Shown here one piece after another: positions 1 through 64,000 of a DNA stretch of 64,000 nt. Under the pieces are notes generated by a model that made no database searches, was not told the origin of the DNA, and saw only the letters and a program-made list of their open reading frames with translations. Within the stretch, counting starts at the first letter, position 1; each line of letters opens with the position of its first letter. A program made the translations under genes and the position numbers. Origin of the DNA: Streptomyces sp. MJM8645 (GTDB taxonomy: Bacteria > Actinomycetota > Actinomycetes > Streptomycetales > Streptomycetaceae); the NCBI RefSeq assembly GCF_001625365.1, contig NZ_LJJF01000002.1, positions 1,337,501 to 1,401,500 on the forward strand, read 5' to 3'.

Positions 1-509
1 GAGGCCGGGAAGCCCTGCTCGACCGCGTGGAAGCGGCCATCGCCGACGTCCGCACCAGCGGCGGCACCATCGCCTACGTACGCGTCGGCTTCACCGAGGC
101 CGACTGGGACGCGACCCCGGCCACCAACAAGTCCTTCGCCCCGCTGGCCCGACACCGCGTCATGCACCACGAGGACCCTGCCACGGCCGTCCACGAGCGC
201 CTGGCCCCCCGGGACGGCGACCTCGTCGTGCGCAAGACCCGCTTCGGCGGCATGTCCACCACCGACCTCGACCAGCAGCTGCGCGAGCGCGGCATCACCA
301 CCCTGGTCGTCTCCGGCGTCAGTACCAGCGGTGTCGTCCTGTCCACCGTCCTTGACGCGGCCGACCGCGACTACCGGCTCTACGTCCTGTCCGACGGCGT
401 CGCCGACCCGGACACCGAAGTCCACGACGCCCTGCTGCAGAAGGTCCTCCCCTCGCGGGCCCACATCATCGACACCGCCGAGCTGCGCACCCTGCTCCGG
501 ACCGGCTGA
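1..509 (+). CDS. Isochorismatase-like cysteine hydrolase family protein, 5' end missing
   Basis: The reading frame is open from the first bases, so the gene starts upstream of the window; an internal GTG at 27 is unlikely to be the true start. The fold is recognisable from VVRKTRFGGM (the Lys of the Asp-Lys-Cys triad) followed by TTLVVSGVSTSGVVLSTVLDAA. Members hydrolyse amides or enol ethers such as isochorismate or nicotinamide. In the visible part the usual catalytic Cys segment (TD-x-CV) reads TSGVV, so the nucleophile is absent; this variant is, to my recollection, common in an actinobacterial subfamily, and its chemistry is unclear. The substrate cannot be inferred. Confidence 0.75.
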   Translation, partial: GREALLDRVEAAIADVRTSGGTIAYVRVGFTEADWDATPATNKSFAPLARHRVMHHEDPATAVHERLAPRDGDLVVRKTRFGGMSTTDLDQQLRERGITTLVVSGVSTSGVVLSTVLDAADRDYRLYVLSDGVADPDTEVHDALLQKVLPSRAHIIDTAELRTLLRTG

Positions 510-671
510 CCCGAACCGTCGAACCGCCGACGCCCGGCAACAGCGGTGCCCCGTCGAGGTGGCCGCCGTGGGCGGGACAGGTCGGCCAGGGGATGTCGGT
601 CGGCCCCGGCTGTCAGTACGCCGGGGCCGATCAGTACAGTCGGCGTCCTTCGTGAGACCTGGGAGGGGTGC

Positions 672-1154
672 ATGGACATCGGCACGATACGTGCGGCGAT
701 CGGGCCGGAGAGCCCGGACGAGGTGACCGGATCGGGCATCTATGTCTGGGTGGACGCGGGGGCAGTCGGTCATCCGGTGCTGTACATCGGCAGGTCGGGC
801 AACGTGGCCAGGCGAACGAGAAACGAGAGGACGTGGACCGAGCAGTTCCGGGACGCGCGTCGCCGTGGAAACACCCTGTGGTACTCGGCCGGCTGCGGGC
901 TCTCCCCGGTCCTGGCGGCCGCCGCGGATCCGCAGGTGTTCATGTGGGCCCTCGGGAAGGAGGACGCGGGCGCTACCGAGACGGCGCTGATCCGCTTGGC
1001 CGCGATGACCGGCGGCACGCCGCCCGCCCAGGGAGCCGGTTGGGGCTGGGGCCGTGGAGACCAGGCGGGGAGTCCGGACCCGGTTCACCAGCTGTTGAGC
1101 CGCTGGTTCGAGGGCGATCACCTGGTGCGTCAGATCGCAGAAGCCGACGTCTGA
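672..1154 (+). CDS. GIY-YIG fold protein
   Basis: This 160-residue protein carries the two short GIY-YIG hallmarks: GIYVW near residue 22 and LYIGRSGNVARR near residue 37, with the expected Arg at about 47. The fold is used by homing endonucleases, UvrC and small stand-alone nucleases. The C-terminal half (HQLLSRWFEGD) is not recognised and could be a family-specific helical domain. The ATG at 672 was chosen because a purine-rich GGGAGGGG lies a few bases upstream; a longer frame from 546 has no support. No neighbouring repair or mobile gene explains its role. The nuclease function is inferred from motifs only. Confidence 0.6.
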   Translation: MDIGTIRAAIGPESPDEVTGSGIYVWVDAGAVGHPVLYIGRSGNVARRTRNERTWTEQFRDARRRGNTLWYSAGCGLSPVLAAAADPQVFMWALGKEDAGATETALIRLAAMTGGTPPAQGAGWGWGRGDQAGSPDPVHQLLSRWFEGDHLVRQIAEADV

Positions 1155-1157
1155 CTC

Positions 1158-1182
1158 GCCCGGCTCGCCTGACTCGCCGGGC
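1158..1182. terminator. Short GC hairpin between convergent genes
   Basis: GCCCGGC and GCCGGGC form perfect 7-bp arms around an 11-base loop, just after the GIY-YIG stop and before the stop of the convergent hydrolase gene. No T-tract follows, as is usual in actinomycetes. Confidence 0.4.
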
Positions 1183-1203
1183 AGGTCGGGTCCGCCGATC
1201 GGG

Positions 1204-1929
1204 TCACTCCGGTACGGGCAGGCACTCGGCGAGCAGGGCGACGATGTCGTGCCAGGCGCGCTGAGCGTGCCGGGGGTGGTGGCCGACGCCGGGGAGCACG
1301 GCGTGGCCGACCGTCGGGTGGTGGAAGGCGTGCAGCGCGCCGCCGTAGACCACGAGGCGCCAGTCGACGCCCGCGGCCTGCATCTCGGCGGCGAACGCGT
1401 CCCGTTGCGCGGGCGGCATGATCGGGTCCTCCGATCCGACCCCGGCCCAGACGGGGCAGCGGATGCGCGCCGCCTCGCCCGGTCGGCCCGTGGTCAGGGC
1501 GTTGACCGTGCCGATCGCGCGCAGGTCGACGCCGTCGCGCCCGAGTTCCAGGGCGATCGCGCCGCCGGTGCCGTAGCCGATGGCGGCGATCCGGTCGGGG
1601 TCGGTCCGCGGTTCGGCGAGCAGCACGTCGAGCGCCGCGTGGCCGATGCCGCGCATCCGGTCGGGGTCGGCGAGCAGGGGAGTGATGCGCGCCAGCATCT
1701 CCTGCGGGTCGGTGAACCAGCGCCCGCCGTTGATGTCGAAGGCCATTGCCACGTAGCCGAGTTCGGCGAGGGCGTCGGCCCGGCGGCGCTGGAAGTCGTT
1801 CAGCCCCGGCCCCTCGGGCCCGACCAGGACCGCGGGTCGGCGGCCGGTACCGGCCGGGAGCGCGAGGTGCCCGATCATCGTGAGGCCGTCGGCCGGGTAC
1901 TCGACCGTGCGCGTGGTAACCGTCGTCAT
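1204..1929 (-). CDS. Dienelactone hydrolase family protein lacking the nucleophile Cys
   Basis: A 241-residue alpha/beta hydrolase. The start at 1929 (MTTVTTRTVEYPADG) fits the family N-terminus; an upstream extension to 2100 is unlikely because it runs through a hairpin. The elbow reads IGYGTGGAIALEL around residues 117-129, where dienelactone hydrolases have GYCxGG, so the nucleophile position (about 120) is Gly. The acid (GSEDPIM) and the His (GALHAFHHP) regions are present. The protein may be a non-catalytic relative or use another residue. It stands alone, convergent with the GIY-YIG gene. Confidence 0.75.
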   Translation of the reverse strand: MTTVTTRTVEYPADGLTMIGHLALPAGTGRRPAVLVGPEGPGLNDFQRRRADALAELGYVAMAFDINGGRWFTDPQEMLARITPLLADPDRMRGIGHAALDVLLAEPRTDPDRIAAIGYGTGGAIALELGRDGVDLRAIGTVNALTTGRPGEAARIRCPVWAGVGSEDPIMPPAQRDAFAAEMQAAGVDWRLVVYGGALHAFHHPTVGHAVLPGVGHHPRHAQRAWHDIVALLAECLPVPE

Positions 1930-2024
1930 GGGACCGGACTGTAGTGAGCGTCGAGCCCGGTCGGGCCGGTTTTTCGCCGGCGGCAGAACGGCGCGGGTGT
2001 ACCTCGGACGATGCGGCGATGGCA

Positions 2025-2057
2025 GTGGTGGGACCGGCTCGGGGCCGGTCCCACCAC
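2025..2057 (-). terminator. Strong hairpin terminator
   Basis: GTGGTGGGACCGGC and its exact complement form 14-bp arms with a 5-base loop. It lies downstream of the secreted-protein gene whose stop is at 2161 (minus strand) and upstream of the hydrolase start, so it probably ends the former transcript. Confidence 0.6.
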
Positions 2058-2160
2058 TGACGGCAGTCGGCGGGAGGCGGATCGGCGGCTTCGTTCTCAC
2101 ACGATGTCGTCCGCCGCCCGCGTTCCCACCGTCCGCTCCGTCATCCGGTCCAGACTGATG

Positions 2161-2691
2161 TCAGTATCCGGCCGGGGCGTCCTCGATGTCCGAGATGAGC
2201 TTGGTGCTCAGGTCGCTCTGCACGGCCAGCTTGGTGTGCGTGGCGTTGGGGCCGGTGCCCCAGGTGAGCGTGACGGTGGTGAACAGGTGGCCGGCTCCGG
2301 AGTCGTGGTACCGAACCTCCCAGTGGGTGGGCACGTCCTGGGCGCGGAGGACGCCGTCGGCGTGGTTGGCCTGCTCCCAGGCGGCCAGCCGCTGCTGAAA
2401 GTCCGCCGTGAGGTAGTGGGCGCGCAGGCCGTCCGACAGGTTGTCGGTGCCGTCGGAGACGGCGTCGATGTAGGCGCCGTAGAAGTCGGCGACCCGGTCG
2501 ACCGCGGAGTCCGGGCTCCCGTCGCGGACCGGATCCCCCGGCGCCACCCGCTGCCCGCCCGCCTGCTCGGTACTGGTGGTGGAGGCGGGGTGCTGCGGGC
2601 CGGCCGCCGTGGCCTGCGGCGCGGCCGCCGCCAGGATCAGGCCGACCGTGGCGGTCGCCGCCAGCAGTCCGCGTCGAACACTCAGCTTCAT
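2161..2691 (-). CDS. Secreted protein of unknown function
   Basis: A 176-residue protein with a clear Sec signal peptide: a KLSVRR n-region, then a hydrophobic core ending near ATAAG at about residue 30. The mature part starts with a low-complexity Thr/Ser/Gly segment and continues into a compact alpha+beta stretch (DRVADFYGAYIDAVSDG ... TLTWGTGPNATHTKLAV) that could be an NTF2-like domain; this is only an impression from the pattern. There is no lipobox and no membrane segment besides the signal. The gene is monocistronic, ended by the hairpin at 2025-2057. Function is unknown. Confidence 0.6.
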   Translation of the reverse strand: MKLSVRRGLLAATATVGLILAAAAPQATAAGPQHPASTTSTEQAGGQRVAPGDPVRDGSPDSAVDRVADFYGAYIDAVSDGTDNLSDGLRAHYLTADFQQRLAAWEQANHADGVLRAQDVPTHWEVRYHDSGAGHLFTTVTLTWGTGPNATHTKLAVQSDLSTKLISDIEDAPAGY

Positions 2692-2874
2692 CGTCAGTCT
2701 CCCTCGTCATGCCAATGGGTCGAGCCCTGGGCGGGTCACCTGGCAATGCGCGGACCGTCCGGGCCGGATCACGTCAATCACCTGCCCAACGACGCCCGGA
2801 CCGGAAGGGAACGGCCCGCGTGCAATCCCGGCGCGGATTCGACCCTTCGGGCCGTCGTGGTGTGATCAGTCCGA

Positions 2875-4116
2875 TCACCGGGGGCCGCGGCCGGGGGCGG
2901 GGCGGTGTGGGGGGCGGCGTTCGGGGGGTTGGCGGGGCGGCTGCCCGTGGTGTGCCGCTGGGGGGCGGGTTCGTGGGCCCGGGCGGGGTGGTGGGTCGTG
3001 GTCGCGGAGTTCGCAGATCACCGCCCAGGCGACCGACACCACCGGCACCGCCACCACCGCGCCGAGGACACCGGCCAGTACGGCGCCGCCGATCACCGAC
3101 AGCGCGATCGCCACCGGGTGGATCCGGACGGACCAGCTCATGACCAGAGGGTGCAGCAGATGGCCCTCGACCTGGCCGATGACCACGATCAGTCCGAGCA
3201 CCAGCAGCGCGACCAGCGGGCCGCGGGCCGCCAGGGCGACCAGCGCGGCGACGGCCAGCGCGATGGGGGAGCCGATCAGCGGGATGAGCGCCGCGACGAA
3301 CTCCAGCACGATCAGTGGCAGCACGAGGGGCACCCGCAGGACGGCCAGCGCGACGCCGACCAGCACCGCGTTGGTCGCCGCCACGATCAGCAGGCCCCGG
3401 GTGTAGCCGGCGAAGGTGTGCCACGCGGCGTGCCCCGCGCGGGTCCAGGCAGGTCGTGACCGGGCCGGGAGCTGGCGCTGCGCCCAGCACCACATCCGGT
3501 CGCCGGAGTGGAGGAAGAACACCGAGCAGAACACCGCGAGCGCCAGCCCGGTGAGCATTTCGACGACCCGGCTCGCCCCGCTGAGCGCGGTGCTGAGCAG
3601 CGCCGAGCGGTGGGCGGTGAGGAACTCGCCGAGCTTCGCCCGCAGGTCGGTGACGGTGCCGGCCCGCAGGTGGAAGGGGGCGCCGGTGAGCAGGTGGTCG
3701 ATCCGCCCGAGGCCGCCGCGCAGTTCGGTGCCCAGCCGGCCCCACTCGCCGGCGACGGTCGTCCCCACCAGGGCGAGAACGCCGGCCACGACCACGATGG
3801 CGCACACGAGGGCCAGCAGGACGGCGACCGAGCGGGGCAGCGCCCGTGCCAGCAGGTCGACGAACGGCCGCAGGACCGAGGTGATGACCAGCGCCAGGAA
3901 CACGGCGATGACCGGCAACTGGAGCCGGCCGAGGACGGCGACGGCCAAGTAGGCGGCCACCCCGAGCAGGAGCAGTCGCCAGGTGTACCCGGCGGCGGTC
4001 CGCAGCCCGGCCGGCACGCGGCCTCCGGACCCGTCGGACACGACGGGGCGCGCCCGGGGCAGGACCACCCGGGTCGGGTGGCGCCGCCGGGCCGGTCTCG
4101 CGCCATTCACTCGCAC
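2875..4116 (-). CDS. AI-2E family (UPF0118/PerM) permease
   Basis: This 413-residue integral membrane protein has the layout of the family: hydrophobic hairpins near the N-terminus (WRLLLLGVAAYLAVAVLG, VIAVFLALVITSVLRPFVDLLA), a central soluble region (LGTELRGGLGRIDHLL), and several C-terminal membrane helices with a PLIGSPIAL-type motif. Family members act as exporters or ion/proton antiporters; the substrate here is unknown. The GTG at 4116 is preceded by GGGAGG at good spacing. The last 50 residues are a Pro/Arg-rich tail beyond the conserved domain. It is probably transcribed alone. Confidence 0.8.
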   Translation of the reverse strand: MRVNGARPARRRHPTRVVLPRARPVVSDGSGGRVPAGLRTAAGYTWRLLLLGVAAYLAVAVLGRLQLPVIAVFLALVITSVLRPFVDLLARALPRSVAVLLALVCAIVVVAGVLALVGTTVAGEWGRLGTELRGGLGRIDHLLTGAPFHLRAGTVTDLRAKLGEFLTAHRSALLSTALSGASRVVEMLTGLALAVFCSVFFLHSGDRMWCWAQRQLPARSRPAWTRAGHAAWHTFAGYTRGLLIVAATNAVLVGVALAVLRVPLVLPLIVLEFVAALIPLIGSPIALAVAALVALAARGPLVALLVLGLIVVIGQVEGHLLHPLVMSWSVRIHPVAIALSVIGGAVLAGVLGAVVAVPVVSVAWAVICELRDHDPPPRPGPRTRPPAAHHGQPPRQPPERRPPHRPAPGRGPR

Positions 4117-4169
4117 GGGCGGCCTCCCTGGCGTCTGCCGGGCTTCGTCCGGCGTCGCGCGGCTACCCG

Positions 4170-4240
4170 GGCCGACGGGGCGGAAACGGCCGACGGGGCG
4201 GAAACGGCCGAGGGTCTGGAAACGGTCGACGGGTCGGAAC
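4170..4240. repeat. Four degenerate 18-bp tandem repeats
   Basis: Units of about 18 bp beginning GGCCGACGGGGCGGAAAC are repeated; the first two are identical and the next two diverged. They lie between the permease start and the stop of the antiporter remnant, where no intact gene is seen. Confidence 0.7.
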
Positions 4241-4248
4241 GCTCGCGT

Positions 4249-4761
4249 TCACAGCTGTGCCGTGAGCGCGACCAGCAGCGCCACGTAGTCGCCGAGCAGC
4301 CCGGAGTGGAGGCGGCGCAGCGGCCGGACGGTCGTCCGGTACGGCCCGCCGGTGCCGCGCCTGGGGTCGCGGCGCACGACGGCGACGGCGACGGCAACGG
4401 CGAAGTCGACCGCGATCAGGGCGGAGAGCAGGCCCAGCCCGATCCCGGAGGCCGTCCACCAGGTCTCGGGAGCCGACGCTGCGGGTACGGCCGGCGCCGC
4501 GCCGCCGGTGAGCGCCGAGACCAGCCCGAACACGGCGGGTAGCCGACCGAGTTCGCGCCCGGCGACCTCCTCGGCGACGGTCTTGCCGAGCCCGGTGCCG
4601 AACGGCGGCAGCCCGGCCAGGGCCAGCGCGCCGAGGCCGAACAGCGCGGCCTTGGCTCCCGTATGGCCAGCCACGTACACCGCCGTGGCGGTCAGGAACA
4701 GGCCGACGTGCCCGACGGTGGAGAACGCCGGCACACGTGTAGCCACCGTGGCTGCGGGCAC
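4249..4761 (-). pseudogene. Remnant of a NuoL/M- or hydrogenase-4-type proton antiporter subunit
   Basis: The minus-strand frame gives FSTVGHVGLFLTATAVYVAGHTGAKAALFG (about residues 13-40), then LGALALAGLPPFGTGLGKT, a pattern typical of the C-terminal half of complex-I-like antiporter subunits (STxSHxGLF, HxxxKAxLF, LAGLPPFG). The long N-terminal transmembrane part is absent and segments between the motifs look deleted. A GTG at 4761 could start a 170-residue product, but a family member is about 450-650 residues, so this is most likely a decayed 3' fragment. The adjacent STAS gene begins divergently at 4930. Confidence 0.55.
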
Positions 4762-4929
4762 ACGCGGGGCATGGATGAGGAGCGGGTGGTGGGCCCGGCG
4801 TTGCCCGGGGCGGTGGCCGTGCCCGGGGCGGCGGTCCGTCCGGTCCGGGCCGGACGCGCGACCCGAACCGCCGCGCGGGATGGCGGTCGGGACGACAGGA
4901 CGCCGCCGCGACCGGACCGGGAGCCCTCC

Positions 4930-5352
4930 ATGCCACGGCCGGCCGAGCAGCTCAGCGGGGGTGAGGGGGAGCAGCAAGTCGGCGGCCTGCGCGTCGTGGT
5001 GCGCCGGGAGGGCCGCGTGCGGGTGGTCTCCGTCCACGGCGAACTGGACCACGGCAGCGCGAACGGGCTGTGGGCGGCGCTCTCCCGTCCGGTGGCCGGG
5101 GGCGAGGAACGGATCGTCGTCGATCTCACCGGCCTGTGGTTCTGCGACTCCAGCGGGCTGAACCTGCTGCTGCGCGCACGCCTGGACGTCGAGGCGGCCG
5201 GTCTGCGGCTGGAACTCGTCGGTCCGAGGCCCGTGGTGGCGAGGCTGTTCGCGATCACGGAGGCCGACACGGTGCTGCGCATCCACCCCGACCTCGACGT
5301 CGTTCTGAAGACCGCAGACCCGCCGCAGCGCGGCCGCGACGACGTGGAGTGA
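4930..5352 (+). CDS. STAS-domain anti-sigma factor antagonist
   Basis: A 140-residue single STAS domain: RVVSVHGELDHGSANGLWAA, then the phospho-acceptor signature LTGLWFCDSSGLNLLLRA, with the regulatory Ser in DSSG near residue 75. Such proteins release a sigma factor by binding its kinase/anti-sigma ATPase when dephosphorylated. The next gene, 12 bases downstream, encodes just such an ATPase, so the two probably form an operon and a partner pair for the sigma factor at 6265. The ATG at 4930 was chosen because the conserved domain starts soon after it. Confidence 0.85.
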   Translation: MPRPAEQLSGGEGEQQVGGLRVVVRREGRVRVVSVHGELDHGSANGLWAALSRPVAGGEERIVVDLTGLWFCDSSGLNLLLRARLDVEAAGLRLELVGPRPVVARLFAITEADTVLRIHPDLDVVLKTADPPQRGRDDVE

Positions 5353-5364
5353 GGAGAGCCCGGC

Positions 5365-5892
5365 ATGAAGAGCCCCGGGGAAGGAGCGTTGCCGAAGGAC
5401 TCCGGCCGGAGGGCGACGGCTTCCGGCCGGGGGCCGGGCGGCTCTGACCGACGGCCGGGCGGCTCCGACCGGACCAGGCGGCTCGTGCTGGCCGGCAGTG
5501 AGGGCGCGGTCCAGCGGTCCCGGGACTTCAGCCGGGCGGCGCTGCTCGCCTGGCATTGGCTGCCCGCGCCGGATGCCGGGCGGCTGGCGGCGGCGGAGGA
5601 CGTCCTGCTGATGGTGTCGGAGCTGGTCACCAATGCGTGCCTGTACGCGCCCGGCGGTCCCCGGGAACTGCGGCTGGGCTGGGACGGCGAGCGGCTGCGG
5701 GTGGAGGTCTCGGACGCCAGCCCGGCCGCGCCGCGGCTGCGCCCGTTCGCGGACCCGGGCCGTCCCGGCGGCCACGGCCTGCGGGTGGTGAACCGGCTGG
5801 CGCGCGACTGGGGCTGCCTGCCCGAGGGCGAGGGGAAGCTGGTCTGGCTGGAGGTCGCGCCCCCGGTGGACCCCGGCGCCCTCCAGCTCTGA
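5365..5892 (+). CDS. Anti-sigma regulatory serine kinase (RsbW/HATPase_c_2 type)
   Basis: This 175-residue protein has the GHKL ATPase elements: N-box LMVSELVTNACLYAPGG, G1 box VEVSDAS, and G2 segment GGHGLRVVNRLARDWG. The class binds a sigma factor and phosphorylates the STAS antagonist. The first 40 residues are a low-complexity Gly/Ser/Arg tail containing two near-identical GGSDR.. units and are probably disordered. It follows the STAS gene after 12 bp and precedes the sigma-factor gene. A hairpin overlaps its stop codon, so the sigma gene probably has its own promoter. Confidence 0.85.
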   Translation: MKSPGEGALPKDSGRRATASGRGPGGSDRRPGGSDRTRRLVLAGSEGAVQRSRDFSRAALLAWHWLPAPDAGRLAAAEDVLLMVSELVTNACLYAPGGPRELRLGWDGERLRVEVSDASPAAPRLRPFADPGRPGGHGLRVVNRLARDWGCLPEGEGKLVWLEVAPPVDPGALQL

Positions 5893-5919
5893 CCCTCCGG
5901 GAACCGGGGGGTCAGAGCT
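5885..5919 (+). terminator. Hairpin terminator overlapping the stop codon
   Basis: AGCTCTGACCC pairs perfectly with GGGTCAGAGCT, with an inner CCGG/CCGG stem. It begins in the last codons of the anti-sigma gene and ends that transcript before the sigma gene. Confidence 0.65.
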
Positions 5920-6023
5920 GACTGGGGTGCGGCTGGGGCGGCGGCTCGGTGTCCGGGCCCGGGGCCGCCGGGGCGGTCGTCATCACCGGCGTGGTCCTCG
6001 TCAGCGGCATGATCGTCATACGC

Positions 6024-6049
6024 GTTTATCTGTAGATAAGGCAATAAAC
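6024..6049. promoter_or_regulatory. AT-rich nested inverted repeat upstream of the sigma gene
   Basis: Outer arms GTTTAT / ATAAAC flank inner arms TTATC / GATAA around TGTA. The segment is strikingly AT-rich within the 372-bp gap 5893-6264, which otherwise holds no gene. It is a candidate operator; the protein that binds is unknown. Confidence 0.4.
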
Positions 6050-6061
6050 CGCCCAAAACAT

Positions 6062-6086
6062 GAATTGGAAGTCGTGTGTCGGGTAG
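6062..6086 (+). promoter_or_regulatory. SigB-like promoter of the sigma gene
   Basis: GAAT-N15-GGGTAG resembles the streptomycete SigB consensus GNNT-N14-16-GGGTA(C/T). It lies about 180 bp before the chosen GTG and would allow autoregulation. Confidence 0.35.
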
Positions 6087-6264
6087 AGGACGCATGACGC
6101 GGCCATGGATCGCAGCCAGTCGCGTCCGCACCCTCGCCGGGTGCCACCGGGGCCGTCGCCCGACGGAAGCCGGGCACAGGTCCTCCGGAAAGCAGCCCGT
6201 CGCGTTCGGCGCGAGCCGCTCGCGGTGCCGGGCGTTCGCCCCGATGCCCCAGGAGAGAGCCACC

Positions 6265-7248
6265 GTGTCCACCATGCTGGAAACCGGTCGCCCCACCGAC
6301 CGGACGGCCGCCCCGACGTCCGGCCTGCCGCCCGACGTGCCACCCCGCCCGACGGACGCGCAACTGCGTGCGATGGGCAAGTACGAGGCACGCGAGCTCA
6401 GCGACGCGCTGTTCGAGCGCCTGGCCGCACTCGCCCGCGAAACGCACGCGTACAGCTACGTGCGCGGCACGATCATCGAACTCAACATGCCGCTGGTGCG
6501 CTTCATCGCCGCCCGCTTCCGCCACCGCGCCGAGGACATGGACGACATCCTCCAGGTCGGCACGATCGGCCTGATCAAGGCCGTCGACGGCTACGACCCG
6601 CAGCGCGGCGTCGAGTTCGTCACCTACGCCATCCCCACCATCGCCGGCGAGATCAAGCGCTTCTTCCGCGACACCTCCTGGCCGGTCCGGGTCCCGCGCG
6701 GCATGCAGGAGCTGTACCTGACCGTGGCCCGCGGATCCGACCGGCTGGAGCAGGAACTCGGCCGCCTCCCGCACCCCGACGAGATCGCCGAGGACCTCCA
6801 CATCACCGTCGAGGAGGCCACCGAGGGCCTGGTCGCCGGCCGCGTCTACCGGCCCGACTCGCTGGACGCGCCGCGCGAGCAGGACCTCGACGAGAGCGGC
6901 GGCGCCATGCTCGACCGCCTGGGGGCCTGCGACCCCGGCATCGAACTCGCGGACTTCCGCACCGCTGTGCGCCCCCTGCTCGCCCGCCTGTCGTGCCGCG
7001 ATCAGACGGTGCTCAAACTGCGCTTCTGGGACGGCTGGACCCAGTCCCAGATCGCCGAGCGCATCGGCGTCTCCCAGATGCACGTCTCCCGCCTGCTCAC
7101 CGCCACCCTCACCAGCCTGCGCGAGCAGTTGGAGGACCGCGACGCCCCCGGCTGGGCGGACGAACCCGCAGGTCCGGCCGAACCCGAGGGAGCGGACGAC
7201 TGTGGAGCGGACGACGAGGGAGCCGCTGAACCCGAGGCGCCGCGCTGA
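6265..7248 (+). CDS. SigB/SigF/SigG-family RNA polymerase sigma factor
   Basis: A 327-residue group 3 sigma factor. Region 2 (LVRFIAARFRHRAEDMDD, then GTIGLIKAVDGYDPQRG and FVTYAIPTIAGEIKRFFRD) lies at about residues 65-135, region 3 follows, and region 4 with its helix-turn-helix (WTQSQIAERIGVSQMHVSRLL) at about 258-290. An acidic tail of some 25 residues follows. The GTG at 6265 has AGGAGAG seven bases upstream; an ATG at 6244 is in frame but lacks a site. In this family activity is set by partner switching, and STAS and ATPase genes sit on both sides. It is followed by a strong terminator. Confidence 0.9.
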   Translation: MSTMLETGRPTDRTAAPTSGLPPDVPPRPTDAQLRAMGKYEARELSDALFERLAALARETHAYSYVRGTIIELNMPLVRFIAARFRHRAEDMDDILQVGTIGLIKAVDGYDPQRGVEFVTYAIPTIAGEIKRFFRDTSWPVRVPRGMQELYLTVARGSDRLEQELGRLPHPDEIAEDLHITVEEATEGLVAGRVYRPDSLDAPREQDLDESGGAMLDRLGACDPGIELADFRTAVRPLLARLSCRDQTVLKLRFWDGWTQSQIAERIGVSQMHVSRLLTATLTSLREQLEDRDAPGWADEPAGPAEPEGADDCGADDEGAAEPEAPR

Positions 7249-7272
7249 TTTCCCTCCCTCCCGGGCGTTTCC

Positions 7273-7308
7273 GGCCCCCCGCAGCGGATAGCCGCGCTGC
7301 GGGGGGCC
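7273..7308 (+). terminator. Strong hairpin terminator after the sigma gene
   Basis: GGCCCCCCGCAGCG and CGCTGCGGGGGGCC form perfect 14-bp arms around an 8-base loop, 24 bases after the stop codon. Confidence 0.75.
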
Positions 7309-7351
7309 GCCCTGGGCGAAGCGTGATGAAGCGTGATGAAGGAGGAAGACC

Positions 7352-7510
7352 GTGTCCCCGAAGGTTTCCGACCACGTCCGGATCGAGCGGCTGCCCTTCG
7401 ACGGCACCCCCGACCCGGCGGGCGGCACCGTCACCCCCGGCGCGGACGGCGCCCCCGGCCACGGGCTGCGCCCCGCACCCGCCCGAGCGGATGCGTACCG
7501 TACGGCGTGA
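7352..7510 (+). CDS. Possible small protein, 52 residues
   Basis: A GTG at 7352 follows AAGGAGGAAG at ideal spacing and opens a 52-codon frame encoding [20 protein letters not shown], then a Gly/Ala/Pro-rich tail, ending at 7510, 37 bases before the next STAS gene. No family is recognised. The ribosome site is stronger than those of most neighbours, which is the main support; composition alone would allow chance. Confidence 0.4.
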
Positions 7511-7547
7511 ACCGCCCGACCGGCCGGTAACGGAAGGAGCCGACACC

Positions 7548-7925
7548 ATGACCCGCCGACCACCGACCGGCCGTGCCCCGGCGCCGGGTGCCCCGGGGCC
7601 GGGCGGGTTCACCGCACGGGCCCGGCCGTGGGCCGGCGGCACCGTCCTCGCGCTGGACGGCGAACTCGACCTCGACTCGGTCGGCGCCCTGCACACGGCC
7701 CTCGACGCGGCCCTGGCCGCGCCGCTGACCGTCATCGTGCTCGACTGCGCGGGCCTGGAGTTCTGCGACTCCACGGGGCTCAACGCGATGCTCCGGGCCC
7801 ACGCCCGCGCGGTTGTCGAGGGCAGCCGGCTCGAACTGGCCCGCCCCCGCCCGTTGGTCCTGCGGATGCTCGAACTGACCGGGGCCGTCGAGGTCTTCGT
7901 GCTGCGGGACGCGCCACCGGAGTGA
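7548..7925 (+). CDS. STAS-domain anti-sigma factor antagonist
   Basis: A 125-residue protein with a single STAS domain: [20 protein letters not shown], then [18 protein letters not shown], with the phospho-acceptor Ser in DSTG near residue 75. GGAAGGAG precedes the ATG at 7548 by eight bases, and an upstream in-frame extension is unsupported. It is the second antagonist in the region and lies directly before the HAMP and phosphatase genes, so a plausible job is to be the substrate of the PP2C phosphatase at 8556. This pairing is inferred from position. Confidence 0.85.
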
Positions 7926-8094
7926 ACGCGCGGCCCGCCGCCCCGGGCCCCGGCCCGTCGGACCGACACCTGTCCTGCCTGTCGCCCTTCGCCCTCCGGT
8001 GGCACAGTGGGAGCAGGGCGGCGGCCCGCCGCCCCGGGGTCGGGGCGCCCGGTCGGGCACCCCGGGCGTGCGGCGGACCCGGGCGGTGGAACGG

Positions 8095-8559
8095 ATGGAC
8101 GAGCGGCCGGCACCCGGCGCCGATCCGGCCGAGCAGGCCCTGCGGCACCTGCGCGCCGGGCTGACCGCCGTGCGCGACGGGGACTTCGCCACCCGGCTCG
8201 CGCCCGAGCGGCCCGGCGTGCTCGGGGAGATCGCGACGGTCTTCAACACCATGGCCGACCAGCTGTCCGCGTTCGCCGGCGAGGTGACCAGGGCCGCCCG
8301 GGAGGTCGGCACCGTCGGCAACCTGCGCGGCCAGACCACCGTCAAGGGCATCTCCGGAGTGTGGAAGGACCTCTCCGACAACGTCAACGTGATGGCCTCC
8401 AACCTGACCGGTCAGGTCCGCTCGATGTCCGAGGTGGCGACGGCCAGCGCCTCCGGCCGCCCGGTCGGGGACGCACCGCCGCAGCGCCTGCGTCCGGGCG
8501 AACCCGTCGACACCCGACACCTGCTCGGCCGGATGCGGCACTGGCTGGACACGCCATGA
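8095..8559 (+). CDS. HAMP-domain protein without kinase domain
   Basis: The 154-residue product matches part of the HAMP array of large streptomycete hybrid histidine kinases: [36 protein letters not shown], then [19 protein letters not shown] and [14 protein letters not shown]. No membrane, kinase or receiver domain follows. It may be a stand-alone coiled-coil adaptor or a truncated descendant of a kinase. The stop overlaps the start of the phosphatase gene by four bases (ATGA), implying coupled translation and a joint role in signalling to the phosphatase. The start is uncertain: ATG 8095 was chosen, but GTG codons at 7999 or 8086 are possible. Confidence 0.65.
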
Positions 8560-10862
8560 CCGCCGGGCATGAGCCCTCGGACACCACGGCCCGGGCCCTC
8601 GCCGAAACCGTGCGCCGGCTCCAGAGCACCGCCGCCCGGGTGCGAGCCGACGCTCGCGCCCGCGCCGCCGTCGACCTGGCCACCGGGATCCTGGCCGAAC
8701 GCCTCGGCCTGCTCCCCGCCGAAGCCGCCGCCCGACTCGCCAGGCTCGCCCGGGAGGCCGCCGTGCCCGTGGCGGCCCTGGCCGCCGACATCGCCGGGGT
8801 GTCGGGCCAGGCACGCGGCCAGCCACCCGGGCCGCTCGCGGGCACAGCCGACCCCGTGACGCCCGCGCTGGCCGCCGTCGCCGATCTGCAAGGCGCCGCC
8901 GAAGCCGTCCTGGAGCAGACGGCGGACGCGCTCGGCGCGCACGCCGTCGCGCTGTGGCTGCGGCTGCCGGGCGGTGTGCTCGCCCTCGCTGCGCACGCCG
9001 GGTTGCCCGCCGCCGAGGCCGACGCCTGGAGCCGGGTGCCACCCGGCGTCCCCACCCCGGCCCAGCGCGTCGTGGTCGGCGGCGCGGAGCTGTGGCCCGG
9101 CGATCTGGAGACCGCAGGCCCGTCGGTGGGGGTCGGCTCGGCCCGGGCCGTCCTCCCGCTGATCGACGCAGGCCGCCGCCGGGGCGCGCTGGAGGTCCTG
9201 TGGCCCGCACCCGGCCCCGCCCCCGCACCCGGCCCCGTGCTCGGCGGGCCCCAACGCCGTCGGCTCCACGCCCTCGCCGACCTCTGCGCGACCCTCCTGG
9301 TCGAAGCCGGCGCCGCCCCCGCCCCGGCCCCCACCCCCGTCCCCGTCCCGCCCGGCGACGACACCGCCCTCCTGGAGGGCCTGCCCACCCCGGCCCTGCT
9401 GCTGGAGCCGGTCGTCCGCCGAGGAGAGGTCGCCGACTTCACGCTCCTGCGGACCAACGCGCACTTCCGCGATCCACTGGGCCGCCCCCGGGACACGCTG
9501 GAGGGCACCTCGCTCCTGGAGGTCTACCCGGCCGCGTGCGCCGGCGGCCTCTTCGAACGGCTGATCCGGGTGCACGAGACCGGAGTCCCGTTGCCCGGCG
9601 AGCAGGTCCGGCTGGTCTTCCAGCAGGGCGGACTCGTGCTTCCCGCCACCGTCCTGCTCGCGGCGGCCCCCGTCGGCGGCCGCGTGCTGGTCGGCTGGCA
9701 GACGGAGACCGCGCGGGCCGGTGAGGCCGAGCAGAGCGCCCTGCTGCGCCAGGCCCAGCGGTTGGCCCGGGTGGCCGGGTTCGAGGAGTGCCCGGCCGAC
9801 GGCCGGATCCGCTGGAGCGACGGCCTGCACGAGATCTACGGGCTGCCGCCCGACACCGACCCGGTCCCGCTGGCCCAGCTCGCCCGGCACGCCCACCCCG
9901 ACGACGAGCCCGCGATCCGGCGCCTGCTGGACACCGTCCAGCGCCGGCACCGGACCGCCTCCGCCGTCGTCCGCCTGGCCCACCAGGACGGCACCCACCG
10001 GTACACCCGGGTGATCGCCGAGCCCCTCCTCGACGACCACGGCCGGCTCACCGGGGTGCGCGGTGCCTTCCACGACGTGTCCGCCCAGCACCGTACGGAG
10101 GTCGCGCTCGGGGCGACCCGGGCGCGCCTGGCCGACAGCGAGCAGGAGACCGCCGACAGCGAGCGACTGGCGCTGCGGCTCCAGCAGGCCCTCCTGCCCG
10201 CCGCTCCGCCCCCGCTCGGCCCGGCCGGCCTGCGGGCCGCCGTCCGCTACCGCCCCGCCGCCCAGCACGACCGGGTCGGCGGCGACTGGTACGACGTGCT
10301 GCTGCTGCCCGACAAGCGGGTGCTGCTCACCGTCGGGGACGTCGCCGGGCACGGCGTCGGCGCGGCCACCGGCATGGTCGCCCTGCGGCACGTGCTGCGC
10401 GGCCTCGCCGTCACCGGGGCCGGCCCGGCCCGGATGCTGGAGTGGGCCAACACCGTCGCCCTGCGCGAACCCGGCCAGATCACCGCGACGGCCGTCTGCG
10501 TGCTCATCGACCCGGCCGTCGGCGAACTGCGCTGGGCGCGGGCCGGGCACCTGCCCCCGATCCTGGTCGGAGCGGACGGCGCCCAGGTGCTGCCGCTGCC
10601 GCACGGCGTGCTCCTCGGCGCCCTGGACGACGCCCGGTACGAGGAGCACACCGCCCACCTGCCGCCGGGCGACGTCCTGGTCCTCTACACCGACGGCCTG
10701 GTCGAACGCCGGGACCGTCCGGTCGAGGAGTCCGTCGACCAGCTGATCCGCGCCGCCGGAGCCCCCGGCCCCGACCTGGAGCGCTACCTCGACCGGCTGC
10801 TGGAGCTCAGCCCCGCCGACACCGACGACGACACCTGCCTGATCGCCGTCCAGAGCCGGTAG
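8556..10862 (+). CDS. ANTAR-GAF-PAS-PAS-PP2C (SpoIIE-type) serine phosphatase
   Basis: A 768-residue multidomain protein. An ANTAR-like helix bundle (AAVDLATGILAERLGL) is at about 36-66, a GAF domain at about 100-250, a PAS domain at about 268-385, a second PAS (FEECPADGRIRWSDGLHEIYG) at about 398-515, a short coiled linker, and a SpoIIE PP2C domain at about 538-768 with metal-binding GGDWYD (577), VGDVAGHG (595) and the terminal TDDDTCL. Such phosphatases reactivate STAS antagonists and so free sigma factors. Its ATG overlaps the HAMP gene stop. An ANTAR domain usually binds RNA, so its presence at the N-terminus of a phosphatase is notable. Confidence 0.85.
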   Translation: MTAGHEPSDTTARALAETVRRLQSTAARVRADARARAAVDLATGILAERLGLLPAEAAARLARLAREAAVPVAALAADIAGVSGQARGQPPGPLAGTADPVTPALAAVADLQGAAEAVLEQTADALGAHAVALWLRLPGGVLALAAHAGLPAAEADAWSRVPPGVPTPAQRVVVGGAELWPGDLETAGPSVGVGSARAVLPLIDAGRRRGALEVLWPAPGPAPAPGPVLGGPQRRRLHALADLCATLLVEAGAAPAPAPTPVPVPPGDDTALLEGLPTPALLLEPVVRRGEVADFTLLRTNAHFRDPLGRPRDTLEGTSLLEVYPAACAGGLFERLIRVHETGVPLPGEQVRLVFQQGGLVLPATVLLAAAPVGGRVLVGWQTETARAGEAEQSALLRQAQRLARVAGFEECPADGRIRWSDGLHEIYGLPPDTDPVPLAQLARHAHPDDEPAIRRLLDTVQRRHRTASAVVRLAHQDGTHRYTRVIAEPLLDDHGRLTGVRGAFHDVSAQHRTEVALGATRARLADSEQETADSERLALRLQQALLPAAPPPLGPAGLRAAVRYRPAAQHDRVGGDWYDVLLLPDKRVLLTVGDVAGHGVGAATGMVALRHVLRGLAVTGAGPARMLEWANTVALREPGQITATAVCVLIDPAVGELRWARAGHLPPILVGADGAQVLPLPHGVLLGALDDARYEEHTAHLPPGDVLVLYTDGLVERRDRPVEESVDQLIRAAGAPGPDLERYLDRLLELSPADTDDDTCLIAVQSR

Positions 10863-10903
10863 CCCCCTGCCCGGTAGCCCCCTCGCCTTGAGCGGGAGCG
10901 GGA

Positions 10904-10940
10904 GCGGGCCCGCGAAGCGCGGCGTTAGGCGCGGGCCCGC
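10904..10940 (+). terminator. Hairpin after the phosphatase gene
   Basis: GCGGGCCCGCG pairs with CGCGGGCCCGC (11 bp, 15-base loop) about 40 bases after the stop. It overlaps the putative promoter of the next gene. Confidence 0.45.
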
Positions 10941-10948
10941 CCGGGTAG
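10924..10948 (+). promoter_or_regulatory. SigB-like promoter of the LapA-like gene
   Basis: GTTA-N15-GGGTAG, 50 bases before the ATG at 10998, resembles the SigB consensus with the same 15-base spacer as the candidates at 6062 and 16055. Confidence 0.4.
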
Positions 10949-10997
10949 GCGCGGCCCTGCGGGGGCGACCGGAACCGGACGACGGAGAGGACTCCCC

Positions 10998-11363
10998 ATG
11001 TTGCTGCTAGGACTCCTGCTGATGGCGGCGGCCGGTGCCTTCGCCGGACTGCTGATCGCGGACAACCTCTCCGGCGGGCCCGACTACCAGGCGACGGTGC
11101 TGGGCATCCGCCTGCCGGCGCTCGACAGTCTGGGCATCTTCCTCGCCGGGCTGGCCCTCGCCCTGCTCTTCTGCCTGGGCCTGGCCCTGATGGTGCTGAC
11201 GGCCCGGCGGTCCCGGCGAACCCGACGCCCCGTCCGGCCGGCCGCGCACCGGGCGGCCCACCAGCGGTCCCAGCCGGTGGTGCGGCCGGACCCGCCCGAG
11301 CGACCCCTCCCGCCCGACGGGGGCGAGCAGCCCGCGCCGCCCGAGGAACGCCCCGCCCAGTAG
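10998..11363 (+). CDS. LapA-domain small membrane protein
   Basis: A 121-residue protein with two hydrophobic helices (LLLGLLLMAAAGAFAGLLIA near 2-21 and LGIFLAGLALALLFCLGLAL near 45-64) separated by a short loop, followed by a basic RRSRRTRRP stop-transfer and a Pro-rich cytosolic tail. The layout fits LapA-domain (DUF1049) proteins. In actinomycetes these often sit among sigma-B-type stress genes; the molecular role is unknown. GGAGAGGA precedes the ATG. Its promoter-like sequence suggests control by the sigma factor encoded at 6265. Confidence 0.7.
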   Translation: MLLLGLLLMAAAGAFAGLLIADNLSGGPDYQATVLGIRLPALDSLGIFLAGLALALLFCLGLALMVLTARRSRRTRRPVRPAAHRAAHQRSQPVVRPDPPERPLPPDGGEQPAPPEERPAQ

Positions 11364-11507
11364 GGCGGCCAGGACGTCGGCCTGCCGGTCGAGCCCCCGC
11401 GCGGCGGCCGGATCCGCCACCTGTTCGGCCACTGAGGCGCGACGCCCCCGGAGCCGATCCCACGACGACCACGGGCCCCTCACCGGGCCGGGGAAGGACG
11501 CGACCGC

Positions 11508-11933
11508 ATGACCGGACCACGGCCTTCCGCCGGACGCCCGCTCCCCACGAGGCCGTGGGCGCAGCGGCTGCCGCTCCGGGCCCACCCCGGGGCGGCCGCC
11601 GACGCCCGGGCCTTCACCACCGAGTTCCTGGCCGACGTCGGCGACCCGCTGCTGGTCGCCGACGCCGTCCTGCTGGTCTCCGAACTCGTCGGCAACGCCC
11701 TGCGCCACGGCGGCGAGCCCGGGACGCTGCTCCTGGTCCGCGCCACCGGCCGGCTGCGGATCGAGGTCAGCGACGCCAGCCCGCGCCCGCCGCTGCCCCG
11801 GCCCCCGCACCCCCCGGACGAACCGGGAGGCCTCGGCCTGTTCCTGCTGAGCCGGCTCACCCTGCGCTGGGGCTGGCACCCGTCGGGGCCGGGCAAGACG
11901 GTGTGGTGTGATCTACGGCTGCCCGCGAGCTGA
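11508..11933 (+). CDS. Anti-sigma regulatory ATPase (HATPase_c_2)
   Basis: A 141-residue GHKL-type ATPase: N-box VLLVSELVGNALRHGG near residue 60, G1 segment IEVSDASPRPP, and G2 segment GGLGLFLLSRLTLRWGW. It resembles the ATPase at 5365 but is shorter and lacks the N-terminal tail. It is a second candidate kinase/anti-sigma factor for the local STAS proteins. GGGGAAGGA lies before the ATG at 11508. Its partner cannot be assigned from the sequence. Confidence 0.85.
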   Translation: MTGPRPSAGRPLPTRPWAQRLPLRAHPGAAADARAFTTEFLADVGDPLLVADAVLLVSELVGNALRHGGEPGTLLLVRATGRLRIEVSDASPRPPLPRPPHPPDEPGGLGLFLLSRLTLRWGWHPSGPGKTVWCDLRLPAS

Positions 11934-12109
11934 CGGCCTGTCGGCGGCCTGCCGGGCGGGTGTTCTGCGTCCGGGAGGAGCGGTGTCCGTGCGCGGCCAC
12001 CCGGCGCCACCGGGCGCCGGTCGCGACGCCGGAGCGCCGGACGCGCCCCGCGCGGTGGCATCCTGACGGGGCAGGTCCGTCCGTGGGCGTCGAGCACAGC
12101 GAGGATCCA

Positions 12110-12289
12110 GTGGCCGTGAACCGACCGTCGCCGTCCCCGTCCCCGTCCCCGCCGTCCCCGTCCCCGTCCCCGCCGTCCCCGTCCCCGTCCCCGCCGTCCC
12201 CGTCCCCGTCCCCGCCGTCCCCGTCCCCGTCCCCGCCGTCCCCGTCCCCGTCCCCGCCGTCGCCGTCGCCGCGCGGCGTCCCGGGTTGA
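12110..12289 (+). CDS. Possible Pro-Ser repeat leader peptide
   Basis: From GTG 12110 (GAGGA just upstream; GTG 12116 is an alternative) a 59-codon frame encodes VAVNRPS followed by six Pro-Ser heptapeptide units and SPRGVPG. Its stop codon (TGA 12287-12289) overlaps the TTG/ATG start region of the YihY gene, which would allow translational coupling. It is in a different frame from YihY. It could equally be a chance reading of a minisatellite. Confidence 0.3.
   Translation: MAVNRPSPSPSPSPPSPSPSPPSPSPSPPSPSPSPPSPSPSPPSPSPSPPSPSPRGVPG
12131..12256. repeat. Six perfect 21-bp tandem repeats
   Basis: Six identical units made of alternating CCG and TCC triplets (three pairs plus one CCG) run without a mismatch directly before the YihY gene. 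Copy number is likely to vary between strains by slippage. The unit is a multiple of three, so the frame is kept. Confidence 0.9.
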
Positions 12290-13104
12290 GCGGCATGCGC
12301 CGCCGCAGCCGGTTGACGGAGATCGCCCGCAGCTGGTGGCAGGTCCTGCGGGCGGCCGTCGTCGGCGTTTGGGAACACGGCCGCACCATCGAACTGCTCC
12401 AGCGCTCGATGGCCTTCGCGGCGCTCTTCTTCGTGACCCTCGTGCCGCTGCTGATCGTCATCGCGGCGGCCTTCCCCTCGCGCGGCAGCGGGATCTCCGA
12501 GTGGATCACCGACGGCCTCGGCCTGAGCGGGCCGGGCGCCGACGCCGTCCACCGGCTCTTCGCCTCCCGGGGCCAGGTGCTCAGCACCACCACGGGCTTC
12601 GGCCTGGCCGCGCTGGCGGTCTTCGGGGTCTCGTTGATGGCGTCCGTCCAGGGCGTCTACGAGCGCGTGTGGGAGCTCGACCGCGGCCCGTGGCACGCGG
12701 TCTGGCGCCAGACCCTGGGCCTGGCCGGGCTGATCGGGTACATCGTGCTGGCCGCCTCCAGCGGCATGCCCTGGCACCACTCGGCTGTCCAGCCCTCCTT
12801 CCGCATCGCCGTCACGACCGTCGGCGGCCTCCTGTTGTTCTGGTGGCTCCAGCACCTGCTGCTCGCCGGACGCGTCCCGCCGAGGCAGCTGCTGCCCGGA
12901 GCCGTCGCGACCATGGTGGCGCTGGCGGGTCTGCGGCTCTTCTCCCGGCTGGTCTTCGCGCCGCTGCTGGTGTCCAACGCGGTCTCCTACGGGACGGTCG
13001 GGACGGTGCTGATCGTCCAGTCCTGGCTGATCGGCGTCGGCTACACCGTCTACGGCGGCGCGCTGGCCGGGCGCGCCGTGGTCCAGGCCCGCCGCACGCC
13101 GTAG
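12286..13104 (+). CDS. YihY/BrkB family inner-membrane protein
   Basis: About 270 residues with six predicted membrane helices and family patterns: SMAFAALFFVTLVPLLIVIAA near the N-terminus, ALAVFGVSLMASVQGVYERVWEL, then WWLQHLLLAGRVPPRQLLPGA and LVSNAVSYGTVGTVL. The family was once called RNase BN but is now treated as membrane proteins of unknown transport role. The start may be TTG 12286 or ATG 12295; no good ribosome site exists, consistent with coupling to the short Pro-Ser frame that ends here. Confidence 0.85.
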   Translation: MSGMRRRSRLTEIARSWWQVLRAAVVGVWEHGRTIELLQRSMAFAALFFVTLVPLLIVIAAAFPSRGSGISEWITDGLGLSGPGADAVHRLFASRGQVLSTTTGFGLAALAVFGVSLMASVQGVYERVWELDRGPWHAVWRQTLGLAGLIGYIVLAASSGMPWHHSAVQPSFRIAVTTVGGLLLFWWLQHLLLAGRVPPRQLLPGAVATMVALAGLRLFSRLVFAPLLVSNAVSYGTVGTVLIVQSWLIGVGYTVYGGALAGRAVVQARRTP

Positions 13105-13225
13105 CGCCGGCGCCAGGCCGGGTGGCCGGTGCTGCGGCGCGCGGGTGGGTTAGGGCGCGGCGCAGCGGGCAGGCGCGCGGGCGGCCGGGAAAAGCTCGGC
13201 CACCGCACACGTGAGGAGGCCCCAG

Positions 13226-13684
13226 ATGAGCATGGTGAAGGAGACGGTCGACGTCGACGTGCCGCTGCACGCCGCGTACAACCAGTGGACCCAGTTCGAG
13301 GAGTTCCCGCGCTTCATGGAGGGCGTCGACGCGGTGACCCAGCTGGACGAGCGCCACAACCACTGGCGGACCAGCATCGGCGGCGTCACCCGCGAGTTCG
13401 ACACCGAGATCATCGACCAGCTGCCCGACGAGCGGATCGCCTGGCGCACGACGGACGGCGACGTGCGGCAGAAGGGCGTCGTCACCTTCCAGGAACTGGA
13501 CGACCGGCACACCCGGATCAACCTGGCCATCAACTTCCAGCCGGAGGGGATGGCCGAGAAGACCGGCGACATGCTGGGCATGGTCGACCGCAGGGTCAAG
13601 GGGGACCTCCGGCGCTTCAAGGACTTCATCGAGGACCAGGGCCGGGAGGAGGGTGGCTGGCGCGGCCGGATCACCCCCGGCTGA
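13226..13684 (+). CDS. SRPBCC (cyclase/dehydrase-type) protein
   Basis: A 152-residue START/Bet v1-like domain: VKETVDVDVPLHAAYNQWTQ, FEEFPRFMEGVDAV, then TEIIDQLPDERIAWRTTDG and a C-terminal helix MLGMVDRRVKGDLRRFKDF. Members bind hydrophobic ligands; this subgroup (often next to stress and membrane genes in actinomycetes) has no known substrate. GAGGAGG lies seven bases before ATG 13226. Two stacked terminators follow. A weak SigB-like sequence (GTGC-N14-GGGTTA) ends at 13152. Confidence 0.8.
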   Translation: MSMVKETVDVDVPLHAAYNQWTQFEEFPRFMEGVDAVTQLDERHNHWRTSIGGVTREFDTEIIDQLPDERIAWRTTDGDVRQKGVVTFQELDDRHTRINLAINFQPEGMAEKTGDMLGMVDRRVKGDLRRFKDFIEDQGREEGGWRGRITPG

Positions 13685-13740
13685 GCCCCGTCACCGTCCA
13701 CGTCCCCTGACCGCACCCCCCTGACCGCACCTCCCCTGGC

Positions 13741-13804
13741 GGCGGCCCCGGCTCGAACGGTCGGGGCCGCCGTGTGCCCGTGCCCCGCCGGCGGGCACGG
13801 GCAC
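13741..13804. terminator. Two consecutive hairpins between convergent genes
   Basis: The first is GGCGGCCCCG / CGGGGCCGCC (13741-13771) and the second GTGCCCGTGCCC / GGGCACGGGCAC (13774-13804). Both are perfect. They separate the SRPBCC gene from the convergent katE gene. Confidence 0.8.
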
Positions 13805-13825
13805 GGACGTGGCGCCGCTGCGGGG

Positions 13826-15982
13826 TCAGCGGTCCGGGAAGCGGTGCCGCTCGACCAGCCGGGCGAAGCCCTCCCACAGGGCCGGATCCGCCGGATCCGC
13901 CGGCTCCTTCGGGTCGTGGAGCGCGACGCCGGCCAGGCTCCCGGGCGCGTCGTAACCGCCAGCCCGGGCCAGGTCGACGCCGGAGCCGAGCAGCGCCGCC
14001 GGCTTGCCGTGGCGCAGCGCCTCGGCGAGGAAGCGGACGGCGTCCGGATCGGCGGCCAGCGCGGGCCCGGCGCCGTCCGGAACCACCACCGCGTCGTACA
14101 GCGCCGAGGCGGTGGTGGGCAGCGGGCGGTCCACCGGCAGAGGGTCACCACCACGGGCGGCCACGTGACCGCCGTGCGCGGCCAGCGTCTCCACGACGGC
14201 GCCCTGCGCGCCCAGCCGCTCGTGCGCGGCCCGCACCTGGCCGCCGTCGACCCCGGGCGCGGCCAGCACGGCGACCTTGCGGGTACGGATGCCGCTGCCG
14301 CGCAGGTTCTCCAGGCTGAGCGCCGGGGAGACCCGGGGGCCCGCCGACTCGTCGCCGTCCCGCGCTGCCGCCCGGTCTCCGGGTGACGGCTGCGGTTCGG
14401 GCACGCCGATGCGCCGGGCGACCTCCGCCGCCAGGTCGGGGTCCACGCGCACCAGGTTGCCGACCATCCGGCGCCGCACCTCCTCGTCGCCCACCTTGCC
14501 GAGCTCGAACGCGAACGCGGCGATGATGTGCCGCTGCTCCCAGCCCGCCATGCTGCGCCAGAACAGCGCGGCCTGGCTGTAGTGGTCGGCGAAGCTGGGG
14601 CTGCGCCGCCGGATCGCCCTGCCGTTGACCCGTTGCTGGTAGTGCTGGAACACCCCCTCCGGCAGGTGGCCGCCGCCCATGGTGAACGGGCAGCCGCCGC
14701 CCACCGAGTTCGGTGCGTAACTCGTCCCCGGGTGGATGGCCTGCTGGCCGTAGCCGTCGCGGTGGTTGGTCCGCACGTCGGCCAGCGGGCGGTTGACGGG
14801 CAGCTGGCCGAAGTTGGGGCCGCCCAGGCGGATCAGCTGGGTGTCCAGGTAGGAGAAGTTGCGGCCCTGGAGCAGCGGGTCGTTGGTGAAGTCGATCCCG
14901 GGCACCACGTTGGCGGTGTGGAAGGCCACCTGCTCGGTCTCGGCGAAGAAGTTCTGCGGGTTGCGGTCGAGGACCATCCGCCCCACCGGACGCACCGGCA
15001 CCAGTTCCTCCGGGATCAGCTTCGTCGGGTCCAGCAGATCGAAGGGGAAGGCGAACTCGTCCTTCGCCGTGACCAGTTGGACACCGAGTTCCCATTCGGG
15101 GAAGTCCCCCGCCGCGATCGCCTCCCACAGGTCCCGGCGGTGGAAGTCCGGATCCCGCCCGGCGGTGACCTGGGCCTCGTCCCACACCTGGGAGCAGACG
15201 CCGAGCCGCGGCCGCCAGTGGAACTTGACGAACGTGCCGCGCCCGTCCCGGTTCACCAGGCGGAAGGTGTGCACACCGAAGCCCTGCATCATCCGGTAGC
15301 TGCGCGGGATCGCCCGGTCGGACATCACCCACATCAGCATGTGGGTGGACTCGGGCTGGAGCGAGCAGAAGTCCCAGAAGGTGTCGTGCGCGGAGGCGCC
15401 GGTGGGGATCTCGTTCTGCGGTTCGGGCTTCACCGCGTGGACGAAGTCCGGGAACTTGACGGCGTCCTGGATGAAGAACACCGGCATGTTGTTGCCCACC
15501 AGGTCGTAATTCCCGTGCCGGGTGTAGAACTTGGTGGCGAAGCCGCGGACGTCCCGTACGGTGTCGGCGGAGCCGCGCGGGCCCTGCACGGTCGAGAAAC
15601 GTACGAACACCGGGGTGCGGCGCCCGGCCTCCTGGAGGAAGTCGGCGCAGGTGAACCCGGCGAGCGACTCGTACGGTTCGAAGAAGCCGTAGGCGCCGGC
15701 GCCGCGGGCGTGCACCACGCGTTCGGGGATGCGCTCGTGGTCGAAGTGGGTGAGCTTCTCGCGGAGGTGGAAGTCCTCCAGCAGGGTGGGGCCGCGGTCG
15801 CCGATGATGAGCGAGTTGTCGGTGTCGTCGACGCGCACACCCTGGTCGGTGGTGAGCGGGCCGTCCGGGTCCGGGGCGCGGAAGGCGTCGAGTGCGGCGT
15901 CCTTGGCGTCGGTGGTGTCCTTGGCGTCGGGTCCGAGGTCGGCGGGCGGCTCGGGCTGGGGGGTTTCGGGGTTGATGGGCAT
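13826..15982 (-). CDS. katE: Large-subunit catalase HPII with C-terminal GATase1-like domain
   Basis: A 718-residue clade-II haem catalase that removes hydrogen peroxide. The active-site His is in [13 protein letters not shown] (about 90), the distal Asn in [12 protein letters not shown] (about 163), and the haem-ligand Tyr in [13 protein letters not shown] (about 373). After about residue 555 comes the flavodoxin/GATase1-like domain typical of HPII ([15 protein letters not shown] ... [12 protein letters not shown]). GGAGACCGCGAC precedes the ATG. A SigB-like promoter and four direct repeats lie upstream. The neighbouring sigma cluster fits stress control of katE, an inference. Confidence 0.95.
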
Positions 15983-16054
15983 GTCGCGGTCTCCGTCCTG
16001 GGAACGGCGCGGGGCGGCCGGGCCGTCGGCCCCCGGCTCGTGTCGGCGGGGCGG

Positions 16055-16079
16055 CTGCCCGATGGGCGGCCCGGCAAAC
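16055..16079 (-). promoter_or_regulatory. SigB-like promoter of katE
   Basis: On the minus strand the sequence reads GTTT-N15-GGGCAG, about 73 bases before the katE ATG, close to the SigB consensus with one change in the -10 element. Confidence 0.4.
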
Positions 16080-16117
16080 CGCGCGCGAGCGGCCGTCGGC
16101 GCCGCAGCAGGAGGTCA

Positions 16118-16173
16118 GCGGTGTTCGGCAGGGGCGCGCGGTGTTTGAGCGCGGTGTGTGAGTGCGGTGTTTG
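16118..16173. repeat. Four direct repeats of GCGGTGTTTG upstream of katE
   Basis: Copies start at 16118, 16138, 16151 and 16164 (GCGGTGTTCG, GCGGTGTTTG, GCGGTGTGTG, GCGGTGTTTG), spaced 20, 13 and 13 bases. They lie between katE and the divergent hemerythrin-like start and look like a multi-site binding region. Confidence 0.6.
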
Positions 16174-16237
16174 GCACAGGGGCAGCGGGGGACACGCCGG
16201 AGTCGGGAGGGGAAGCCTCTGAGTGAGGAGACGAGCA

Positions 16238-16330
16238 ATGTCGAACGATGCCATCGTCCTGTTGCGGGAGGACCACCGGGAGGACCACAAGGGGGAGATC
16301 GGCGAGCGGATGCAGGCCGTGCGCGAGACC
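16238..16330 (+). pseudogene. N-terminal remnant of a hemerythrin-like gene
   Basis: GAGGAG seven bases before ATG 16238 introduces MSNDAIVLLREDHRE, which is how small streptomycete hemerythrin-domain proteins begin; the remaining His/Glu motifs of the four-helix bundle are missing. The frame runs on without a stop into the winged-helix gene at 16412, so a chimeric 155-residue product is possible. Only about 15 residues support the assignment. Confidence 0.4.
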
Positions 16331-16411
16331 GCGCCGCGACCACGAAAAGCGGGAAGGAGCACGCGAATTCCTCTCATGTCTCAGCCAACGCGACCGCCCT
16401 ATCCTGAGGGC

Positions 16412-16705
16412 GTGGAAGAACAGTCGGCCATCGGGCGCCAGTGGACGTTCCTGACCAATCACGCGCGCGTCCTGGTGCAGATCGCCCGGGACCCGGGCAT
16501 CAGGGTGCGTGACATCGCGACCAGCTGCCTGCTGACCGAGCGAGCGGTCCAGCGGATCATCGCCGACCTCGAAGCGGCGGGCTATCTCAGCCACCACCGG
16601 GTCGGGCGCTCGAACGTCTACCGCGTCATCGACGGCAAGCAACTGCGCCACCCCGCCGACAGCGGCCCGACGCTGGCGGAGCTACTGGCCGTCCTGCTGC
16701 GCTGA
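16412..16705 (+). CDS. Winged helix-turn-helix regulator (MarR-like)
   Basis: The 97-residue domain shows a wHTH: RQWTFLTNHARVLVQIARDPGIRVRDIATSC, recognition helix LTERAVQRIIADLEAAGYL, and wing HHRVGRSNVYRV. It should bind DNA as a dimer; no ligand domain is present. GTG 16412 was chosen because TATCCT, a plausible -10 box, ends seven bases upstream, suggesting a leaderless message. ATG 16376, or fusion to the hemerythrin-like start at 16238, are alternatives. It is divergent from katE, separated by the repeat array, and could regulate it; that is inference. Confidence 0.65.
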   Translation: MEEQSAIGRQWTFLTNHARVLVQIARDPGIRVRDIATSCLLTERAVQRIIADLEAAGYLSHHRVGRSNVYRVIDGKQLRHPADSGPTLAELLAVLLR

Positions 16706-16769
16706 CCACGCCGCCGATGGCACGCATGGCCGAACCCGATTGCACGCATTGCCATTGACGAATTTCCGT

Positions 16770-16789
16770 TCACGTATTGGTTGACGTGA
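16770..16789. promoter_or_regulatory. Inverted repeat TCACGT-N8-ACGTGA upstream of the third STAS gene
   Basis: Perfect 6-bp arms with an 8-base spacer lie 61 bases before the ATG at 16850, overlapping TTGACG (16781) and a SigB-like GTAT-N15-GGGATT (16774-16798). Confidence 0.4.
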
Positions 16790-16849
16790 GAAGGGATTCG
16801 GCAGACGCTGGAGATGTCGTCCCATGGCTCACAGGCAGGAGAAGAGACC

Positions 16850-17323
16850 ATGCGCGGTAAGCCGCCCGTGGCGCGTCCCGCTGCCCCGACCCCGACTCCT
16901 CCACCCCCCGCGCCGCCCCCGCCGCCCCCGGCCGACGGGAGCCTGCCCGCGGACCTGCACGTCGCCAAGGGCCTGCTGGTCCGGCTCGCCGTCGAAGGGG
17001 ACCGGGTCCGTGCGACAGTCCGCGGCGAGATCGATCTCGACGTCGTCGGCGGCCTGGACGAGACCCTCGGACGCGCGCTGCGGGCCAGCGGCACCGGGCT
17101 CGACGTCGACCTGTCCGCCGTCCCCTTCTGCGACAGCTCCGGCCTCAACCTCCTGCTGGGCCTGCGCAGCACCGCGCACCGCACCGGCCGCACCCTCGCG
17201 ATCACCGCGGCCAGCACCCAGGTCGAGCGCCTGCTCGCGATCACCGAGACGACCGGCCTCTTCACCCCCGCCGCCACCGAACGCCCCGCCGACCCCCCGC
17301 ACACCGAGAACGCAGACCCATAG
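16850..17323 (+). CDS. STAS-domain anti-sigma factor antagonist with Pro-rich N-terminus
   Basis: A 157-residue protein. Residues 8-30 are almost entirely Pro with Ala/Thr, followed by a STAS domain: VRATVRGEIDLDVVGGLDE and LSAVPFCDSSGLNLLLGLR, with the phospho-acceptor Ser in DSSG near residue 101. GGAGAAGAG lies before ATG 16850. It is the third antagonist of the region and the only one with a proline-rich extension. Which anti-sigma ATPase it binds cannot be told. Confidence 0.85.
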   Translation: MRGKPPVARPAAPTPTPPPPAPPPPPPADGSLPADLHVAKGLLVRLAVEGDRVRATVRGEIDLDVVGGLDETLGRALRASGTGLDVDLSAVPFCDSSGLNLLLGLRSTAHRTGRTLAITAASTQVERLLAITETTGLFTPAATERPADPPHTENADP

Positions 17324-17365
17324 CCACACGCCGACTCCCCCCTGGCGCGGGCCTGCCGGTACGGA

Positions 17366-18244
17366 TCAGGGCGATGGGGCCGAACTCGGCGTCGAACGCG
17401 GACGGGCCGCATGCTCGGGCGGCTGCGCAGGCGAAGAGGGGAGTGACGCCGAGGGCGACGGTGAGGGCCCGCCGGCCTCGGCGACGGCTTCGAGCAACGC
17501 GCCCTCGAACGCCTCCTTCGAGGCCATGGCCCCACCGGCACGCCCGTCGAGCTGCTTGCCGTTGAGCAGCATGGCCGGCGTCCCCCGGAATTTGTGGTCG
17601 CGGAACTCCTCCGTGACAGTGCGCACCCAAGCCTCGTGCGTTCCCTTGTTGACGCATTGCTCAAAAGCCGGTGTCCGCAGTCCGGGGACATTTTCGGCGA
17701 GCCGAAGGAGTTCCGCACGGTCGGCGAACCTGTCGTTCTTCTCCTCGGGTTGGTTGGAGAAGAGGACGGCATGGTAATGGGCGAATTTGGCCAGGTCCTG
17801 CGCGCACGCGACGGCGTTGGCCGCTCGCAGCGAACCCTTCCCGCCAAGGCCGGCGTCAATGGCCGCGAGGGGGTGGTACTGCAGGCGCAGCCGTCCGGAC
17901 TGCACGTACTTCTGCAGTACCTCGCCGAGGCGCGCCTCGGCCGCCTGGCAGGCGGGGCAGCGGAAGTCCTCGTAGACCTCCAGGGTGGCCGGAGCCTTCT
18001 CCGCCCCCACCTCGATGGCCTTGCCTCCGGCCACCGTTCCGAGGGGCGCCAGGGCGGGCCGGTCGTCCTGGGACCGGTACGTCTGCACGACGACCCCTGT
18101 GATCACCGCAGAGGTCACGACGGCGGGCACGAGGCCGAATGCCATGAAACGGCGTCGACGCTTCGCGAGAATTTCCCGTGCCGCGCGTTCCGCGCGCCTG
18201 CGCTCATGTGCAATCAGCTTTCCATTTCGATTTGCCCGGCTCAT
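17366..18244 (-). CDS. Membrane-anchored DsbA-like thiol oxidoreductase
   Basis: A 292-residue protein: a basic cytosolic N-terminus (RAEIL..KRRRR), one membrane anchor (FGLVPAVVTSAVITGVVV, about 37-54), then a DsbA/thioredoxin-like domain starting APATLEVYEDFRCPACQA with the redox motif CPAC near residue 97, a helical insert (GSLRAANAVACAQDLAKFAHYHAVL), and the cis-Pro loop FRGTPAMLLNG. The C-terminus is a Ser/Pro-rich tail. It should oxidise or isomerise disulfides outside the membrane. GAGGGGAAC precedes the ATG. It lies downstream, on the same strand, of a similar gene and of the giant Cys-rich surface protein. Confidence 0.85.
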   Translation of the reverse strand: MSRANRNGKLIAHERRRAERAAREILAKRRRRFMAFGLVPAVVTSAVITGVVVQTYRSQDDRPALAPLGTVAGGKAIEVGAEKAPATLEVYEDFRCPACQAAEARLGEVLQKYVQSGRLRLQYHPLAAIDAGLGGKGSLRAANAVACAQDLAKFAHYHAVLFSNQPEEKNDRFADRAELLRLAENVPGLRTPAFEQCVNKGTHEAWVRTVTEEFRDHKFRGTPAMLLNGKQLDGRAGGAMASKEAFEGALLEAVAEAGGPSPSPSASLPSSPAQPPEHAARPRSTPSSAPSP

Positions 18245-18481
18245 GTTCCCCTCGTTCGCTGGTTGGTTTCTGAACGTTGAACCCGAATTATTCGTTGCGG
18301 GTTCTGCCCACGGAGGGGACGGAATACCTCTCCGCCCTTCCGCGGCTACCGGAAGAATTACTCCGGGCCGCCGTTTCGCAGTGGCCCTCAGCCGCCAGGT
18401 CGGTCCTGACCGGGAGTGACGCGCGGCGCTGAACCGGGCGGGGGTGTTCCGTCGCGTGACAACGGCCGAGGCGACTGGTCG

Positions 18482-19414
18482 TCAGTCGTCGGAATCGTGT
18501 GATGACTCCCTGGCGTCGGAAGCCGCCGCCGTACGCCCGGACGCTTCGGCCGTCCTCGCCCTGCTGGGCGAGGCGGACGCCGAGGCGGAGGGGGCCGCGT
18601 GCGCCGAGCCCGAGGCGGTGGCGGCCGGGCCCGTCGAGGCGGGCGGGTGCGACGGGGTGCTCACCGGCGGGTGGAAGCCGGGGTCCTTCAGCGCGAGGTC
18701 CTCGACCGTCTTCCACAGCTTGGTGGCAGCTCCGTCACCGTCGATTTCGATCCGGTCGCCGTTGAGCACGGCCACCGGTGCGTCCGTGTGGAACTGTTTC
18801 GCGAACGTGCCGCTCTCGCGGCTCACCCAGCCCGCGTGCGTGCCGTCGTCGACGCACCGGTCGAATGCCGCGGACCGCAGCTCGCTCACCCGGTCGGCGA
18901 GCGAGCGCAGGCCCTGCTTCGCGTCCGGGTCCTGCTTGCCGGCCGCGACGAGCACCTCGCGGAAGGCGGCGAACTTTCCCGCGTCCTGGGCACACGCCGC
19001 CGCGTTGGCGGCCTGGGCCGAGGTCTTGCGGCCGTCGGTCGTCACCGGGTGGTATTGGATGACCAGGCGATTCTCGGCGACCAGCTGGCGGAGTGTCGGG
19101 TCGAACCGCTCGGCGAACTTCCGGCAGGCGGCGCAGTCGTAGTCCTCGTAGACCACCAGCGTGGCGGGTGCCTGCTGGTAGCCGACCGGGATCGAGTCCC
19201 CGCTGGACCCGGACGGGGGTTCGGCGTGGTCGGGTCCGAACCCCGAACGGAACAGGAATCCGCCGCCGACGACCACGGCCGCCACGGTGACGGCCAGCAG
19301 GACGCGCTTGCGGGTCCGGTGCGCCGACCCGGTCCGGACGGATTGCCGCCGATCGGACGGCGCGGGGGAGTCATCTGTCGGATTCGGGGCATCCTCGTCG
19401 TCCCAGAAGGTCAT
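18482..19414 (-). CDS. Second membrane-anchored DsbA-like oxidoreductase
   Basis: A 310-residue paralogue of the preceding gene: an acidic then basic N-terminus, one membrane segment (RVLLAVTVAAVVVGGGFLF), and the domain opening APATLVVYEDYDCAACRKFA with CAAC as redox motif, the helical part TSAQAANAAACAQDAGKFA, and the cis-Pro-like region altered to FHTDAPVAVLNGD. A Ser/Ala/Pro-rich tail follows. The start at 19414 (MTFWDDED) was preferred over an extension into the AT-rich leader. The two paralogues share the same layout but differ in their CxxC dipeptide (PA against AA), suggesting different redox roles. Confidence 0.85.
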   Translation of the reverse strand: MTFWDDEDAPNPTDDSPAPSDRRQSVRTGSAHRTRKRVLLAVTVAAVVVGGGFLFRSGFGPDHAEPPSGSSGDSIPVGYQQAPATLVVYEDYDCAACRKFAERFDPTLRQLVAENRLVIQYHPVTTDGRKTSAQAANAAACAQDAGKFAAFREVLVAAGKQDPDAKQGLRSLADRVSELRSAAFDRCVDDGTHAGWVSRESGTFAKQFHTDAPVAVLNGDRIEIDGDGAATKLWKTVEDLALKDPGFHPPVSTPSHPPASTGPAATASGSAHAAPSASASASPSRARTAEASGRTAAASDARESSHDSDD

Positions 19415-19568
19415 GGGATTCGTTCCAATCGGTTCGACACTCGACGGCCGGATGTCGAGTGATTGCCTTGTTCCCCCCCCGTTTATAGACATGAGCAGAG
19501 CGATGAGCTGCTCACCGTACCGATCGTCAATCAGCAATTATGCGAACGCAGCAACGCCACGACAGGGC

Positions 19569-19600
19569 GGTGGCCCGGGAACGGGTGTTCCCGGGCCACC
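19569..19600 (-). terminator. Strong terminator after the giant surface-protein gene
   Basis: GGTGGCCCGGGAAC and its exact complement form 14-bp arms around GGGT, 35 bases beyond the stop codon at 19635. Confidence 0.75.
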
Positions 19601-19634
19601 GGTCGGGGCCGATCAGACCCCGGTCAGGCTGCGA

Positions 19635-22600
19635 TCACTCGCTCCTCACTCCCTTCCGGTTCCGCCGAACCCTGACGACCACGACCAGCAGGGCGCCGAG
19701 GCCCGCCAGGAGCGCGCTCGTGAGGGTGAAGGGCACCACAGCGGCGCCGGTGTGCGGCAGGACCCCGCCGTTCGGGCCGGAGACGTTGCCGCCACCCGGC
19801 TGCGGGTAGCCGGCCGGCTCCGGTCCGTGGCCGACCTCCATCCCGTCGCCGTGACCGCCGTGGCCGTGGCCGTCACCCGGCTCGGGCTTGTGCTCGTTGC
19901 ACTTGTCCCTGTCGCAGGGCGGGGCGCAGCGTGCGATCGCGGAGGACGGGGGAGTGGTGATCGGCGGGGTACCCGGCGCGGCGTTCGGCGGCAGGAAGGA
20001 GGCCGTCACGGTGTTGGTCGTGTCCTCCGTGATGACGCTGGAGCAGAAGAACATCTTCGCCTGCCCGGAGGCCAGACTGAACGTCCCCGCAGCGACGACG
20101 CAGGAGGCCTCCTGCTGGTCGTTCAGTGTGATGCCGCTGATGTCGACTGTGCCGGTGTTGGTGACGGTGATCCGCCAGTACGCCTTGCACTTGTCGCGGT
20201 CACAGTCCTCCTTGCCGTCGTTCTTGTGGAGAGTCGTCTCCTTGCCCCACGGACCGGACCCGCCCTCGGCGCAGTTGCCGGGGACGTCGGACTGGCAGAC
20301 CTCCTTGTTGATGGTCAGCGAGGGAACGTTCGCCGTGGCCTCGGAGGGCGGGGTGGTGATGGGCGTCCCACCGGGACCGGGGAACGTGGCCGCGACGGTG
20401 TTCGTCGTCGACTCCGTCAGGTGGGAGCTGGAGCAGAAGATCTGCTTGTTCGCTCCTGCTGCGAGGTTGAAGGTGCCGGCGGCTGTGGCGCATGCCGGGG
20501 TGACGGCGTCGGTCAGGGTGATGCCGTTGATGTCGACGCCGTCGGTGTTGGTGACGGTGATGCGCCAGTAGGCGGTGCCGCCCGGTGTGACGGTGGTGAT
20601 GCCGGCCCAGGGGCCGTTGCCGCCGGGCCCGCAGTCGGCGGCGGTTGCCGAGGTGCAGACCTCCTTGACGATGGCCAGCGACGGAACGTTGGCGGTCGCT
20701 TCCGACGGCGGTGTGGTGATGGGGGTGCCGCCGGGGCCGGGGAAGGTCGCCGTGACGACGTTGGTGGTCGAGGTGGTGACGTTGGGGAGGTTGCAGAAGA
20801 TCTGCTTGTTCGCTCCCGGCGTCAGGTTGAAGGTGCCGGCCGCCGTAACGCAACCCGGGGTGACGGTGTCGGTCAAGGTGATGCCGTTGATGTCGACGCC
20901 GTCGGTGTTGGTGACGGTGATGCGCCAGTAGGCGGTGCCGCCGGGGGCGACGGTGGTGATGCCGGCCCAGGGGCCGTTACCACCGGGCCCGCAGTCGGCG
21001 GCGGTTGTCGAGGTGCACACCTCCTTGACGATCGCGAGGGAGGGAACGTTGGCTGTTGCTTCCGACGGCGGTGTGGTGATGGGGGTCCCGCCAGGGCCGG
21101 GGAAGGTGGCCGTCACGACGTTGGTGGTGGACTGGGTGACGTTGGGGAGGTTGCAGAAGATCTGCTTGTTCGCTCCCGGCGCCAGGTTGAAGGTGCCGGC
21201 GGCTGTGGCGCATGCCGGGGTGACGGCGTCGTTGAGCGTGATGTCGTTGATGTCGACGCCGTCGGTGTTGGTGACGGTGATGCGCCAGTAGGCGGTGCCG
21301 CCCGGTGTGACGGTGGTGATGCCGGCCCAGGGGCCGTTGCCGCCGGGCCCGCAGTCGGCGGCGGTTGCCGAGGTGCAGACCTCCTTGACGATGGCCAGCG
21401 ACGGAACGTTGGCGGTCGCTTCCGACGGCGGTGTGGTGATGGGGGTGCCGCCGGGGCCGGGGAAGGTCGCCGTGACGACGTTGGTGGTCGAGGTGGTGAC
21501 GTTGGGGAGGTTGCAGAAGATCTGCTTGTTCGCTCCCGGCGTCAGGTTGAAGGTGCCGGCGGCTGTGGCGCATGCCGGGGTGACGGTGTCGGTCAGGGTG
21601 ATGCCGTTGATGTCGACGCCGTCGGTGTTGGTGACGGTGATGCGCCAGTAGGCGGTGCCGCCGGGGGCGACGGTGGTGATGCCGGCCCAGGGGCCGTTAC
21701 CACCGGGCCCGCAGTCGGCGGCGGTTGTCGAGGTGCACACCTCCTTGACGATCGCGAGGGAGGGAACGTTGGCTGTTGCTTCCGACGGCGGTGTGGTGAT
21801 GGGGGTCCCGCCAGGGCCGGGGAAGGTGGCCGTCACGACGTTGGTGGTGGACTGGGTGACGTTGGGGAGGTTGCAGAAGATCTGCTTGTTCGCTCCCGGC
21901 GCCAGGTTGAAGGTGCCGGCGGCTGTGGCGCATGCCGGGGTGACGGCGTCGTTGAGCGTGATGTCGTTGATGTCGACGCCGTCGGTGTTGGTGACGGTGA
22001 TGCGCCAGTAGGCGGTGCCGCCGGGCGGGAGGGTGGTGACGCCGGCCCAGGGGCCGCTACCGCCGGATCCGCAGTCGGCGGCGGTTGCCGAGGTGCAGAC
22101 CTCCTTGACGATCGCGAGGGAGGGAACGTTGGCTGTTGCTTCCGACGGCGGTGTGGTGATCGGAGGTGTGCCGCCCGGCCCCGGGAAGGTGGCCGTCACC
22201 ACGTTGGTGGTCGAGGTGGTGACGTTGGGGAGGTTGCAGAAGATCTGCTTGCTGGTTCCTGCCGTCAGGTTGAAGGTGCCGGCCGCCGTAACGCAACCCG
22301 GGGTGACGGTGTCGGTCAAGGTGATGCCGTTGATGTCGACGCCGTCGGTGTTGGTGACGGTGATGCGCCAGTAGGCGGTGCCGCCGGGGGCGACGGTGGT
22401 GATGCTGGCCCAGGGGCCGTTGCCGCCGGATCCGCAGTCGGCGGCGGTTGTCGAGGTGCAGACCTCCTTGTTGATGGTCAGCGAGGGAACGTTGGCCGTG
22501 GCCTCGGAGGGCGGTGTGGTGATCGGAGGTGTGCCGCCGGGGCCGGGGAAGGTCGCGGTGACGACGTTGGTGGTGGACTGGGTGACGTTGGGGAGGTTGC

Positions 22601-25600
22601 AGTAGATCTGTTTGTCTGCTCCCGGCGTCAGGTTGAAGGTGCCGGCGGCTGTGGCGCATGCCGGGGTGACGGTGTCGGTCAGGGTGATGCCGTTGATGTC
22701 GACGCCGTCGGTGTTGGTGACGGTGATGCGCCAGTAGGCGGTGCCGCCGGGCGGGAGGGTGGTGATGCCGGCCCAGGGGCCGTTGCCGCCGGGCCCACAG
22801 TTCGCGGCTGTGGTGGAGGCACAGACCTCCTTGACGATCGTCAGGGAAGGAACGTCAACTGCTGCCTCGGAGGGCGGCGTGGTGATGGGGGTCCCGCCGG
22901 GGCCGGGGAAGGTGGCCGTCACTACGTTTGTGGTCGAGGTGGTGACGTTGGGGAGGTTGCAGAAGATCTGTTTGTCTGCTCCCGGCGCCAGGTTGAACGT
23001 GCCGGCCGCCGTCACGCAGCCCGCGGTGACGGGGTCGGCCAGGGTGATGCCGTTGACCGGGACCGCACCGGTGTTGGTGACGGTGATCCGCCAGTACGCG
23101 GTGCCGCCGGGGGCGACGGTGGTGATGCTGGCCCAGGGGCCGCTACCGCCGGATCCGCAGTCGGCGGCGGTTGCCGAGGTGCAGACCTCCTTGACGATCG
23201 CCAGCGACGGAACGTCAGCCGTTGCTTCCGACGGTGGTGTGGTGATGGGATGGCCACCGGGGCCGGGGAAGGTGGCTGTCACCACGTTGGTGGTCGAGGT
23301 GGTGACGTTGGCGAGGTCGCAGAAGACCTGCTTGTTCGCCCCCGTCGCCAGGTTGAACGTTCCGGCGGCCGTCACGCACGCCGGGGTCACGGCATCGGTC
23401 AGGGTGATGCCCGCGATGGGGACCGTCCCGGTGTTGGTGACGGTGATCCGCCAGTACGCGGTGGCACCGGACGGGATGATGGTCGTTTTGGCCCAGGGGC
23501 CGCTACCGCCGCTGGCGCAGTCGGCCGCAGTGGTCGAGGTGCAGACCTCTTTGAGGATCGTCAGTGACGGAGCGTCGACGGTGGCCTCGGCGGGCGGGGT
23601 GGTGATGGGGGTGCCGCCGGGTCCGGGGAAGGTCGCGGTGACGACGTTGGCGGTGGCCTGGGTGACGTTGGGGAGGTTGCAGAAGATCTGCTTGTTCGCT
23701 CCTGCCGCCAGGTTGAAGGTGCCGGCGGCCGTGGCGCACGCCGGGGTGACGGGGTCGGTCAGGGTGATGCCGGTGATGTCGCTGGGGCCGTCGTTGGTGA
23801 CGGTGATCCGCCAGTACGCGGTGCCACCGGACGGAACCGTGGTGACGCCGGCCCAGGGGCCGCTACCGCCGGGCCCGCAGTCGGCGGCGACTGCCGAGGT
23901 GCACACTTCCTTGACGATCGCCAGCGAGGGAACGTTGGCGGTTGCTTCGGAGGGCGGTGTGGTGATCGGAGGTGTGCCGCCGGGTCCGGGGAAGGTGGCC
24001 GTGACGACGTTGGTAGTGGGCTTCGTGACGTTGGGGAGGTTGCAGAAGATCTGCTTGTTCGCTCCCGCCGCCAGATCGAACGTGCCGGCGGCTGTGGCGC
24101 ATGCCGGGGTGACGGCGTCGTTGAGCGTGATGCCGGAGATTTTCACCGCACCGGTGTTGGTGACGGTGATCCGCCAGTAGGCGGTACCGCCGGGGGCGAC
24201 GGTGGTGACGCTGGCCCAGGGGCCGTTGCCGCCAGGCCCGCAGTCACCCGCGGTTGCCGAGGTGCAGACCTCCTTGACGATCGCCAGCGACGGAACGTCG
24301 ACTGTGGCCTCGGCGGGCGGGGTGGTGATGGGGGTGCCGCCGGGGCCGGGGAAGCTCGCCGTGACGACGTTCGTCGTCGAGGTGGTGATGCCGGGGAGGT
24401 TGCAGAAGACCTGGGTGCTCGCCCCTGCCGGGAGGTTGAACATGCCGGCGACCGTGGCGCACGCCGGGGTGACGGCATCCGTCAGGGTGATGCCGGAGAT
24501 GTCGACGCCGTCGGTGTTGGTGACGGTGATCCGCCAGTACGCGGTGGCGCCGGGCGGAACGGTGGTGACGCCGGCCCAGGGGCCGTTACCACCCTCGATG
24601 CAGTTGGCGACCGTTGCCGAGGTGCAGACCTCCTTGACGATGGCCAGCGACGGCACGTTGGCGGTCGCTTCGGACGGCGGTGTGGTGATGGGGGTGCCGC
24701 CGGGTCCGGGGAAGGTCGCCGTGACGACGTTGGTGGTGGGCTTGGTGACGTTGGGGAGGTTGCAGAAGACCTGTCTGTTGGCTCCCGCCGCCAGGTTGAA
24801 CGTTCCTGCCGCTGTGGCGCACGCGGGGGTCACGGCATCCGTCAGGGTGATGCCGTTGATGTCGACGCCGTCGGTGTTGGTGACGGTGATGCGCCAGTAG
24901 GCGGTGCCGCCGGGCGGGAGGGTGGTGATGCCGGCCCAGGGGCCGTTGCCGCCGGGCCCGCAGTCACCCGCGGTTGCCGAGGTGCAGACCTCCTTGACGA
25001 TGGCCAGCGACGGCACGTTGGCGGTCGCTTCCGACGGCGGTGTGGTGATGGGGGTGCCGCCGGGCCCCGGGAAGGTCGCCGTGACGACGTTCGTCGTCGG
25101 GGCGGTGACGTCGGGGAGGTTGCAGAAGACCTGTCTGTTGGCCCCCGCCGCCAGGTTGAACGTTCCTGCCGCTGTGGCGCACGCGGGGGTGACGGCATCC
25201 GTCAGGGTGATGCCCGTGACGGGGACCGTCCCGGGGTTGGTGACGGTGATGCGCCAGTAGGCCGTACCGCCCGGTGCGACCGTGGTGAGACTCGCCCAGG
25301 GGCCGCTGCCGCCGGGCCCGCAGTCACCCGGGTTCACCGAGGTGCAGACCTCCTTGAGCACGGTCAGCTCAGGCTTGCAGGACGGCCCGGGAGTCACCTG
25401 GAGGGTGACGGTGTTGGACGTGACCGGGGCCATGCCGTTGGTGGTCGCTGTGGCCTGGTCGCTCACCGAGGTGACGGTGCAGTCCTCGCTGACCTTGGTC
25501 TGGTAGCAGACCTGCGGCGGGTCGCCGACGAACGTCACCTGCATCTTCGGCTGGTTGTCCGGAGTGAACGACGCCCCGCTGATCAGGGTGAGGTTGGCGA

Positions 25601-27764
25601 CGACCTGGATCGGTGAGGCGCTGATCGGGACGGACGAGATGTCGGCTTTCATGGTGGTGGTGTCGAAGGGGAACGTGCCCAGGGCCGCGCCGTTCGAGTC
25701 CTTCACGGTCACCGACGACTGCGCGAAGTTGACCGTCGTGGGATCGATGTCGACGAGGCTCACCGTGCCGTACGACGTCACGTGCCCCGTCTTGCCGTCG
25801 CAGTAGTACGCGCTGGGGTCGAGGCTGCCCTGCGCCTTGGTCTTGAGGCACGGGGAGGCGCCGGTGGTCGGGTCCATCGAGAACAGGAACCCGACGTCGC
25901 CGAGGCTGTACTTGCACTGGCCGTCGTAGGCGAACCCGTAGGGGCTGGTGTAGCCGCCGTCGACGTTGGGCGGGCCGTTGACGACGCCCGCGTTGCCGAA
26001 CGAGCCGCACGGCGACTGAGTGGTCCAGTCGTAGCAGTACTCGGTGCTGTTCAGGGTCGGCGTGTTGCCCAGGTAGATCCAGTACGGGAACTCGGTGTCC
26101 AGGTGCCCGTTGGGGGCGGTGATGGTCAGCGGGATCTGGAAGTTGCTCTCGCCCGAGGCCACGTTGGTGCTGACCAGCGTCTGTAGGCCCGGTGCCGCGG
26201 CGATCGGGTTTCCGACGAAGTCGAAGCAGACCACGGTGCCCACCGGCGGGTTGGTCTCCGCGAGCACGCCGCCGACCACCGAGCAGACGCCGATGGCGGT
26301 GCCTGCGGAGTCGTACGTGGCGAAGACGTTGTCCGCGCGAGCGGCGCCGCCGGCCGTCGGAGTGACCAGGACCTTGGGCGTGGTCCAGCCGGTGCAGGCC
26401 GCGTTCGTCGTCGGGTCGAAGCAGGACATCACCGTGGGATTGGGCACCGGTTCGTTGTCGCTGACGTAGATCTTGCCGTTGATGACCGTCATCGTGCCCG
26501 AGTAGTCCCCGGTGAAGCCGCCCTGGCCCTCGTTGGGGGGCAGGCCGATGGAGAAGGTCCCGCAGGACGCGTTGGCGGTGGGGTCGTAGCAGAGGATCTC
26601 ACCGGTGCCGGACACGGCGTAGATCAGACCGTTCGGCGCTTCCACCACACCGCCGACGACACTGCCGGAGCCGGTTTGCAGAGGCACGAAGCCGCAGCTC
26701 TTCTGCGCCTGGAGGTCGATGCAGCCGACGCCGATCTCGGCGAAGGTCACCCGGCTGACGGCCGCGTAGTACAGCTTGGACCCGGACTGTACGTAGGTGG
26801 GCGTGCGGGTGCTGCCGAGGTCCCCACTCGTCCCGCCGACGGCCGCGGAGTTGAGCGGCTGGGGCCAGGACGCCGGTGTGCCGTCCGGCAGGGGGCAGGG
26901 ACCGTTCGTCAGCAGGTCCGTGCAGACCACGGCAGCCTGGCTGGACGCGCCGTGGTGGTAGATGTTCCACACCTCGGGCGTGGGCATGCCGTTGATGGTG
27001 GCGGTATAGAGGATCGGCGTGAAGCCGTCGCCGCCGGTGGCGGTGTTGATGGGGGTGAACGGCGGCGGGATCTGCACCACCTGACCGGTCGCCGGGGACG
27101 CGAACACCGGGTTGGTCGCCCGGATCGCGTTGGTGGCCGCCCCCTGGTCCGTCGACGTGAACGAGGTGCCGGCGTTGGTGGACCACTGCCTGCTGAAGCC
27201 CGGAGGCACCTTCAGCGAGTTCGGCACGTAGGACTGGGTCTGCGGGGTGCTGCCCGGGCCGCCCTGGATCACGTCGGTGATCACGGTGTTGGCGGGGGCG
27301 CCGTCCGGGTTGGTGGCCGAGACCACCCACTGGACGGTGTCGCCCTGGGTGGTGGTGCTGCTGCTGCCGGTCGCCAGGTCGGTCCCGGTCTTCTCCAACG
27401 TCACCGGCTGCTGCCGGCCCGCCGGCTTCCCGGTGGAGGGGGCACGCGGGGTGGCCGGGGCGGCGTGTGCCGGCAGTGTGAGCGAGGTGACGGTCGCGGC
27501 GACCGCCACCAGCACGGCGAGCGCGGCGCGGAAGGCCCGCAGCGCCTCGGCGGCGGAGCCTTCGCGTGGTGGCAGGAGCGCGACGGCGGTCCTGCGGGCC
27601 AGTCGCCCGATGCTCGCGACGATGCCGAGCAGTCCGGCCACTGCCGCGCGTGCCTCGGGTCCGTACGGGGACCGGGCGCGCAGCGCCCCGCCCTGCCGTC
27701 GTACGCCGGATGGGGTTGCACGGCGGCGGTCCCGGGCCGTGCGTGTGGTCGCACAGCGCCTCAT
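19635..27764 (-). CDS. Giant LPXTG-type surface protein with 15 Cys-rich DUF11-like repeats
   Basis: The 2,709-residue product starts at ATG 27764 (AAAGGAA seven bases upstream). A long N-terminus ends in a hydrophobic signal core (LAVLVAVAATVTSLTLPAHA, about 83-101). A DUF11-like module (about 118-180) and a region of about 450 residues with recurring short units such as VVCFDFVGN and MSCFDPTTNAACTGW, perhaps a beta-propeller, follow. From about 798 there are 15 repeats of about 120 residues (SLAIVKEVCTS ... GGTAYWRITVTN ... GITLTDAVTPAC ... QIFCNLPNVT), nearly all with four Cys, about 60 in all. The C-terminus has a His/Gly linker, LPHTG (2669-2673), a hydrophobic helix and RVRRNRK, a sortase signal. 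No sortase gene is in the window. It probably forms a long cell-wall stalk; adhesion is inferred. Confidence 0.9.
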   Translation of the reverse strand: MRRCATTRTARDRRRATPSGVRRQGGALRARSPYGPEARAAVAGLLGIVASIGRLARRTAVALLPPREGSAAEALRAFRAALAVLVAVAATVTSLTLPAHAAPATPRAPSTGKPAGRQQPVTLEKTGTDLATGSSSTTTQGDTVQWVVSATNPDGAPANTVITDVIQGGPGSTPQTQSYVPNSLKVPPGFSRQWSTNAGTSFTSTDQGAATNAIRATNPVFASPATGQVVQIPPPFTPINTATGGDGFTPILYTATINGMPTPEVWNIYHHGASSQAAVVCTDLLTNGPCPLPDGTPASWPQPLNSAAVGGTSGDLGSTRTPTYVQSGSKLYYAAVSRVTFAEIGVGCIDLQAQKSCGFVPLQTGSGSVVGGVVEAPNGLIYAVSGTGEILCYDPTANASCGTFSIGLPPNEGQGGFTGDYSGTMTVINGKIYVSDNEPVPNPTVMSCFDPTTNAACTGWTTPKVLVTPTAGGAARADNVFATYDSAGTAIGVCSVVGGVLAETNPPVGTVVCFDFVGNPIAAAPGLQTLVSTNVASGESNFQIPLTITAPNGHLDTEFPYWIYLGNTPTLNSTEYCYDWTTQSPCGSFGNAGVVNGPPNVDGGYTSPYGFAYDGQCKYSLGDVGFLFSMDPTTGASPCLKTKAQGSLDPSAYYCDGKTGHVTSYGTVSLVDIDPTTVNFAQSSVTVKDSNGAALGTFPFDTTTMKADISSVPISASPIQVVANLTLISGASFTPDNQPKMQVTFVGDPPQVCYQTKVSEDCTVTSVSDQATATTNGMAPVTSNTVTLQVTPGPSCKPELTVLKEVCTSVNPGDCGPGGSGPWASLTTVAPGGTAYWRITVTNPGTVPVTGITLTDAVTPACATAAGTFNLAAGANRQVFCNLPDVTAPTTNVVTATFPGPGGTPITTPPSEATANVPSLAIVKEVCTSATAGDCGPGGNGPWAGITTLPPGGTAYWRITVTNTDGVDINGITLTDAVTPACATAAGTFNLAAGANRQVFCNLPNVTKPTTNVVTATFPGPGGTPITTPPSEATANVPSLAIVKEVCTSATVANCIEGGNGPWAGVTTVPPGATAYWRITVTNTDGVDISGITLTDAVTPACATVAGMFNLPAGASTQVFCNLPGITTSTTNVVTASFPGPGGTPITTPPAEATVDVPSLAIVKEVCTSATAGDCGPGGNGPWASVTTVAPGGTAYWRITVTNTGAVKISGITLNDAVTPACATAAGTFDLAAGANKQIFCNLPNVTKPTTNVVTATFPGPGGTPPITTPPSEATANVPSLAIVKEVCTSAVAADCGPGGSGPWAGVTTVPSGGTAYWRITVTNDGPSDITGITLTDPVTPACATAAGTFNLAAGANKQIFCNLPNVTQATANVVTATFPGPGGTPITTPPAEATVDAPSLTILKEVCTSTTAADCASGGSGPWAKTTIIPSGATAYWRITVTNTGTVPIAGITLTDAVTPACVTAAGTFNLATGANKQVFCDLANVTTSTTNVVTATFPGPGGHPITTPPSEATADVPSLAIVKEVCTSATAADCGSGGSGPWASITTVAPGGTAYWRITVTNTGAVPVNGITLADPVTAGCVTAAGTFNLAPGADKQIFCNLPNVTTSTTNVVTATFPGPGGTPITTPPSEAAVDVPSLTIVKEVCASTTAANCGPGGNGPWAGITTLPPGGTAYWRITVTNTDGVDINGITLTDTVTPACATAAGTFNLTPGADKQIYCNLPNVTQSTTNVVTATFPGPGGTPPITTPPSEATANVPSLTINKEVCTSTTAADCGSGGNGPWASITTVAPGGTAYWRITVTNTDGVDINGITLTDTVTPGCVTAAGTFNLTAGTSKQIFCNLPNVTTSTTNVVTATFPGPGGTPPITTPPSEATANVPSLAIVKEVCTSATAADCGSGGSGPWAGVTTLPPGGTAYWRITVTNTDGVDINDITLNDAVTPACATAAGTFNLAPGANKQIFCNLPNVTQSTTNVVTATFPGPGGTPITTPPSEATANVPSLAIVKEVCTSTTAADCGPGGNGPWAGITTVAPGGTAYWRITVTNTDGVDINGITLTDTVTPACATAAGTFNLTPGANKQIFCNLPNVTTSTTNVVTATFPGPGGTPITTPPSEATANVPSLAIVKEVCTSATAADCGPGGNGPWAGITTVTPGGTAYWRITVTNTDGVDINDITLNDAVTPACATAAGTFNLAPGANKQIFCNLPNVTQSTTNVVTATFPGPGGTPITTPPSEATANVPSLAIVKEVCTSTTAADCGPGGNGPWAGITTVAPGGTAYWRITVTNTDGVDINGITLTDTVTPGCVTAAGTFNLTPGANKQIFCNLPNVTTSTTNVVTATFPGPGGTPITTPPSEATANVPSLAIVKEVCTSATAADCGPGGNGPWAGITTVTPGGTAYWRITVTNTDGVDINGITLTDAVTPACATAAGTFNLAAGANKQIFCSSSHLTESTTNTVAATFPGPGGTPITTPPSEATANVPSLTINKEVCQSDVPGNCAEGGSGPWGKETTLHKNDGKEDCDRDKCKAYWRITVTNTGTVDISGITLNDQQEASCVVAAGTFSLASGQAKMFFCSSVITEDTTNTVTASFLPPNAAPGTPPITTPPSSAIARCAPPCDRDKCNEHKPEPGDGHGHGGHGDGMEVGHGPEPAGYPQPGGGNVSGPNGGVLPHTGAAVVPFTLTSALLAGLGALLVVVVRVRRNRKGVRSE
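19930..25371 (-). repeat. Array of 15 tandem repeats of 357-363 bp
   Basis: Tandem coding repeats inside the giant gene. The units at the far C-terminal end of the array (last copy, near 19930-20320) and N-terminal end (first copy, near 25000-25371) are the most diverged, while those at 20575-22740 are close to identical, the usual signature of ongoing internal duplication. The last copy carries an insertion with extra Cys (KEDCDRDKCKAYW). Confidence 0.9.
20575..22014 (-). repeat. Recent 720-bp tandem duplication within the repeat array
   Basis: Positions 20575-21294 and 21295-22014 are identical base for base in line-by-line reading, except for a cluster of differences at about 20841-20876. 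That patch instead matches the unit at about 22281-22320, as expected for gene conversion. Each 720-bp unit holds two protein repeats. Confidence 0.85.
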
Positions 27765-28522
27765 GACGATTCCTTTCGATCCTGCGCCGGGGCCGCGTCG
27801 GCGCCCGGAGAAGCGGAACGGGGGTTGCGGATGGTGTGGCGGCGCGTTGAGGGAGCAACAGAAGGGGGCCGGCCGAGTTGCCGGTACACGGGTCTGGGAG
27901 ATGCGGTGGAGTCGGACCTACGGTCCGTCCGGTGGCGCCCGCCCGCGCCGGGGGCGCCGCACCGTCCGGACCGGTCCGGGGGAGAGCCGGCGGAGCGTCA
28001 GCCGCGATCGGAGGCGGCCTCGGTCGGGCAGCACCGTTCGGTACGCCGGGTCGTGCGCATCGTCGGACGCATCGTCGGGCGGATCAGTGGCCGCGTCTGT
28101 TGCCGGTGTCTGGTGAATCGGTGCTCCCAGGGCCTGTCGGACGAACGGCCGGCGTCGGCGAGTACTGGACGCACGGGGCCGCCGCGCAGCAGGGAAGGAC
28201 AAGCCGGGCTGTTCGGCAGTCAGTTTTTCTTAAAAAAATGTGATAAACGAGGCAATGCGGACAAATTGGCGAAGGTTCACCCGGCTGGCCACACCGCAGA
28301 CCGCCGCCCGTGGCACATCCGGTTCCCGGGACTCGACGCCCGGCCCGGCCCGACCTCGGCCCGGCCGCTCCGGCGGCAGGGGTGGAGGGGCGGAGCTGCG
28401 ATCAGACCGCGGGCACACCAAAGTGCCGCGCTGCGCCCCGCCGTGCCGCCCGCGCGGCCTGCCGGTTCTGTTCGGCGTCGACGAGCACCGTCCGGCAGAT
28501 CGAGAGCCGTCCGCTGGTGCAG
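27765..28522. other. Long non-coding gap upstream of the giant gene
   Basis: About 760 bp with no frame that looks like a real protein on either strand. It contains an AT tract at 28225-28249 (TTTTTCTTAAAAAAATG and neighbours) that stands out from the GC-rich surroundings. The promoter of the giant gene should lie here. Confidence 0.5.
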
Positions 28523-28566
28523 GCTGGGAGGACACGTTCTTCCAGGGAAAAACATGTCCTCCCAGC
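28523..28566. promoter_or_regulatory. Large imperfect palindrome upstream of the MmyB-type regulator
   Basis: Two 21-base arms (28523-28543 and 28546-28566) beginning GCTGGGAGGACA pair with two mismatches around a 2-base centre. The site lies 30 bases before GTG 28596 and is a likely operator, perhaps autoregulatory. Confidence 0.6.
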
Positions 28567-28595
28567 TCGCGCGGCGCCCTGGCACAGTGGCCGGT

Positions 28596-29455
28596 GTGAG
28601 CACGAACAATGACAAGCGCCGGGAGTTCGCCACGTTCCTGCGTGCCCGGCGCGCCGAGGTCTCGCCCCGACAGGTCGGACTTCCCGCGTACGAACGGTCC
28701 CGCAAGGTGGCCGGGCTGCGCCGGGAGGAGGTGGCCGGGCGGGCCGGGAGGAGGTGGCCGGGCGGGCCGGGATCAGCGTGGACTACTACACCCGCCTCGA
28801 ACAGGGCCGGCTGCCCGCACCGTCCGGCAGTGTCCTGGACGCGCTGGCCCGCGCCCTGCTGCTGGACGACGACCAGCGTGACTACCTGCGCCAGCTGGCC
28901 GACCTGGCCCCAGCCCGCCGACAGCGGCGTTCACGGCACCAGGTCGTGCCCGCCGCGGTGCTGGCCGTACTGGCCGATCTGCGGACCACGCCCGCCGTGG
29001 TCCTGGGCCGGTTCACGGACATCCTGGCCTGGAACGACCTCGCGGCCGAGCTGCTGCTCGACTTCGCCGCGGTCCCCGAGGAGCACCGCAACTACCTGTG
29101 GCTGACGTTCCTCGACCCGCGGACGCGCGAGCGCCTGCCGGACTGGGACCTGTCGGCGGGCGAGTGCGTCGCCTACCTGCGGATGGACGCCGGCCGCTAC
29201 CCCAGCGACCCCAGGCTCGCCGAACTGGTCGCCGAGCTGAGCGCCGAGGACTCCGACTTCCAGCACTGGTGGACCACCTACCGGGTCTCCGGCAGGAGCT
29301 TCGGGAGCAAGCGGATCCTGCACCCGGTCGTCGGCGAGGTCCGGCTGGACTGGCAGGTCCTCACCGTCGCCCAGGAACGCGACCAGTTCCTCGCGGTCAT
29401 GCCCGCCGCCGACGAGGAGAGCAGACAACGGCTCACAGCCCTGAGCACACCGTAG
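28596..29455 (+). pseudogene. MmyB-like XRE-family regulator, frameshifted by a 23-bp duplication
   Basis: The N-terminal frame from GTG 28596 reads VSTNNDKRREFATFLRARR ... RKVAGLRREEVAGRAG, then is lost; two bases on, another frame continues ISVDYYTRLEQGRLPAPSG and the full MmyB ligand-binding domain (VVLGRFTDILAWNDLAAELL ... DFQHWWTTYRVSG) to 29455. The break is a 23-bp direct duplication at 28722-28767 inside the helix-turn-helix. Removing one copy restores a protein of about 279 residues. A GTG at 28754 could give a product lacking half the HTH. The regulator is next to an SDR gene, a common pairing in actinomycetes. Confidence 0.85.
28722..28767 (+). repeat. 23-bp perfect tandem duplication causing a frameshift
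   Basis: Two identical 23-bp copies (28722-28744, 28745-28767), each starting CGGGAGGAGGTGGCC, followed by a partial third copy CGGGA. Length 23 is not a multiple of three. Confidence 0.95.
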
Positions 29456-29495
29456 GAACGCGCACGGCGCGACCGTGCGCTTCCCACCCACCCGG

Positions 29496-29557
29496 AAAGG
29501 AGGTGAAGGCGCGAGGAGCCCCGGATCACGAGGGGCCCGACGCCTTCACAGCACGCC
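29496..29557 (+). promoter_or_regulatory. Complete Shine-Dalgarno followed by a hairpin before the SDR start
   Basis: AAAGGAGGTGA (29496-29506) matches the full anti-SD complement but lies 51 bases before ATG 29558. GTGAAGGCG (29503-29511) pairs perfectly with CGCCTTCAC (29541-29549). When this hairpin is folded, AAAGGAG is separated from the ATG by the hairpin plus only 8 bases, so the structure could place the ribosome site at working distance. Confidence 0.5.
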
Positions 29558-30250
29558 ATGACGACCACACTCATCACCGGAGCCACCCGCGGGATCGGCC
29601 TGGAGGCCGCCCGCCAACTGGCCGGGGCCGGACACACCGTCTACCTCGGGGCACGCGACCTGGGGCGCGGCCGGGAGACGGCCGAGCGGATCGGTGCCCG
29701 CGCGGTACAGCTCGACGTCACCAGTGAGGAGTCTGTCCAGGCCGCCGCGCGGCTGATCCGCGAGGAGGCCGGCGGGCTCGACGTCCTGGTCAACAACGCC
29801 GGCATCTCGGGCAGGTGGAACCCGCCTGCGGAGATCACCGCCGCCGACCTGGAGAGCGTCTACGCCACCAACGTCTTCGGCCTCGTCCGCGTCACCCACG
29901 CCTTCCTGCCGCTGCTGGAGGCCGCCGGCCACCCCGTCATCGTGAACGTCAGCAGCAGCGGCGGCTCCCTCGCCCGCTGCGGCGACCCCGCCAGCCTTGA
30001 GGCGACCTTCCCGATGGTGGCCTACTGCTCGTCCAAGAGCGCGGTCAACATGATCACCGTCCAGTACGCCAACGCCTTCCCGACCATGCGGATCAACGCC
30101 GTCCACCCGGGGTCCGCCGCCACCGACTTCAACCCCCGCGGCGCCGTGTCGGCCGAGCAGTGCGCCAAGATCATCGTCCGGATGGCCACCATCGCCCCCG
30201 ACGGCCCCACCGGAGGGTTCTTCGAGGAGGAGGGCCCCGTCCCGTGGTGA
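29558..30250 (+). CDS. SDR-family NAD(P)-dependent oxidoreductase
   Basis: A 230-residue classical short-chain dehydrogenase: cofactor motif TGATRGIG at residues 7-14, LDVTS near 53, structural NNAG (LVNNAGISG, about 77), catalytic Ser in VNVSSSGG (about 132), and YCSSK (Tyr about 152, Lys 156). A C-terminal PGSAATDF follows. The substrate is unknown. It lies 102 bp after the broken MmyB-type regulator, which in related loci controls such an SDR; the untranslated leader carries the unusual ribosome-site arrangement at 29496. The start ATG 29558 fits the family N-terminus exactly. Confidence 0.9.
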   Translation: MTTTLITGATRGIGLEAARQLAGAGHTVYLGARDLGRGRETAERIGARAVQLDVTSEESVQAAARLIREEAGGLDVLVNNAGISGRWNPPAEITAADLESVYATNVFGLVRVTHAFLPLLEAAGHPVIVNVSSSGGSLARCGDPASLEATFPMVAYCSSKSAVNMITVQYANAFPTMRINAVHPGSAATDFNPRGAVSAEQCAKIIVRMATIAPDGPTGGFFEEEGPVPW

Positions 30251-30456
30251 CCGTCGTGACCGCGGGGTCACACGGCTGACCGGTGGGGTCTCGCCCCGGC
30301 CACGGCGAGCCCTCGCCGCCATCCTGCGCTGGTACCTCCCCTGCATCCTCCTCACCGCCGCCGCAGTCCTCCCCGCCGGACCGCTGCTCCCCGCCGGACC
30401 GCTGCTCCCCGCGTGGGCCACGATCGCGGTCACGGCGACGGTCCTCGCAGGAGCGC

Positions 30457-30864
30457 GGCCGGGGCGCGATCATCAACGTGGCCGGCATGATCGCCTTCAG
30501 CGGTCCCGCCCCGCACTCCCAGCTGCCCCGCCGCGCCGTCTACGCCGGCGCCCTGGCCCACGTGGTCGCGATGAGCCAGACGCTGTCGGCCGAGCTCGAA
30601 GGCACCGGTGTCCAGGTCGAGGTCGTCTGTCCGGGGGTGGTGGCCACCGAGTTCCACGAGCGCCAGGGCCTCGATCTGAGCGCCGTACCCAGGATGAGTG
30701 CCGAGGACGTCGTCACCGCGGCCCTGCGCGGCCTGCAACTCGGCGAAGTCGTCTGCGCGCCCAGTGTCGAGGACGCGAGCCTCCTCGACGCCGTCTTCCG
30801 GGCCGAGCTGGCGGCGTTCGGTGCGCAGAGCCCCGAACTCGCCACCCGCTACCGGGCCGGCTGA
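30457..30864 (+). pseudogene. C-terminal half of a second SDR gene
   Basis: From 30457 the frame reads GRGAIINVAGMIAFSGPAP, then VYAGALAHVVAMSQTLSAEL (catalytic Tyr in VYAGALA, with the +4 Lys replaced) and VQVEVVCPGVVATEFHERQG, an SDR C-terminal half. The Rossmann nucleotide-binding half is absent. Upstream (30283-30456) the sequence instead encodes, in another frame, a hydrophobic stretch (WYLPCILLTAAAVLPAG) with an 18-bp duplication near 30380, so a deletion or recombination joined unrelated pieces. A truncated gene, probably not functional. Confidence 0.65.
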
Positions 30865-30871
30865 CCCGTAC

Positions 30872-30910
30872 CCGCCCCTCGGTGGCCGGGTGTCGGCTAC
30901 CGAGGGGCGG
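30872..30910. terminator. Hairpin between convergent genes
   Basis: CCGCCCCTCGGT pairs perfectly with ACCGAGGGGCGG (12 bp, 15-base loop), just after the SDR fragment and before the stop of the convergent gene at 30933. Confidence 0.7.
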
Positions 30911-30932
30911 CCCCTTCCAGGTGGAGCGGGTG

Positions 30933-32333
30933 TCAGCTGGTCCGCGGCGGGTCGACCCGGGCCACCAGTCGGCTCGGGCTGTTGCCGGAGGCGGTCGCCC
31001 GGTCGGCGGGGTGGTCGGTGGTGCGGTCGGTGGGGTGGGTGACGGGGTGGTCGGCGGGGTGCAGGGTGACGTTTTCCGGGTAGAGCCGGCCGAGCAGGGC
31101 CAGGACGACGAGGTCGCCCTGGCCGGTGGCGTCCAGGACGGCGTCGCCCGCCTCCGTCCACACCAGCCCCGGTGCGCGCAGGGCCGTCCACACGTCCGCG
31201 GCGGCGGGCGGGTCGGTGGCCGGTGCGTCGGCGGGCAGCGCGTCGGCGCTGGTGGCGCCGTCCGGCCGGTGGGCGAAGCGGTGGCCGCGCAGGGCCTGGC
31301 CGAGGTCGACGTGGGCGGTGGCGCCGTCGTGGGTGAGCTCGATGGCGGCGGTGCGGGCCCCGTCGGCGACCGGCCCGGCGACGATGCGGCCGGTGATGCG
31401 GCCGGTGATGCGGCCGGTGAGCGGCCCCGGTGCGGCGGTGGCGGGCGGCAGGTGTTCGACGAGGGTGCGCGGTGCGGCGTAGTAGTCCCGCAACTCGGCG
31501 ACGTGCGTGACGGTTTCGTCGGCGGCCGGGTCGGGGCGCCAGGTCAGCAGGTACCGGGGGGCGGTCAGGGGCGGCTGGTCGAGGACGGCTGGCAGGGCGG
31601 TGCCGCCGCTCGCCTCGAAGCCGTAGCCGGCCGGGCCGGAGGGGTTGGAGGTGCCGGACGTGTCGGAGGTGCCGGTGACGGCGTGGCGGGCGAAGGCCAC
31701 GATGCTGGCGTGCCGGATCCGGCGGACCAGGAGTTCGGTGAGGAACGCGTCCCGGGCCGGTTCGATGTGCCGCAGCCCGGTCGGAGTGATCAGCAGCGGG
31801 ACGTCCTGCCAGTTGGTGAAGGGCAGCAGGGCGTCGCGCAGCAGGACGACCTGGTGCAGCCACTCGTTGTAGAGCTGCATCGTGACGGGTCCGCCACGGC
31901 GGCCGAGGAGCAGGTCGGTCGCAGGATGGGTGAGCAGGTGGCCGTAGCAGTGGCTGCGGACGATCAGCGGGCCGGCGGGCAGCGCGATCCGGTCGGCGAG
32001 CAGCCGCTCCAGGGCCGCGGCGGCCCAGGAGGCGAGCTCATGGCCGATCTTCTCGGCCTGCGCGCCCAGTTCGCGAGCGGCCGGGGCGCTGCCGGGGCCG
32101 ACGGCCAGCGGCAGGGAGGTCTCCCGGGTCCCGAGGGCGAGGGTCGCGCGGATCTGGGTCTCCAGCACCTCGCCGTCGGCGGCGGTGAGGGCGTTGTCAT
32201 CGATGACGCCCTGCAGCAGCGGCTCCGTGGCCGTGAAGAACTCACGGGCGGTCAGGGCGGTGCCGGCCGCGGGGAAGGTGTTCCAGCGGCTGCCGCCGAG
32301 GGCGGGCGTACTCGGGGTGGGTGCGATGGGCAC
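30933..32333 (-). CDS. Unrecognised 466-residue cytosolic protein under TetR control
   Basis: No family was recognised. The protein has no signal peptide or clear membrane helix. It opens with TPALGGSRWNTFPAAGTALTA, has a mostly helical first half (LIVRSHCYGHLLTHPATDLLL; LYNEWLHQVVLLRDALLPF), a central RYLLTWRPDP segment, a GRI-T repeat from three 12-bp units (about 31383-31418), and a terminal stretch of His/Thr/Asp/Pro repeats. Only about 100 bases separate it from a TetR-type operator copy at 32438-32459, identical in design to the one before the TetR gene at 32476, so it is probably the main target of that repressor. Confidence 0.6.
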   Translation of the reverse strand: MPIAPTPSTPALGGSRWNTFPAAGTALTAREFFTATEPLLQGVIDDNALTAADGEVLETQIRATLALGTRETSLPLAVGPGSAPAARELGAQAEKIGHELASWAAAALERLLADRIALPAGPLIVRSHCYGHLLTHPATDLLLGRRGGPVTMQLYNEWLHQVVLLRDALLPFTNWQDVPLLITPTGLRHIEPARDAFLTELLVRRIRHASIVAFARHAVTGTSDTSGTSNPSGPAGYGFEASGGTALPAVLDQPPLTAPRYLLTWRPDPAADETVTHVAELRDYYAAPRTLVEHLPPATAAPGPLTGRITGRITGRIVAGPVADGARTAAIELTHDGATAHVDLGQALRGHRFAHRPDGATSADALPADAPATDPPAAADVWTALRAPGLVWTEAGDAVLDATGQGDLVVLALLGRLYPENVTLHPADHPVTHPTDRTTDHPADRATASGNSPSRLVARVDPPRTS

Positions 32334-32437
32334 GGGTCCTCCGAAGTGTCGATGGAGCGTTTCGATCGAGCAGAGGGAGCGTTTCGATGGAGCAGGGATG
32401 GAGCAGAGGTGGAGCGCCGGATGCGGGTTCGACCCTT

Positions 32438-32459
32438 ATCTGGATCGTGCGATACAGAT
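32438..32459. promoter_or_regulatory. TetR operator copy upstream of the 466-residue protein
   Basis: ATCTG-N12-CAGAT, starting ATCTGGATCG. The first ten and last five bases are the same as in the site at 33071-33092, at identical spacing. Confidence 0.65.
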
Positions 32460-32475
32460 TGAGGGCATGAAAAAA

Positions 32476-33054
32476 TCAGTCGAGGGCGGCGAGCGCGACC
32501 TCCACGACGGGTTCGAGGGCTTCGGGGTCCGGTGTGATCTTCGAGGAGACCAGCAGCCCGTTGAGGAAGGTGACGAAGAAGGCGGCGAGGCTGTGCGGGT
32601 CGTGCCGCGCCGCGATCTCACCCCGTTCCGCCGCGACCCGCAGCACCTCCGCGAGCGCGTCCCGGCTGACGTCCTGCATGTCCCGTACGGTGCGCCGGAT
32701 CGACGAGTCCCCCGGTAGGCGCTCGCAGGCGGCATTGACCGCAAGGCAGCCCCGACCGCCGTGCTCGGCGGCGATGCGGACCCGTTCCATCAACATCGTG
32801 CGGATCGCCGAGCGGACATCCGTCCCCTCCTCCAGGCTGCGCAGCGCATCCGCCGCGAGGGTGGCGCGGTAGTGGTCCAGCGCGGCCCGGTACAGGCCGG
32901 CCTTGTCGCCGAACGCCGCGTACAGGGACCCCTGCCCGATCCCCAGGTGCTGGGTCAGGTCGCGCACCGAGGTCGCCTCGTAGCCGCGCGTCCAGAACAG
33001 CTCCATGGCGCGGCTCACCGCCGCCTCGGTGTCGAACTCCCGGGTCCTTGCCAT
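32476..33054 (-). CDS. TetR-family transcriptional regulator
   Basis: A 192-residue TetR repressor. The N-terminal HTH reads ELFWTRGYEATSVRDLTQHL then IGQGSLYAAFGDKAGLY (about 18-50), with a variable ligand domain and the C-terminal pattern LAAFFVTFLNGLLVSSK typical of the AcrR/YxaF-like branch. A perfect inverted repeat 15 bases before its ATG and a second copy before the next gene on the same strand (30933-32333) indicate autoregulation and control of that gene. The gap to that gene is 142 bp. The ligand is unknown. Confidence 0.9.
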   Translation of the reverse strand: MARTREFDTEAAVSRAMELFWTRGYEATSVRDLTQHLGIGQGSLYAAFGDKAGLYRAALDHYRATLAADALRSLEEGTDVRSAIRTMLMERVRIAAEHGGRGCLAVNAACERLPGDSSIRRTVRDMQDVSRDALAEVLRVAAERGEIAARHDPHSLAAFFVTFLNGLLVSSKITPDPEALEPVVEVALAALD

Positions 33055-33068
33055 GGTTTCACCGTAGC

Positions 33069-33094
33069 CTATCTGGATCGAATGCTCCAGATAG
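33069..33094. promoter_or_regulatory. TetR operator upstream of its own gene
   Basis: CTATCTGGA and TCCAGATAG form perfect 9-bp arms around 8 bases. The inner ATCTG-N12-CAGAT geometry is shared with the site at 32438. Confidence 0.75.
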
Positions 33095-33170
33095 AGCGGC
33101 CGCGCTCCTCCCGACGTGAGGCCTCCGTGGAACCGGCGGATGCCCCGTGCGGCAGGAGGCGACAGCGCGA

Positions 33171-33221
33171 CGGGCGGTCCGTCGGTGCGCCGTGGACCGC
33201 GGCGTACCGACGAACCGCCCG
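33171..33221 (-). terminator. Hairpin after the monooxygenase gene
   Basis: CGGGCGGT..GTCGGT pairs with ACCGAC..ACCGCCCG, with one 2-base internal loop, directly downstream of the stop at 33227 (minus strand). Confidence 0.55.
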
Positions 33222-33226
33222 GGGCC

Positions 33227-34708
33227 TCAGCCGAACCAGCGGGCGAGGGCCGTGTCGAGCGGGGTGCCGTCGGTGTCGGTCCAGGCGAGGTAGCCGTCGG
33301 GGCGGACCAGGAGGGCGCCGGCGCTGTCCACGTCCTCGTCGGTCTTCGCCATGACGTGCTCGACCCGGTCGGACCGGTCGCCGACCGACCGCCGCCTGCC
33401 GTCGAGGGAGAGCAGCAGGCCCCGGCCGGAGCACATCAGCCGGCTCGCCCGGGTCGGGCCGTCCTCGGTGGTCAGGTCCAGGTCGATCAGCCGGGGGCCG
33501 ACGCCGGGGTACCGGAGGTCCAGGCCGGACATCATGCCCGAGACGTACCGGTTGGTGTCGGGCAGACCCAGCAGCTCGGTCACGAGCTCGCGGACCGTGC
33601 CGAGCTCCTCGTCCCGGCCGGGATTCATGATCACGGCCTGGGCCCGGGTGTGGCGCAGCACGCGCGCGGCGACGGGGTGCCGCTCCTCGTGGTAGCTGTC
33701 GAGCAGGCCGGCGGGCGCCCAGCCGCGGATCGTGCCGGCGAGCTTCCAGCCCAGGTTGACCGCGTCCTGGAGGCCCAGGTTCACGCCCTGGCCGCCGATC
33801 GGCATGTGGATGTGCGCCGCGTCCCCGGCGAAGAACGCCCGGCCCTCGCGGTAGCGCTCGACCTGGCGCACGGCGTCGCCGAACCGGGAGGCGGCGCGCA
33901 GTTCGCCCAGTTCGGTGTCGGGGCCGTACACGGCGTGCAGCGCCTCGCGGACCTCGTCGGCCGAGACCGGCGTCTCGCGGTCCGGGCCCTGTCCGGAGAG
34001 CCTGCCGAACAGCATCCGGTACAGGTCCGGGCCGATGGGGTGCAGGATCGCGTGGAAGCCGCCGGCCACGCGGGTGTACTGGCTGAAGTGCTTGCGCTCG
34101 GTGGGGACCGTCTCGGACCGGGAGGCGAGGGTGAGGTCGGCCGCGACGGCGGACATCCGGCGCTCCCGGCCGGGGAAGGGAACGCCCAGCAGCCGGCGGA
34201 CCGTGCTGTGCCCGCCGTCGCACGCGACGAGGTAGCGGCCGCGGATCTCACCTCCGTCCCAGGCCTCACCGCCGCCGGGGGTGCCGTCCGCGTGCCACGT
34301 GATTGTGATCCCCTCCGGGTCCTGCGTGACCGCCGTCACCTCGTGGCCGCGGAGCACGGGGACGCCCTGCTCGCCGAGGAGCCGTTCGAGGTGGGCCTCC
34401 AGCCGGACCTGCGGAACGTTGACCGGGTGGGGGTACCGGGTGCGCCAGGGCCGGCAGTCCAGCTCGACCGGCAGGGTGGCGAAGTGCCCGCCGGTGGTCT
34501 CGGACGGCTCCTGCGCGAGCAGCGGCTCCAGCAGCCCGCGCAGGTCGAGTACTTCGGCGGTGCGCGGCTGGAGCCCGCCCGCCCGGGACTGGGTGCTGGG
34601 GGTGCGCTGCTTCTCGACGACGACGGCCGGCACCCCGGCCAGCGTCAGCTCGTAGGCCAGCATCAGCCCGGTCGGGCCCGCCCCCACCACGATGACCTCG
34701 GTTCGCAC
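33227..34708 (-). CDS. FAD-dependent aromatic-ring monooxygenase (PheA/TfdB group)
   Basis: A 493-residue group A flavoprotein hydroxylase: FAD/NAD(P) dinucleotide motif VIVVGAGPTGLMLAYEL at residues 5-21, the RAGGLQPRTAEVLDLRGL segment, the DG motif YLVACDGGHSTVRRLLG (about 160), and the GD motif FFAGDAAHIHMPIGGQGVN (about 280). A C-terminal thioredoxin-like extension (VRPDGYLAWTDTDG) is present, as in polyketide and rifampicin hydroxylases. It hydroxylates an aromatic substrate using NAD(P)H and O2; the substrate is unknown. It is divergent from the TetR at 34777 and shares the palindromic operator between them. Confidence 0.9.
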   Translation of the reverse strand: MRTEVIVVGAGPTGLMLAYELTLAGVPAVVVEKQRTPSTQSRAGGLQPRTAEVLDLRGLLEPLLAQEPSETTGGHFATLPVELDCRPWRTRYPHPVNVPQVRLEAHLERLLGEQGVPVLRGHEVTAVTQDPEGITITWHADGTPGGGEAWDGGEIRGRYLVACDGGHSTVRRLLGVPFPGRERRMSAVAADLTLASRSETVPTERKHFSQYTRVAGGFHAILHPIGPDLYRMLFGRLSGQGPDRETPVSADEVREALHAVYGPDTELGELRAASRFGDAVRQVERYREGRAFFAGDAAHIHMPIGGQGVNLGLQDAVNLGWKLAGTIRGWAPAGLLDSYHEERHPVAARVLRHTRAQAVIMNPGRDEELGTVRELVTELLGLPDTNRYVSGMMSGLDLRYPGVGPRLIDLDLTTEDGPTRASRLMCSGRGLLLSLDGRRRSVGDRSDRVEHVMAKTDEDVDSAGALLVRPDGYLAWTDTDGTPLDTALARWFG

Positions 34709-34743
34709 GATGACCTCCCGAAAGAAGAAACTGGGTGCAATTC

Positions 34744-34777
34744 TGCACTCAGTCTACCACGAGGTAGACTGAGTGCA
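34744..34777. promoter_or_regulatory. 34-bp perfect palindrome, operator for the divergent pair
   Basis: TGCACTCAGTCTACC and its exact complement flank ACGA. The right arm reaches the A of the TetR start codon. TAGACT (34765-34770), a plausible -10 box, lies inside it, only six bases from the ATG, suggesting a leaderless message blocked by its own product. Confidence 0.8.
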
Positions 34778-35406
34778 TGAATCAGCAGATGGGCCTGCGG
34801 GAACGCAAGAAGGAACGCACCCGGGAGACGATCGCGGCGACGGCGATCCGCCTCTTCCTCGACCGGGGCTTCGACCAGGTCTCGATCACCGAGATCGCGG
34901 AGGCGGCGGAGGTCTCCCGGCGGACCCTCTTCGCCTACTTCCCGACGAAGGAGGACCTCGTACTCCAGCGGTTCGCCGACCACGAGAGCGAAGCGGCCCG
35001 GACGGTGCGCGCCCGCCCGGCCGGCCGGCCGCCGCTGGAGGCGCTGCGCGCGGCCATGCTCGACGCCCTGGCGCGCCGCGACCCCAACACCGGTCTGTGC
35101 GACGACCCCGAGGTCATGGCCTTCCTCCGCATGATCGTCGCTACCGAGAGCCTGGCGGCGCGGATGATCCGCTACACCGTGCGCGGAAGCGACGCACTGG
35201 CCGAGGCACTGCTGGAAGCGGGCGTCGACCCGCTCGACGCACGCCTGGTGGCCGCCCAGGTGATCGTGGTGCAGCGGGAACTGGCGGTCCTGAACCAGGA
35301 ATGCCTGGCCGACGGCGCGTCCGCCGACGACCGCTACCCGGAGGCCGTCCGCGCCGCAGAGCGGGCGTTCGACCTGCTGCGCGACGGACTGGGGCAGCAC
35401 GGGTAG
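34777..35406 (+). CDS. TetR-family transcriptional regulator
   Basis: A 209-residue TetR protein with the HTH RETIAATAIRLFLDRGFDQV, then ITEIAEAAEVSRRTLFAYFPTKEDL (about 18-62), and a C-terminal domain of the kind seen in repressors of monooxygenases and exporters. It begins inside a perfect 34-bp palindrome that also covers the promoter region of the divergent monooxygenase, so it should control both. No Shine-Dalgarno is present, consistent with leaderless translation. The inducing ligand may be the monooxygenase substrate; that is inference. Confidence 0.9.
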   Translation: MNQQMGLRERKKERTRETIAATAIRLFLDRGFDQVSITEIAEAAEVSRRTLFAYFPTKEDLVLQRFADHESEAARTVRARPAGRPPLEALRAAMLDALARRDPNTGLCDDPEVMAFLRMIVATESLAARMIRYTVRGSDALAEALLEAGVDPLDARLVAAQVIVVQRELAVLNQECLADGASADDRYPEAVRAAERAFDLLRDGLGQHG

Positions 35407-35503
35407 CGCCCAGGTGCATCGGCCTCCCGGAACACTCCGAACTGTCGGTGGTGGGCGTCATAATCGCCACTGCCGTGATCACCGGATCTGCTGGAGGCCC
35501 TCG

Positions 35504-36955
35504 TTGTCCTCGTCGTCGTCCTTGCCGTCCTCGTCGTCCTCGTTGTACGACTTCGCGACCTGGGAGCCCCTGCTGCGGCTCCTGCGGGCTGACCACGCGC
35601 AGGCGCTCGCCGCGCCGGGCGGCGAGGTGGCGGGGCTGATCGGCCGGCAAGGGTGGAGCGTGCCGGTGAGGATGCGCTACCCGAAGGCCGGCCGGGCCAT
35701 GCTGGTGTCGGACAACCAGGAGCAGCACGACGCGATCGAACGCGTCCGGGCCGCGCTCATTGAGGCCGGGACCGGTGATGTCGCCTTCGCCGTGGAGATA
35801 CCGGCGAGCGGGAGGGCGGCGCTCCATCTGTTCGACCACGGCCCGGCCGTCGACCCGGGTATCGGCAACGCCCACCCCGGCGCGCTCACCCTGGTCGAGG
35901 GCGCGGTGCCCGAGCCGTGGCGGCGCCTGCCCGAGCCGGTGCCCGGGGCGGCGCCGGCCCCCTCCGTGGACCTGGAGCTGCTGGAGCGGACGCTGCGCGA
36001 GCGGATGCCCGACGAGACCGGCGCCACCGAGGAGGAGATCGCCGCCGCGGAGGCCCGCCTGGGTGTGGCGCTGCCCGAGGAGATCAAGGTGCTCTACCGG
36101 GTGACCGCCGCGCGGTGGTGGGAGCACACGGAGAACGACGAGAACGACGAGGACGTCGAGGACGCCGAGGCGTGCTGGGAGGCGTCCGACCGCGTCGGCG
36201 ACGCGCTCGGCTTCGAGCTGAGCTCCCTGAACGGGCTCGTCATCGCCGACCGCTCGCGCTCCTCGTTCCGTTGGGAGCACGCGGCGACGGAGGCGTGCGT
36301 CACCTCGCCCGACGCCGCCGTGCAGGACCTGGTCGGCTCGCCCGGGTGGATCGTCATCGGCGACACGGGCGGCGGGGACCTGGTGGTCGTCGACCTGACC
36401 CCCGGTCCTGGCGGCCACCTCGGGCAGCTCATCGTGCTCGACCACGAGCAGAGCGTCGGCGCCTGCCTGTTCGCCGAGTCCCTCACCGACCTGGTGCGGG
36501 ATCCGGACCGGAGCTGGTACTCCGGTCCGAGCCCGGACCTGACGTCGGTGGTGGCGAGGCTCCACGGCGAAGTCCCCAACAGCGTCGAGGCGGCGGCCCA
36601 CCCCGACCTGGAGGTCCTGACCCTCGGAGGGTGGCGCGGCGAACCGGTCAGTCTGACCCCTGTCATCGGGTTGCCCCGGCTCCGCACCCTCTACGCCGGC
36701 CCCGGGGCGCTCGCCGACCCCCGGGAGGTCACCCGGCTGACCGGACTGGAGTTCCTGGAGCTGACCCCGGAGGACTGGCGCTGCCTGCTCGACGCCGGCG
36801 CCGTCCCCCGCGGCCTGTCGGCCGCCGCCATCGAGGCCCCGAGCGACCACGACCTGCGCCCGATCATGGCCCTCGCGAACGAACTCCTCACCCTGTGGGA
36901 GCGCCCCCTGATCACGGAGACCGTCATCGAAGGCGACCTCGGCCCCCTGCCGTAG
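35504..36955 (+). CDS. SMI1/KNR4 (SUKH) family protein
   Basis: A 483-residue protein with the SUKH signature TEEEIAAAEARLGVALPEEI near residue 180, followed by KVLYRVTAARWWEH and DLVGSPGWIVIGDTGGGDLV. The N-terminal third (LLRLLRADHAQALAAPGG ...) is another domain, and the C-terminal part contains leucine-rich-like segments (LPRLRTLYAGPGAL, LTGLEFLELTPEDW). SUKH proteins often neutralise polymorphic toxins, but no toxin gene is adjacent. TTG 35504 was chosen because GGAGG lies six bases upstream; it opens with a run of Ser from TCC/TCG repeats. An upstream start at 35414 is unsupported. Confidence 0.8.
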   Translation: MSSSSSLPSSSSSLYDFATWEPLLRLLRADHAQALAAPGGEVAGLIGRQGWSVPVRMRYPKAGRAMLVSDNQEQHDAIERVRAALIEAGTGDVAFAVEIPASGRAALHLFDHGPAVDPGIGNAHPGALTLVEGAVPEPWRRLPEPVPGAAPAPSVDLELLERTLRERMPDETGATEEEIAAAEARLGVALPEEIKVLYRVTAARWWEHTENDENDEDVEDAEACWEASDRVGDALGFELSSLNGLVIADRSRSSFRWEHAATEACVTSPDAAVQDLVGSPGWIVIGDTGGGDLVVVDLTPGPGGHLGQLIVLDHEQSVGACLFAESLTDLVRDPDRSWYSGPSPDLTSVVARLHGEVPNSVEAAAHPDLEVLTLGGWRGEPVSLTPVIGLPRLRTLYAGPGALADPREVTRLTGLEFLELTPEDWRCLLDAGAVPRGLSAAAIEAPSDHDLRPIMALANELLTLWERPLITETVIEGDLGPLP

Positions 36956-37013
36956 CCCTGTCGCGGATCTCGTGTGCCCGGGAGAGTGAGGCGGCCCTGC
37001 TGGGGTGCCGCTG

Positions 37014-37919
37014 TCACTTTCGCGGGGGCGGTGGGGAGTCGGGCTTCTCGCGGTAGAGGTCGATGGCGAGGGCGACTGCGGCGTGGGTCGCGGGGTGGGG
37101 GTCCTGGCGGCGCCAGATGAGGTGGACGGGGACGGGGGCGGCGTTGCGCAGGGGGCGGTAGACGATGCCGTCGCGGCGGTACTGGGCGGCGGTGGCCTGG
37201 GGGGTGACGCCGACGCAGCGGCTGGTGGCGATGGCGGCGAGCCAGTCGTCGATGTCGTGGGTGTAGATGACGGCGGGCCGCTGGTCCTCGGGCCACAGGT
37301 TCAGGGCGGTGGTGCCGGTTCGGCGGTCGATGGCGAGGGTGCGGGAGGGGATCTCGTCGAGGCGGATGCTGCGCCGGCGGGCCCACGGGTCGTCGGAGGC
37401 GAGCGCGACGATGCGGTGTTCGTGGCCGACCAGGGCGTGCGACCAGGGCTTCAGGTCGAGCGGGGCGCGGACGACGGCGAGGTCGCACATGCCTTCGGCC
37501 AGCCCGCCGGTGGGGGAGTTGTGGCGGACGAGGCGCAGCTCGACGTCGGGGTGGCGCTCGTGCCAGCGGCGCTGGAAGTCGGTGGTGTGGCGGCCGAAGG
37601 CGGACCAGGCGTGGCCGAGGTGGAGTCGGGCGTGGCCGGCGGTCGCTTCCGCGACCAGGTCGTCGGCGCCGGCGAGCAGGACGCGGGCGCGGGCGAGGAC
37701 CCGTACGCCGGCCGGCGTGGGCGCGATCGTGCGGCTGGTGCGGTGCAGCAGCCGCACCCCGAGGAACTGTTCCAGGGCGTGCAGGTTGCGGGAGACGGCG
37801 GCCTGGGAGATGCCCAGCTGGGGGCCGGCGTCGGTGAAGCTGCCGGTGTCGATGATGGCGACCAGGCAGCGCAGGTGCTTCAGTTCCAGATCGGCGGGAC
37901 TTTGTCGTCGCTCATCCAT
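37014..37919 (-). CDS. LysR-family transcriptional regulator
   Basis: A 301-residue LysR protein: the winged HTH is in LRCLVAIIDTGSFTDAGPQLG and ISQAAVSRNLHALEQFLGVRL (about 16-56), followed by a periplasmic-binding-type effector domain. It is divergent from an EamA transporter gene 69 bp away, the usual arrangement for a LysR and its target. A perfect ATACGC-N3-GCGTAT repeat overlaps its start codon and a further GCGTAT lies at 37956, candidate binding sites. The effector is unknown. Confidence 0.9.
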   Translation of the reverse strand: MDERRQSPADLELKHLRCLVAIIDTGSFTDAGPQLGISQAAVSRNLHALEQFLGVRLLHRTSRTIAPTPAGVRVLARARVLLAGADDLVAEATAGHARLHLGHAWSAFGRHTTDFQRRWHERHPDVELRLVRHNSPTGGLAEGMCDLAVVRAPLDLKPWSHALVGHEHRIVALASDDPWARRRSIRLDEIPSRTLAIDRRTGTTALNLWPEDQRPAVIYTHDIDDWLAAIATSRCVGVTPQATAAQYRRDGIVYRPLRNAAPVPVHLIWRRQDPHPATHAAVALAIDLYREKPDSPPPPRK

Positions 37920-37932
37920 ACGCCGAGCGTAT
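37918..37932. promoter_or_regulatory. Inverted repeat ATACGC-N3-GCGTAT in the LysR/EamA intergenic region
   Basis: A perfect 6-bp repeat overlapping the LysR start codon, with a third GCGTAT half-site 24 bases further towards the EamA gene. Confidence 0.5.
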
Positions 37933-37988
37933 CAATGGGTCGGTGAATGCATTTTGCGTATGGCTGCGCGGGCTCCACTGTGGAGGGC

Positions 37989-38870
37989 ATGGTGCTGAAG
38001 AGTTCTCATGAGGGCGTCACCGCCCAGGGCGACGGGCGCCTGGCCGGGGTGGCGCTGATGCTGGGCTCCGGCCTGTCCAACCAGGCCGGAGCCTCGATGG
38101 CGGCGCTCGCCTTCCCGGTGATCGGTCCCGCGGGTGTGGTGGCCGTCCGCCAGTGGGTGGCCGCCGGGGTGCTGTGGGCGGTCGGCAGGCCGCGGCCGCG
38201 GTCGTTCACGGTGGCGCAGTGGCGTCCGGTCCTCGGGCTCGCGATGGTGTTCGCCGTGATGAACCTGTCCCTCTACACGGCGATCGACCGGATCGGGCTC
38301 GGGCTGGCCGTCACCCTGGAGTTCCTCGGCCCGCTCGCGGTGGCCCTGGCCGGCTCGCGCCGGCGCATCGACGCCCTGTGTGCGGTGGCCGCCGCGGCCG
38401 CGGTGGTCGTCCTGGCCCGGCCCTCGCCCTCCACCGACTACCCGGGCATCGCCCTGGCCCTGCTCGCGGCGGTGTGCTGGGCCGGCTACATCCTGCTCAA
38501 CCGGGTCGTCGGCCGCCGCCTGCCCGGGCTGGAGGGCTCGGCCGCCGCCGCCGCGCTCTCGGGGGTGCTCTACCTTCCCGTCGGCATCGTGGTGCTGTGC
38601 CTTCGTCCCCCGACCGCCGCCGCCCTGGCCTGCGCGCTGGCCGCCGGCGTGCTGTCCTCGGCGGTGCCCTTCCTGGCCGATCTGCTGGCGTTGCGGCGGG
38701 TGCCCACGCAGTTCTTCGGCGTGTTCATGAGCGTCAACCCGGTCTTCGCCGCGCTGATCGGTCTCGTCGTGCTCGGCCAGCACCTCGGCGCGGCCTCCTG
38801 GCTCGCCATGCTGGTGATCGTCGGAGCGAACGCGGTCGCCGTCACCACCGCCCCCGCCAACCCCGAGTGA
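37989..38870 (+). CDS. EamA/DMT-superfamily transporter
   Basis: A 293-residue membrane protein with ten predicted helices in two EamA halves: GLGLAVTLEFLGPLAVALAG in the first, and the signature VPTQFFGVFMSVNPVFAALI followed by GLVVLGQHLGAASWLAM in the second. It resembles the RhtA-like exporters of amino acids and other small metabolites. TGGAGGG lies before ATG 37989; an upstream start at 37947 is unsupported. It is presumably controlled by the divergent LysR regulator. Confidence 0.88.
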   Translation: MVLKSSHEGVTAQGDGRLAGVALMLGSGLSNQAGASMAALAFPVIGPAGVVAVRQWVAAGVLWAVGRPRPRSFTVAQWRPVLGLAMVFAVMNLSLYTAIDRIGLGLAVTLEFLGPLAVALAGSRRRIDALCAVAAAAAVVVLARPSPSTDYPGIALALLAAVCWAGYILLNRVVGRRLPGLEGSAAAAALSGVLYLPVGIVVLCLRPPTAAALACALAAGVLSSAVPFLADLLALRRVPTQFFGVFMSVNPVFAALIGLVVLGQHLGAASWLAMLVIVGANAVAVTTAPANPE

Positions 38871-38991
38871 TGAGCGGGGCCCCGAGAAAAAGTTTCGGGC
38901 CGATGTCGATTCGGCCGGGTCCGCTGCGACGTCATGATGTGCGGCGCTCCGCCGCACGGTGATGCGACGACGAGACCTGACGAGGGAACAC

Positions 38992-39642
38992 GTGGACCAA
39001 CTGCTCAGAGTCATGAACTTCAACGTCTCCAGTGACGGCGTCGGTGCCGGTGCCAGTGAGCACCAGAGCTTCGAGCGGCCGTTCGGCCACGACCATCCCG
39101 AGAAGCTGTTCGCCTGGGCCGGGGCCACGGCGAGCTGGCCCATGCGGACGGCTCCCGGGGGGAGCCGGGGCCTCGACGACTACTTCACGCGGGACTTCGC
39201 GCGCAACATCGGTGCCGAGATCATGGGCCGCAACAAGTTCGGGCCCCAGCGCGGGCCCTGGCAGGACGACGAGTGGCGCGGCTGGTGGGGTGACGAACCC
39301 CCGTTCCGGACTCCGGTGTTCGTCATGACCCACCACGAGCGTCCGTCGTTCACGCTCTCCGACACCACGTTCCACTTCGTCGACGGCGACCCGGCCACGG
39401 TCCTCGCACGGGCGCGGGAGGCCGCGGAGGGCAAGGACGTCCGGCTCGGTGGCGGGGTGAGCACCATCCGGCAGTTCCTCGCCGCCGACCTCGTCGACAC
39501 CCTGCACGTGGCGGTGTCGCCGGTGGAGCTCGGCCCCGGGCTACGGCTCTGGGAGTCCCCCGACGAGCTGCTGGACCGGTTCCACCTGGAGGTGGTGCTC
39601 AGCCCGAGCGGGGTGACGCACCACCTGTTCTGGCGGAGGTGA
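38992..39642 (+). CDS. RibD C-terminal / dihydrofolate-reductase-like protein
   Basis: About 216 residues of the RibD-C fold: LLRVMNFNVSSDGVGAG at the N-terminus, FVMTHHERPSFTLSDTTFHF in the middle, then VRLGGGVSTIRQFLAADLVD and LHVAVSPVELGPGLRLW, with the family C-terminus GVTHHLFWRR. Members use NAD(P)H on unknown substrates. A GAGGGA lies just before GTG 38992; ATG or GTG codons slightly upstream (38959) are possible. It follows the EamA gene by 121 bp; a small hairpin (38939-38957) lies between. Confidence 0.82.
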   Translation: MDQLLRVMNFNVSSDGVGAGASEHQSFERPFGHDHPEKLFAWAGATASWPMRTAPGGSRGLDDYFTRDFARNIGAEIMGRNKFGPQRGPWQDDEWRGWWGDEPPFRTPVFVMTHHERPSFTLSDTTFHFVDGDPATVLARAREAAEGKDVRLGGGVSTIRQFLAADLVDTLHVAVSPVELGPGLRLWESPDELLDRFHLEVVLSPSGVTHHLFWRR

Positions 39643-39722
39643 CGTGAGGGCCCGCCTCGGGCGGCCGACGCCCGGGTGACGGCCGCTCAGGGGCGGGCTC
39701 GGAGGCGGGCTCGGGAGTGGGC

Positions 39723-40004
39723 TCAGGAGTGCGCGGTCACGGTCGCGGTGAGGGGCGCGGGGCCGAGGGTGGCCGCCGCCATCGGGCGGGGGCGGCTGCC
39801 CGGAACCGGGTCCACTCGCCAGGCGGCCGTGACCGCCGCCGTCAGGAGGGTGAGCTCCGCCAGGGCGAAGTCGCCGCCGGGGCAGCCGTGCACACCGGCG
39901 GCGAAGGGCAGGTAGGCGCCGCGCGGGGGAGCGGGGTGCCGTTGCGGGTCCCAGCGGTCGGGGTCGAACGCGCCGGGGTTGCGGTACCAGCGGGGGTCCC
40001 GGTG
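39723..40004 (-). pseudogene. C-terminal fragment of a cytochrome P450
   Basis: The minus-strand frame reads HRDPRWYRNPGAFDPDRW, then FAAGVHGCPGGDFALAELTL, the haem-binding loop FxxGxxxCxG with its Cys ligand, and ends at 39723. That is the last 93 residues of a roughly 400-residue enzyme; the N-terminal three quarters are missing. The break coincides with the inverted repeat at 40005-40039, so the loss may be linked to a mobile or recombining sequence. Confidence 0.75.
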
Positions 40005-40039
40005 CAGTCACGTGACCGCATGGGCGAGACACGTGACTG
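40005..40039. repeat. Inverted repeat CAGTCACGTG-N15-CACGTGACTG at the P450 break
   Basis: Perfect 10-bp arms around a 15-base spacer, placed exactly where P450 homology stops. Each arm contains the palindrome CACGTG. Confidence 0.7.
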
Positions 40040-40164
40040 TCATACGCGAGGCCGGTGGACACATGTACGTGTTCCTGAGCGCCGAACGAGGAGAAGCCCG
40101 GGAGCGGGGGCATCACGTTCGCCGTCCACGCGGACCGCATCCACGACGAACTCCGCCCCCCTCG

Positions 40165-40575
40165 TCACCCGGTGTCGCGGGCGGCGGACCCCCGTTCCTC
40201 CAGGTTCCAGGTGATGACCCTGTGGGGGTGGACGCGGACGATGTCCCGGCTGAAGCGGTCGGGCGCCACCGGCGGCACGTCGACGGTCAGCACCTCGGCC
40301 CGGCCCCGGATCTCGACCCCGCGCCCCCACCCGCCCGCGACCGGGTCATCGGCCGGAGCCAAGTCGTCGACCAGGACGGAGACCTCGGGGCGGGCCTGCG
40401 CGTTGCGGTACTTCTGGCTGCGGGCCATGGCGGGCCCGCCGATGTCGATGGTCCCGTCGTCGTTGAGCCTGAAGCCCACCGGGCGGATCTGCGGACGGCC
40501 GTCGGGGCCGATGGTGGCAAGTCGGGCCAGTGGCTGGGCGAGCAGGTACTCGCGCTCCCTCTCGGTGAAGATCAT
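40165..40575 (-). CDS. PPOX-class (pyridoxamine-phosphate-oxidase-like) F420/flavin enzyme
   Basis: A 136-residue split-barrel protein: REREYLLAQPLARLATIGPDG then PQIRPVGFRLNDDGTIDIGG at the N-terminus and RFSRDIVRVHPHRVITWNLE near the end, the pattern of the actinobacterial F420-dependent PPOX group. It may reduce an unknown substrate with F420H2 or bind FMN. The start ATG lies seven bases from the -10 box of a MerR-style promoter, so the message is probably leaderless. The gene upstream (40610) ends 34 bp away. Confidence 0.85.
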   Translation of the reverse strand: MIFTEREREYLLAQPLARLATIGPDGRPQIRPVGFRLNDDGTIDIGGPAMARSQKYRNAQARPEVSVLVDDLAPADDPVAGGWGRGVEIRGRAEVLTVDVPPVAPDRFSRDIVRVHPHRVITWNLEERGSAARDTG

Positions 40576-40582
40576 GCGGACG

Positions 40583-40613
40583 ACCCTAGGAGCTCAAGGG
40601 CGGTTGAGGTCAA
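40583..40613 (-). promoter_or_regulatory. MerR-type promoter with 19-bp spacer
   Basis: On the minus strand, TTGACC and TAGGGT are 19 bp apart, with the dyad CTCAA-N6-TTGAG in the spacer, the classic geometry of MerR/SoxR-family activated promoters. No MerR gene is in the window. It overlaps the end of the upstream gene. Confidence 0.6.
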
Positions 40614-41278
40614 GGCCGTTGAGTGCCCTCCTGCGCCGCGAGCGCGAGCGCGTGCCGGCCGGACTCGGCGAGGGTGTACAGCACGGACCGCTGCTGCTTG
40701 TGGCGCTGGATGCTCCCCTTGGCCACGAGCGACTCCAGGGTGTTGCGCACGACCTGCGGGGTGGGGGTGCGGTCCGGGTGCTTCACCAGCAGTTCGTCCC
40801 GCAGCTCCTTCGCCAGGCGCGGTTCGTCGTGACCGCTGAGCAGGGACAACAGGAGCTCTCCGAGCAGGGGTTGCCGCGACTTCCCCGCCGCGGCGGCCCG
40901 TGCCGGCTTGCCCGCCTGCACCGTCCGCGCCGTGTTCCCCGCCTTCGCGGGCTTCGCCGTCTTCGCCGTCTTCGCCGTCCGCGCCGAACGAGCCGAACGC
41001 GGCGAAGGTGTGCGGGCGGGGGCCGCAGCGGACGCCCGGCGTCGCTTCGCCCCGGTGAGCACGGGCTCGTCCTGTGCCTGCTGGGGCAGGGGCGAGGGTT
41101 CCGACAGGCCCTCGTACCGTTCGGCGAGCTGGAGGATGTCGGCCAGGAGGGCTTCCTCCTGCTTCAGCATCCTGACCTCCTCGGCCAGTTCCTGCTGACG
41201 CCGACGGTTCTCTTCCAGATCCGATGCGGCCTGATCGACGAGCCGCGTACGGAGCGTGCTGGCTGGTTGGCTGGTCAC
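40610..41278 (-). CDS. Coiled-coil and winged-helix DNA-binding-like protein
   Basis: A 222-residue protein in three parts: an N-terminal coiled coil (DLEENRRRQQELAEEVRMLK, about 20-60), a basic Ala/Lys/Thr-rich linker with TAK and AKT triplet repeats from a 9-bp DNA repeat (about 40945-40980), and a C-terminal winged helix (DELLVKHPDRTPTPQVVRNT, then LESLVAKGSIQRHKQQRSVL). I recall similar proteins as widespread in Streptomyces, without an assigned function. It probably acts as a transcriptional regulator. Confidence 0.7.
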   Translation of the reverse strand: MTSQPASTLRTRLVDQAASDLEENRRRQQELAEEVRMLKQEEALLADILQLAERYEGLSEPSPLPQQAQDEPVLTGAKRRRASAAAPARTPSPRSARSARTAKTAKTAKPAKAGNTARTVQAGKPARAAAAGKSRQPLLGELLLSLLSGHDEPRLAKELRDELLVKHPDRTPTPQVVRNTLESLVAKGSIQRHKQQRSVLYTLAESGRHALALAAQEGTQRP

Positions 41279-41482
41279 AACCGTTCACTCCTTAGTAATG
41301 GATGACGTTGCGCATGGTACTCACGCTGGAGCTTCCGTGTAGGAGGGTGCAGGCGGTGGACGGCATTCCCTGGGGTCGTGCAGTACCATTCCCGACGCCC
41401 GGGCGAGCAGCACGCCGACAGGGCGAGGCGGCGTCGTCAGGACATCGCACAATCGACAACCACCATCCGCAACCGCCGCGAC

Positions 41483-41581
41483 GGGTGGATCACCCTGGCC
41501 TGGCTGCTGCGGCGGTCGCCGAACATCTTGCTGATCCGCGGCACCTCGTCGGTGGCACACCTGCGAGAGAACGTCGCAGGC
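41483..41581 (+). pseudogene. Short C-terminal fragment of an aldo-keto reductase
   Basis: In the otherwise gene-free stretch 41279-41802, one frame reads WITLAWLLRRSPNILLIRGT and SSVAHLRENVAG, matching the AKR C-terminal signature (ALAWLLxxSPxxLPIPGTSSVxHLxEN) with Pro to Arg in the PGT loop. Nothing else of the enzyme remains. Confidence 0.6.
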
Positions 41582-41802
41582 TGCGGGCCGTGGAGTGCGC
41601 GGCGCGAGCGCCGGCAGGCGGGCGATAGGCCGTCGTCCCTGACCGCCGGTCGGGGGGAGGTGGGACTCTGGCCTTACGTCAGACCGTCGGTGTACGCCGC
41701 AAGTCTGATCATGAACCCATCCCTGCGCCGTACGGGGGACGAGTGCGCCTGAACGGAGACTGGAGGCGATCCGAGAACACCGATTCTGCACTGAGGACGG
41801 GC

Positions 41803-43389
41803 ATGGCGCTGCGAGACGGACGAACGATCTCCCTGTTGACGGTCGGCGCGGTGACGACCGTGATCGCGGCGCTCACCCCGGTGACGGCGTTCGCGGCGGG
41901 CGGGGACCCGCTCCAGCAGTACGCGCAGCAGAAGCTTCGTTGGGAGCGCTGCGACGCGGGCGGGCCGGCGGGGTTCGAGTGCGCGAAGGTCAAGGTGCCT
42001 CTGGACTATGGCAACCCCGGGGGCCGGAGGATCGACCTCGCGATATCGCGGATCAAGGCGGGCAGCGCGAAGCAGCGGCACGGAGTGCTGCTGATGAATC
42101 CCGGTGGCCCGGGTTTCCCGGGGCTGGGCCTGCCCGTGGAGATGCAGCCGCTGCTGTCGGCGCAGGTGCGGGAGCGGTTCGACCTGGTCGGCTTCGACCC
42201 GCGCGGGGTCGGGCAGAGCTCGCCGGTCGGCTGCGGCCTGACGCCCGACGAGCAGGTCTACCAACACCCCTACGCAGAAGGGAAGTTCGGCGAGGACGTG
42301 GCCCGGGCCCGGACGGTGGCCGACAAGTGCCGGGCCAAGGCGGGGGACACGCTGGCGCACATCACCACCCGCAACACGGCCCGGGACATGGACGTCGTCC
42401 GGGCGGTGCTGGGGGAACAGAAGATCTCCTACTTCGGGTACTCGTACGGCACCTACCTGGGCGCCGTCTACACGCAGATGTTCCCCCGGCGCGCGGACCG
42501 GTTCGTGCTCGACAGCGCGCTCGATCCGGCGCTCGCGTGGCGGGGGATGTTCCGGGGGTGGTCGGCGGGGGCCGAACTCGCCTTCACCCGGTGGACGGAG
42601 TGGGCCGCCGCCCGCAACACCGCGTACGGGTTGGGCGCGACTGCGGCGGAGGTCCGGGAGGCGTACTGGGACCTGATCGCCCACGCCGACCGCACGCCCG
42701 TTCCGGTGGAGGGCGGGGCGCTCAGCGGCGACGCCATCCGGTCCAGGTACGCCGAGTTCGTCCGCGTCGAGGCCGTCACGCCCTGGATCGTCGCGCTCAA
42801 GGCCGCAGCCGCGGGCGGGCCGGCCGCTTCGGCCGCTTCGGCCGGGGCGACCGGCGTGGCCGACGTGGCCGGCGCGGCGGTGTCCGATGCCGCCCCGGTC
42901 CGGGCCGCCGACGAGGGCGCGGGCGCGCGGGCCGCCGACCCGGTCGCCCCGGTAGACCCGGTCGACCCGGAGAACAACCGGGCCGCCGTCGTGTGGGCCG
43001 TCTTCTGCGGCGACACCCGCGACTGGCCGCGCGACCCCGAGCAGTACCGCCGGGACGCGATCCGGGACAAGGCCCGCTACCCGCTGGCCGGCGACCTGGG
43101 CGCCAACATCCAGCCGTGCGCGTTCTGGAAGCGGGCGCCCGGCGAGCCGGCCACCGTGGTGAACAACGACGTCAACGCGCTGATCGTGCAGAACCAGTGG
43201 GACCCGCAGGCGACCTTGGCCATGGCACAGGGCATGCGGCGGGCGCTGCACGGCGCACGGATGATCACGGTGGCCGGCGGCGAGGGCCACGGTGTGGTGG
43301 TGGCCGGCCCGTCCTGCGCGAGCGCCGACGTCAACCGCTACCTGACCACCGGCCGGCTGCCCGCCAAGGACCTGACCTGCGGAAACTAG
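41803..43389 (+). CDS. Secreted alpha/beta-hydrolase (tripeptidyl-aminopeptidase-like)
   Basis: A 528-residue secreted hydrolase. A signal peptide (TISLLTVGAVTTVIAALTPVTAFA, cleaved near 30) is followed by the family pattern LRWERCDAGGPAGFECAKVK and VPLDYGNPGG, the oxyanion region LLMNPGGPGFPG, the nucleophile elbow YFGYSYGTYLG (Ser near 229), and a C-terminal His in GGEGHGVVV with Cys pairs of the TAP-like domain. An Ala/Asp/Pro-rich insert of about 60 residues (about 340-390) precedes the cap. Such enzymes release peptides or hydrolyse esters outside the cell. GAGGAC lies before ATG 41803. Confidence 0.88.
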   Translation: MALRDGRTISLLTVGAVTTVIAALTPVTAFAAGGDPLQQYAQQKLRWERCDAGGPAGFECAKVKVPLDYGNPGGRRIDLAISRIKAGSAKQRHGVLLMNPGGPGFPGLGLPVEMQPLLSAQVRERFDLVGFDPRGVGQSSPVGCGLTPDEQVYQHPYAEGKFGEDVARARTVADKCRAKAGDTLAHITTRNTARDMDVVRAVLGEQKISYFGYSYGTYLGAVYTQMFPRRADRFVLDSALDPALAWRGMFRGWSAGAELAFTRWTEWAAARNTAYGLGATAAEVREAYWDLIAHADRTPVPVEGGALSGDAIRSRYAEFVRVEAVTPWIVALKAAAAGGPAASAASAGATGVADVAGAAVSDAAPVRAADEGAGARAADPVAPVDPVDPENNRAAVVWAVFCGDTRDWPRDPEQYRRDAIRDKARYPLAGDLGANIQPCAFWKRAPGEPATVVNNDVNALIVQNQWDPQATLAMAQGMRRALHGARMITVAGGEGHGVVVAGPSCASADVNRYLTTGRLPAKDLTCGN

Positions 43390-43444
43390 GGGCACCGTCG
43401 AAGCCCCCACCCCGCCGATCTGCGCGAGTTCCAAGTCATTCGGC

Positions 43445-43546
43445 GTGCTCATGGATCACTACGCGCGCGTCGTGCGGTCCTTCGACACCCCGCCCGTGAT
43501 CATCGGCCACCCGGTCGGCGGGCTCGTCGCCCAGCACCTCCTGGGC
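43445..43546 (+). pseudogene. Alpha/beta-hydrolase fragment with a mutated nucleophile elbow
   Basis: The frame encodes LMDHYARVVRSFDTPPVIIG then HPVGGLVAQHLLG, the region around the nucleophile elbow of an alpha/beta hydrolase, where GHSFGG has become GHPVGG, so Ser is lost. The fragment ends directly in a terminator hairpin. Confidence 0.6.
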
Positions 43547-43547
43547 A

Positions 43548-43594
43548 CCGGCCCGTGCCCCCGCCGCCGTTCGGGCGGCGGGGGCACGGGCCGG
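43548..43594. terminator. Very strong hairpin terminator
   Basis: Perfect 21-bp arms (43548-43568 and 43574-43594) around GTTCG, lying 24 bases beyond the stop of the lectin gene (minus strand). It probably serves transcripts from both sides. Confidence 0.85.
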
Positions 43595-43618
43595 TCGCGT
43601 GACCGTCCGGGGTGGGGG

Positions 43619-44182
43619 TCAGCTCGGGAAGGGCCAGGTCGGGCACCACGGCCAGGTGATCTGGCCGGGGTAGGGCGGGCCCCACGGCGGGCACTTGGGC
43701 AGGGTCGGCGTCCCCGGGGCGCTGGTCCACAGGATCTTGCCGTTCAGCTGGACGGCGATCGCACCCTCGTTGTAGACGGCCAGTTCGGCGCCGGGGTTGC
43801 CGCCGGTGTTGCTGGCCCACAGCGGGGTGTTGGCGGCGGAGTACACGACGAGGTTGCCGTCGCCCTGCATGACCAGGATGTTGCCGTTGGGGATGGCGCC
43901 CTTGGCGACCCAGATCGGGGTGGTGTCGCGGTACAGGACGACGTTGCCGTCGCCCTGCATGGCCAGCATGATGTGGCCGTTCGGCGAGTACCAGGCCTGG
44001 TTGCGGTTCAGCAGGCTGTTCATCGGGATGTGGGTGGGCTCGGACAGCGCGGCGGTCACGGCGGCCGGAGCCGCGGTGGGGGCGGCGGCCTGGGCGGCGT
44101 CGGCGGTACCCGTGGTGAGGGCGCCGAACCCGATCGTGGCGAGGGCGGCCAGGGCGGCGACCCGGGAGCGGAGTCTGGACAT
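43619..44182 (-). CDS. Secreted B-type (bulb) mannose-binding lectin
   Basis: A 187-residue protein with a signal peptide (VAALAALATIGFGALTTGTADA) and one beta-prism II lectin domain. Two mannose-binding motifs QxDxNxVxY are intact (MQGDGNVVLYRD and MQGDGNLVVYSA) and a third (ELAVYNEGAIAVQL) is degenerate. The tail is rich in Pro/Trp (CPPWGPPYP ... WPWCPTWPFPS). Streptomycetes secrete such lectins, sometimes as inhibitors or carbohydrate binders. The start MSRLRSRV at 44182 was chosen; a longer frame to 44275 lacks a signal-peptide logic. Confidence 0.88.
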   Translation of the reverse strand: MSRLRSRVAALAALATIGFGALTTGTADAAQAAAPTAAPAAVTAALSEPTHIPMNSLLNRNQAWYSPNGHIMLAMQGDGNVVLYRDTTPIWVAKGAIPNGNILVMQGDGNLVVYSAANTPLWASNTGGNPGAELAVYNEGAIAVQLNGKILWTSAPGTPTLPKCPPWGPPYPGQITWPWCPTWPFPS

Positions 44183-44499
44183 GGGTGGGCTTGAAGTCCT
44201 TCCGGGGAAAGCGGAGTTGACGAAGTAGCGGGAGGGTTTCCTGTGGCGCCCGTCCCGCTGCGTCCGGCGCCGCACCGAACGTTAGGTCCGCGGCGCGCCG
44301 CCGATCGGCAGATCCACCGGCAGCTTCCCGCTCGCCCGCCCGCCCGCTCACCGCCTTCGACAGCGCCGGCACCGACTCGTGGTGCGGTAAGCGGGCGCTC
44401 CCAGCCCCCGCTGGGCCGCTTCGGTACGGTGCCGCCACCGCGACGCCAAAGCCTGACCCTGCCGGGGACCTCGGAGCTTCCCGGCCCGGCCCCGGACGC
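44183..44499. other. Gap without recognised gene
   Basis: No convincing frame is seen on either strand. It should hold the lectin promoter near 44200 and the terminator of the amidohydrolase; a weak AGCGGG/CCCGCT repeat lies near 44390-44410. Confidence 0.4.
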
Positions 44500-46254
44500 T
44501 CAGCAGCAGCCCCACTGCGGGGTGGGCGCGGTGGCCGGGATCGCGGAGGCCCGGGCGGCGGGTGCCGGCGGGTGGATGGTCGTTCCCGCCTTGATCGTCT
44601 CGACGACCTCGATGTCGCGGATCGCCTCCGGGTCGACCGTCAGCGGATTGGCGCTGAGGATCACCAGGTCCGCGAGCTTGCCGACCTCGATGCTGCCCTT
44701 GCGGTCCTGCTCGCCGTACTGGTGGGCGGCGTCGAGGGTGATCGCGCGGACCGCCTCCAGGGCCGACACCCGCTGCTCCGGCCCGAGGACGACCCCGTCG
44801 GTTCGGGTGCGCCGGGTCACCTGGCTGGACAGCACGGCGATCGAGTCGGGCAGCGCCACCGGCGCGTCGTGGTGCGAGGTGTAGCGCAGGCCGCGGTCGA
44901 GCGCCCAGCGGGCGGGGGAGATGGTGGCCGCCCGCTGCTCGCCGAAGACGGTCCCGCGGTACCAGTCGCCCCAGTAGTAGGTGTGCATGGAGAAGAAGGA
45001 CGGCACGATCCCCAGCCGGGCGAACGCCTCGACCTGGTCCTCGCGGGCGGTCTGCGCGTGGATGGCCACGGTCGGGCGCCGGCCCGGCCCGGCCGCCTCG
45101 ACCGCCCGGAGGAACTGGTCGATCGCCGCGTCGCCGTTGACGTGCGCCAGGACCTGCCAGCCCCGCTCGACCGCCGTGCTGACCTGCTTGTCCACCACCG
45201 TGCCGTCCGGCTCCGCCGGGTACCCGCAGTAGTCCTCGGGCTTCCCGGCCGGCGGCGTCAGGTACGGCGCGGTGAGCCACGCCGTGCGGCCCTGCGGCGA
45301 GCCGTCCAGCACCAGCTTCACCCCGGCCGCGCGGACGCCGTCCACGTACTCGTCGCTCACCCCGATCGGGTCGTCCAGCGCGGAGGACATCGCCTCGCCG
45401 GCCTTCACGTACGCGACCACGTCGACCGCGAACGGCACGGCGGCGGCCGTGTCCCGCAGCGCCTTGAGGTTGTCGAGGGTGGTGCCGCCCTCCTGGACGG
45501 TGGTGAAGCCGAAGCTCGCCGCCGTGGCCGCGCCGGTGATGAACAGCATCAGCAGTGCCCGTTCGGGCAGCCCCGCGAGCGCCAGGTCCGAGGCCGGGGT
45601 GAACGCCTTCTCCTCCAGGACCCCGTCGGGCTCGCCGTGCGCGGGCGGGACGGCGAGTTCGCGCCGCCGGATCACGCCGCCCTCGGGGTCGGGCGTGGCG
45701 GCCGAGTAGCGGAGCCGTTTCAGGCCGAGGCTGTTCACCGCGCCGAGGTGGAAGGACTGGTGGATGGCGAGCACCGGGCGGTCCCTGGACACCTCGTCGA
45801 GGTCCTCGCGGGTGGGGTGGCGGCCCTCGGCGAGCATCGCGTCGTCGTAGCCGAACCCGACGATCCACTCGGAGTCCGCGCCCACCGTGCTCCCGGCCCA
45901 GGCGCGCAGCTTGTCCTTCAGCGAGTCGAGCCCGGTGACGTCGCCGTCCGGTGCGGCCAGCAGGTTGGCGATGGTGGCCTGGAGGCCGATGCCGCCGAGG
46001 TGCCCGTGCGCGTCGACGAACCCGGGCAGCAGGGCGCGGCCCTCAAGGTCCCGTACGACGGTGTGCGGGCCGCTCCACTGGTCCAGCGCCTCCTGCCGGG
46101 GGCCGACGAAGACGATCGTGCCGTCCTTGACGGCCACGGCCTCGGGGGGCCGGGCGTCACTTTCGGCGCTCTCGGAGCTTTCGGCGCTTTCGGCGCTCTC
46201 GGCGACGGTGACGATCTCGCCGCCGTGGAGGATGAGGTCGGCCTGCTGGGCCAT
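44500..46254 (-). CDS. YtcJ-like amidohydrolase family protein
   Basis: A 584-residue metal-dependent hydrolase: ADLILHGGEIVTVAES at the N-terminus, the metal-site segment LLPGFVDAHGHLGGIG near 80, FVQEGG-type FTTVQEGGTTLD, VLAHVNGDAAIDQ and VAIHAQTAREDQ (His ligands), SHHDAPVALPDS, and the C-terminal GSIEVGKLADLVILSANP. The YtcJ group deacylates or de-amidates unknown substrates. Near residues 20-35 a 9-bp DNA repeat encodes an ESAESAESSESAES run. The terminal QWGCC has two Cys. The gene is monocistronic. Confidence 0.88.
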   Translation of the reverse strand: MAQQADLILHGGEIVTVAESAESAESSESAESDARPPEAVAVKDGTIVFVGPRQEALDQWSGPHTVVRDLEGRALLPGFVDAHGHLGGIGLQATIANLLAAPDGDVTGLDSLKDKLRAWAGSTVGADSEWIVGFGYDDAMLAEGRHPTREDLDEVSRDRPVLAIHQSFHLGAVNSLGLKRLRYSAATPDPEGGVIRRRELAVPPAHGEPDGVLEEKAFTPASDLALAGLPERALLMLFITGAATAASFGFTTVQEGGTTLDNLKALRDTAAAVPFAVDVVAYVKAGEAMSSALDDPIGVSDEYVDGVRAAGVKLVLDGSPQGRTAWLTAPYLTPPAGKPEDYCGYPAEPDGTVVDKQVSTAVERGWQVLAHVNGDAAIDQFLRAVEAAGPGRRPTVAIHAQTAREDQVEAFARLGIVPSFFSMHTYYWGDWYRGTVFGEQRAATISPARWALDRGLRYTSHHDAPVALPDSIAVLSSQVTRRTRTDGVVLGPEQRVSALEAVRAITLDAAHQYGEQDRKGSIEVGKLADLVILSANPLTVDPEAIRDIEVVETIKAGTTIHPPAPAARASAIPATAPTPQWGCC

Positions 46255-46397
46255 GCGGGTCTCCTGGAGGTAGGGGTTTGCGCCACGCTCCTACCCGTGG
46301 TGACCGCGGAATCACCTTCTGTGGCGCCGGTCTGTCCGTATGTCGCTCCCGCACGGCGGTTGCGGGTGTCTTCGGTGTCCCAGGTGTCCCGGGTGTC

Positions 46398-47843
46398 TCA
46401 GCGCTGCTCCTCCGGGCGGCCCTCGAGCTCCCAGCGGGTGTGGAAGGTCCCGTCCCGGTCGACGCGGCGGTAGGTGTGCGCGCCGAAGAAGTCCCGCTGG
46501 CCCTGCACCAGTGCGGCCGGGAGGCGCCCCGCCCGCAGGCCGTCGTAGTAGGCGAGCGCGGTCGCGAAGCCGGGGGCGGGCACCCCGAGTTCGACCGCCG
46601 CCGAGACGACCCGTCGCCAGGCCGACTGCGCGGAGCCGAGCGCCTCCCGGAAGTGCGCGTCGGTCAGCAGGGTGGGGCGCTCCCGGTCGGCCTCGTACGC
46701 GTCCCTGATCCGGTCCAGGAACCGGGCCCTGATGATGCAGCCGCCGCGCCAGATCGCGGCCATCTCGCCGGGGTCGATCTGCCAGGAGTACTCCGCGCTG
46801 CCGGCCTGGATCTGGTTGAAGCCCTGGGCGTAGGCCACCATCTTGGAGGCGTACAGCGCCTGCTCGACGTCGTCGGCGAACCGGTCCGATGCCGCGCTGT
46901 CGAGCCAGGTCTCGGTGGGGCCGGGCAGCCCCCGGCCGGCCTGCCGGAGCGGCACGCTGCCGGACAGCGCCCGGGCGAAGACCGCCTCGGCGATCCCGCT
47001 GACGGGCACGCCGAGCTCCAGCGCGCTCTGGACGGTCCAGCGGCCGGTGCCCTTCTGCTCGGCCTGGTCCAGCACGATGTCGACGAAGGGCTTCCCGGTC
47101 GCCGCATCGGTGTGGGCGAGGATCTCGGCGGTGATCTCGATCAGGTAGGACTCCAGGCGCCCGCCGTTCCACGCCCGGAAGACCTCGGCGATCGCGTCGG
47201 GTTGCAGTCCGGCTCCGTGCCGCAGCAGGTCGTACGCCTCGGCGATGAGCTGCATGTCGGCGTACTCGATGCCGTTGTGGACCATCTTGACGAAGTGGCC
47301 GGCGCCGTCCGGTCCGACGTGGGTGCAGCAGGGCTTGCCGTCGACCTTGGCCGCGATGTCCTCCAGCAGCGGTCCCAGGACCCGGTAGGCCTCCGGGGTG
47401 CCGCCGGGCATGATGCTCGGCCCCTCCAGGGCGCCCTGCTCACCGCCGGAGATGCCGCTGCCCACGAAGTGCAGGCCGCGTCCGCGCAGGGCCGCCTCCC
47501 GCCTCCTGGTGTCGAGGAAGTGCGCGTTCCCGCCGTCCACCACCACGTCGCCCTCGTCGAGCAGCGGTACCAGCTCGTCGATGACCGCGTCGGTCGGCGC
47601 CCCGGCCTTGACCATGATCACGATCAGGCGGGGGCGTTCCAGGGCCGCGACGAACTTCTCCGTGGTCTCGGCGGCCACGAACTCACCCTCGTGCCCGAAC
47701 TCCTCCAGCAGCGCCGTGGTCCGCGCCAGCGTGCGGTTGTGCACGGCCACCCGGTAGCCGTGGCGGGCGAAGTTCCTGGCCAGGTTGCGGCCCATCACGG
47801 CCAATCCGGTGACGCCGATCCGGGCCGGTGCCTGCTCGGTCAT
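46398..47843 (-). CDS. gnd: 6-phosphogluconate dehydrogenase, NADP-dependent, decarboxylating
   Basis: A 481-residue enzyme of the pentose phosphate pathway, making ribulose 5-phosphate, CO2 and NADPH. The NADP motif GVTGLAVMGRNLARNFARHG is at about 9-28, the substrate segment GSGISGGEQGALEGPSIMPG at about 126-145, the signature FVKMVHNGIEYADMQLIAEA near 185, and C-terminal QRDFFGAHTYRRVD. The start MTEQAPARIG at 47843 has GGAG upstream; a start five codons earlier is possible. It is a full-length short-tetramer-type dimeric enzyme. Its NADPH would support the nearby oxidative-stress genes, though it is not in their operon. Confidence 0.95.
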   Translation of the reverse strand: MTEQAPARIGVTGLAVMGRNLARNFARHGYRVAVHNRTLARTTALLEEFGHEGEFVAAETTEKFVAALERPRLIVIMVKAGAPTDAVIDELVPLLDEGDVVVDGGNAHFLDTRRREAALRGRGLHFVGSGISGGEQGALEGPSIMPGGTPEAYRVLGPLLEDIAAKVDGKPCCTHVGPDGAGHFVKMVHNGIEYADMQLIAEAYDLLRHGAGLQPDAIAEVFRAWNGGRLESYLIEITAEILAHTDAATGKPFVDIVLDQAEQKGTGRWTVQSALELGVPVSGIAEAVFARALSGSVPLRQAGRGLPGPTETWLDSAASDRFADDVEQALYASKMVAYAQGFNQIQAGSAEYSWQIDPGEMAAIWRGGCIIRARFLDRIRDAYEADRERPTLLTDAHFREALGSAQSAWRRVVSAAVELGVPAPGFATALAYYDGLRAGRLPAALVQGQRDFFGAHTYRRVDRDGTFHTRWELEGRPEEQR

Positions 47844-47904
47844 GGCGGGAATCTCCAAGGGGGTCTCGGGGGCACAGGTGCTCGGGTGCTTGGGGCTGTC
47901 GGGA

Positions 47905-48168
47905 CTACTCAGCGGAGAGCGCGAGGATCTCGTCCTCGGGAAGCTCGACGTACTCCTCGCCCTCCACCCGGATCTCCGATCCGGAGAGCCTGTTGAAGAG
48001 GATCTTCTCGCCGACCTTGACGTCCACCGGGTGCGGCTTGCCGCTCCCCAGCTGCCGGCCGGGCCCCACCGCCACCACCTCGCCCGTCCACGTCTCCGGG
48101 TCCTGCGGGGCCGAAACCCCGATCGGCTTGACGATCAGATGATCGTGCTTCGGGTGGAAGTCGGGCAT
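47905..48168 (-). CDS. GroES-like co-chaperonin with shortened mobile loop
   Basis: An 87-residue GroES-fold protein: HDHLIVKPIGV at the start, GEVVAVGPGRQLGSGKPHPV, DVKVGEKILFNRLSGSEIRV and EGEEYVELPEDEILALSAE. Where GroES has the GroEL-binding mobile loop with a hydrophobic Ile-Val-Leu tripeptide, this protein has only GVSAPQDPETWTG. It may therefore not dock on GroEL in the usual way. No groEL is in the window. It lies 61 bp upstream of gnd on the same strand, and co-transcription is possible. Confidence 0.8.
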   Translation of the reverse strand: MPDFHPKHDHLIVKPIGVSAPQDPETWTGEVVAVGPGRQLGSGKPHPVDVKVGEKILFNRLSGSEIRVEGEEYVELPEDEILALSAE

Positions 48169-48398
48169 GGCATGGTCCTCTCACGTAGCCGCCTGCGGCG
48201 CAGCCGGGGCCGCCCCCACACCTCGATTCTGCCGATCCGCGTCCGCGACCGCCCCACCAGCCGCTCGACGTCCACGCACCGGCGCGGCCGCTTCCCGCCG
48301 CCCGTCGCCCGCGGCGGGGCGGCCGAGTTTCCGGGCGCGGCATGCTCCGTTCGGGTCGCGGGGCGTCGGCCCGGGCGCAGCGCGGCGGCTCCGGTCGG

Positions 48399-49463
48399 CT
48401 ACTGCAGCAGTGCGGCGTGCGGGTGGTCCGGGGCGGCCGGGCACGCGTAGATCTGCTGGTTGTACCCGTCGCCGACGGTGATCATGGTCGGTGCCGCCGA
48501 GTCGGGGCGGACGGCGTCCCGGGTCGCACCGGCCTGGGTCGCGCCGGCCCGGTCCTCGTACGGGATCCAGCTGCGGACGTCCGCGCGCCACTCCTTCGTG
48601 GCGATGGTCAGCATCGGGTCCATCCGGCTGCCACAGGCGCGGCAGTACTGCGGAGCGGGATCGGTGAAGCTCCAGGGCGCCCAGCCGCCGGCCTTCCAAC
48701 CGGGGGCGACGGACAGCTCCCAGTCGTAGTACCTGTCCTCCGCCCCGTCGTAGGCACTGCCCGGCTCCGCGCCGGTCTTCCGCCGCGCGCTCCACGCCCG
48801 GACCTGCGCGCGCAGGTCCGGGTCGAGCTCCGCCGCCAGCGGGTACTCGGTGACCTGCTCGGGGGAGACCAGGCACGGCTGCGGCAGGTAGTCCTCGTAC
48901 TGGATCGCGGGCGGCTGCGGAGGCGCGGTGAGGACCTCGCCGACCGCGGTGGCGGATCGCCAGAACAGCTCGGTCCTCGGCATGTTCCCCCAGGGGCGGT
49001 CGAATGGGTGGTCGAAGGGGCACCACAGCACCTGGAGCAGGTCCGCGCCTTCGGGCGGACGCAGGTCGGGCACCTCGCGGACGTACAGCTGGGCCACGGC
49101 CAGCATCGCGACCGGCCCCTGCGGGCACGGGCGGCCGGCGCCGGCCCGATCCAGCACGGCGCGCTCCTGCGGGGTGTAGGAGCGGGCGCCCGGTGGCCGG
49201 GCCCGGGCGGCCGCCCGGATCCCGCGCAACAGCCGGACATCCGCCGGGGAGGTCGCCGGCAGCACGGCCGGCACCCGGTGCGTGCCCTCGCAGTGCGGCC
49301 ACGGCTCGGCGGCGGGCCACAGCAGTGGACCTCCGACCGAGCTCTCCCGCGGGGACGGCGATCCGGGCCGCGGGTGCAGCCGGGTCGCCGTCCGGGCCAG
49401 CGGGGCCAGTTGTGGGAAGGCCGCCACGATGTCGTCCGGCCTCGGCGGGGTGGTGCGGGTCAT
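48399..49463 (-). CDS. DUF1963-like protein
   Basis: A 354-residue cytosolic protein. ESSVGGPLLWPAAEPWPHCE, VAMLAVAQLYVREVPDL then LLQVLWCPFDHP, and LFWRSATAVGEVL match the layout I recall of streptomycete DUF1963-related proteins; near the C-terminus are CRACGSRMDPMLTIATKEW and GYNQQIYACPAAPDHPHAAL. No catalytic motif is known to me. The start MTRTTPPRPDD at 49463 was chosen; the long upstream frame belongs to the nuclease gene in another phase. It follows the nuclease gene by 53 bp, on the same strand, and could be part of that operon. Confidence 0.6.
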   Translation of the reverse strand: MTRTTPPRPDDIVAAFPQLAPLARTATRLHPRPGSPSPRESSVGGPLLWPAAEPWPHCEGTHRVPAVLPATSPADVRLLRGIRAAARARPPGARSYTPQERAVLDRAGAGRPCPQGPVAMLAVAQLYVREVPDLRPPEGADLLQVLWCPFDHPFDRPWGNMPRTELFWRSATAVGEVLTAPPQPPAIQYEDYLPQPCLVSPEQVTEYPLAAELDPDLRAQVRAWSARRKTGAEPGSAYDGAEDRYYDWELSVAPGWKAGGWAPWSFTDPAPQYCRACGSRMDPMLTIATKEWRADVRSWIPYEDRAGATQAGATRDAVRPDSAAPTMITVGDGYNQQIYACPAAPDHPHAALLQ

Positions 49464-49516
49464 GCCGGCCTCCCAGCCGTACCGGTTCCGGTTCCTCGGT
49501 CCCCAGTTGCCCGGTC

Positions 49517-51463
49517 TCAGTTCCCCAGACCGGGCCCGCCGTTCTCGGGGATGTTCAGAAGGGTCTGCTCGTTGAAGACGGGCAGTGACGTGCCGTCGGG
49601 CAGCTGGACCGTGGCGCTCATGCTCGCGCCCCACGGGATGGTGCTGCTGTCGTCCCGGTAGAGGGGCGTCACCACGTAGTACACGGCGGCGTTCCCGTCC
49701 GCGGACAGCGCGTTCACCTCCTTCTGGACCCTGGCCTCGAACATCCTCATGCTGATCCCCTTGATGTTCAGCCCGAGCTGGTAGCACGGGACGAGGTTGA
49801 TCCAGTCCTCCTTGTGACTGCCCCTCCCCCCGAGGACGTTGGCGATCAGGTGGCAGCGGGCGAGGCCACCGCCGGGGGACTGCGCGTTCGCGTCCTCCCA
49901 GCCCGTGATGTCGCCGGCGGCCTCGTCCCCCTTGACCAGGGGGTTCGTCAGGCAGGCCTCCGCCTTGCCGGCCCTGGTGGCCGGCGCGGGGGCCCGGGTG
50001 CCGGAGGGGCTCGGGCCCGCGGTCCGGTTGCGACTGGGCACGGACTGCTCGGTGTTGAGGATCCATCCGCTGCCGCTCGGCCTGCCCCGGGGTTGGGTCA
50101 GACAGGCGGCCTTGCCGGAAGGGGAGGGCGACGGGCTCCCGGGGCCGGTGTCCGGGGGCTCCGGCGCGGGTTGGACGGTCTTGATCTCGTCGATGACGAG
50201 CTTCACGCCGGCCTTGTACGCGACGAGCTTGCCGCGGCGGTTCATGGCGGTCTTGAAGACTTCCAGGGCGGGGGCCGCGGCGGCCCCCGGCATCTGGACC
50301 TGGAGGGCCGTGTAGTTCCCGTCGGGCTTGCGGACCAGCCCGTCGTAGGCGATGGACGGGCTGCCGAGCTGCGCCGCCTGTGCGGCGGGAAGCTGCCCGA
50401 CGGCCTCGGGCAGCAGGTACGCCGTGCCCGGGCGCATGTCGACGGTGGTGCCGGCCTGTTTCGCGTAGGCCTTCAGGGCGGAGGTCCGGGGCTGCTGGTA
50501 CGGGCTGTCGGCGGTGCCGGCGGCGTCGGAGGTGTCGACGGTGTCGACCCCCCGCCTCCGGCTCTGGGACTGGCTCTGACCCTGGTTCTCGCTCTGGTTC
50601 TGCCTTTGGGACGGGGCTTGAGCGCGGTGCTGCGGAGGGGCGGCCGCGTCACCGCCCTGGTCCATCGCCGCCGCCGGGTCCGGTGGATTGTCGGCGAGGC
50701 TCTGGGTGGCCTGGGCCATCTGCTGGAGCAACTGCTGCGCCCGGGGCTGGAGCTGCTGCTCCTTGGCCTGGAGCTCCTTGGCCTTCGCCTCCTGGGCCTT
50801 GGCGGCGGCGCTGAGCTGGGACTGCCTGGAACCGAGCTTGGACTCCTCCTGCCCGAGCTGGGACTGCTCGCTCTCCAGACTGCCCTTCTCGGCCTGGAGC
50901 TGCGCCTGTTCGCTCCTCAGCTCGCTCGCCTCGGCGTCGTACGCGCTGGACGCGGCGGCCTGCGCGGGCAGTTGGAAGGTGTGCGGCTTGTTGTTGTGGG
51001 CGTCGATCCTGGAGGCCAGGGCCGCCGCGCGCGTCCCGAAGCTGCCGGCCTTCTGCTTTGCGGCAGTGGCCTTGGCCTCGAACGCCGCGGTGTCGTTGCG
51101 CAGGGCGGCGGCATCCTTGGTGATCTGCTCCGCCTCGGCGACCACGGCCTTCGCCTGCTGCGCGATCTCCGCTTCCTGCCGGTTGAAGTCCTCGATCTCC
51201 CGGACCAGCTGCGCCGAGGCGGCCCTGACGTCCCCGGACGGGACCAGGACAGCGACTCCGCCCGACTGGGCCAGGACGGCCGCAGCGCCGGTGGCCGCGA
51301 ACGCGGGCGCCCCCGCGCCGACGAACGGCACCAGCACGGCCGCCAGCGCCAGGAGGACGAAGCGCCGTACGGCTATTCGTACGGCCGTCCGCGCAGTCGT
51401 CCGCACAGTCGTCCGTACGGTTCGCCGGCGGCGAGCGGCCGGGCCGTACGGGGACGCGGTCAT
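49517..51463 (-). CDS. Secreted coiled-coil protein with C-terminal DNA/RNA non-specific nuclease domain
   Basis: A 648-residue protein with toxin-like architecture. A basic n-region made of repeated RTTVRTTAR units precedes a signal core (FVLLALAAVLVPFVGAGAPAFA, about 37-58). A long coiled coil (about 85-270, with QLQAEKGSLESEQSQLGQEE) follows, then a Gln/Ser linker, an alpha/beta segment (about 335-435), a Pro/Ser linker, and a nuclease domain (about 500-648) with GGLARCHLIANVLGGRGSHK, INLVPCYQLGLN and MRMFEARVQKEV, as in Endonuclease_NS_2; the catalytic His is about 538. Its ATG overlaps the stop of the upstream sensor gene (ATGA). No immunity gene is obvious. Confidence 0.8.
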   Translation of the reverse strand: MTASPYGPAARRRRTVRTTVRTTARTAVRIAVRRFVLLALAAVLVPFVGAGAPAFAATGAAAVLAQSGGVAVLVPSGDVRAASAQLVREIEDFNRQEAEIAQQAKAVVAEAEQITKDAAALRNDTAAFEAKATAAKQKAGSFGTRAAALASRIDAHNNKPHTFQLPAQAAASSAYDAEASELRSEQAQLQAEKGSLESEQSQLGQEESKLGSRQSQLSAAAKAQEAKAKELQAKEQQLQPRAQQLLQQMAQATQSLADNPPDPAAAMDQGGDAAAPPQHRAQAPSQRQNQSENQGQSQSQSRRRGVDTVDTSDAAGTADSPYQQPRTSALKAYAKQAGTTVDMRPGTAYLLPEAVGQLPAAQAAQLGSPSIAYDGLVRKPDGNYTALQVQMPGAAAAPALEVFKTAMNRRGKLVAYKAGVKLVIDEIKTVQPAPEPPDTGPGSPSPSPSGKAACLTQPRGRPSGSGWILNTEQSVPSRNRTAGPSPSGTRAPAPATRAGKAEACLTNPLVKGDEAAGDITGWEDANAQSPGGGLARCHLIANVLGGRGSHKEDWINLVPCYQLGLNIKGISMRMFEARVQKEVNALSADGNAAVYYVVTPLYRDDSSTIPWGASMSATVQLPDGTSLPVFNEQTLLNIPENGGPGLGN

Positions 51464-52344
51464 CCGCTCACCTTCCCGGTGAGCTCGTCGGCGAGCTTCG
51501 CGGTGGTCGACTGGCCGTCGCCCGCCTGGCAGACGGCGACCTGGACCAGACTCGTGCCCTTCACCCGCGCCTGGTGGTGGCAGGCCCACTGCGCGCCGCC
51601 GTCCTGTGCGCCGTCCTGCGCCGCCGTCCACGCCACGGCGACCTCGGTGGGAGGGTGGGCCGTGTAGGCCCACTTCGCGGTACGACCTGCCTGGTCGGTG
51701 ACCGTCGAGGACGGGCACTTGGTGAGGCCGTCGGTGAGCGCCTGGAAGGCCGCGCCGGTCTTCTCGCTGTCCGGGAACACGCCGATGACCTGGTTCACGG
51801 TGTAGGCGCCCGTGGCCCCTGCGTCCTGGTAGGTCGCCGACAGGAACGCGGTCCACGCCTGCCCGTAGACCGACTGGGTCGTCGGTCCCGCCGCGACGGC
51901 GCATTCCGACGGCGACACGGCGAGCGGGGCGTGCGGCCGGTCCGACTGCGGGCCGGCGACCAGCGTCGTCCCGGCCAGCCGACTGACGCTGTCAGGGCTC
52001 ACGAGGTCCGCTTGGACCGTACCCGCGGCCACGTGCGGCGGCAGGCTCGTCGGCTGCTGCGGCCAGAGCCACCACCCGATGCCGGCCAGGACGAGGCAGG
52101 GCACGACCGCGGCCACGATCAGCTGCCAGTGGCGCGGTACCCGAGTGAGCAGGGGCCTCCCCGGGCCTGCCGTCGGCGCGTGTTGCGGAACCGGCGGCTG
52201 CGGCGACGGCGGTTGCGACTGCGGCGACGGCGCCGCGCCGGATGCCGAAGGCGGCCCGGCAGGGCGGGCCGCCCCAGCGCCTGACGGGCCATCACCGCCC
52301 GGGCCCGACGGCGGCGGAATGATGTAGTCGGCGTCTTCGGCCAC
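51460..52344 (-). CDS. Membrane-anchored PknH-type extracellular sensor protein
   Basis: A 294-residue protein: a Pro-rich cytosolic N-terminus (about 10-70), one membrane helix (WQLIVAAVVPCLVLAGIGWW, about 74-93), and an extracellular domain with the PknH-sensor pattern: four Cys (SECAVA, TKCPSS, WACHHQA, VAVCQAGD), YGQAWTAFLSATYQDAG and VIGVFPDSEKTGAAFQALTD. The kinase half of PknH is absent. GTG 52344 follows GGGGGAG. Its last codons overlap the nuclease gene start by four bases, so both are translated together; a role in surface display or control of the nuclease is inferred. Confidence 0.8.
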   Translation of the reverse strand: MAEDADYIIPPPSGPGGDGPSGAGAARPAGPPSASGAAPSPQSQPPSPQPPVPQHAPTAGPGRPLLTRVPRHWQLIVAAVVPCLVLAGIGWWLWPQQPTSLPPHVAAGTVQADLVSPDSVSRLAGTTLVAGPQSDRPHAPLAVSPSECAVAAGPTTQSVYGQAWTAFLSATYQDAGATGAYTVNQVIGVFPDSEKTGAAFQALTDGLTKCPSSTVTDQAGRTAKWAYTAHPPTEVAVAWTAAQDGAQDGGAQWACHHQARVKGTSLVQVAVCQAGDGQSTTAKLADELTGKVSG

Positions 52345-52719
52345 GCTGATCTCCCCCACGACACGCCGCCATCCGGGCGACTCAGGTTGCGTTCTGTAAA
52401 CGAAGCCGGGACATACCGTCACTCATCCAGCGCAGCGGGGCAAGACCTTCCGGTCGGATTTGAGGACCGTCTGAGCATTTCGCCGAAACCACCAACTGCC
52501 AGTCAGTGCTCCGGAGTTGGATCAACCCGCGTCGTGCCGCGCCGAGCCGACGGATCGGAACCCTCGGCGGCGAGGAGTCAGGACGCCCGGAGGACCACCG
52601 GACTCCGAGGATCGCTCGGAGGTGAGGAGTCCGAGCCCCCGGAGCAGGTGGACAGCCTGCTTGTCCGTCCACGGGCGGAGGGCAGCCGCCTGCTCCCGAG
52701 GCTGAGTGGGCCCGCTACG
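52345..52719. other. Divergent intergenic region without gene
   Basis: 375 bp between the sensor gene and the split membrane-protein gene. No real frame is seen. It contains a small perfect hairpin CTCCGAG-N5-CTCGGAG at 52603-52621 and must hold both promoters. Confidence 0.4.
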
Positions 52720-53224
52720 ATGCGCCACGTGCTTCTCGCTGTTGACACGCATTCGCATGCGTACCAAATCGGACAGTCCATGGGGACGTGGGGTATACCC
52801 GCTCTGATCGCTGTCCTCCTCGCCTGGCGGTTCACCGGCACCTGGCGAAACCCCGTCGCCCGCACCCTCGAAGAGGCGCCCCGCGTCGCCGCGGTGCGGA
52901 GAAAGCGCAGGAGCGTCAGTATTGTGGCGACTCTCCTCCTCGTCGGCGCCGGGGTGATCGCAGTGGTCGTAGAGGTGGGTTCGGACTCCTCTTACGGCCC
53001 TGCGGCCCGGTCAGGCCCGGCCGGGCGCACCATCGACGCTCCGGCAACCGTCGCCGGCTACCACCTGATCACCGGTGAGGCCGCAGTCGGCCTGTCGGCC
53101 CGGGTGCCGGGCGCGACCCCCGAACGCTACCGAGACTATTCGCAGTGCATCGGGCTTTAGCCCGGTGGTGAGGCGAATCCTTGGCCTGTAGGCGCGGAGC
53201 GCCGGAGTGTGCTCCGTGCAGGTT

Positions 53225-53641
53225 CTAGGCCGGGGGGTTCTGCTGCTCGATGTACTGGCGGAGCACGCTGATCGGTGCTCCGCCGACCGACCCCGCGAAG
53301 TACGAGCCGGACCACAGCTTCTGTGCGCGCCAGTAGTGGCGGACCAGTTCGGGATACTCCTGGTGCATCCGGCGTGAGCTGACGCCCTTGAGGCTGTTGA
53401 CCAGCTTGGACAGGGCGACCTTCGGGGGGAAGTTCACCAGCAGGTGGACGTGGTTGTTCTCACTGTTGAACTCCACGATCTCGCACTCGAAGTCTTCGGC
53501 GACCGCCCGCATGATCTCCTCCACCCGTCGAAGATGGGCGTCGTTGAACACCTTGTGCCGGAATTTCGTCACGAAAACCAAGTGCGCGTGAAGCGCGAAT
53601 GTGCAGTGCCTGCCTGTACGGATCTCCTGATGCTCAGCCAT
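53225..53641 (-). CDS. tnpA: IS200/IS605 Y1 transposase
   Basis: A 138-residue HUH single-strand transposase: the HxH metal motif is in NNHVHLLVNFPP (His 64 and 66) and the catalytic Tyr is in SVLRQYIEQQ (130), with YWRAQKLWSGSYFAGSVGGA between. It cuts and rejoins single-stranded IS ends recognised through the subterminal hairpins. It is divergent from tnpB, whose start lies about 27 bases away, the IS605-type arrangement. Confidence 0.93.
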   Translation of the reverse strand: MAEHQEIRTGRHCTFALHAHLVFVTKFRHKVFNDAHLRRVEEIMRAVAEDFECEIVEFNSENNHVHLLVNFPPKVALSKLVNSLKGVSSRRMHQEYPELVRHYWRAQKLWSGSYFAGSVGGAPISVLRQYIEQQNPPA

Positions 53642-53667
53642 AAACCAACTGCAGTACTGTGTCGATT

Positions 53668-54906
53668 GTGCAGCTTCGGTACAGCTTCCGCCTGTACCCG
53701 ACGGCTGGTCAGCGTTCCTCTCTGGCCCAGGCGTTCGGGTGCGCCCGCGTCGTCTTCAACGATGCCCTTCGGGAACGTGAGGACGCGCGAGCTGCCGGGC
53801 TGCCGTTTCCGAAGGCCGCCGAGCTGTCCAAGCGGCTGACGGAGGCGAAGAAGACCCCGGAACGCGCCTGGTTGGGCGAGGTGTCCGCCGTGGTGCTGCA
53901 ACAGTCCCTGCGGGATCTGGAGACCGCGTACGGAAACTTCTTCGCCTCCCTCAAGGGCACCCGCAAGGGTCCGAAGATCAGACCGCCCCGGTTCAAGTCC
54001 CGCAAGGACAACCGGCAGGCGGTGCGGTTCACCGCGAACGCCCGATGGTCGATCACACCGGGCGGCAGGCTGAACCTGCCGAAGATCGGCCCCGTGCCGG
54101 TCCGCTGGTCCCGTGTGCTGCCGTCCACCCCGTCCACCGTGACCGTGATCAAGGACGCCGCCGGAAGGTACTTCGCGAGCTTCGTCGTGGAGACCGGCCC
54201 CGACCTGCTGCCGGAGACAGGCCGGGCGGTGGGTGTCGACCTCGGGCTGACGCACTTCGCGGTCCTGTCCGACGGCCGGAAGATCGAATCACCGAAGTTC
54301 CTGCGCCGTGCCGAGAAGAAACTCAAGCGCGCGCAGCAGGCCCTGTCCCGCAAGGCCGAGGGCAGCAACAACCGCGACAAGCAGCGGGTCAAGGTCGCAC
54401 GGGCACATGCCCGCGTGGCCGACGCCCGGCGCGAGTTCCACCACCAGCTCTCGACTTCCCTCGTGCGCGAGAACCAAGCGCTCGCGGTCGAGACACTGTC
54501 GGTCAAGGGACTCGCGCGTACGCGCCTCGCCAAGTCGGTGCACGACGCCGGATGGTCCGCGTTCCTGAACATGCTGGGATACAAGGCCGGCCGGGCGGGG
54601 CGCGAGTTCATCCGCATCGGACGGTTCGAGCCGACCTCTCAGGTCTGCTCGCACTGCGGGATCAAGGACGGCCCCAAGCTCCTGCACGTCCGTGAGTGGA
54701 CATGCGGGGACTGCGGGACCGTCCACGACAGGGACGTGAACGCCGCCCGGAACATAGCCAAGGCCGCAGGACTTGCGGTCTCAGCCTGTGGAGCGCAGAT
54801 AAGACCAGGACTCGTCCCGGCACCGCGCGGTGAAGCAGGAACCCACCCGGACGCCGCGTGTTCCACGCGCAGCGTGGAGGGAATCACCGGCCTTCAGGCC
54901 GGTTGA
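53668..54906 (+). CDS. tnpB: TnpB, RNA-guided nuclease of IS605
   Basis: A 412-residue TnpB: N-terminal YSFRLYPTAGQRSSLAQAFG, RuvC-like active site with Asp in VGVDLGLTHFAVL (about 190), Glu in LAVETLSVKGLA (about 274) and Asp in GTVHDRDVNAARNI (about 355), and a zinc ribbon CSHCG ... CGDCG between the last two. TnpB uses an RNA from the right end of the IS to cleave DNA matching the flank, helping the element persist. GTG 53668 fits the family N-terminus; GTG 53659 is an alternative. The last 60 residues overlap the presumed guide-RNA scaffold and end inside the right-end hairpin. Confidence 0.93.
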   Translation: MQLRYSFRLYPTAGQRSSLAQAFGCARVVFNDALREREDARAAGLPFPKAAELSKRLTEAKKTPERAWLGEVSAVVLQQSLRDLETAYGNFFASLKGTRKGPKIRPPRFKSRKDNRQAVRFTANARWSITPGGRLNLPKIGPVPVRWSRVLPSTPSTVTVIKDAAGRYFASFVVETGPDLLPETGRAVGVDLGLTHFAVLSDGRKIESPKFLRRAEKKLKRAQQALSRKAEGSNNRDKQRVKVARAHARVADARREFHHQLSTSLVRENQALAVETLSVKGLARTRLAKSVHDAGWSAFLNMLGYKAGRAGREFIRIGRFEPTSQVCSHCGIKDGPKLLHVREWTCGDCGTVHDRDVNAARNIAKAAGLAVSACGAQIRPGLVPAPRGEAGTHPDAACSTRSVEGITGLQAG

Positions 54907-54915
54907 GGATGTCAA
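54750..54915 (+). ncRNA. Putative omega RNA (TnpB guide RNA)
   Basis: In this family the guide RNA spans the 3' part of tnpB and the right end, with the guide copied from the adjacent flank. The region contains two hairpins (CCACGC-gca-GCGTGG near 54863 and the right-end CCGGCCT hairpin). The guide would start with TGGTTCTATACGGACACG at 54916. The 5' boundary is a guess. Confidence 0.4.
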
Positions 54916-55449
54916 TGGTTCTATACGGACACGCCGGACGGCACCCGGCCGAGCCTCGTCTTCAACGCCTCCACTACGCAGTGGGATCCCAAGCTCGCCC
55001 GGGAAAACGCCACGCACTCCCTCTTCTGGGGCCTGACCAACTTCTTCGCGGGCGCGAAGATCGAAGACCCCCAGGACGTCGACGCCGGCCCGCTCGGCGG
55101 AGCCATGCAGTGCGGGCACCAGACCGGCAGAGGAGCTGTGGTGTGCCGCTGGGGCGACGCCTCGACGGTGGGCTCCGTCGCGGTCCTCGGCATCACGGAC
55201 ATTCACCAGGCCGGGGCGATCGCCCTTCAGTTCCGCAGCGCCGCCGAACACTGAACAGACTCGGGCGAGCACACACCGTCGGACTCGTGAGGCCTCAAGC
55301 CATCGGGCTGATGGAGTCACGGTCCACTCCGGGGCCGGCCACTGTGCTGTGGGCGAGTTGAAGCAATTTGACGGTTGATCGGACGAAATCTAACTTCGAT
55401 CCCGTACCGATCATCGCTCGCTCGTTCGATAGCCTGGAGGGGTTTTCGC

Positions 55450-56196
55450 GTGCCTCCTTACGAACAGACTTCTGTCGGCATATCAGGAATTTCCGAGAAT
55501 CGGCCGAAAACCTCCTACAAGGCGAGTGTTGACTTGGTCTCCCCTCCGGCCCGGCGGGCCGGACTGGCGGACCGGGGCCAGTGTTTCCTCGGCGTCAGCC
55601 TGGAGAACGGCAACTTCGCTCCGGGAAAACTCGCCGCGATGCTCCGCTGGATAGCCGGGCGGTTCCGCCGTTGCACGGTGCTGGTCGGGGACAGCATCCA
55701 CCGGATCACCCTGGCGTCCACCCGGGGACTCTCGGAGGACGAGGCGCTCTCCCGGGCGCTGGCCCTGGGTGACCGCTTCATCGCCGACACCCGGGCCCTG
55801 TTCGCGGCCGAACGCGGGCGGACCGAATTCACGTTCCTGCGCTGCTCCGAAGTGCAGCGGTGGGATTCCTATGCAAAGCACCATCGAAGCCTCGCCGACT
55901 ACCGCCGGGCCGACCGGAACTTCCGGGAGTCCGTCGATGCGTTCGGGCGGCGCTTTCACGCCAGGTATTCCGGCCAACTCGCCGAGGCAGAACTGGAGAG
56001 GCGGGTAGAAATGTCCGCACAGTACTTTCTGGAGGAGTCCGCGATATTCGCGTGTCTTGCCCAGGAAGGCCTTTCCGTCATGGTCTACCCCGGTTCGTTC
56101 GGCACCCTTTCCGAGATCACCGACGGGCGGCACCCGGACGCACCGGAGGAGCTGCGTCGGCTGACCGTCGTCTCGCTCGATCTGCGGAGGCGTTGA
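55450..56196 (+). CDS. tRNA-dependent cyclodipeptide synthase (CDPS)
   Basis: A 248-residue CDPS, which joins two aminoacyl-tRNA-bound amino acids into a diketopiperazine. Family segments: CFLGVSLENGNFAPGKL with the acyl-accepting Ser (residue 50; AlbC Ser37), LRWIAGRFRRCTVLVGDSIH, RTEFTFLRCSEVQRW, SAQYFLEESAIFACL with Tyr192 and Glu196 (AlbC Tyr178/Glu182), and VMVYPGSF with Tyr213-Pro214 (AlbC 202/203). Asn53 occupies the AlbC Asn40 position. GTG 55450 has GGAGG nine bases upstream. No P450, cyclodipeptide oxidase or methyltransferase is adjacent, so it appears solitary. The amino-acid pair cannot be predicted reliably here. Confidence 0.85.
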   Translation: MPPYEQTSVGISGISENRPKTSYKASVDLVSPPARRAGLADRGQCFLGVSLENGNFAPGKLAAMLRWIAGRFRRCTVLVGDSIHRITLASTRGLSEDEALSRALALGDRFIADTRALFAAERGRTEFTFLRCSEVQRWDSYAKHHRSLADYRRADRNFRESVDAFGRRFHARYSGQLAEAELERRVEMSAQYFLEESAIFACLAQEGLSVMVYPGSFGTLSEITDGRHPDAPEELRRLTVVSLDLRRR

Positions 56197-56296
56197 CGGC
56201 GCCCCTCAGCCCGCCGGGCGCTCTGCCGGACCGCCGGAGCAGCGCGTCCAAGCTCGGGTGCCGTCAGCATGATCGGTGGTCAAGGATCGCTTCTTA

Positions 56297-56315
56297 AGGA
56301 CTTCTTAGGAGTCCT
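56297..56315. promoter_or_regulatory. Inverted repeat AGGACT-N7-AGTCCT before the glycoside hydrolase gene
   Basis: A perfect 6-bp repeat with centre TCTTAGG, 16 bases before the ATG. A TATCAC box follows it and lies only about seven bases from the ATG, so the message may be leaderless and the repeat an operator. Confidence 0.4.
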
Positions 56316-56330
56316 CCGTATCACTGTGTC

Positions 56331-58466
56331 ATGCACACAGGTACTCATGCGTCATCCTTTGCGGGCCCCGCCTGCCGGCACGTTCCGCGCGCCGTTCTCG
56401 TCCTCGCCGTGGCCACCGCGCTGGTGTCCGGAACCGTGGCGAGCGCCAGCGCCAGCTCCGCCTCGCAGCTGCGGGTGCGGGTCCACGACGGGCGCGTCGA
56501 CGTGCCGGTACGCGGCGGCACCGCCACCATCGATGCGGCCACGCTGCGGGCCGAGGCCCGGACCGAGGACGGGCGGGTGGTCCTGCTGTCCGCTCCGGCC
56601 GACCAGGGGCTGGGCAGGGCGAGCGACCCGGTCAGGACGGCGAGCGGCGCGGCCTGGTCGTACCCGGAGAAGGGCCTGCGGGCCGAAGTCCGCGCCGATC
56701 ACGGCCGGTTGCTGGTCACCCTCACCGGGACCGCCCCCACCGGGAGCGGCGGCGACACCTCGGTGCGGTGGCCGGTGACCGCCACCGATCCGGCCGCCGC
56801 CGAGGTCCAGCTCCCGCGCGGCGAGGGGCTGTCCCTTCCCGTCGACGACCCGTTCTGGAACTCCTCCGACGGGGCGCTGGTCGGCGAGGAGCAGGAGCTG
56901 AGCTCGCAGCTGTCCATGCCGATGTGGGGCTACACGCTCCGCGCCGGCCGGGCCGGCGTCAGCTACATCGTCCCCACCGACATCGGCACGTCGCTGACGT
57001 TCGCCTCCCAGGACGGCCGGCTGCGGGCCACGGCCGAGCACGGGTTCGCCGCCGGGAACGGCACCGGCGCGTACACCGTGGCCTTCTCCCTCACCGATGG
57101 CTCCCCGGTGGCCCCGGCCGTGGACTACCGCAACTGGCTTGCGGAGCACGGGCAGTTGGGCAGCCTGAGCGAGAAGATCAAGCAGAACCCGCAGACCGCG
57201 AAGCTGCTCGGCGCCTTCCACGCCTACGCCTGGGGCGGCGCCCGCCGGCCCGCCTACCTCGACCGGCTCAAGGAACTGGGCGTCTCCCGGCTCTGGCTCG
57301 GCTACGACTCCGACGACTCCCCGATGACGAGCGAGGACGTCAAGGCCGCCGAGGCCGCCGGCTATCTGGTCGGACCGTACGACTCCTTCGCCAACGGCCA
57401 GCAGAAGACGGACGATTCCTCCCCCAACTCCGTCTGGCCGGACGACGTCTACCCCCGGTTCTGCGTCATCAGGGCCGACGGGACGCCGCAACCCGGCTTC
57501 CACAAGAAGGGCTGCTACCTCAGCTCGCAGGCGTTCGAGCAGGCCGAGTCGCAGCAGCACTACCTGGCGGACCGCACCCGCTCGCTGGTCGCCAACGGGG
57601 CCGACAGCTACTTCCTCGACGTGGACGCGGCGGGCGAGCTCTTCCGGGACTTCGACCCCGGCCACGCGATGACCATGGACGAGGACCGCGCCAACCGGCT
57701 CGCCCGGATGCGGCGCCTGACGGACGGCTCGTACGACGCGTCCACGGGCCGGCCCGCCCCGCTGGTCCTGGGCTCGGAGTCCGCCGGCTCCTGGGCCAAC
57801 CAGGTGCTGGCCTTCGACCACGGCTCGGGCACCCCGGTGGACGGGCGGCTGTGGGCGATGGAGTCCGGGCACTTCGACAACGGGCCGCAGGACCCCAAGG
57901 ACGACGGCGCCTGGGGCGGCTACGCCCCGGAACAGGCCGCCGCCACCTTCTTCAAGCCGGTGCGGACCACGGACTTCAAGCCCGAGCACCAGGCCCGGGT
58001 GGCCGCCGCCCTCAAGGCGATGTACGACCCGCGGTACCGGGTGCCGCTGTACGAGACGGCGCTGCACGGTTCGCTGGTCAACGTCGAACGCTGGGAACTG
58101 CCCTTCGGCAAGCTGCCGGAGCAGAAGACCACACGCGCGCTGCTGGCGATGCTCGACAACACCCCGCTCAACTTCGTGCTCAGCGACAAGGACCCGCGCG
58201 ACGGGCAGAACCTGCGGGAACTGGCCGCCCTGCAGCAGTACTTCGCGCCGCTGCACCAGGCGGCCGGCACCCGGCAGCTGACCTCCTTCCGCTGGCTGAC
58301 CGGCGACCACCTGGTGCAGCGGACCGTCTTCGGCGACGGCACGCTGACCGTCACCGCCAACTTCGGCACCACGGTCCACGACGGCCTGCCGGGCGGCTGC
58401 GTGGACGCCACCGTGCGCGGACGCCCGGGCACCCAGCGGCTCTGCCCGGGTGACGTGGTCTCCTGA
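56331..58466 (+). CDS. Secreted glycoside hydrolase, family uncertain
   Basis: A 711-residue secreted enzyme with a signal peptide (RAVLVLAVATALVSGTVASASA, about 20-41), a beta-sandwich N-terminal domain (about 45-275), a (beta/alpha)8 barrel (TAKLLGAFHAYAWGGARRPA ... VSRLWLGYDSDDSPM ... DSYFLDVDAAGELFRDFDPG ... PLVLGSESAGSWANQVLAFD), and a C-terminal beta domain. The FLDVDA and LGSESAG segments are plausible nucleophile and acid/base sites. The look is that of GH101/GH129-like alpha-N-acetylgalactosaminidase relatives, but this is weakly supported. No Shine-Dalgarno is well placed before ATG 56331. Confidence 0.7.
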   Translation: MHTGTHASSFAGPACRHVPRAVLVLAVATALVSGTVASASASSASQLRVRVHDGRVDVPVRGGTATIDAATLRAEARTEDGRVVLLSAPADQGLGRASDPVRTASGAAWSYPEKGLRAEVRADHGRLLVTLTGTAPTGSGGDTSVRWPVTATDPAAAEVQLPRGEGLSLPVDDPFWNSSDGALVGEEQELSSQLSMPMWGYTLRAGRAGVSYIVPTDIGTSLTFASQDGRLRATAEHGFAAGNGTGAYTVAFSLTDGSPVAPAVDYRNWLAEHGQLGSLSEKIKQNPQTAKLLGAFHAYAWGGARRPAYLDRLKELGVSRLWLGYDSDDSPMTSEDVKAAEAAGYLVGPYDSFANGQQKTDDSSPNSVWPDDVYPRFCVIRADGTPQPGFHKKGCYLSSQAFEQAESQQHYLADRTRSLVANGADSYFLDVDAAGELFRDFDPGHAMTMDEDRANRLARMRRLTDGSYDASTGRPAPLVLGSESAGSWANQVLAFDHGSGTPVDGRLWAMESGHFDNGPQDPKDDGAWGGYAPEQAAATFFKPVRTTDFKPEHQARVAAALKAMYDPRYRVPLYETALHGSLVNVERWELPFGKLPEQKTTRALLAMLDNTPLNFVLSDKDPRDGQNLRELAALQQYFAPLHQAAGTRQLTSFRWLTGDHLVQRTVFGDGTLTVTANFGTTVHDGLPGGCVDATVRGRPGTQRLCPGDVVS

Positions 58467-58644
58467 CGACCGCGGCTGATGAACTGACGAGCTGACGAAC
58501 CGGCGGGACGGGCGGCCACGCCCGCCCCGCCGCCGGTGTCGGGCGGACGCGGCGTGGTGGGTTAGCCTGCGCTGTGGCCGGGTGCGCGGGGACGACCACG
58601 GGGTGCGCACGGACCGGCCGACGAACGAATTTGGGGGGCTTCAC

Positions 58645-59946
58645 ATGTCCAGGATCATCACTGCCGCCATGCCCGCGCACGGGCACACCGCGCCGCTGCT
58701 GGCGATCACCGCCGACCTGGTGGCGCGCGGGCACGAGGTGGTCTTCCTCGGCGGGGCGCGGTTCGCCGGGGCCGCCGAGGAGACCGGGGCGCGCTTCGTC
58801 GCCCTGCCGGCGGAGGCGGATTTCGACGACCGCCGGATCAACGACTCTTTCCCGGGCCGGTCCGAACTGCCGCCCGGGCCACAGCGGTTGGCCTTCGACG
58901 CCCGGAACATCTTCATCGACCCGGTGCCCGCGCAGTACCGGGCGCTGCGCGTGCTGCTGGCGGAGTTCCCGGCCACGGTCGTGCTCGGTGACTGCTTCTT
59001 CCACGGCGCGGTGGCTCTGGCGCTGGCCCATCCGCGCGAGGAGCGGCCGGCCGTGGTGGGCATCGGGGTGTCCCCGCCGATGCTGCAGAGTGTCGACACG
59101 GCGCCCTTCGGCCTCGCGCTGGCGCCCCAGGCGGGACCGGAAGGGCTGGCCCGCAACCGGGAGTTGAACGCCGAGGCGGCGCTGCGCGGCGAGCCGCTGC
59201 GGCAGTATGCGGCCGAGGTCTTCGCCGGGGTGGGGGCCGAACTGCCGCCGGGGCCACGGGCGAACGCCGCCGTCACCGGGCCCGACCACTACCTGCAGCT
59301 GACCGTCCCGGGGTTCGAGTACCCGCGCAGTGACGCGCCGGCCTCGCTGCGCTACATCGGCGCGCTGGCTCCGCAGAGCCGGGTCGAGGCTGAACTGCCG
59401 CAGTGGTGGCCGGAATTGACGTCCGACCGATCGGTCGTGGTGGTCACCCAGGGCACCCTGGCCAATGACGACCTGACCGAGCTGCTGGTCCCCGCGGTGC
59501 GGGCGCTGGCCGACCGCCCCGACCTGCTGGTGGTCGCGGCCACGGTCCGCCCGGACGGGCCCGAGCTGCTGGCGCAGGCGCTCGGCGGCCTGCCGGACAA
59601 CGTGCGGGCCGCCGGCTACCTGCCGTTCGACCGGCTCCTGCCGCACGCCGACGTGTTGATCAGCAACGGCGGCTACGGCGGTGTCCACACCGCGCTGGCC
59701 TTCGGGGTGCCGCTGGTGGTCGCGGGCGGCAGCGAGGACAAGCCCGAGGTGGCCGCCCGGGTGGCCTGGCGCGGTGTCGGCGTCGACCTGCGCACCGGGC
59801 GCCCGGGCGAGCCGGAGCTGCGCGAGGCCGTCGACCAGGTCCTGGCCGACCCGGCCTACCGCGCCAACGCCGCCGACCTGGCCGCCGAACTCGCGGCCCA
59901 CCAGCCGTTGACGGCGATCGCCGAACTGGTGGACTCGCTCGGCTGA
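58645..59946 (+). CDS. MGT-type (GT1) glycosyltransferase
   Basis: A 433-residue GT-B enzyme of the macrolide-glycosyltransferase type: SRIITAAMPAHGHTAPLLAI at the N-terminus (acceptor side, His in AHGHTAP), VVVVTQGTLANDD in the middle, and the sugar-nucleotide site LLPHADVLISNGGYGGVHTA then FGVPLVVAGGSEDKPEVAAR, a GT1 signature in which the usual final Gln/Asn pair is ED-K. It transfers a sugar from a UDP donor to a small molecule, either for biosynthesis or detoxification. ATG 58645 was chosen, with GGGGGG upstream. The acceptor is unknown; the nearby CDPS is 2.4 kb away and not clearly linked. Confidence 0.9.
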   Translation: MSRIITAAMPAHGHTAPLLAITADLVARGHEVVFLGGARFAGAAEETGARFVALPAEADFDDRRINDSFPGRSELPPGPQRLAFDARNIFIDPVPAQYRALRVLLAEFPATVVLGDCFFHGAVALALAHPREERPAVVGIGVSPPMLQSVDTAPFGLALAPQAGPEGLARNRELNAEAALRGEPLRQYAAEVFAGVGAELPPGPRANAAVTGPDHYLQLTVPGFEYPRSDAPASLRYIGALAPQSRVEAELPQWWPELTSDRSVVVVTQGTLANDDLTELLVPAVRALADRPDLLVVAATVRPDGPELLAQALGGLPDNVRAAGYLPFDRLLPHADVLISNGGYGGVHTALAFGVPLVVAGGSEDKPEVAARVAWRGVGVDLRTGRPGEPELREAVDQVLADPAYRANAADLAAELAAHQPLTAIAELVDSLG

Positions 59947-60182
59947 CGGCCGCGGGGCGCCGCCGGGCGCTCGGGGAGATCGATCGGCCGGCGGAAGTTC
60001 CCCTGACCGTAGGCGCGGCGGGGCCCGTGCCTACGGTCGGGTCGGCGCCGCGCGTTCCGGAGGGCAGCCGGGGCCGACCTGCGGGGCCTGGCCGTGAGAA
60101 GGAACGCTGCCGGTGCTGTGGGCGATCTCGTCGTCCGGGCGGCCACCGCTCCCGATCGCGCGCGCGTTGGCGGGCGGGGGGC

Positions 60183-60996
60183 TCAGCGGATGCTGATGCC
60201 CGCCATGGCCCCGCTCTTGGGGAAGCCGATCGGGTCGCAGGCGCTGATGGGCTTGCCGACGGGCTGGTCGGTCGCTGCGTCGAGGACCAGCACCGTGCCC
60301 GCGCGGATCATGGGGACGTAGAGGTACTTGCCGTCCGGACTGACCACCGGTCGGCCGAGTTCGTCCTTGAGGTCGACGGGCTGCGTGACCTTGGCGCCGG
60401 TCTTGGTGTCGAAGGCCTCGATCAGGTGGTGGAACGTGTAGGTCAGGTAGAGCCGGTTGCCGTCCGGGCTGATGGCCAGCCGCATGTCCCCGGTACTGGC
60501 GAGCCCACCGATCGGGGTGCCCACCGTCCAGGCGTTGAGGTCCACCCGGGTGATCTGGTTGCTGAAGCCGGCGGCGTAGAGGGTGCTGTCGTCGGGACTG
60601 ATCACCATCCCCCTGACCTTGCCGACCTTGAGCGGGTCCCCGGCCTGCTTGCCGGTCTTCACGTCGTAGCGGACGACCGTGCGGTCCACCGAGAGGAACA
60701 CCACGGCGTACTTGCCGTCCTTGGTCACGGCGATGTCCCTGCCGTACTTGGCGGTGGTGATCGGGTCGCCGACCGGGTGCGGTCCTTGGTGTTGAACTTG
60801 TAGATGAGGCTGTTGTCGATGTCGTAGGTGTAGGCGATGGGGACGTCCGCCGCCTGGGCCGATGTCTGCCGTCCCCAGGTCAGGGCTGCGACCACGGCCG
60901 CGGCGGTGAAGGCGGCGGTGATCAGAGTGGCGCGGCGCAGTCGTGGCCGGGAGCGGTGTGGCGGGGGGAGTCGTCGGCCGTGCTCTGGTCGGCCAT
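60183..60996 (-). pseudogene. YncE-like beta-propeller protein with two frameshifts
   Basis: The long 3' part (60183 to about 60776) encodes propeller blades with ITTAKYGRDIAVTKDGKYAV, VRGMVISPDDSTLYAAGFSN, LAISPDGNRLYLTYTFH and PVVSPDGKYLYVPMI. Upstream, a second frame gives a membrane/signal segment (LITAAFTAAAVVAALTWGRQ) and DVPIAYTYDIDNSLIYKFNT, joined to the blades only if one base is restored near 60778. A third frame holds the likely ATG 60996 (MADQSTADDSPRHTAPG), shifted again near a run of six C. The gene would encode an anchored extracellular propeller; here it is broken unless the sequence is in error. Confidence 0.65.
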
Positions 60997-61027
60997 GGGG
61001 GAGGTCTTTCCGGGTCGGGAGTGCGGA

Positions 61028-61699
61028 TCACTTGGTGGTGGTCTTCGCGGTGGCGCTGCCGGTGCCGTGGGCGATCTCGTCGCCCGGTTCGAAGACGCTC
61101 ACCCCGAACTTCTTGTTGAAGGTGTCGGCGGCGCCGGGCGTGACGTCGCAGCCCACGTCGTCGGTCGTCGCGCTCGAGCCGCTGACGGTGACGTCGGAGG
61201 AGCGGTCGGGGCAGGTGAGCAGGGGGACCTTCTGGCCGTCGAGCATCACGTCGACCTCGCCGGTGGCCAGGTTCTCGGTCATCTGCGTCACCTCCACCTG
61301 CTGGCCGGTGGTCCCGTTGTCCGCGCCGGCCTCGTCGGTGGGGGTGAAGACGACGTCGTCCTGGCAGCTGACGGTGCCGGTGAGGGCGCCGTCGGGTATC
61401 AGGTTCGCGGTGCCGCCGGCGCCGGAGCAGTGGGTTTCGTCGTCGACGAGCCCCGTGGTGTCCCCGCCCTTCTGGTTCTCCTGGATGCCGGCCTGGTCCA
61501 GCGTCAGGTTCGCGCGACCGGTGAGCTGGACGTCGGCCTGGCCGTTGGACAGTGCGAGGTCCTGCTCGGCGGCGGCAGCCGCGGCGCGGGCCTGCGCCGA
61601 GGCGTGGGAGTCGAAGGTGCCGGGCGGTGCGGTCAGGCCGGCCACGGTGATCGCCACGGCGGCCGCGGAGAGGGCCAGCACATATCGACCGGTGCGCAT
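61028..61699 (-). CDS. Secreted protein of unknown function
   Basis: A 223-residue secreted protein: signal core YVLALSAAAVAITVAGLTAP, a helical Ala-rich segment (ASAQARAAAAAAEQDLALSN), then a beta-rich domain with four Cys (THCSGAGGT, TVSCQDD, LLTCPDRSS, VGCDVTPG) probably forming two disulfides. No family is recognised. AGGAGA lies before ATG 61699 (minus strand). It sits between the MMPL transporter gene and the broken propeller gene, all on the same strand and closely spaced (47 and 31 bp), so the three probably form an operon with linked extracellular roles. Confidence 0.7.
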   Translation of the reverse strand: MRTGRYVLALSAAAVAITVAGLTAPPGTFDSHASAQARAAAAAAEQDLALSNGQADVQLTGRANLTLDQAGIQENQKGGDTTGLVDDETHCSGAGGTANLIPDGALTGTVSCQDDVVFTPTDEAGADNGTTGQQVEVTQMTENLATGEVDVMLDGQKVPLLTCPDRSSDVTVSGSSATTDDVGCDVTPGAADTFNKKFGVSVFEPGDEIAHGTGSATAKTTTK

Positions 61700-61746
61700 G
61701 CTTTCTCCTGGTTCGAGGAAGTGCGGGGCAATTATCGTTCGCATAC

Positions 61747-64000
61747 TTACAGGCCCTGCTTGGATACGCCGTCATCCCTGCGCGACGCGCGGGTGCGGAA
61801 CCGGATCGGAGGAGCCGGAAGCCACCAGTTCCATTCCCCCAGCAGGCGCATGACGGTGGGCACCAGCAGCAGGCGGACGACGGTGGCGTCGAGCGCGACG
61901 GCCACGGCGAGCGCGAAGCCGATCTCCTTGATCTCCAGCGCCCGGTCGGCGAGCAGGCCGGCGAAGAGCAGCACCATCACCAGCGCGGCGGTGGTGATCG
62001 GGCGCGCGGTGCGCTGCAGCCCCAGTGCCACGGCGCGGGTGTTGTCGCCGGTGGCCAGGTACTCCTCCCGGATCCGGCGCACCAGGAACACCTCGTGGTC
62101 CATGGACAGTCCGAACAGGACGGCGAAGACGATCACCGGCAGATACGCCTGCACGCGGCCCGTCGAGGTGAACCCGAGCAGGCCCTGGGCCCAGCCGTGC
62201 TGGAACACCGCCACCGTCAGGCCGTAACTCGCCCCGGTGGCCAGGAGGTTCATCGCCACGGCCTTCAGCGGCAACAGCAGGCTGCGGAACGCGAAGACCA
62301 GGTAGCACAGGGACAGCGCCAGCACGGAGCCGATCACCCACCACACCGTCGCGGACACCTCCCGCGTGATGTCCAGCAGCAGCGCGCCGAACCCGCCGAC
62401 CGCGACCGGGGTGCCCGACTGGCGCAGCGGCCCGGTCAACTCCCTGATGCGACGTACCAGTTCGACGCCCGCCGGAGAGTCCGGGGCGACGGCCGGGACG
62501 ACGACCACCATGGTGAGGTCGCGGCCGTTGTCGACGGTTTGGACGACGGCCGCCTGCGGCTGCGCGCGCAAGGCATCCAGGAGCGCCGGGAGCTGGGGGG
62601 CGGGCCCGGTGGCGGTGTGCGGGACCAGGACGGTCACCTGGCCCGCCGCTCCGGCGAGCGCGTCGCTCTCCAGGACCGCCAGAGCCGCGCCGGAGGGGGT
62701 GCCGGCCAGTGCGTGGCGTCCGAAGTCGACGCCCAGGCTCAGGCCCAGGGCCGGGGCCGCGGCAGCGCCGAGCAGGGCGAGGCCGACCAGCAGGTAGGGC
62801 ACCGGACGCCGCATCAGGCGCCGCGCCCAGCGGGCCCACGGCTGCCCCTCCGCATCGCCGACGTCCTGGCGGGCCGGACGGCGGCCGGGCAGCGCGCCGC
62901 GCCCCAGCCAGGAGACGGCCCCGGCGAGGCCGGCGGGCAGCAGGGTCAGCGTCGCGGCCAGGACCACGGCCGTCACCGTGCAGGTCCCGGCGGTGAGGTC
63001 GCGGAAGACCCGGGAAGGCAGCAGCAGCATGCTCGTCGCGGCGGCCGCAACCACCGCGCCGGAGTAGCAGACCGTCCGGCCGCTGGTGGCCAGCGCCCGG
63101 CCGGCGGCCTGTTCCGGTGGGGCGCCGGCGGCGATCTCCTCCTGGAAGCGGACGACGACGAACAGCGCGTAGTCGATGCCGATGCCGAGCCCCACCACCG
63201 TCACCACGGTCACCAGCAGGGTGTCGGGACGCAGCGTCGGATCGATCAGCCCCACCGCGGCGATCAGACCGAAAGTGAGCGCGATGGCGGCGCCGGCCAG
63301 CGCCACCGGGACCAGGGCCGCGCCCACCGTGCCCAGGCCCAGCAGCAGCACCACCAGGGCCAGGATCACGGCGACGCCCTCGACATCGCGTAGATCGGCG
63401 AGTTCGACGGAGCGCAGGTCGTCGTTGACCGGCGTCCTGCCGACCAGGGCGGCGCTGACCGCGCCGTCGCTGAAGTGCTGCGCCACCCGCCCCACCTGGG
63501 CCTGCTGGGCGCCGATCCGCTCCTGGCGTCTGCTCTCGTCGCCACCCAACCCGACCAGGGCGTAGGCGTTGTGAGGATCGTGGCGCAGCCGCGAGAGGGC
63601 GGCCATCAGCGCGCCGACATCGTCCGCGGGGGGCGAGGCGGCCGCCTGCTCGGCGGTCGGGAGCACGGCCACGGCCCGGACGCCGTGCTGGTGGCGCAGC
63701 GCGGCCGCGGTCCACGCGACCGTGTCGGCGTAACGGGGATCGGTGGCATCGAGCTGCTCGGAGTGGAACACCAGCAGGAGCTGCTCGGATCCCAGCAGCG
63801 GAAAGCCCCTGGCGGCCAGCCTGTCCGCCCGCACCGACTCCGATCCGTCGACGCGGACGACGGGAGCGCGCAGCGAGTACAGGAAGTGCGGCAGCAGCCC
63901 GATCGACGCGGCGACCGCCAGCAGCCAGACACCGCAGACCAGCCCCCGCCGGCGCGCCGAGAACACGCCCAGCCGGTACAGGAGGGGAGGACGCGACAGG
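61747..64000 (-). CDS. MMPL/RND-family transporter, 5' end beyond the window
   Basis: At least 740 residues of an MMPL transporter; the frame stays open to the window edge (LLYRLGVFSARRR is the usual start region), so the GTG at 63966 is probably internal. Two RND halves are visible, each with a large extracellular loop and a membrane bundle. The proton-relay motifs read GLGIGIDYALFVVVRFQEE in the first half and FGLSMDHEVFLVRRIREEY in the second, the second having His where Tyr is usual. Such pumps export lipids or natural products using the proton gradient. It leads the probable operon with the secreted protein and the propeller gene. Confidence 0.9.
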   Translation of the reverse strand, partial: LSRPPLLYRLGVFSARRRGLVCGVWLLAVAASIGLLPHFLYSLRAPVVRVDGSESVRADRLAARGFPLLGSEQLLLVFHSEQLDATDPRYADTVAWTAAALRHQHGVRAVAVLPTAEQAAASPPADDVGALMAALSRLRHDPHNAYALVGLGGDESRRQERIGAQQAQVGRVAQHFSDGAVSAALVGRTPVNDDLRSVELADLRDVEGVAVILALVVLLLGLGTVGAALVPVALAGAAIALTFGLIAAVGLIDPTLRPDTLLVTVVTVVGLGIGIDYALFVVVRFQEEIAAGAPPEQAAGRALATSGRTVCYSGAVVAAAATSMLLLPSRVFRDLTAGTCTVTAVVLAATLTLLPAGLAGAVSWLGRGALPGRRPARQDVGDAEGQPWARWARRLMRRPVPYLLVGLALLGAAAAPALGLSLGVDFGRHALAGTPSGAALAVLESDALAGAAGQVTVLVPHTATGPAPQLPALLDALRAQPQAAVVQTVDNGRDLTMVVVVPAVAPDSPAGVELVRRIRELTGPLRQSGTPVAVGGFGALLLDITREVSATVWWVIGSVLALSLCYLVFAFRSLLLPLKAVAMNLLATGASYGLTVAVFQHGWAQGLLGFTSTGRVQAYLPVIVFAVLFGLSMDHEVFLVRRIREEYLATGDNTRAVALGLQRTARPITTAALVMVLLFAGLLADRALEIKEIGFALAVAVALDATVVRLLLVPTVMRLLGEWNWWLPAPPIRFRTRASRRDDGVSKQGL

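Follow-up and report, generated by a model that had tools for sequence, protein, structure and literature searches.

A giant cysteine-rich, sortase-type surface protein with a predicted isopeptide and disulfide stalk beside two DsbA-like genes in Streptomyces sp. MJM8645

The window, by which we mean the whole stretch of 64,000 nucleotides of Streptomyces sp. MJM8645 DNA that was analysed, is part of a 1.5-Mb contig in a genome of 9.23 Mb. In a collection of named genomes the single relative found is Kitasatospora griseola, whose contig is that of G111 (identity over 15,339 bases); G111 falls in the genus of the window, so that the source organism is very likely a Kitasatospora. It carries a very large gene for a surface protein of the sortase type and two genes coding for DsbA-like proteins (Table 1). 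The first-pass annotation of this DNA had described a 2,709-residue LPHTG protein followed on the same strand by two DsbA-like proteins (CPAC and CAAC), and both this arrangement and its coordinates proved correct; the gene with the CAAC motif comes first and the one with CPAC second.

Table 1. Computed features of the giant surface protein locus (positions are those of the window)
Feature	Position	Strand	Basis or remark
Giant sortase-type surface protein gene	19635..27764	-	2,709 aa; ATG at 27764 preceded by AAAGGAA
Ig-like domain, N-terminal, residues about 122-221	27102..27401	-	Inferred from the strands of the AF2 model
Beta-propeller head, residues 235-634	25863..27062	-	AF2 model, VIA-align and Cys conservation
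Stalk of 15 tandem DUF7617 repeats	19935..25379	-	Pfam PF24593, E 0, 15 stretches; two-repeat AF2 model
LPHTG motif, hydrophobic stretch and basic tail	19638..19760	-	Gram_pos_anchor match
15-bp perfect hairpin, likely terminator	19568..19601	-	33 bases after the stop codon of the giant gene
DsbA-like protein, CAAC, likely membrane anchor	18482..19537	-	Start TTG 19537 or ATG 19414; Thioredoxin_4 E 1.7e-17
DsbA-like protein, CPAC, likely membrane anchor	17366..18244	-	Thioredoxin_4 E 1.2e-27, DSBA E 1.4e-11

The giant could also start at a later codon, a simple gene caller having picked position 27641. Its 84 cysteines amount to 3.1% of the residues, against 0.81% (116 of 14,405 residues) in the 48 other proteins that a crude gene caller delimits in the window. 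The LPHTG motif lies 41 residues from the carboxyl terminus, and all features of a sortase anchor (LPxTG, hydrophobic stretch, basic tail) are present, with a marginal profile score just above the cut-off of Gram_pos_anchor (E 4.1e-4, 20.7 bits against 20). A PF04203 search of the genome gives six sortase matches, every one on another contig than the window and none near the giant gene. An antisense open frame of 1,426 aa (19287-23567, + strand) overlaps the repeat array; it reflects the high-GC repeats and is probably no gene.

The AF2 model of the head (pLDDT 84.8) shows a propeller that VIA-align superposes at Z 23.6 and rmsd 3.1 over 286 aligned residues, and the best structural matches indicate that the predicted propeller is probably seven-bladed. 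Neither Pfam nor NCBIfam holds a family that matches residues 105-798 at E up to 0.1. The head is an undescribed, unnamed domain. Its cysteine pairs include C348/C357, C392/C401, C448/C457 and C577/C586. Twenty cysteines are invariant over 34 aligned rows, 16 of them before the first DUF7617 core and four inside it, and five pairs of invariant cysteines have the spacing C-x8-C. The alignment (A1) joins the window to 33 of 48 head-matching loci; seven rows are second copies, leaving 27 genes, and the beginning of the head is missing from many rows. A further alignment (A2) contains one duplicate row, and locus L046 was omitted from the head search as a duplicate of L039, to which it is identical over 15,339 bases. 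The head sequence stands beside DUF7617 in 38/38 other genomes examined among 42 (genomes G153, G094, G047 and G043 were left out of the search), with the end part only in G183. Since this association holds in all 38, the conserved head invites work on its structure and its ligand.

The repeats of the stalk each start with KEVC, which recurs 15 times at a spacing of 120-121 residues, and the DUF7617 profile covers them in 15 stretches with 1440.8 bits against a cut-off of 27.4. A 2025 survey (PMC12617251) lists DUF7617 as a predicted CnaA-like isopeptide domain, reports that 10 new Pfam families were built from what a program for finding isopeptides had detected, and tabulates Lys684, Asp740 and Asn778 for the DUF7617 example A0A495X870. 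In the stalk, K9, D61 and N97 are invariant in 15/15 repeats of the giant and in 34/34 alignment rows (27 distinct genes). Lys is separated from Asp and from Asn by 52 and 88 positions in the window repeat, by 55 and 91 in six single-domain relatives, and by 56 and 94 in the tabulated example. The AF2 model of two repeats (pLDDT 93.7) is Ig-like and places K9 within strand 5-12, D61 at the end of strand 54-61 and N97 within strand 95-104. The position and invariance of these residues suggest that each stalk domain most likely holds a Lys9-Asn97 isopeptide with Asp61 as catalyst. An aside of the first-pass annotation, that the Lys of the repeats could bond to Asn or Asp, thus finds support in the published prediction for the family (PMC12617251).

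VIA-align of the two-repeat model gives the carboxyl-terminal domains of AgI/II (Z 8.4-8.9, rmsd 4.9-5.7), among them 2wza (Z 8.5, rmsd 5.4, 201 residues aligned), an entry whose title names two intramolecular isopeptide bonds, and also transglutaminase barrels up to Z 10.2 at rmsd about 11. Foldseek lists mainly generic Ig-like folds. Since other Ig-like folds score as high as isopeptide domains or above them, the repeat fold is by itself not specific. A sequence search for solved structures of the repeats gives none at E up to 0.1. The survey names the CLIPPER structure 9IFR, whose absence from the 50 VIA-align matches listed excludes nothing. With the DUF7617, CLIPPER (DUF11) and CLIPPER_2 (DUF7507) domains of the survey (PMC12617251), the giant shares the order Lys-Asp-Asn, a similar spacing and the Ig-like fold, and DUF7617 and its relatives likewise form tandem stalks in long exported proteins. 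The giant is set apart from the surveyed DUF7617 family by its 15 copies with four invariant cysteines each.

These cysteines, C12, C20, C67 and C86, occur in every repeat (60/60 core positions), so that the 15 repeats and roughly 60 cysteines first reported for the array hold to the full number. Of the additional cysteines, one stands directly before repeat 1 and five lie within and after repeat 15. The AF2 model places C12 at the end of the first strand and C20 at that of a short helix, with C67 within a helix and C86 within a strand. C12-C20 and C67-C86 are most likely two disulfides in each domain. A related protein of genome G014 (locus L045) is informative on their independence: after the head and one DUF7617 it continues with 21 units best matched by DUF7507, at a spacing of 109-110 residues, and 20 of the 21 have exactly two cysteines, 13 residues apart, the last unit having one more. 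By eye, this pair matches the second pair of DUF7617 without the first. Since the second pair stands alone in these units, C12-C20 and C67-C86 look like independent bonds.

The cysteines of the giant could instead be metal ligands or free thiols, a reading that we judge very improbable. It is consistent with the motif CDRDKC, found once in repeat 15 and once ahead of the anchor, and with the odd cysteine count: without Cys4 the giant has 83, so that at least one must be unpaired or bonded to another molecule. The cysteines of this exported protein nevertheless sit at fixed, conserved positions, one pair occurs without the other in G014, CxxC is absent from the 14 regular repeats, and related isopeptide domains are reported with disulfides in the survey (PMC12617251), which all argues for disulfides. 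The two CDRDKC sites (residues 2521-2526 and 2617-2622, window 20187-20204 and 19899-19916) lie one in an insertion of repeat 15 and one directly after that repeat, unlike anything in the regular repeats.

The first-pass annotation had proposed a stalk stiffened by disulfides where Gram-positive stalks usually rely on isopeptides, and had called such a stalk unusual. The repeats are indeed probably disulfide-bonded, but not in place of isopeptides. According to the survey, 41.3% of the isopeptide domains of Actinomycetota also have disulfides (PMC12617251). Disulfides alongside isopeptides are therefore a known combination, and the stalk of the giant is no disulfide-based alternative to isopeptides. 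Together with the sortase pili that depend on MdbA (PMC5478893, PMC9974433), this figure also weakens the claim of unusualness. The DUF7617 identity of the repeats and their invariant Lys, Asp and Asn therefore point to isopeptides plus disulfides rather than disulfides alone; most likely, every repeat of the stalk is held by three bonds, one isopeptide and two disulfides. Predicted isopeptide residues and cysteine pairs would thus meet in one conserved repeat, with three likely cross-links per 120 residues.

DUF7617 scores above the cut-off in 43 of 297 genomes of the bacterial family and in 28 of 70 of the genus. Arrays of at least three copies occur in five genomes of the genus: that of the window (G000), G137, G131, G117 and G199. 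The 15 copies of the giant are the most in one open frame among the genomes searched; G137 also has 15 matches, spread over two contigs whose ends fall within the array. The nine intact loci with a single DUF7617 have frames of 850-908 residues, and none of them (0/9) shows LPxTG near the carboxyl terminus. LPDTG is found 41-42 residues from the end in G199, G014 and G137, and LPxTG is not found in the frames of the array-bearing relatives G131 (L040, 2222-7000) and G117 (L041, 6908-11311), so that anchoring may vary within the family of the giant. Stalk modules seem exchangeable beneath the conserved head, one propeller head being carried by two stalk types, DUF7617 arrays or DUF7507 arrays. 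The frame that places a giant-type head and first DUF7617 on a DUF7507-like stalk spans 341-10048 of L045. The protein at 257-8662 of locus L039 (K. griseola) aligns beyond the head too and contains a masked run. Spread on plasmids was considered and set aside: the head with the first repeat has no match in 72,556 plasmid records. The literature search found DUF7617 in one paper, and no paper on Streptomyces DUF11 proteins with a propeller, nor on Kitasatospora sortase LPXTG proteins.

The architecture of the giant would thus comprise a signal peptide, an Ig-like domain, a propeller head with cysteine pairs, 15 CnaA-like DUF7617 domains and an LPHTG anchor. Sortase-anchored fibrillar adhesins likewise have a signal peptide, a head, a tandem isopeptide stalk and a sortase motif; the giant departs from them in that its head is a beta-propeller with conserved cysteine pairs and no Pfam or NCBIfam match. 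From these features we infer adhesion and anchoring to the wall. We have good confidence in the explanation as a whole, in which the giant is a sortase-anchored fibrillar adhesin with isopeptides and disulfides, served by general oxidation, and the DsbA-like pair is accessory; the two array-bearing relatives without LPxTG lower this confidence very slightly. The type of system is ordinary; the long stalk and the double chemistry in each repeat are well supported, and the novelty lies in the undescribed head.

Both DsbA-like proteins score well above the cut-off of PF13462 (97.5 and 64.6 bits against 23.2) and carry CxxC (CPAC and CAAC). The nearest solved structures of the CPAC protein are 4k6x, 4ihu and 4jr6. 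With actinobacterial DsbA/Thioredoxin_4 proteins (4k6x, 4jr6, 4ihu and MdbA 4z7x) the pair shares the thioredoxin-family sequence, CxxC and a likely membrane anchor; it differs by CAAC instead of CPxC in one protein and by both being long-branch paralogues of the genus-wide DsbA. In the tree both fall on long, unplaced branches (1.2 and 2.55). Of the matches listed for the CAAC protein in 60 relatives, none exceeds 41% identity, and a search of the 72,556 plasmid records gives two weak matches, none above 60% identity or 80% coverage. By its sequence the CAAC protein is a divergent paralogue.

The first-pass annotation had read the pair as dedicated to the oxidative folding of the stalk. Spelled out, this reading makes the two proteins oxidase and isomerase partners of the giant, acquired or retained here for an exceptional load of about 40 disulfides. 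The position of the genes invites this reading: they adjoin the giant gene on a shared strand, with gaps of 97 or 220 bp and then 237 bp that are compatible with an operon. The long branches of both proteins and the isolation of the CAAC protein among the 60 relatives might also fit specialisation, and the giant has the highest DUF7617 count in one frame of the genomes searched, G137 reaching 15 over two contigs. Against it stands the hairpin between the giant and DsbA-like genes. The 111-base stretch that holds it folds with a z of -6.28, 0/200 shuffles being as stable, and a hairpin lies 3' of the stop codon of the giant in 5/5 array-bearing loci. The arm GGTGGCCCGGGA is common to G117, G137, G199 and the window; in G131 the arm differs and the hairpin is about 100 bases off. 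The hairpin has no T-run and is therefore only a likely terminator; actinobacterial terminators often lack T-runs. The terminator scan, which finds six terminator-like sites against 6.0 expected, demands a T-run and therefore does not list this hairpin, and the same promoter/terminator scan gives no sigma-70-like site. The DsbA-like pair probably belongs to a transcription unit separate from that of the giant, as judged from the recurrent hairpin.

The relatives argue in the same direction. In 42 other genomes, the DsbA-like (Thioredoxin_4) matches listed include none in the 30 kb around DUF7617, or up to the contig end where that comes first; the closest of those listed is 33 kb away in G082. 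Both genes of the window score above the weakest matches listed; several contigs in this search are short (13 kb in G131, 6.5 kb in G199), and G036, G173 and G226, which have only sub-cut-off DUF7617, were left out. A tblastn search with both proteins gives no match in 19 DUF7617 loci from 17 genomes. Beside the giants of G131, G117, G137 and G199, no called gene has a match among the DsbA-like and other neighbouring proteins of the window; these array-bearing relatives keep the giant without the pair. The genome of the window, in turn, has four further Thioredoxin_4 matches, two of which have a VKOR gene no more than about 0.2 kb away, and a third (L077) by eye among apparent trp genes and lgt. 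The co-occurrence check thus finds relatives of the repeat protein regularly without DsbA-like neighbours, and with none in 42 genomes among the matches listed, none in 19 loci and a hairpin in between, the proposal of a dedicated pair loses its support. We consider it unlikely, and a dedicated operon was rejected as the leading reading on neighbours, hairpin and co-occurrence. A pair restricted to this lineage and evolving fast, with the CPAC protein as oxidase and the CAAC protein as isomerase, could have been recruited because 15 triply cross-linked repeats overload DsbA/VKOR; this too is unlikely, and if true the stalk, with three cross-links in each repeat, would have folding enzymes of its own that are peculiar to the strain.

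The neighbouring DsbA-like genes are most likely mere neighbours and not private helpers of the giant. Adjacency to a DsbA gene argues only weakly for dedicated folding partners. In several order-level relatives (L068-L076) two adjacent DsbA-like genes sit amid apparent trp genes and lgt, where the genome of the window has one (L077). These tandem pairs were considered as a source of the window pair and set aside, as their stretches contain no match to the giant and the tree placed neither protein.

We privilege the view that the disulfides of the giant are most likely made by the general DsbA/VKOR machinery of the cell, by analogy with actinobacterial pili. According to two reports (PMC5478893, PMC9974433), MdbA and VKOR serve sortase pili in Actinomyces oris, and MdbA does so in Corynebacterium diphtheriae, where TsdA can replace it. 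These pili are likewise actinobacterial sortase-anchored proteins that need DsbA-like disulfide formation for folding; the giant differs in having no sortase nearby. The giant would be exported, and its head and stalk would then be oxidised while each stalk domain closes its own Lys-Asn bond. A sortase encoded elsewhere in the genome would link it to the wall. Its disulfides would come from the general machinery, with the neighbouring genes as divergent accessory paralogues, in a division of labour like that of the MdbA systems of A. oris and C. diphtheriae (PMC5478893, PMC9974433). The bonds and their pairing, the transcription units and the acting oxidase are what we infer here from the computed features, namely domains, predicted fold, anchor motif, invariant residues, recurring hairpin and missing DsbA neighbours.

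Elsewhere in the window, reading of the translations points to a regulatory cluster of sigma factor, anti-sigma and STAS-like proteins at 4930-10862, and to an IS200/IS605-like divergent gene pair coding for TnpA-like and TnpB-like proteins at 53225-54906.
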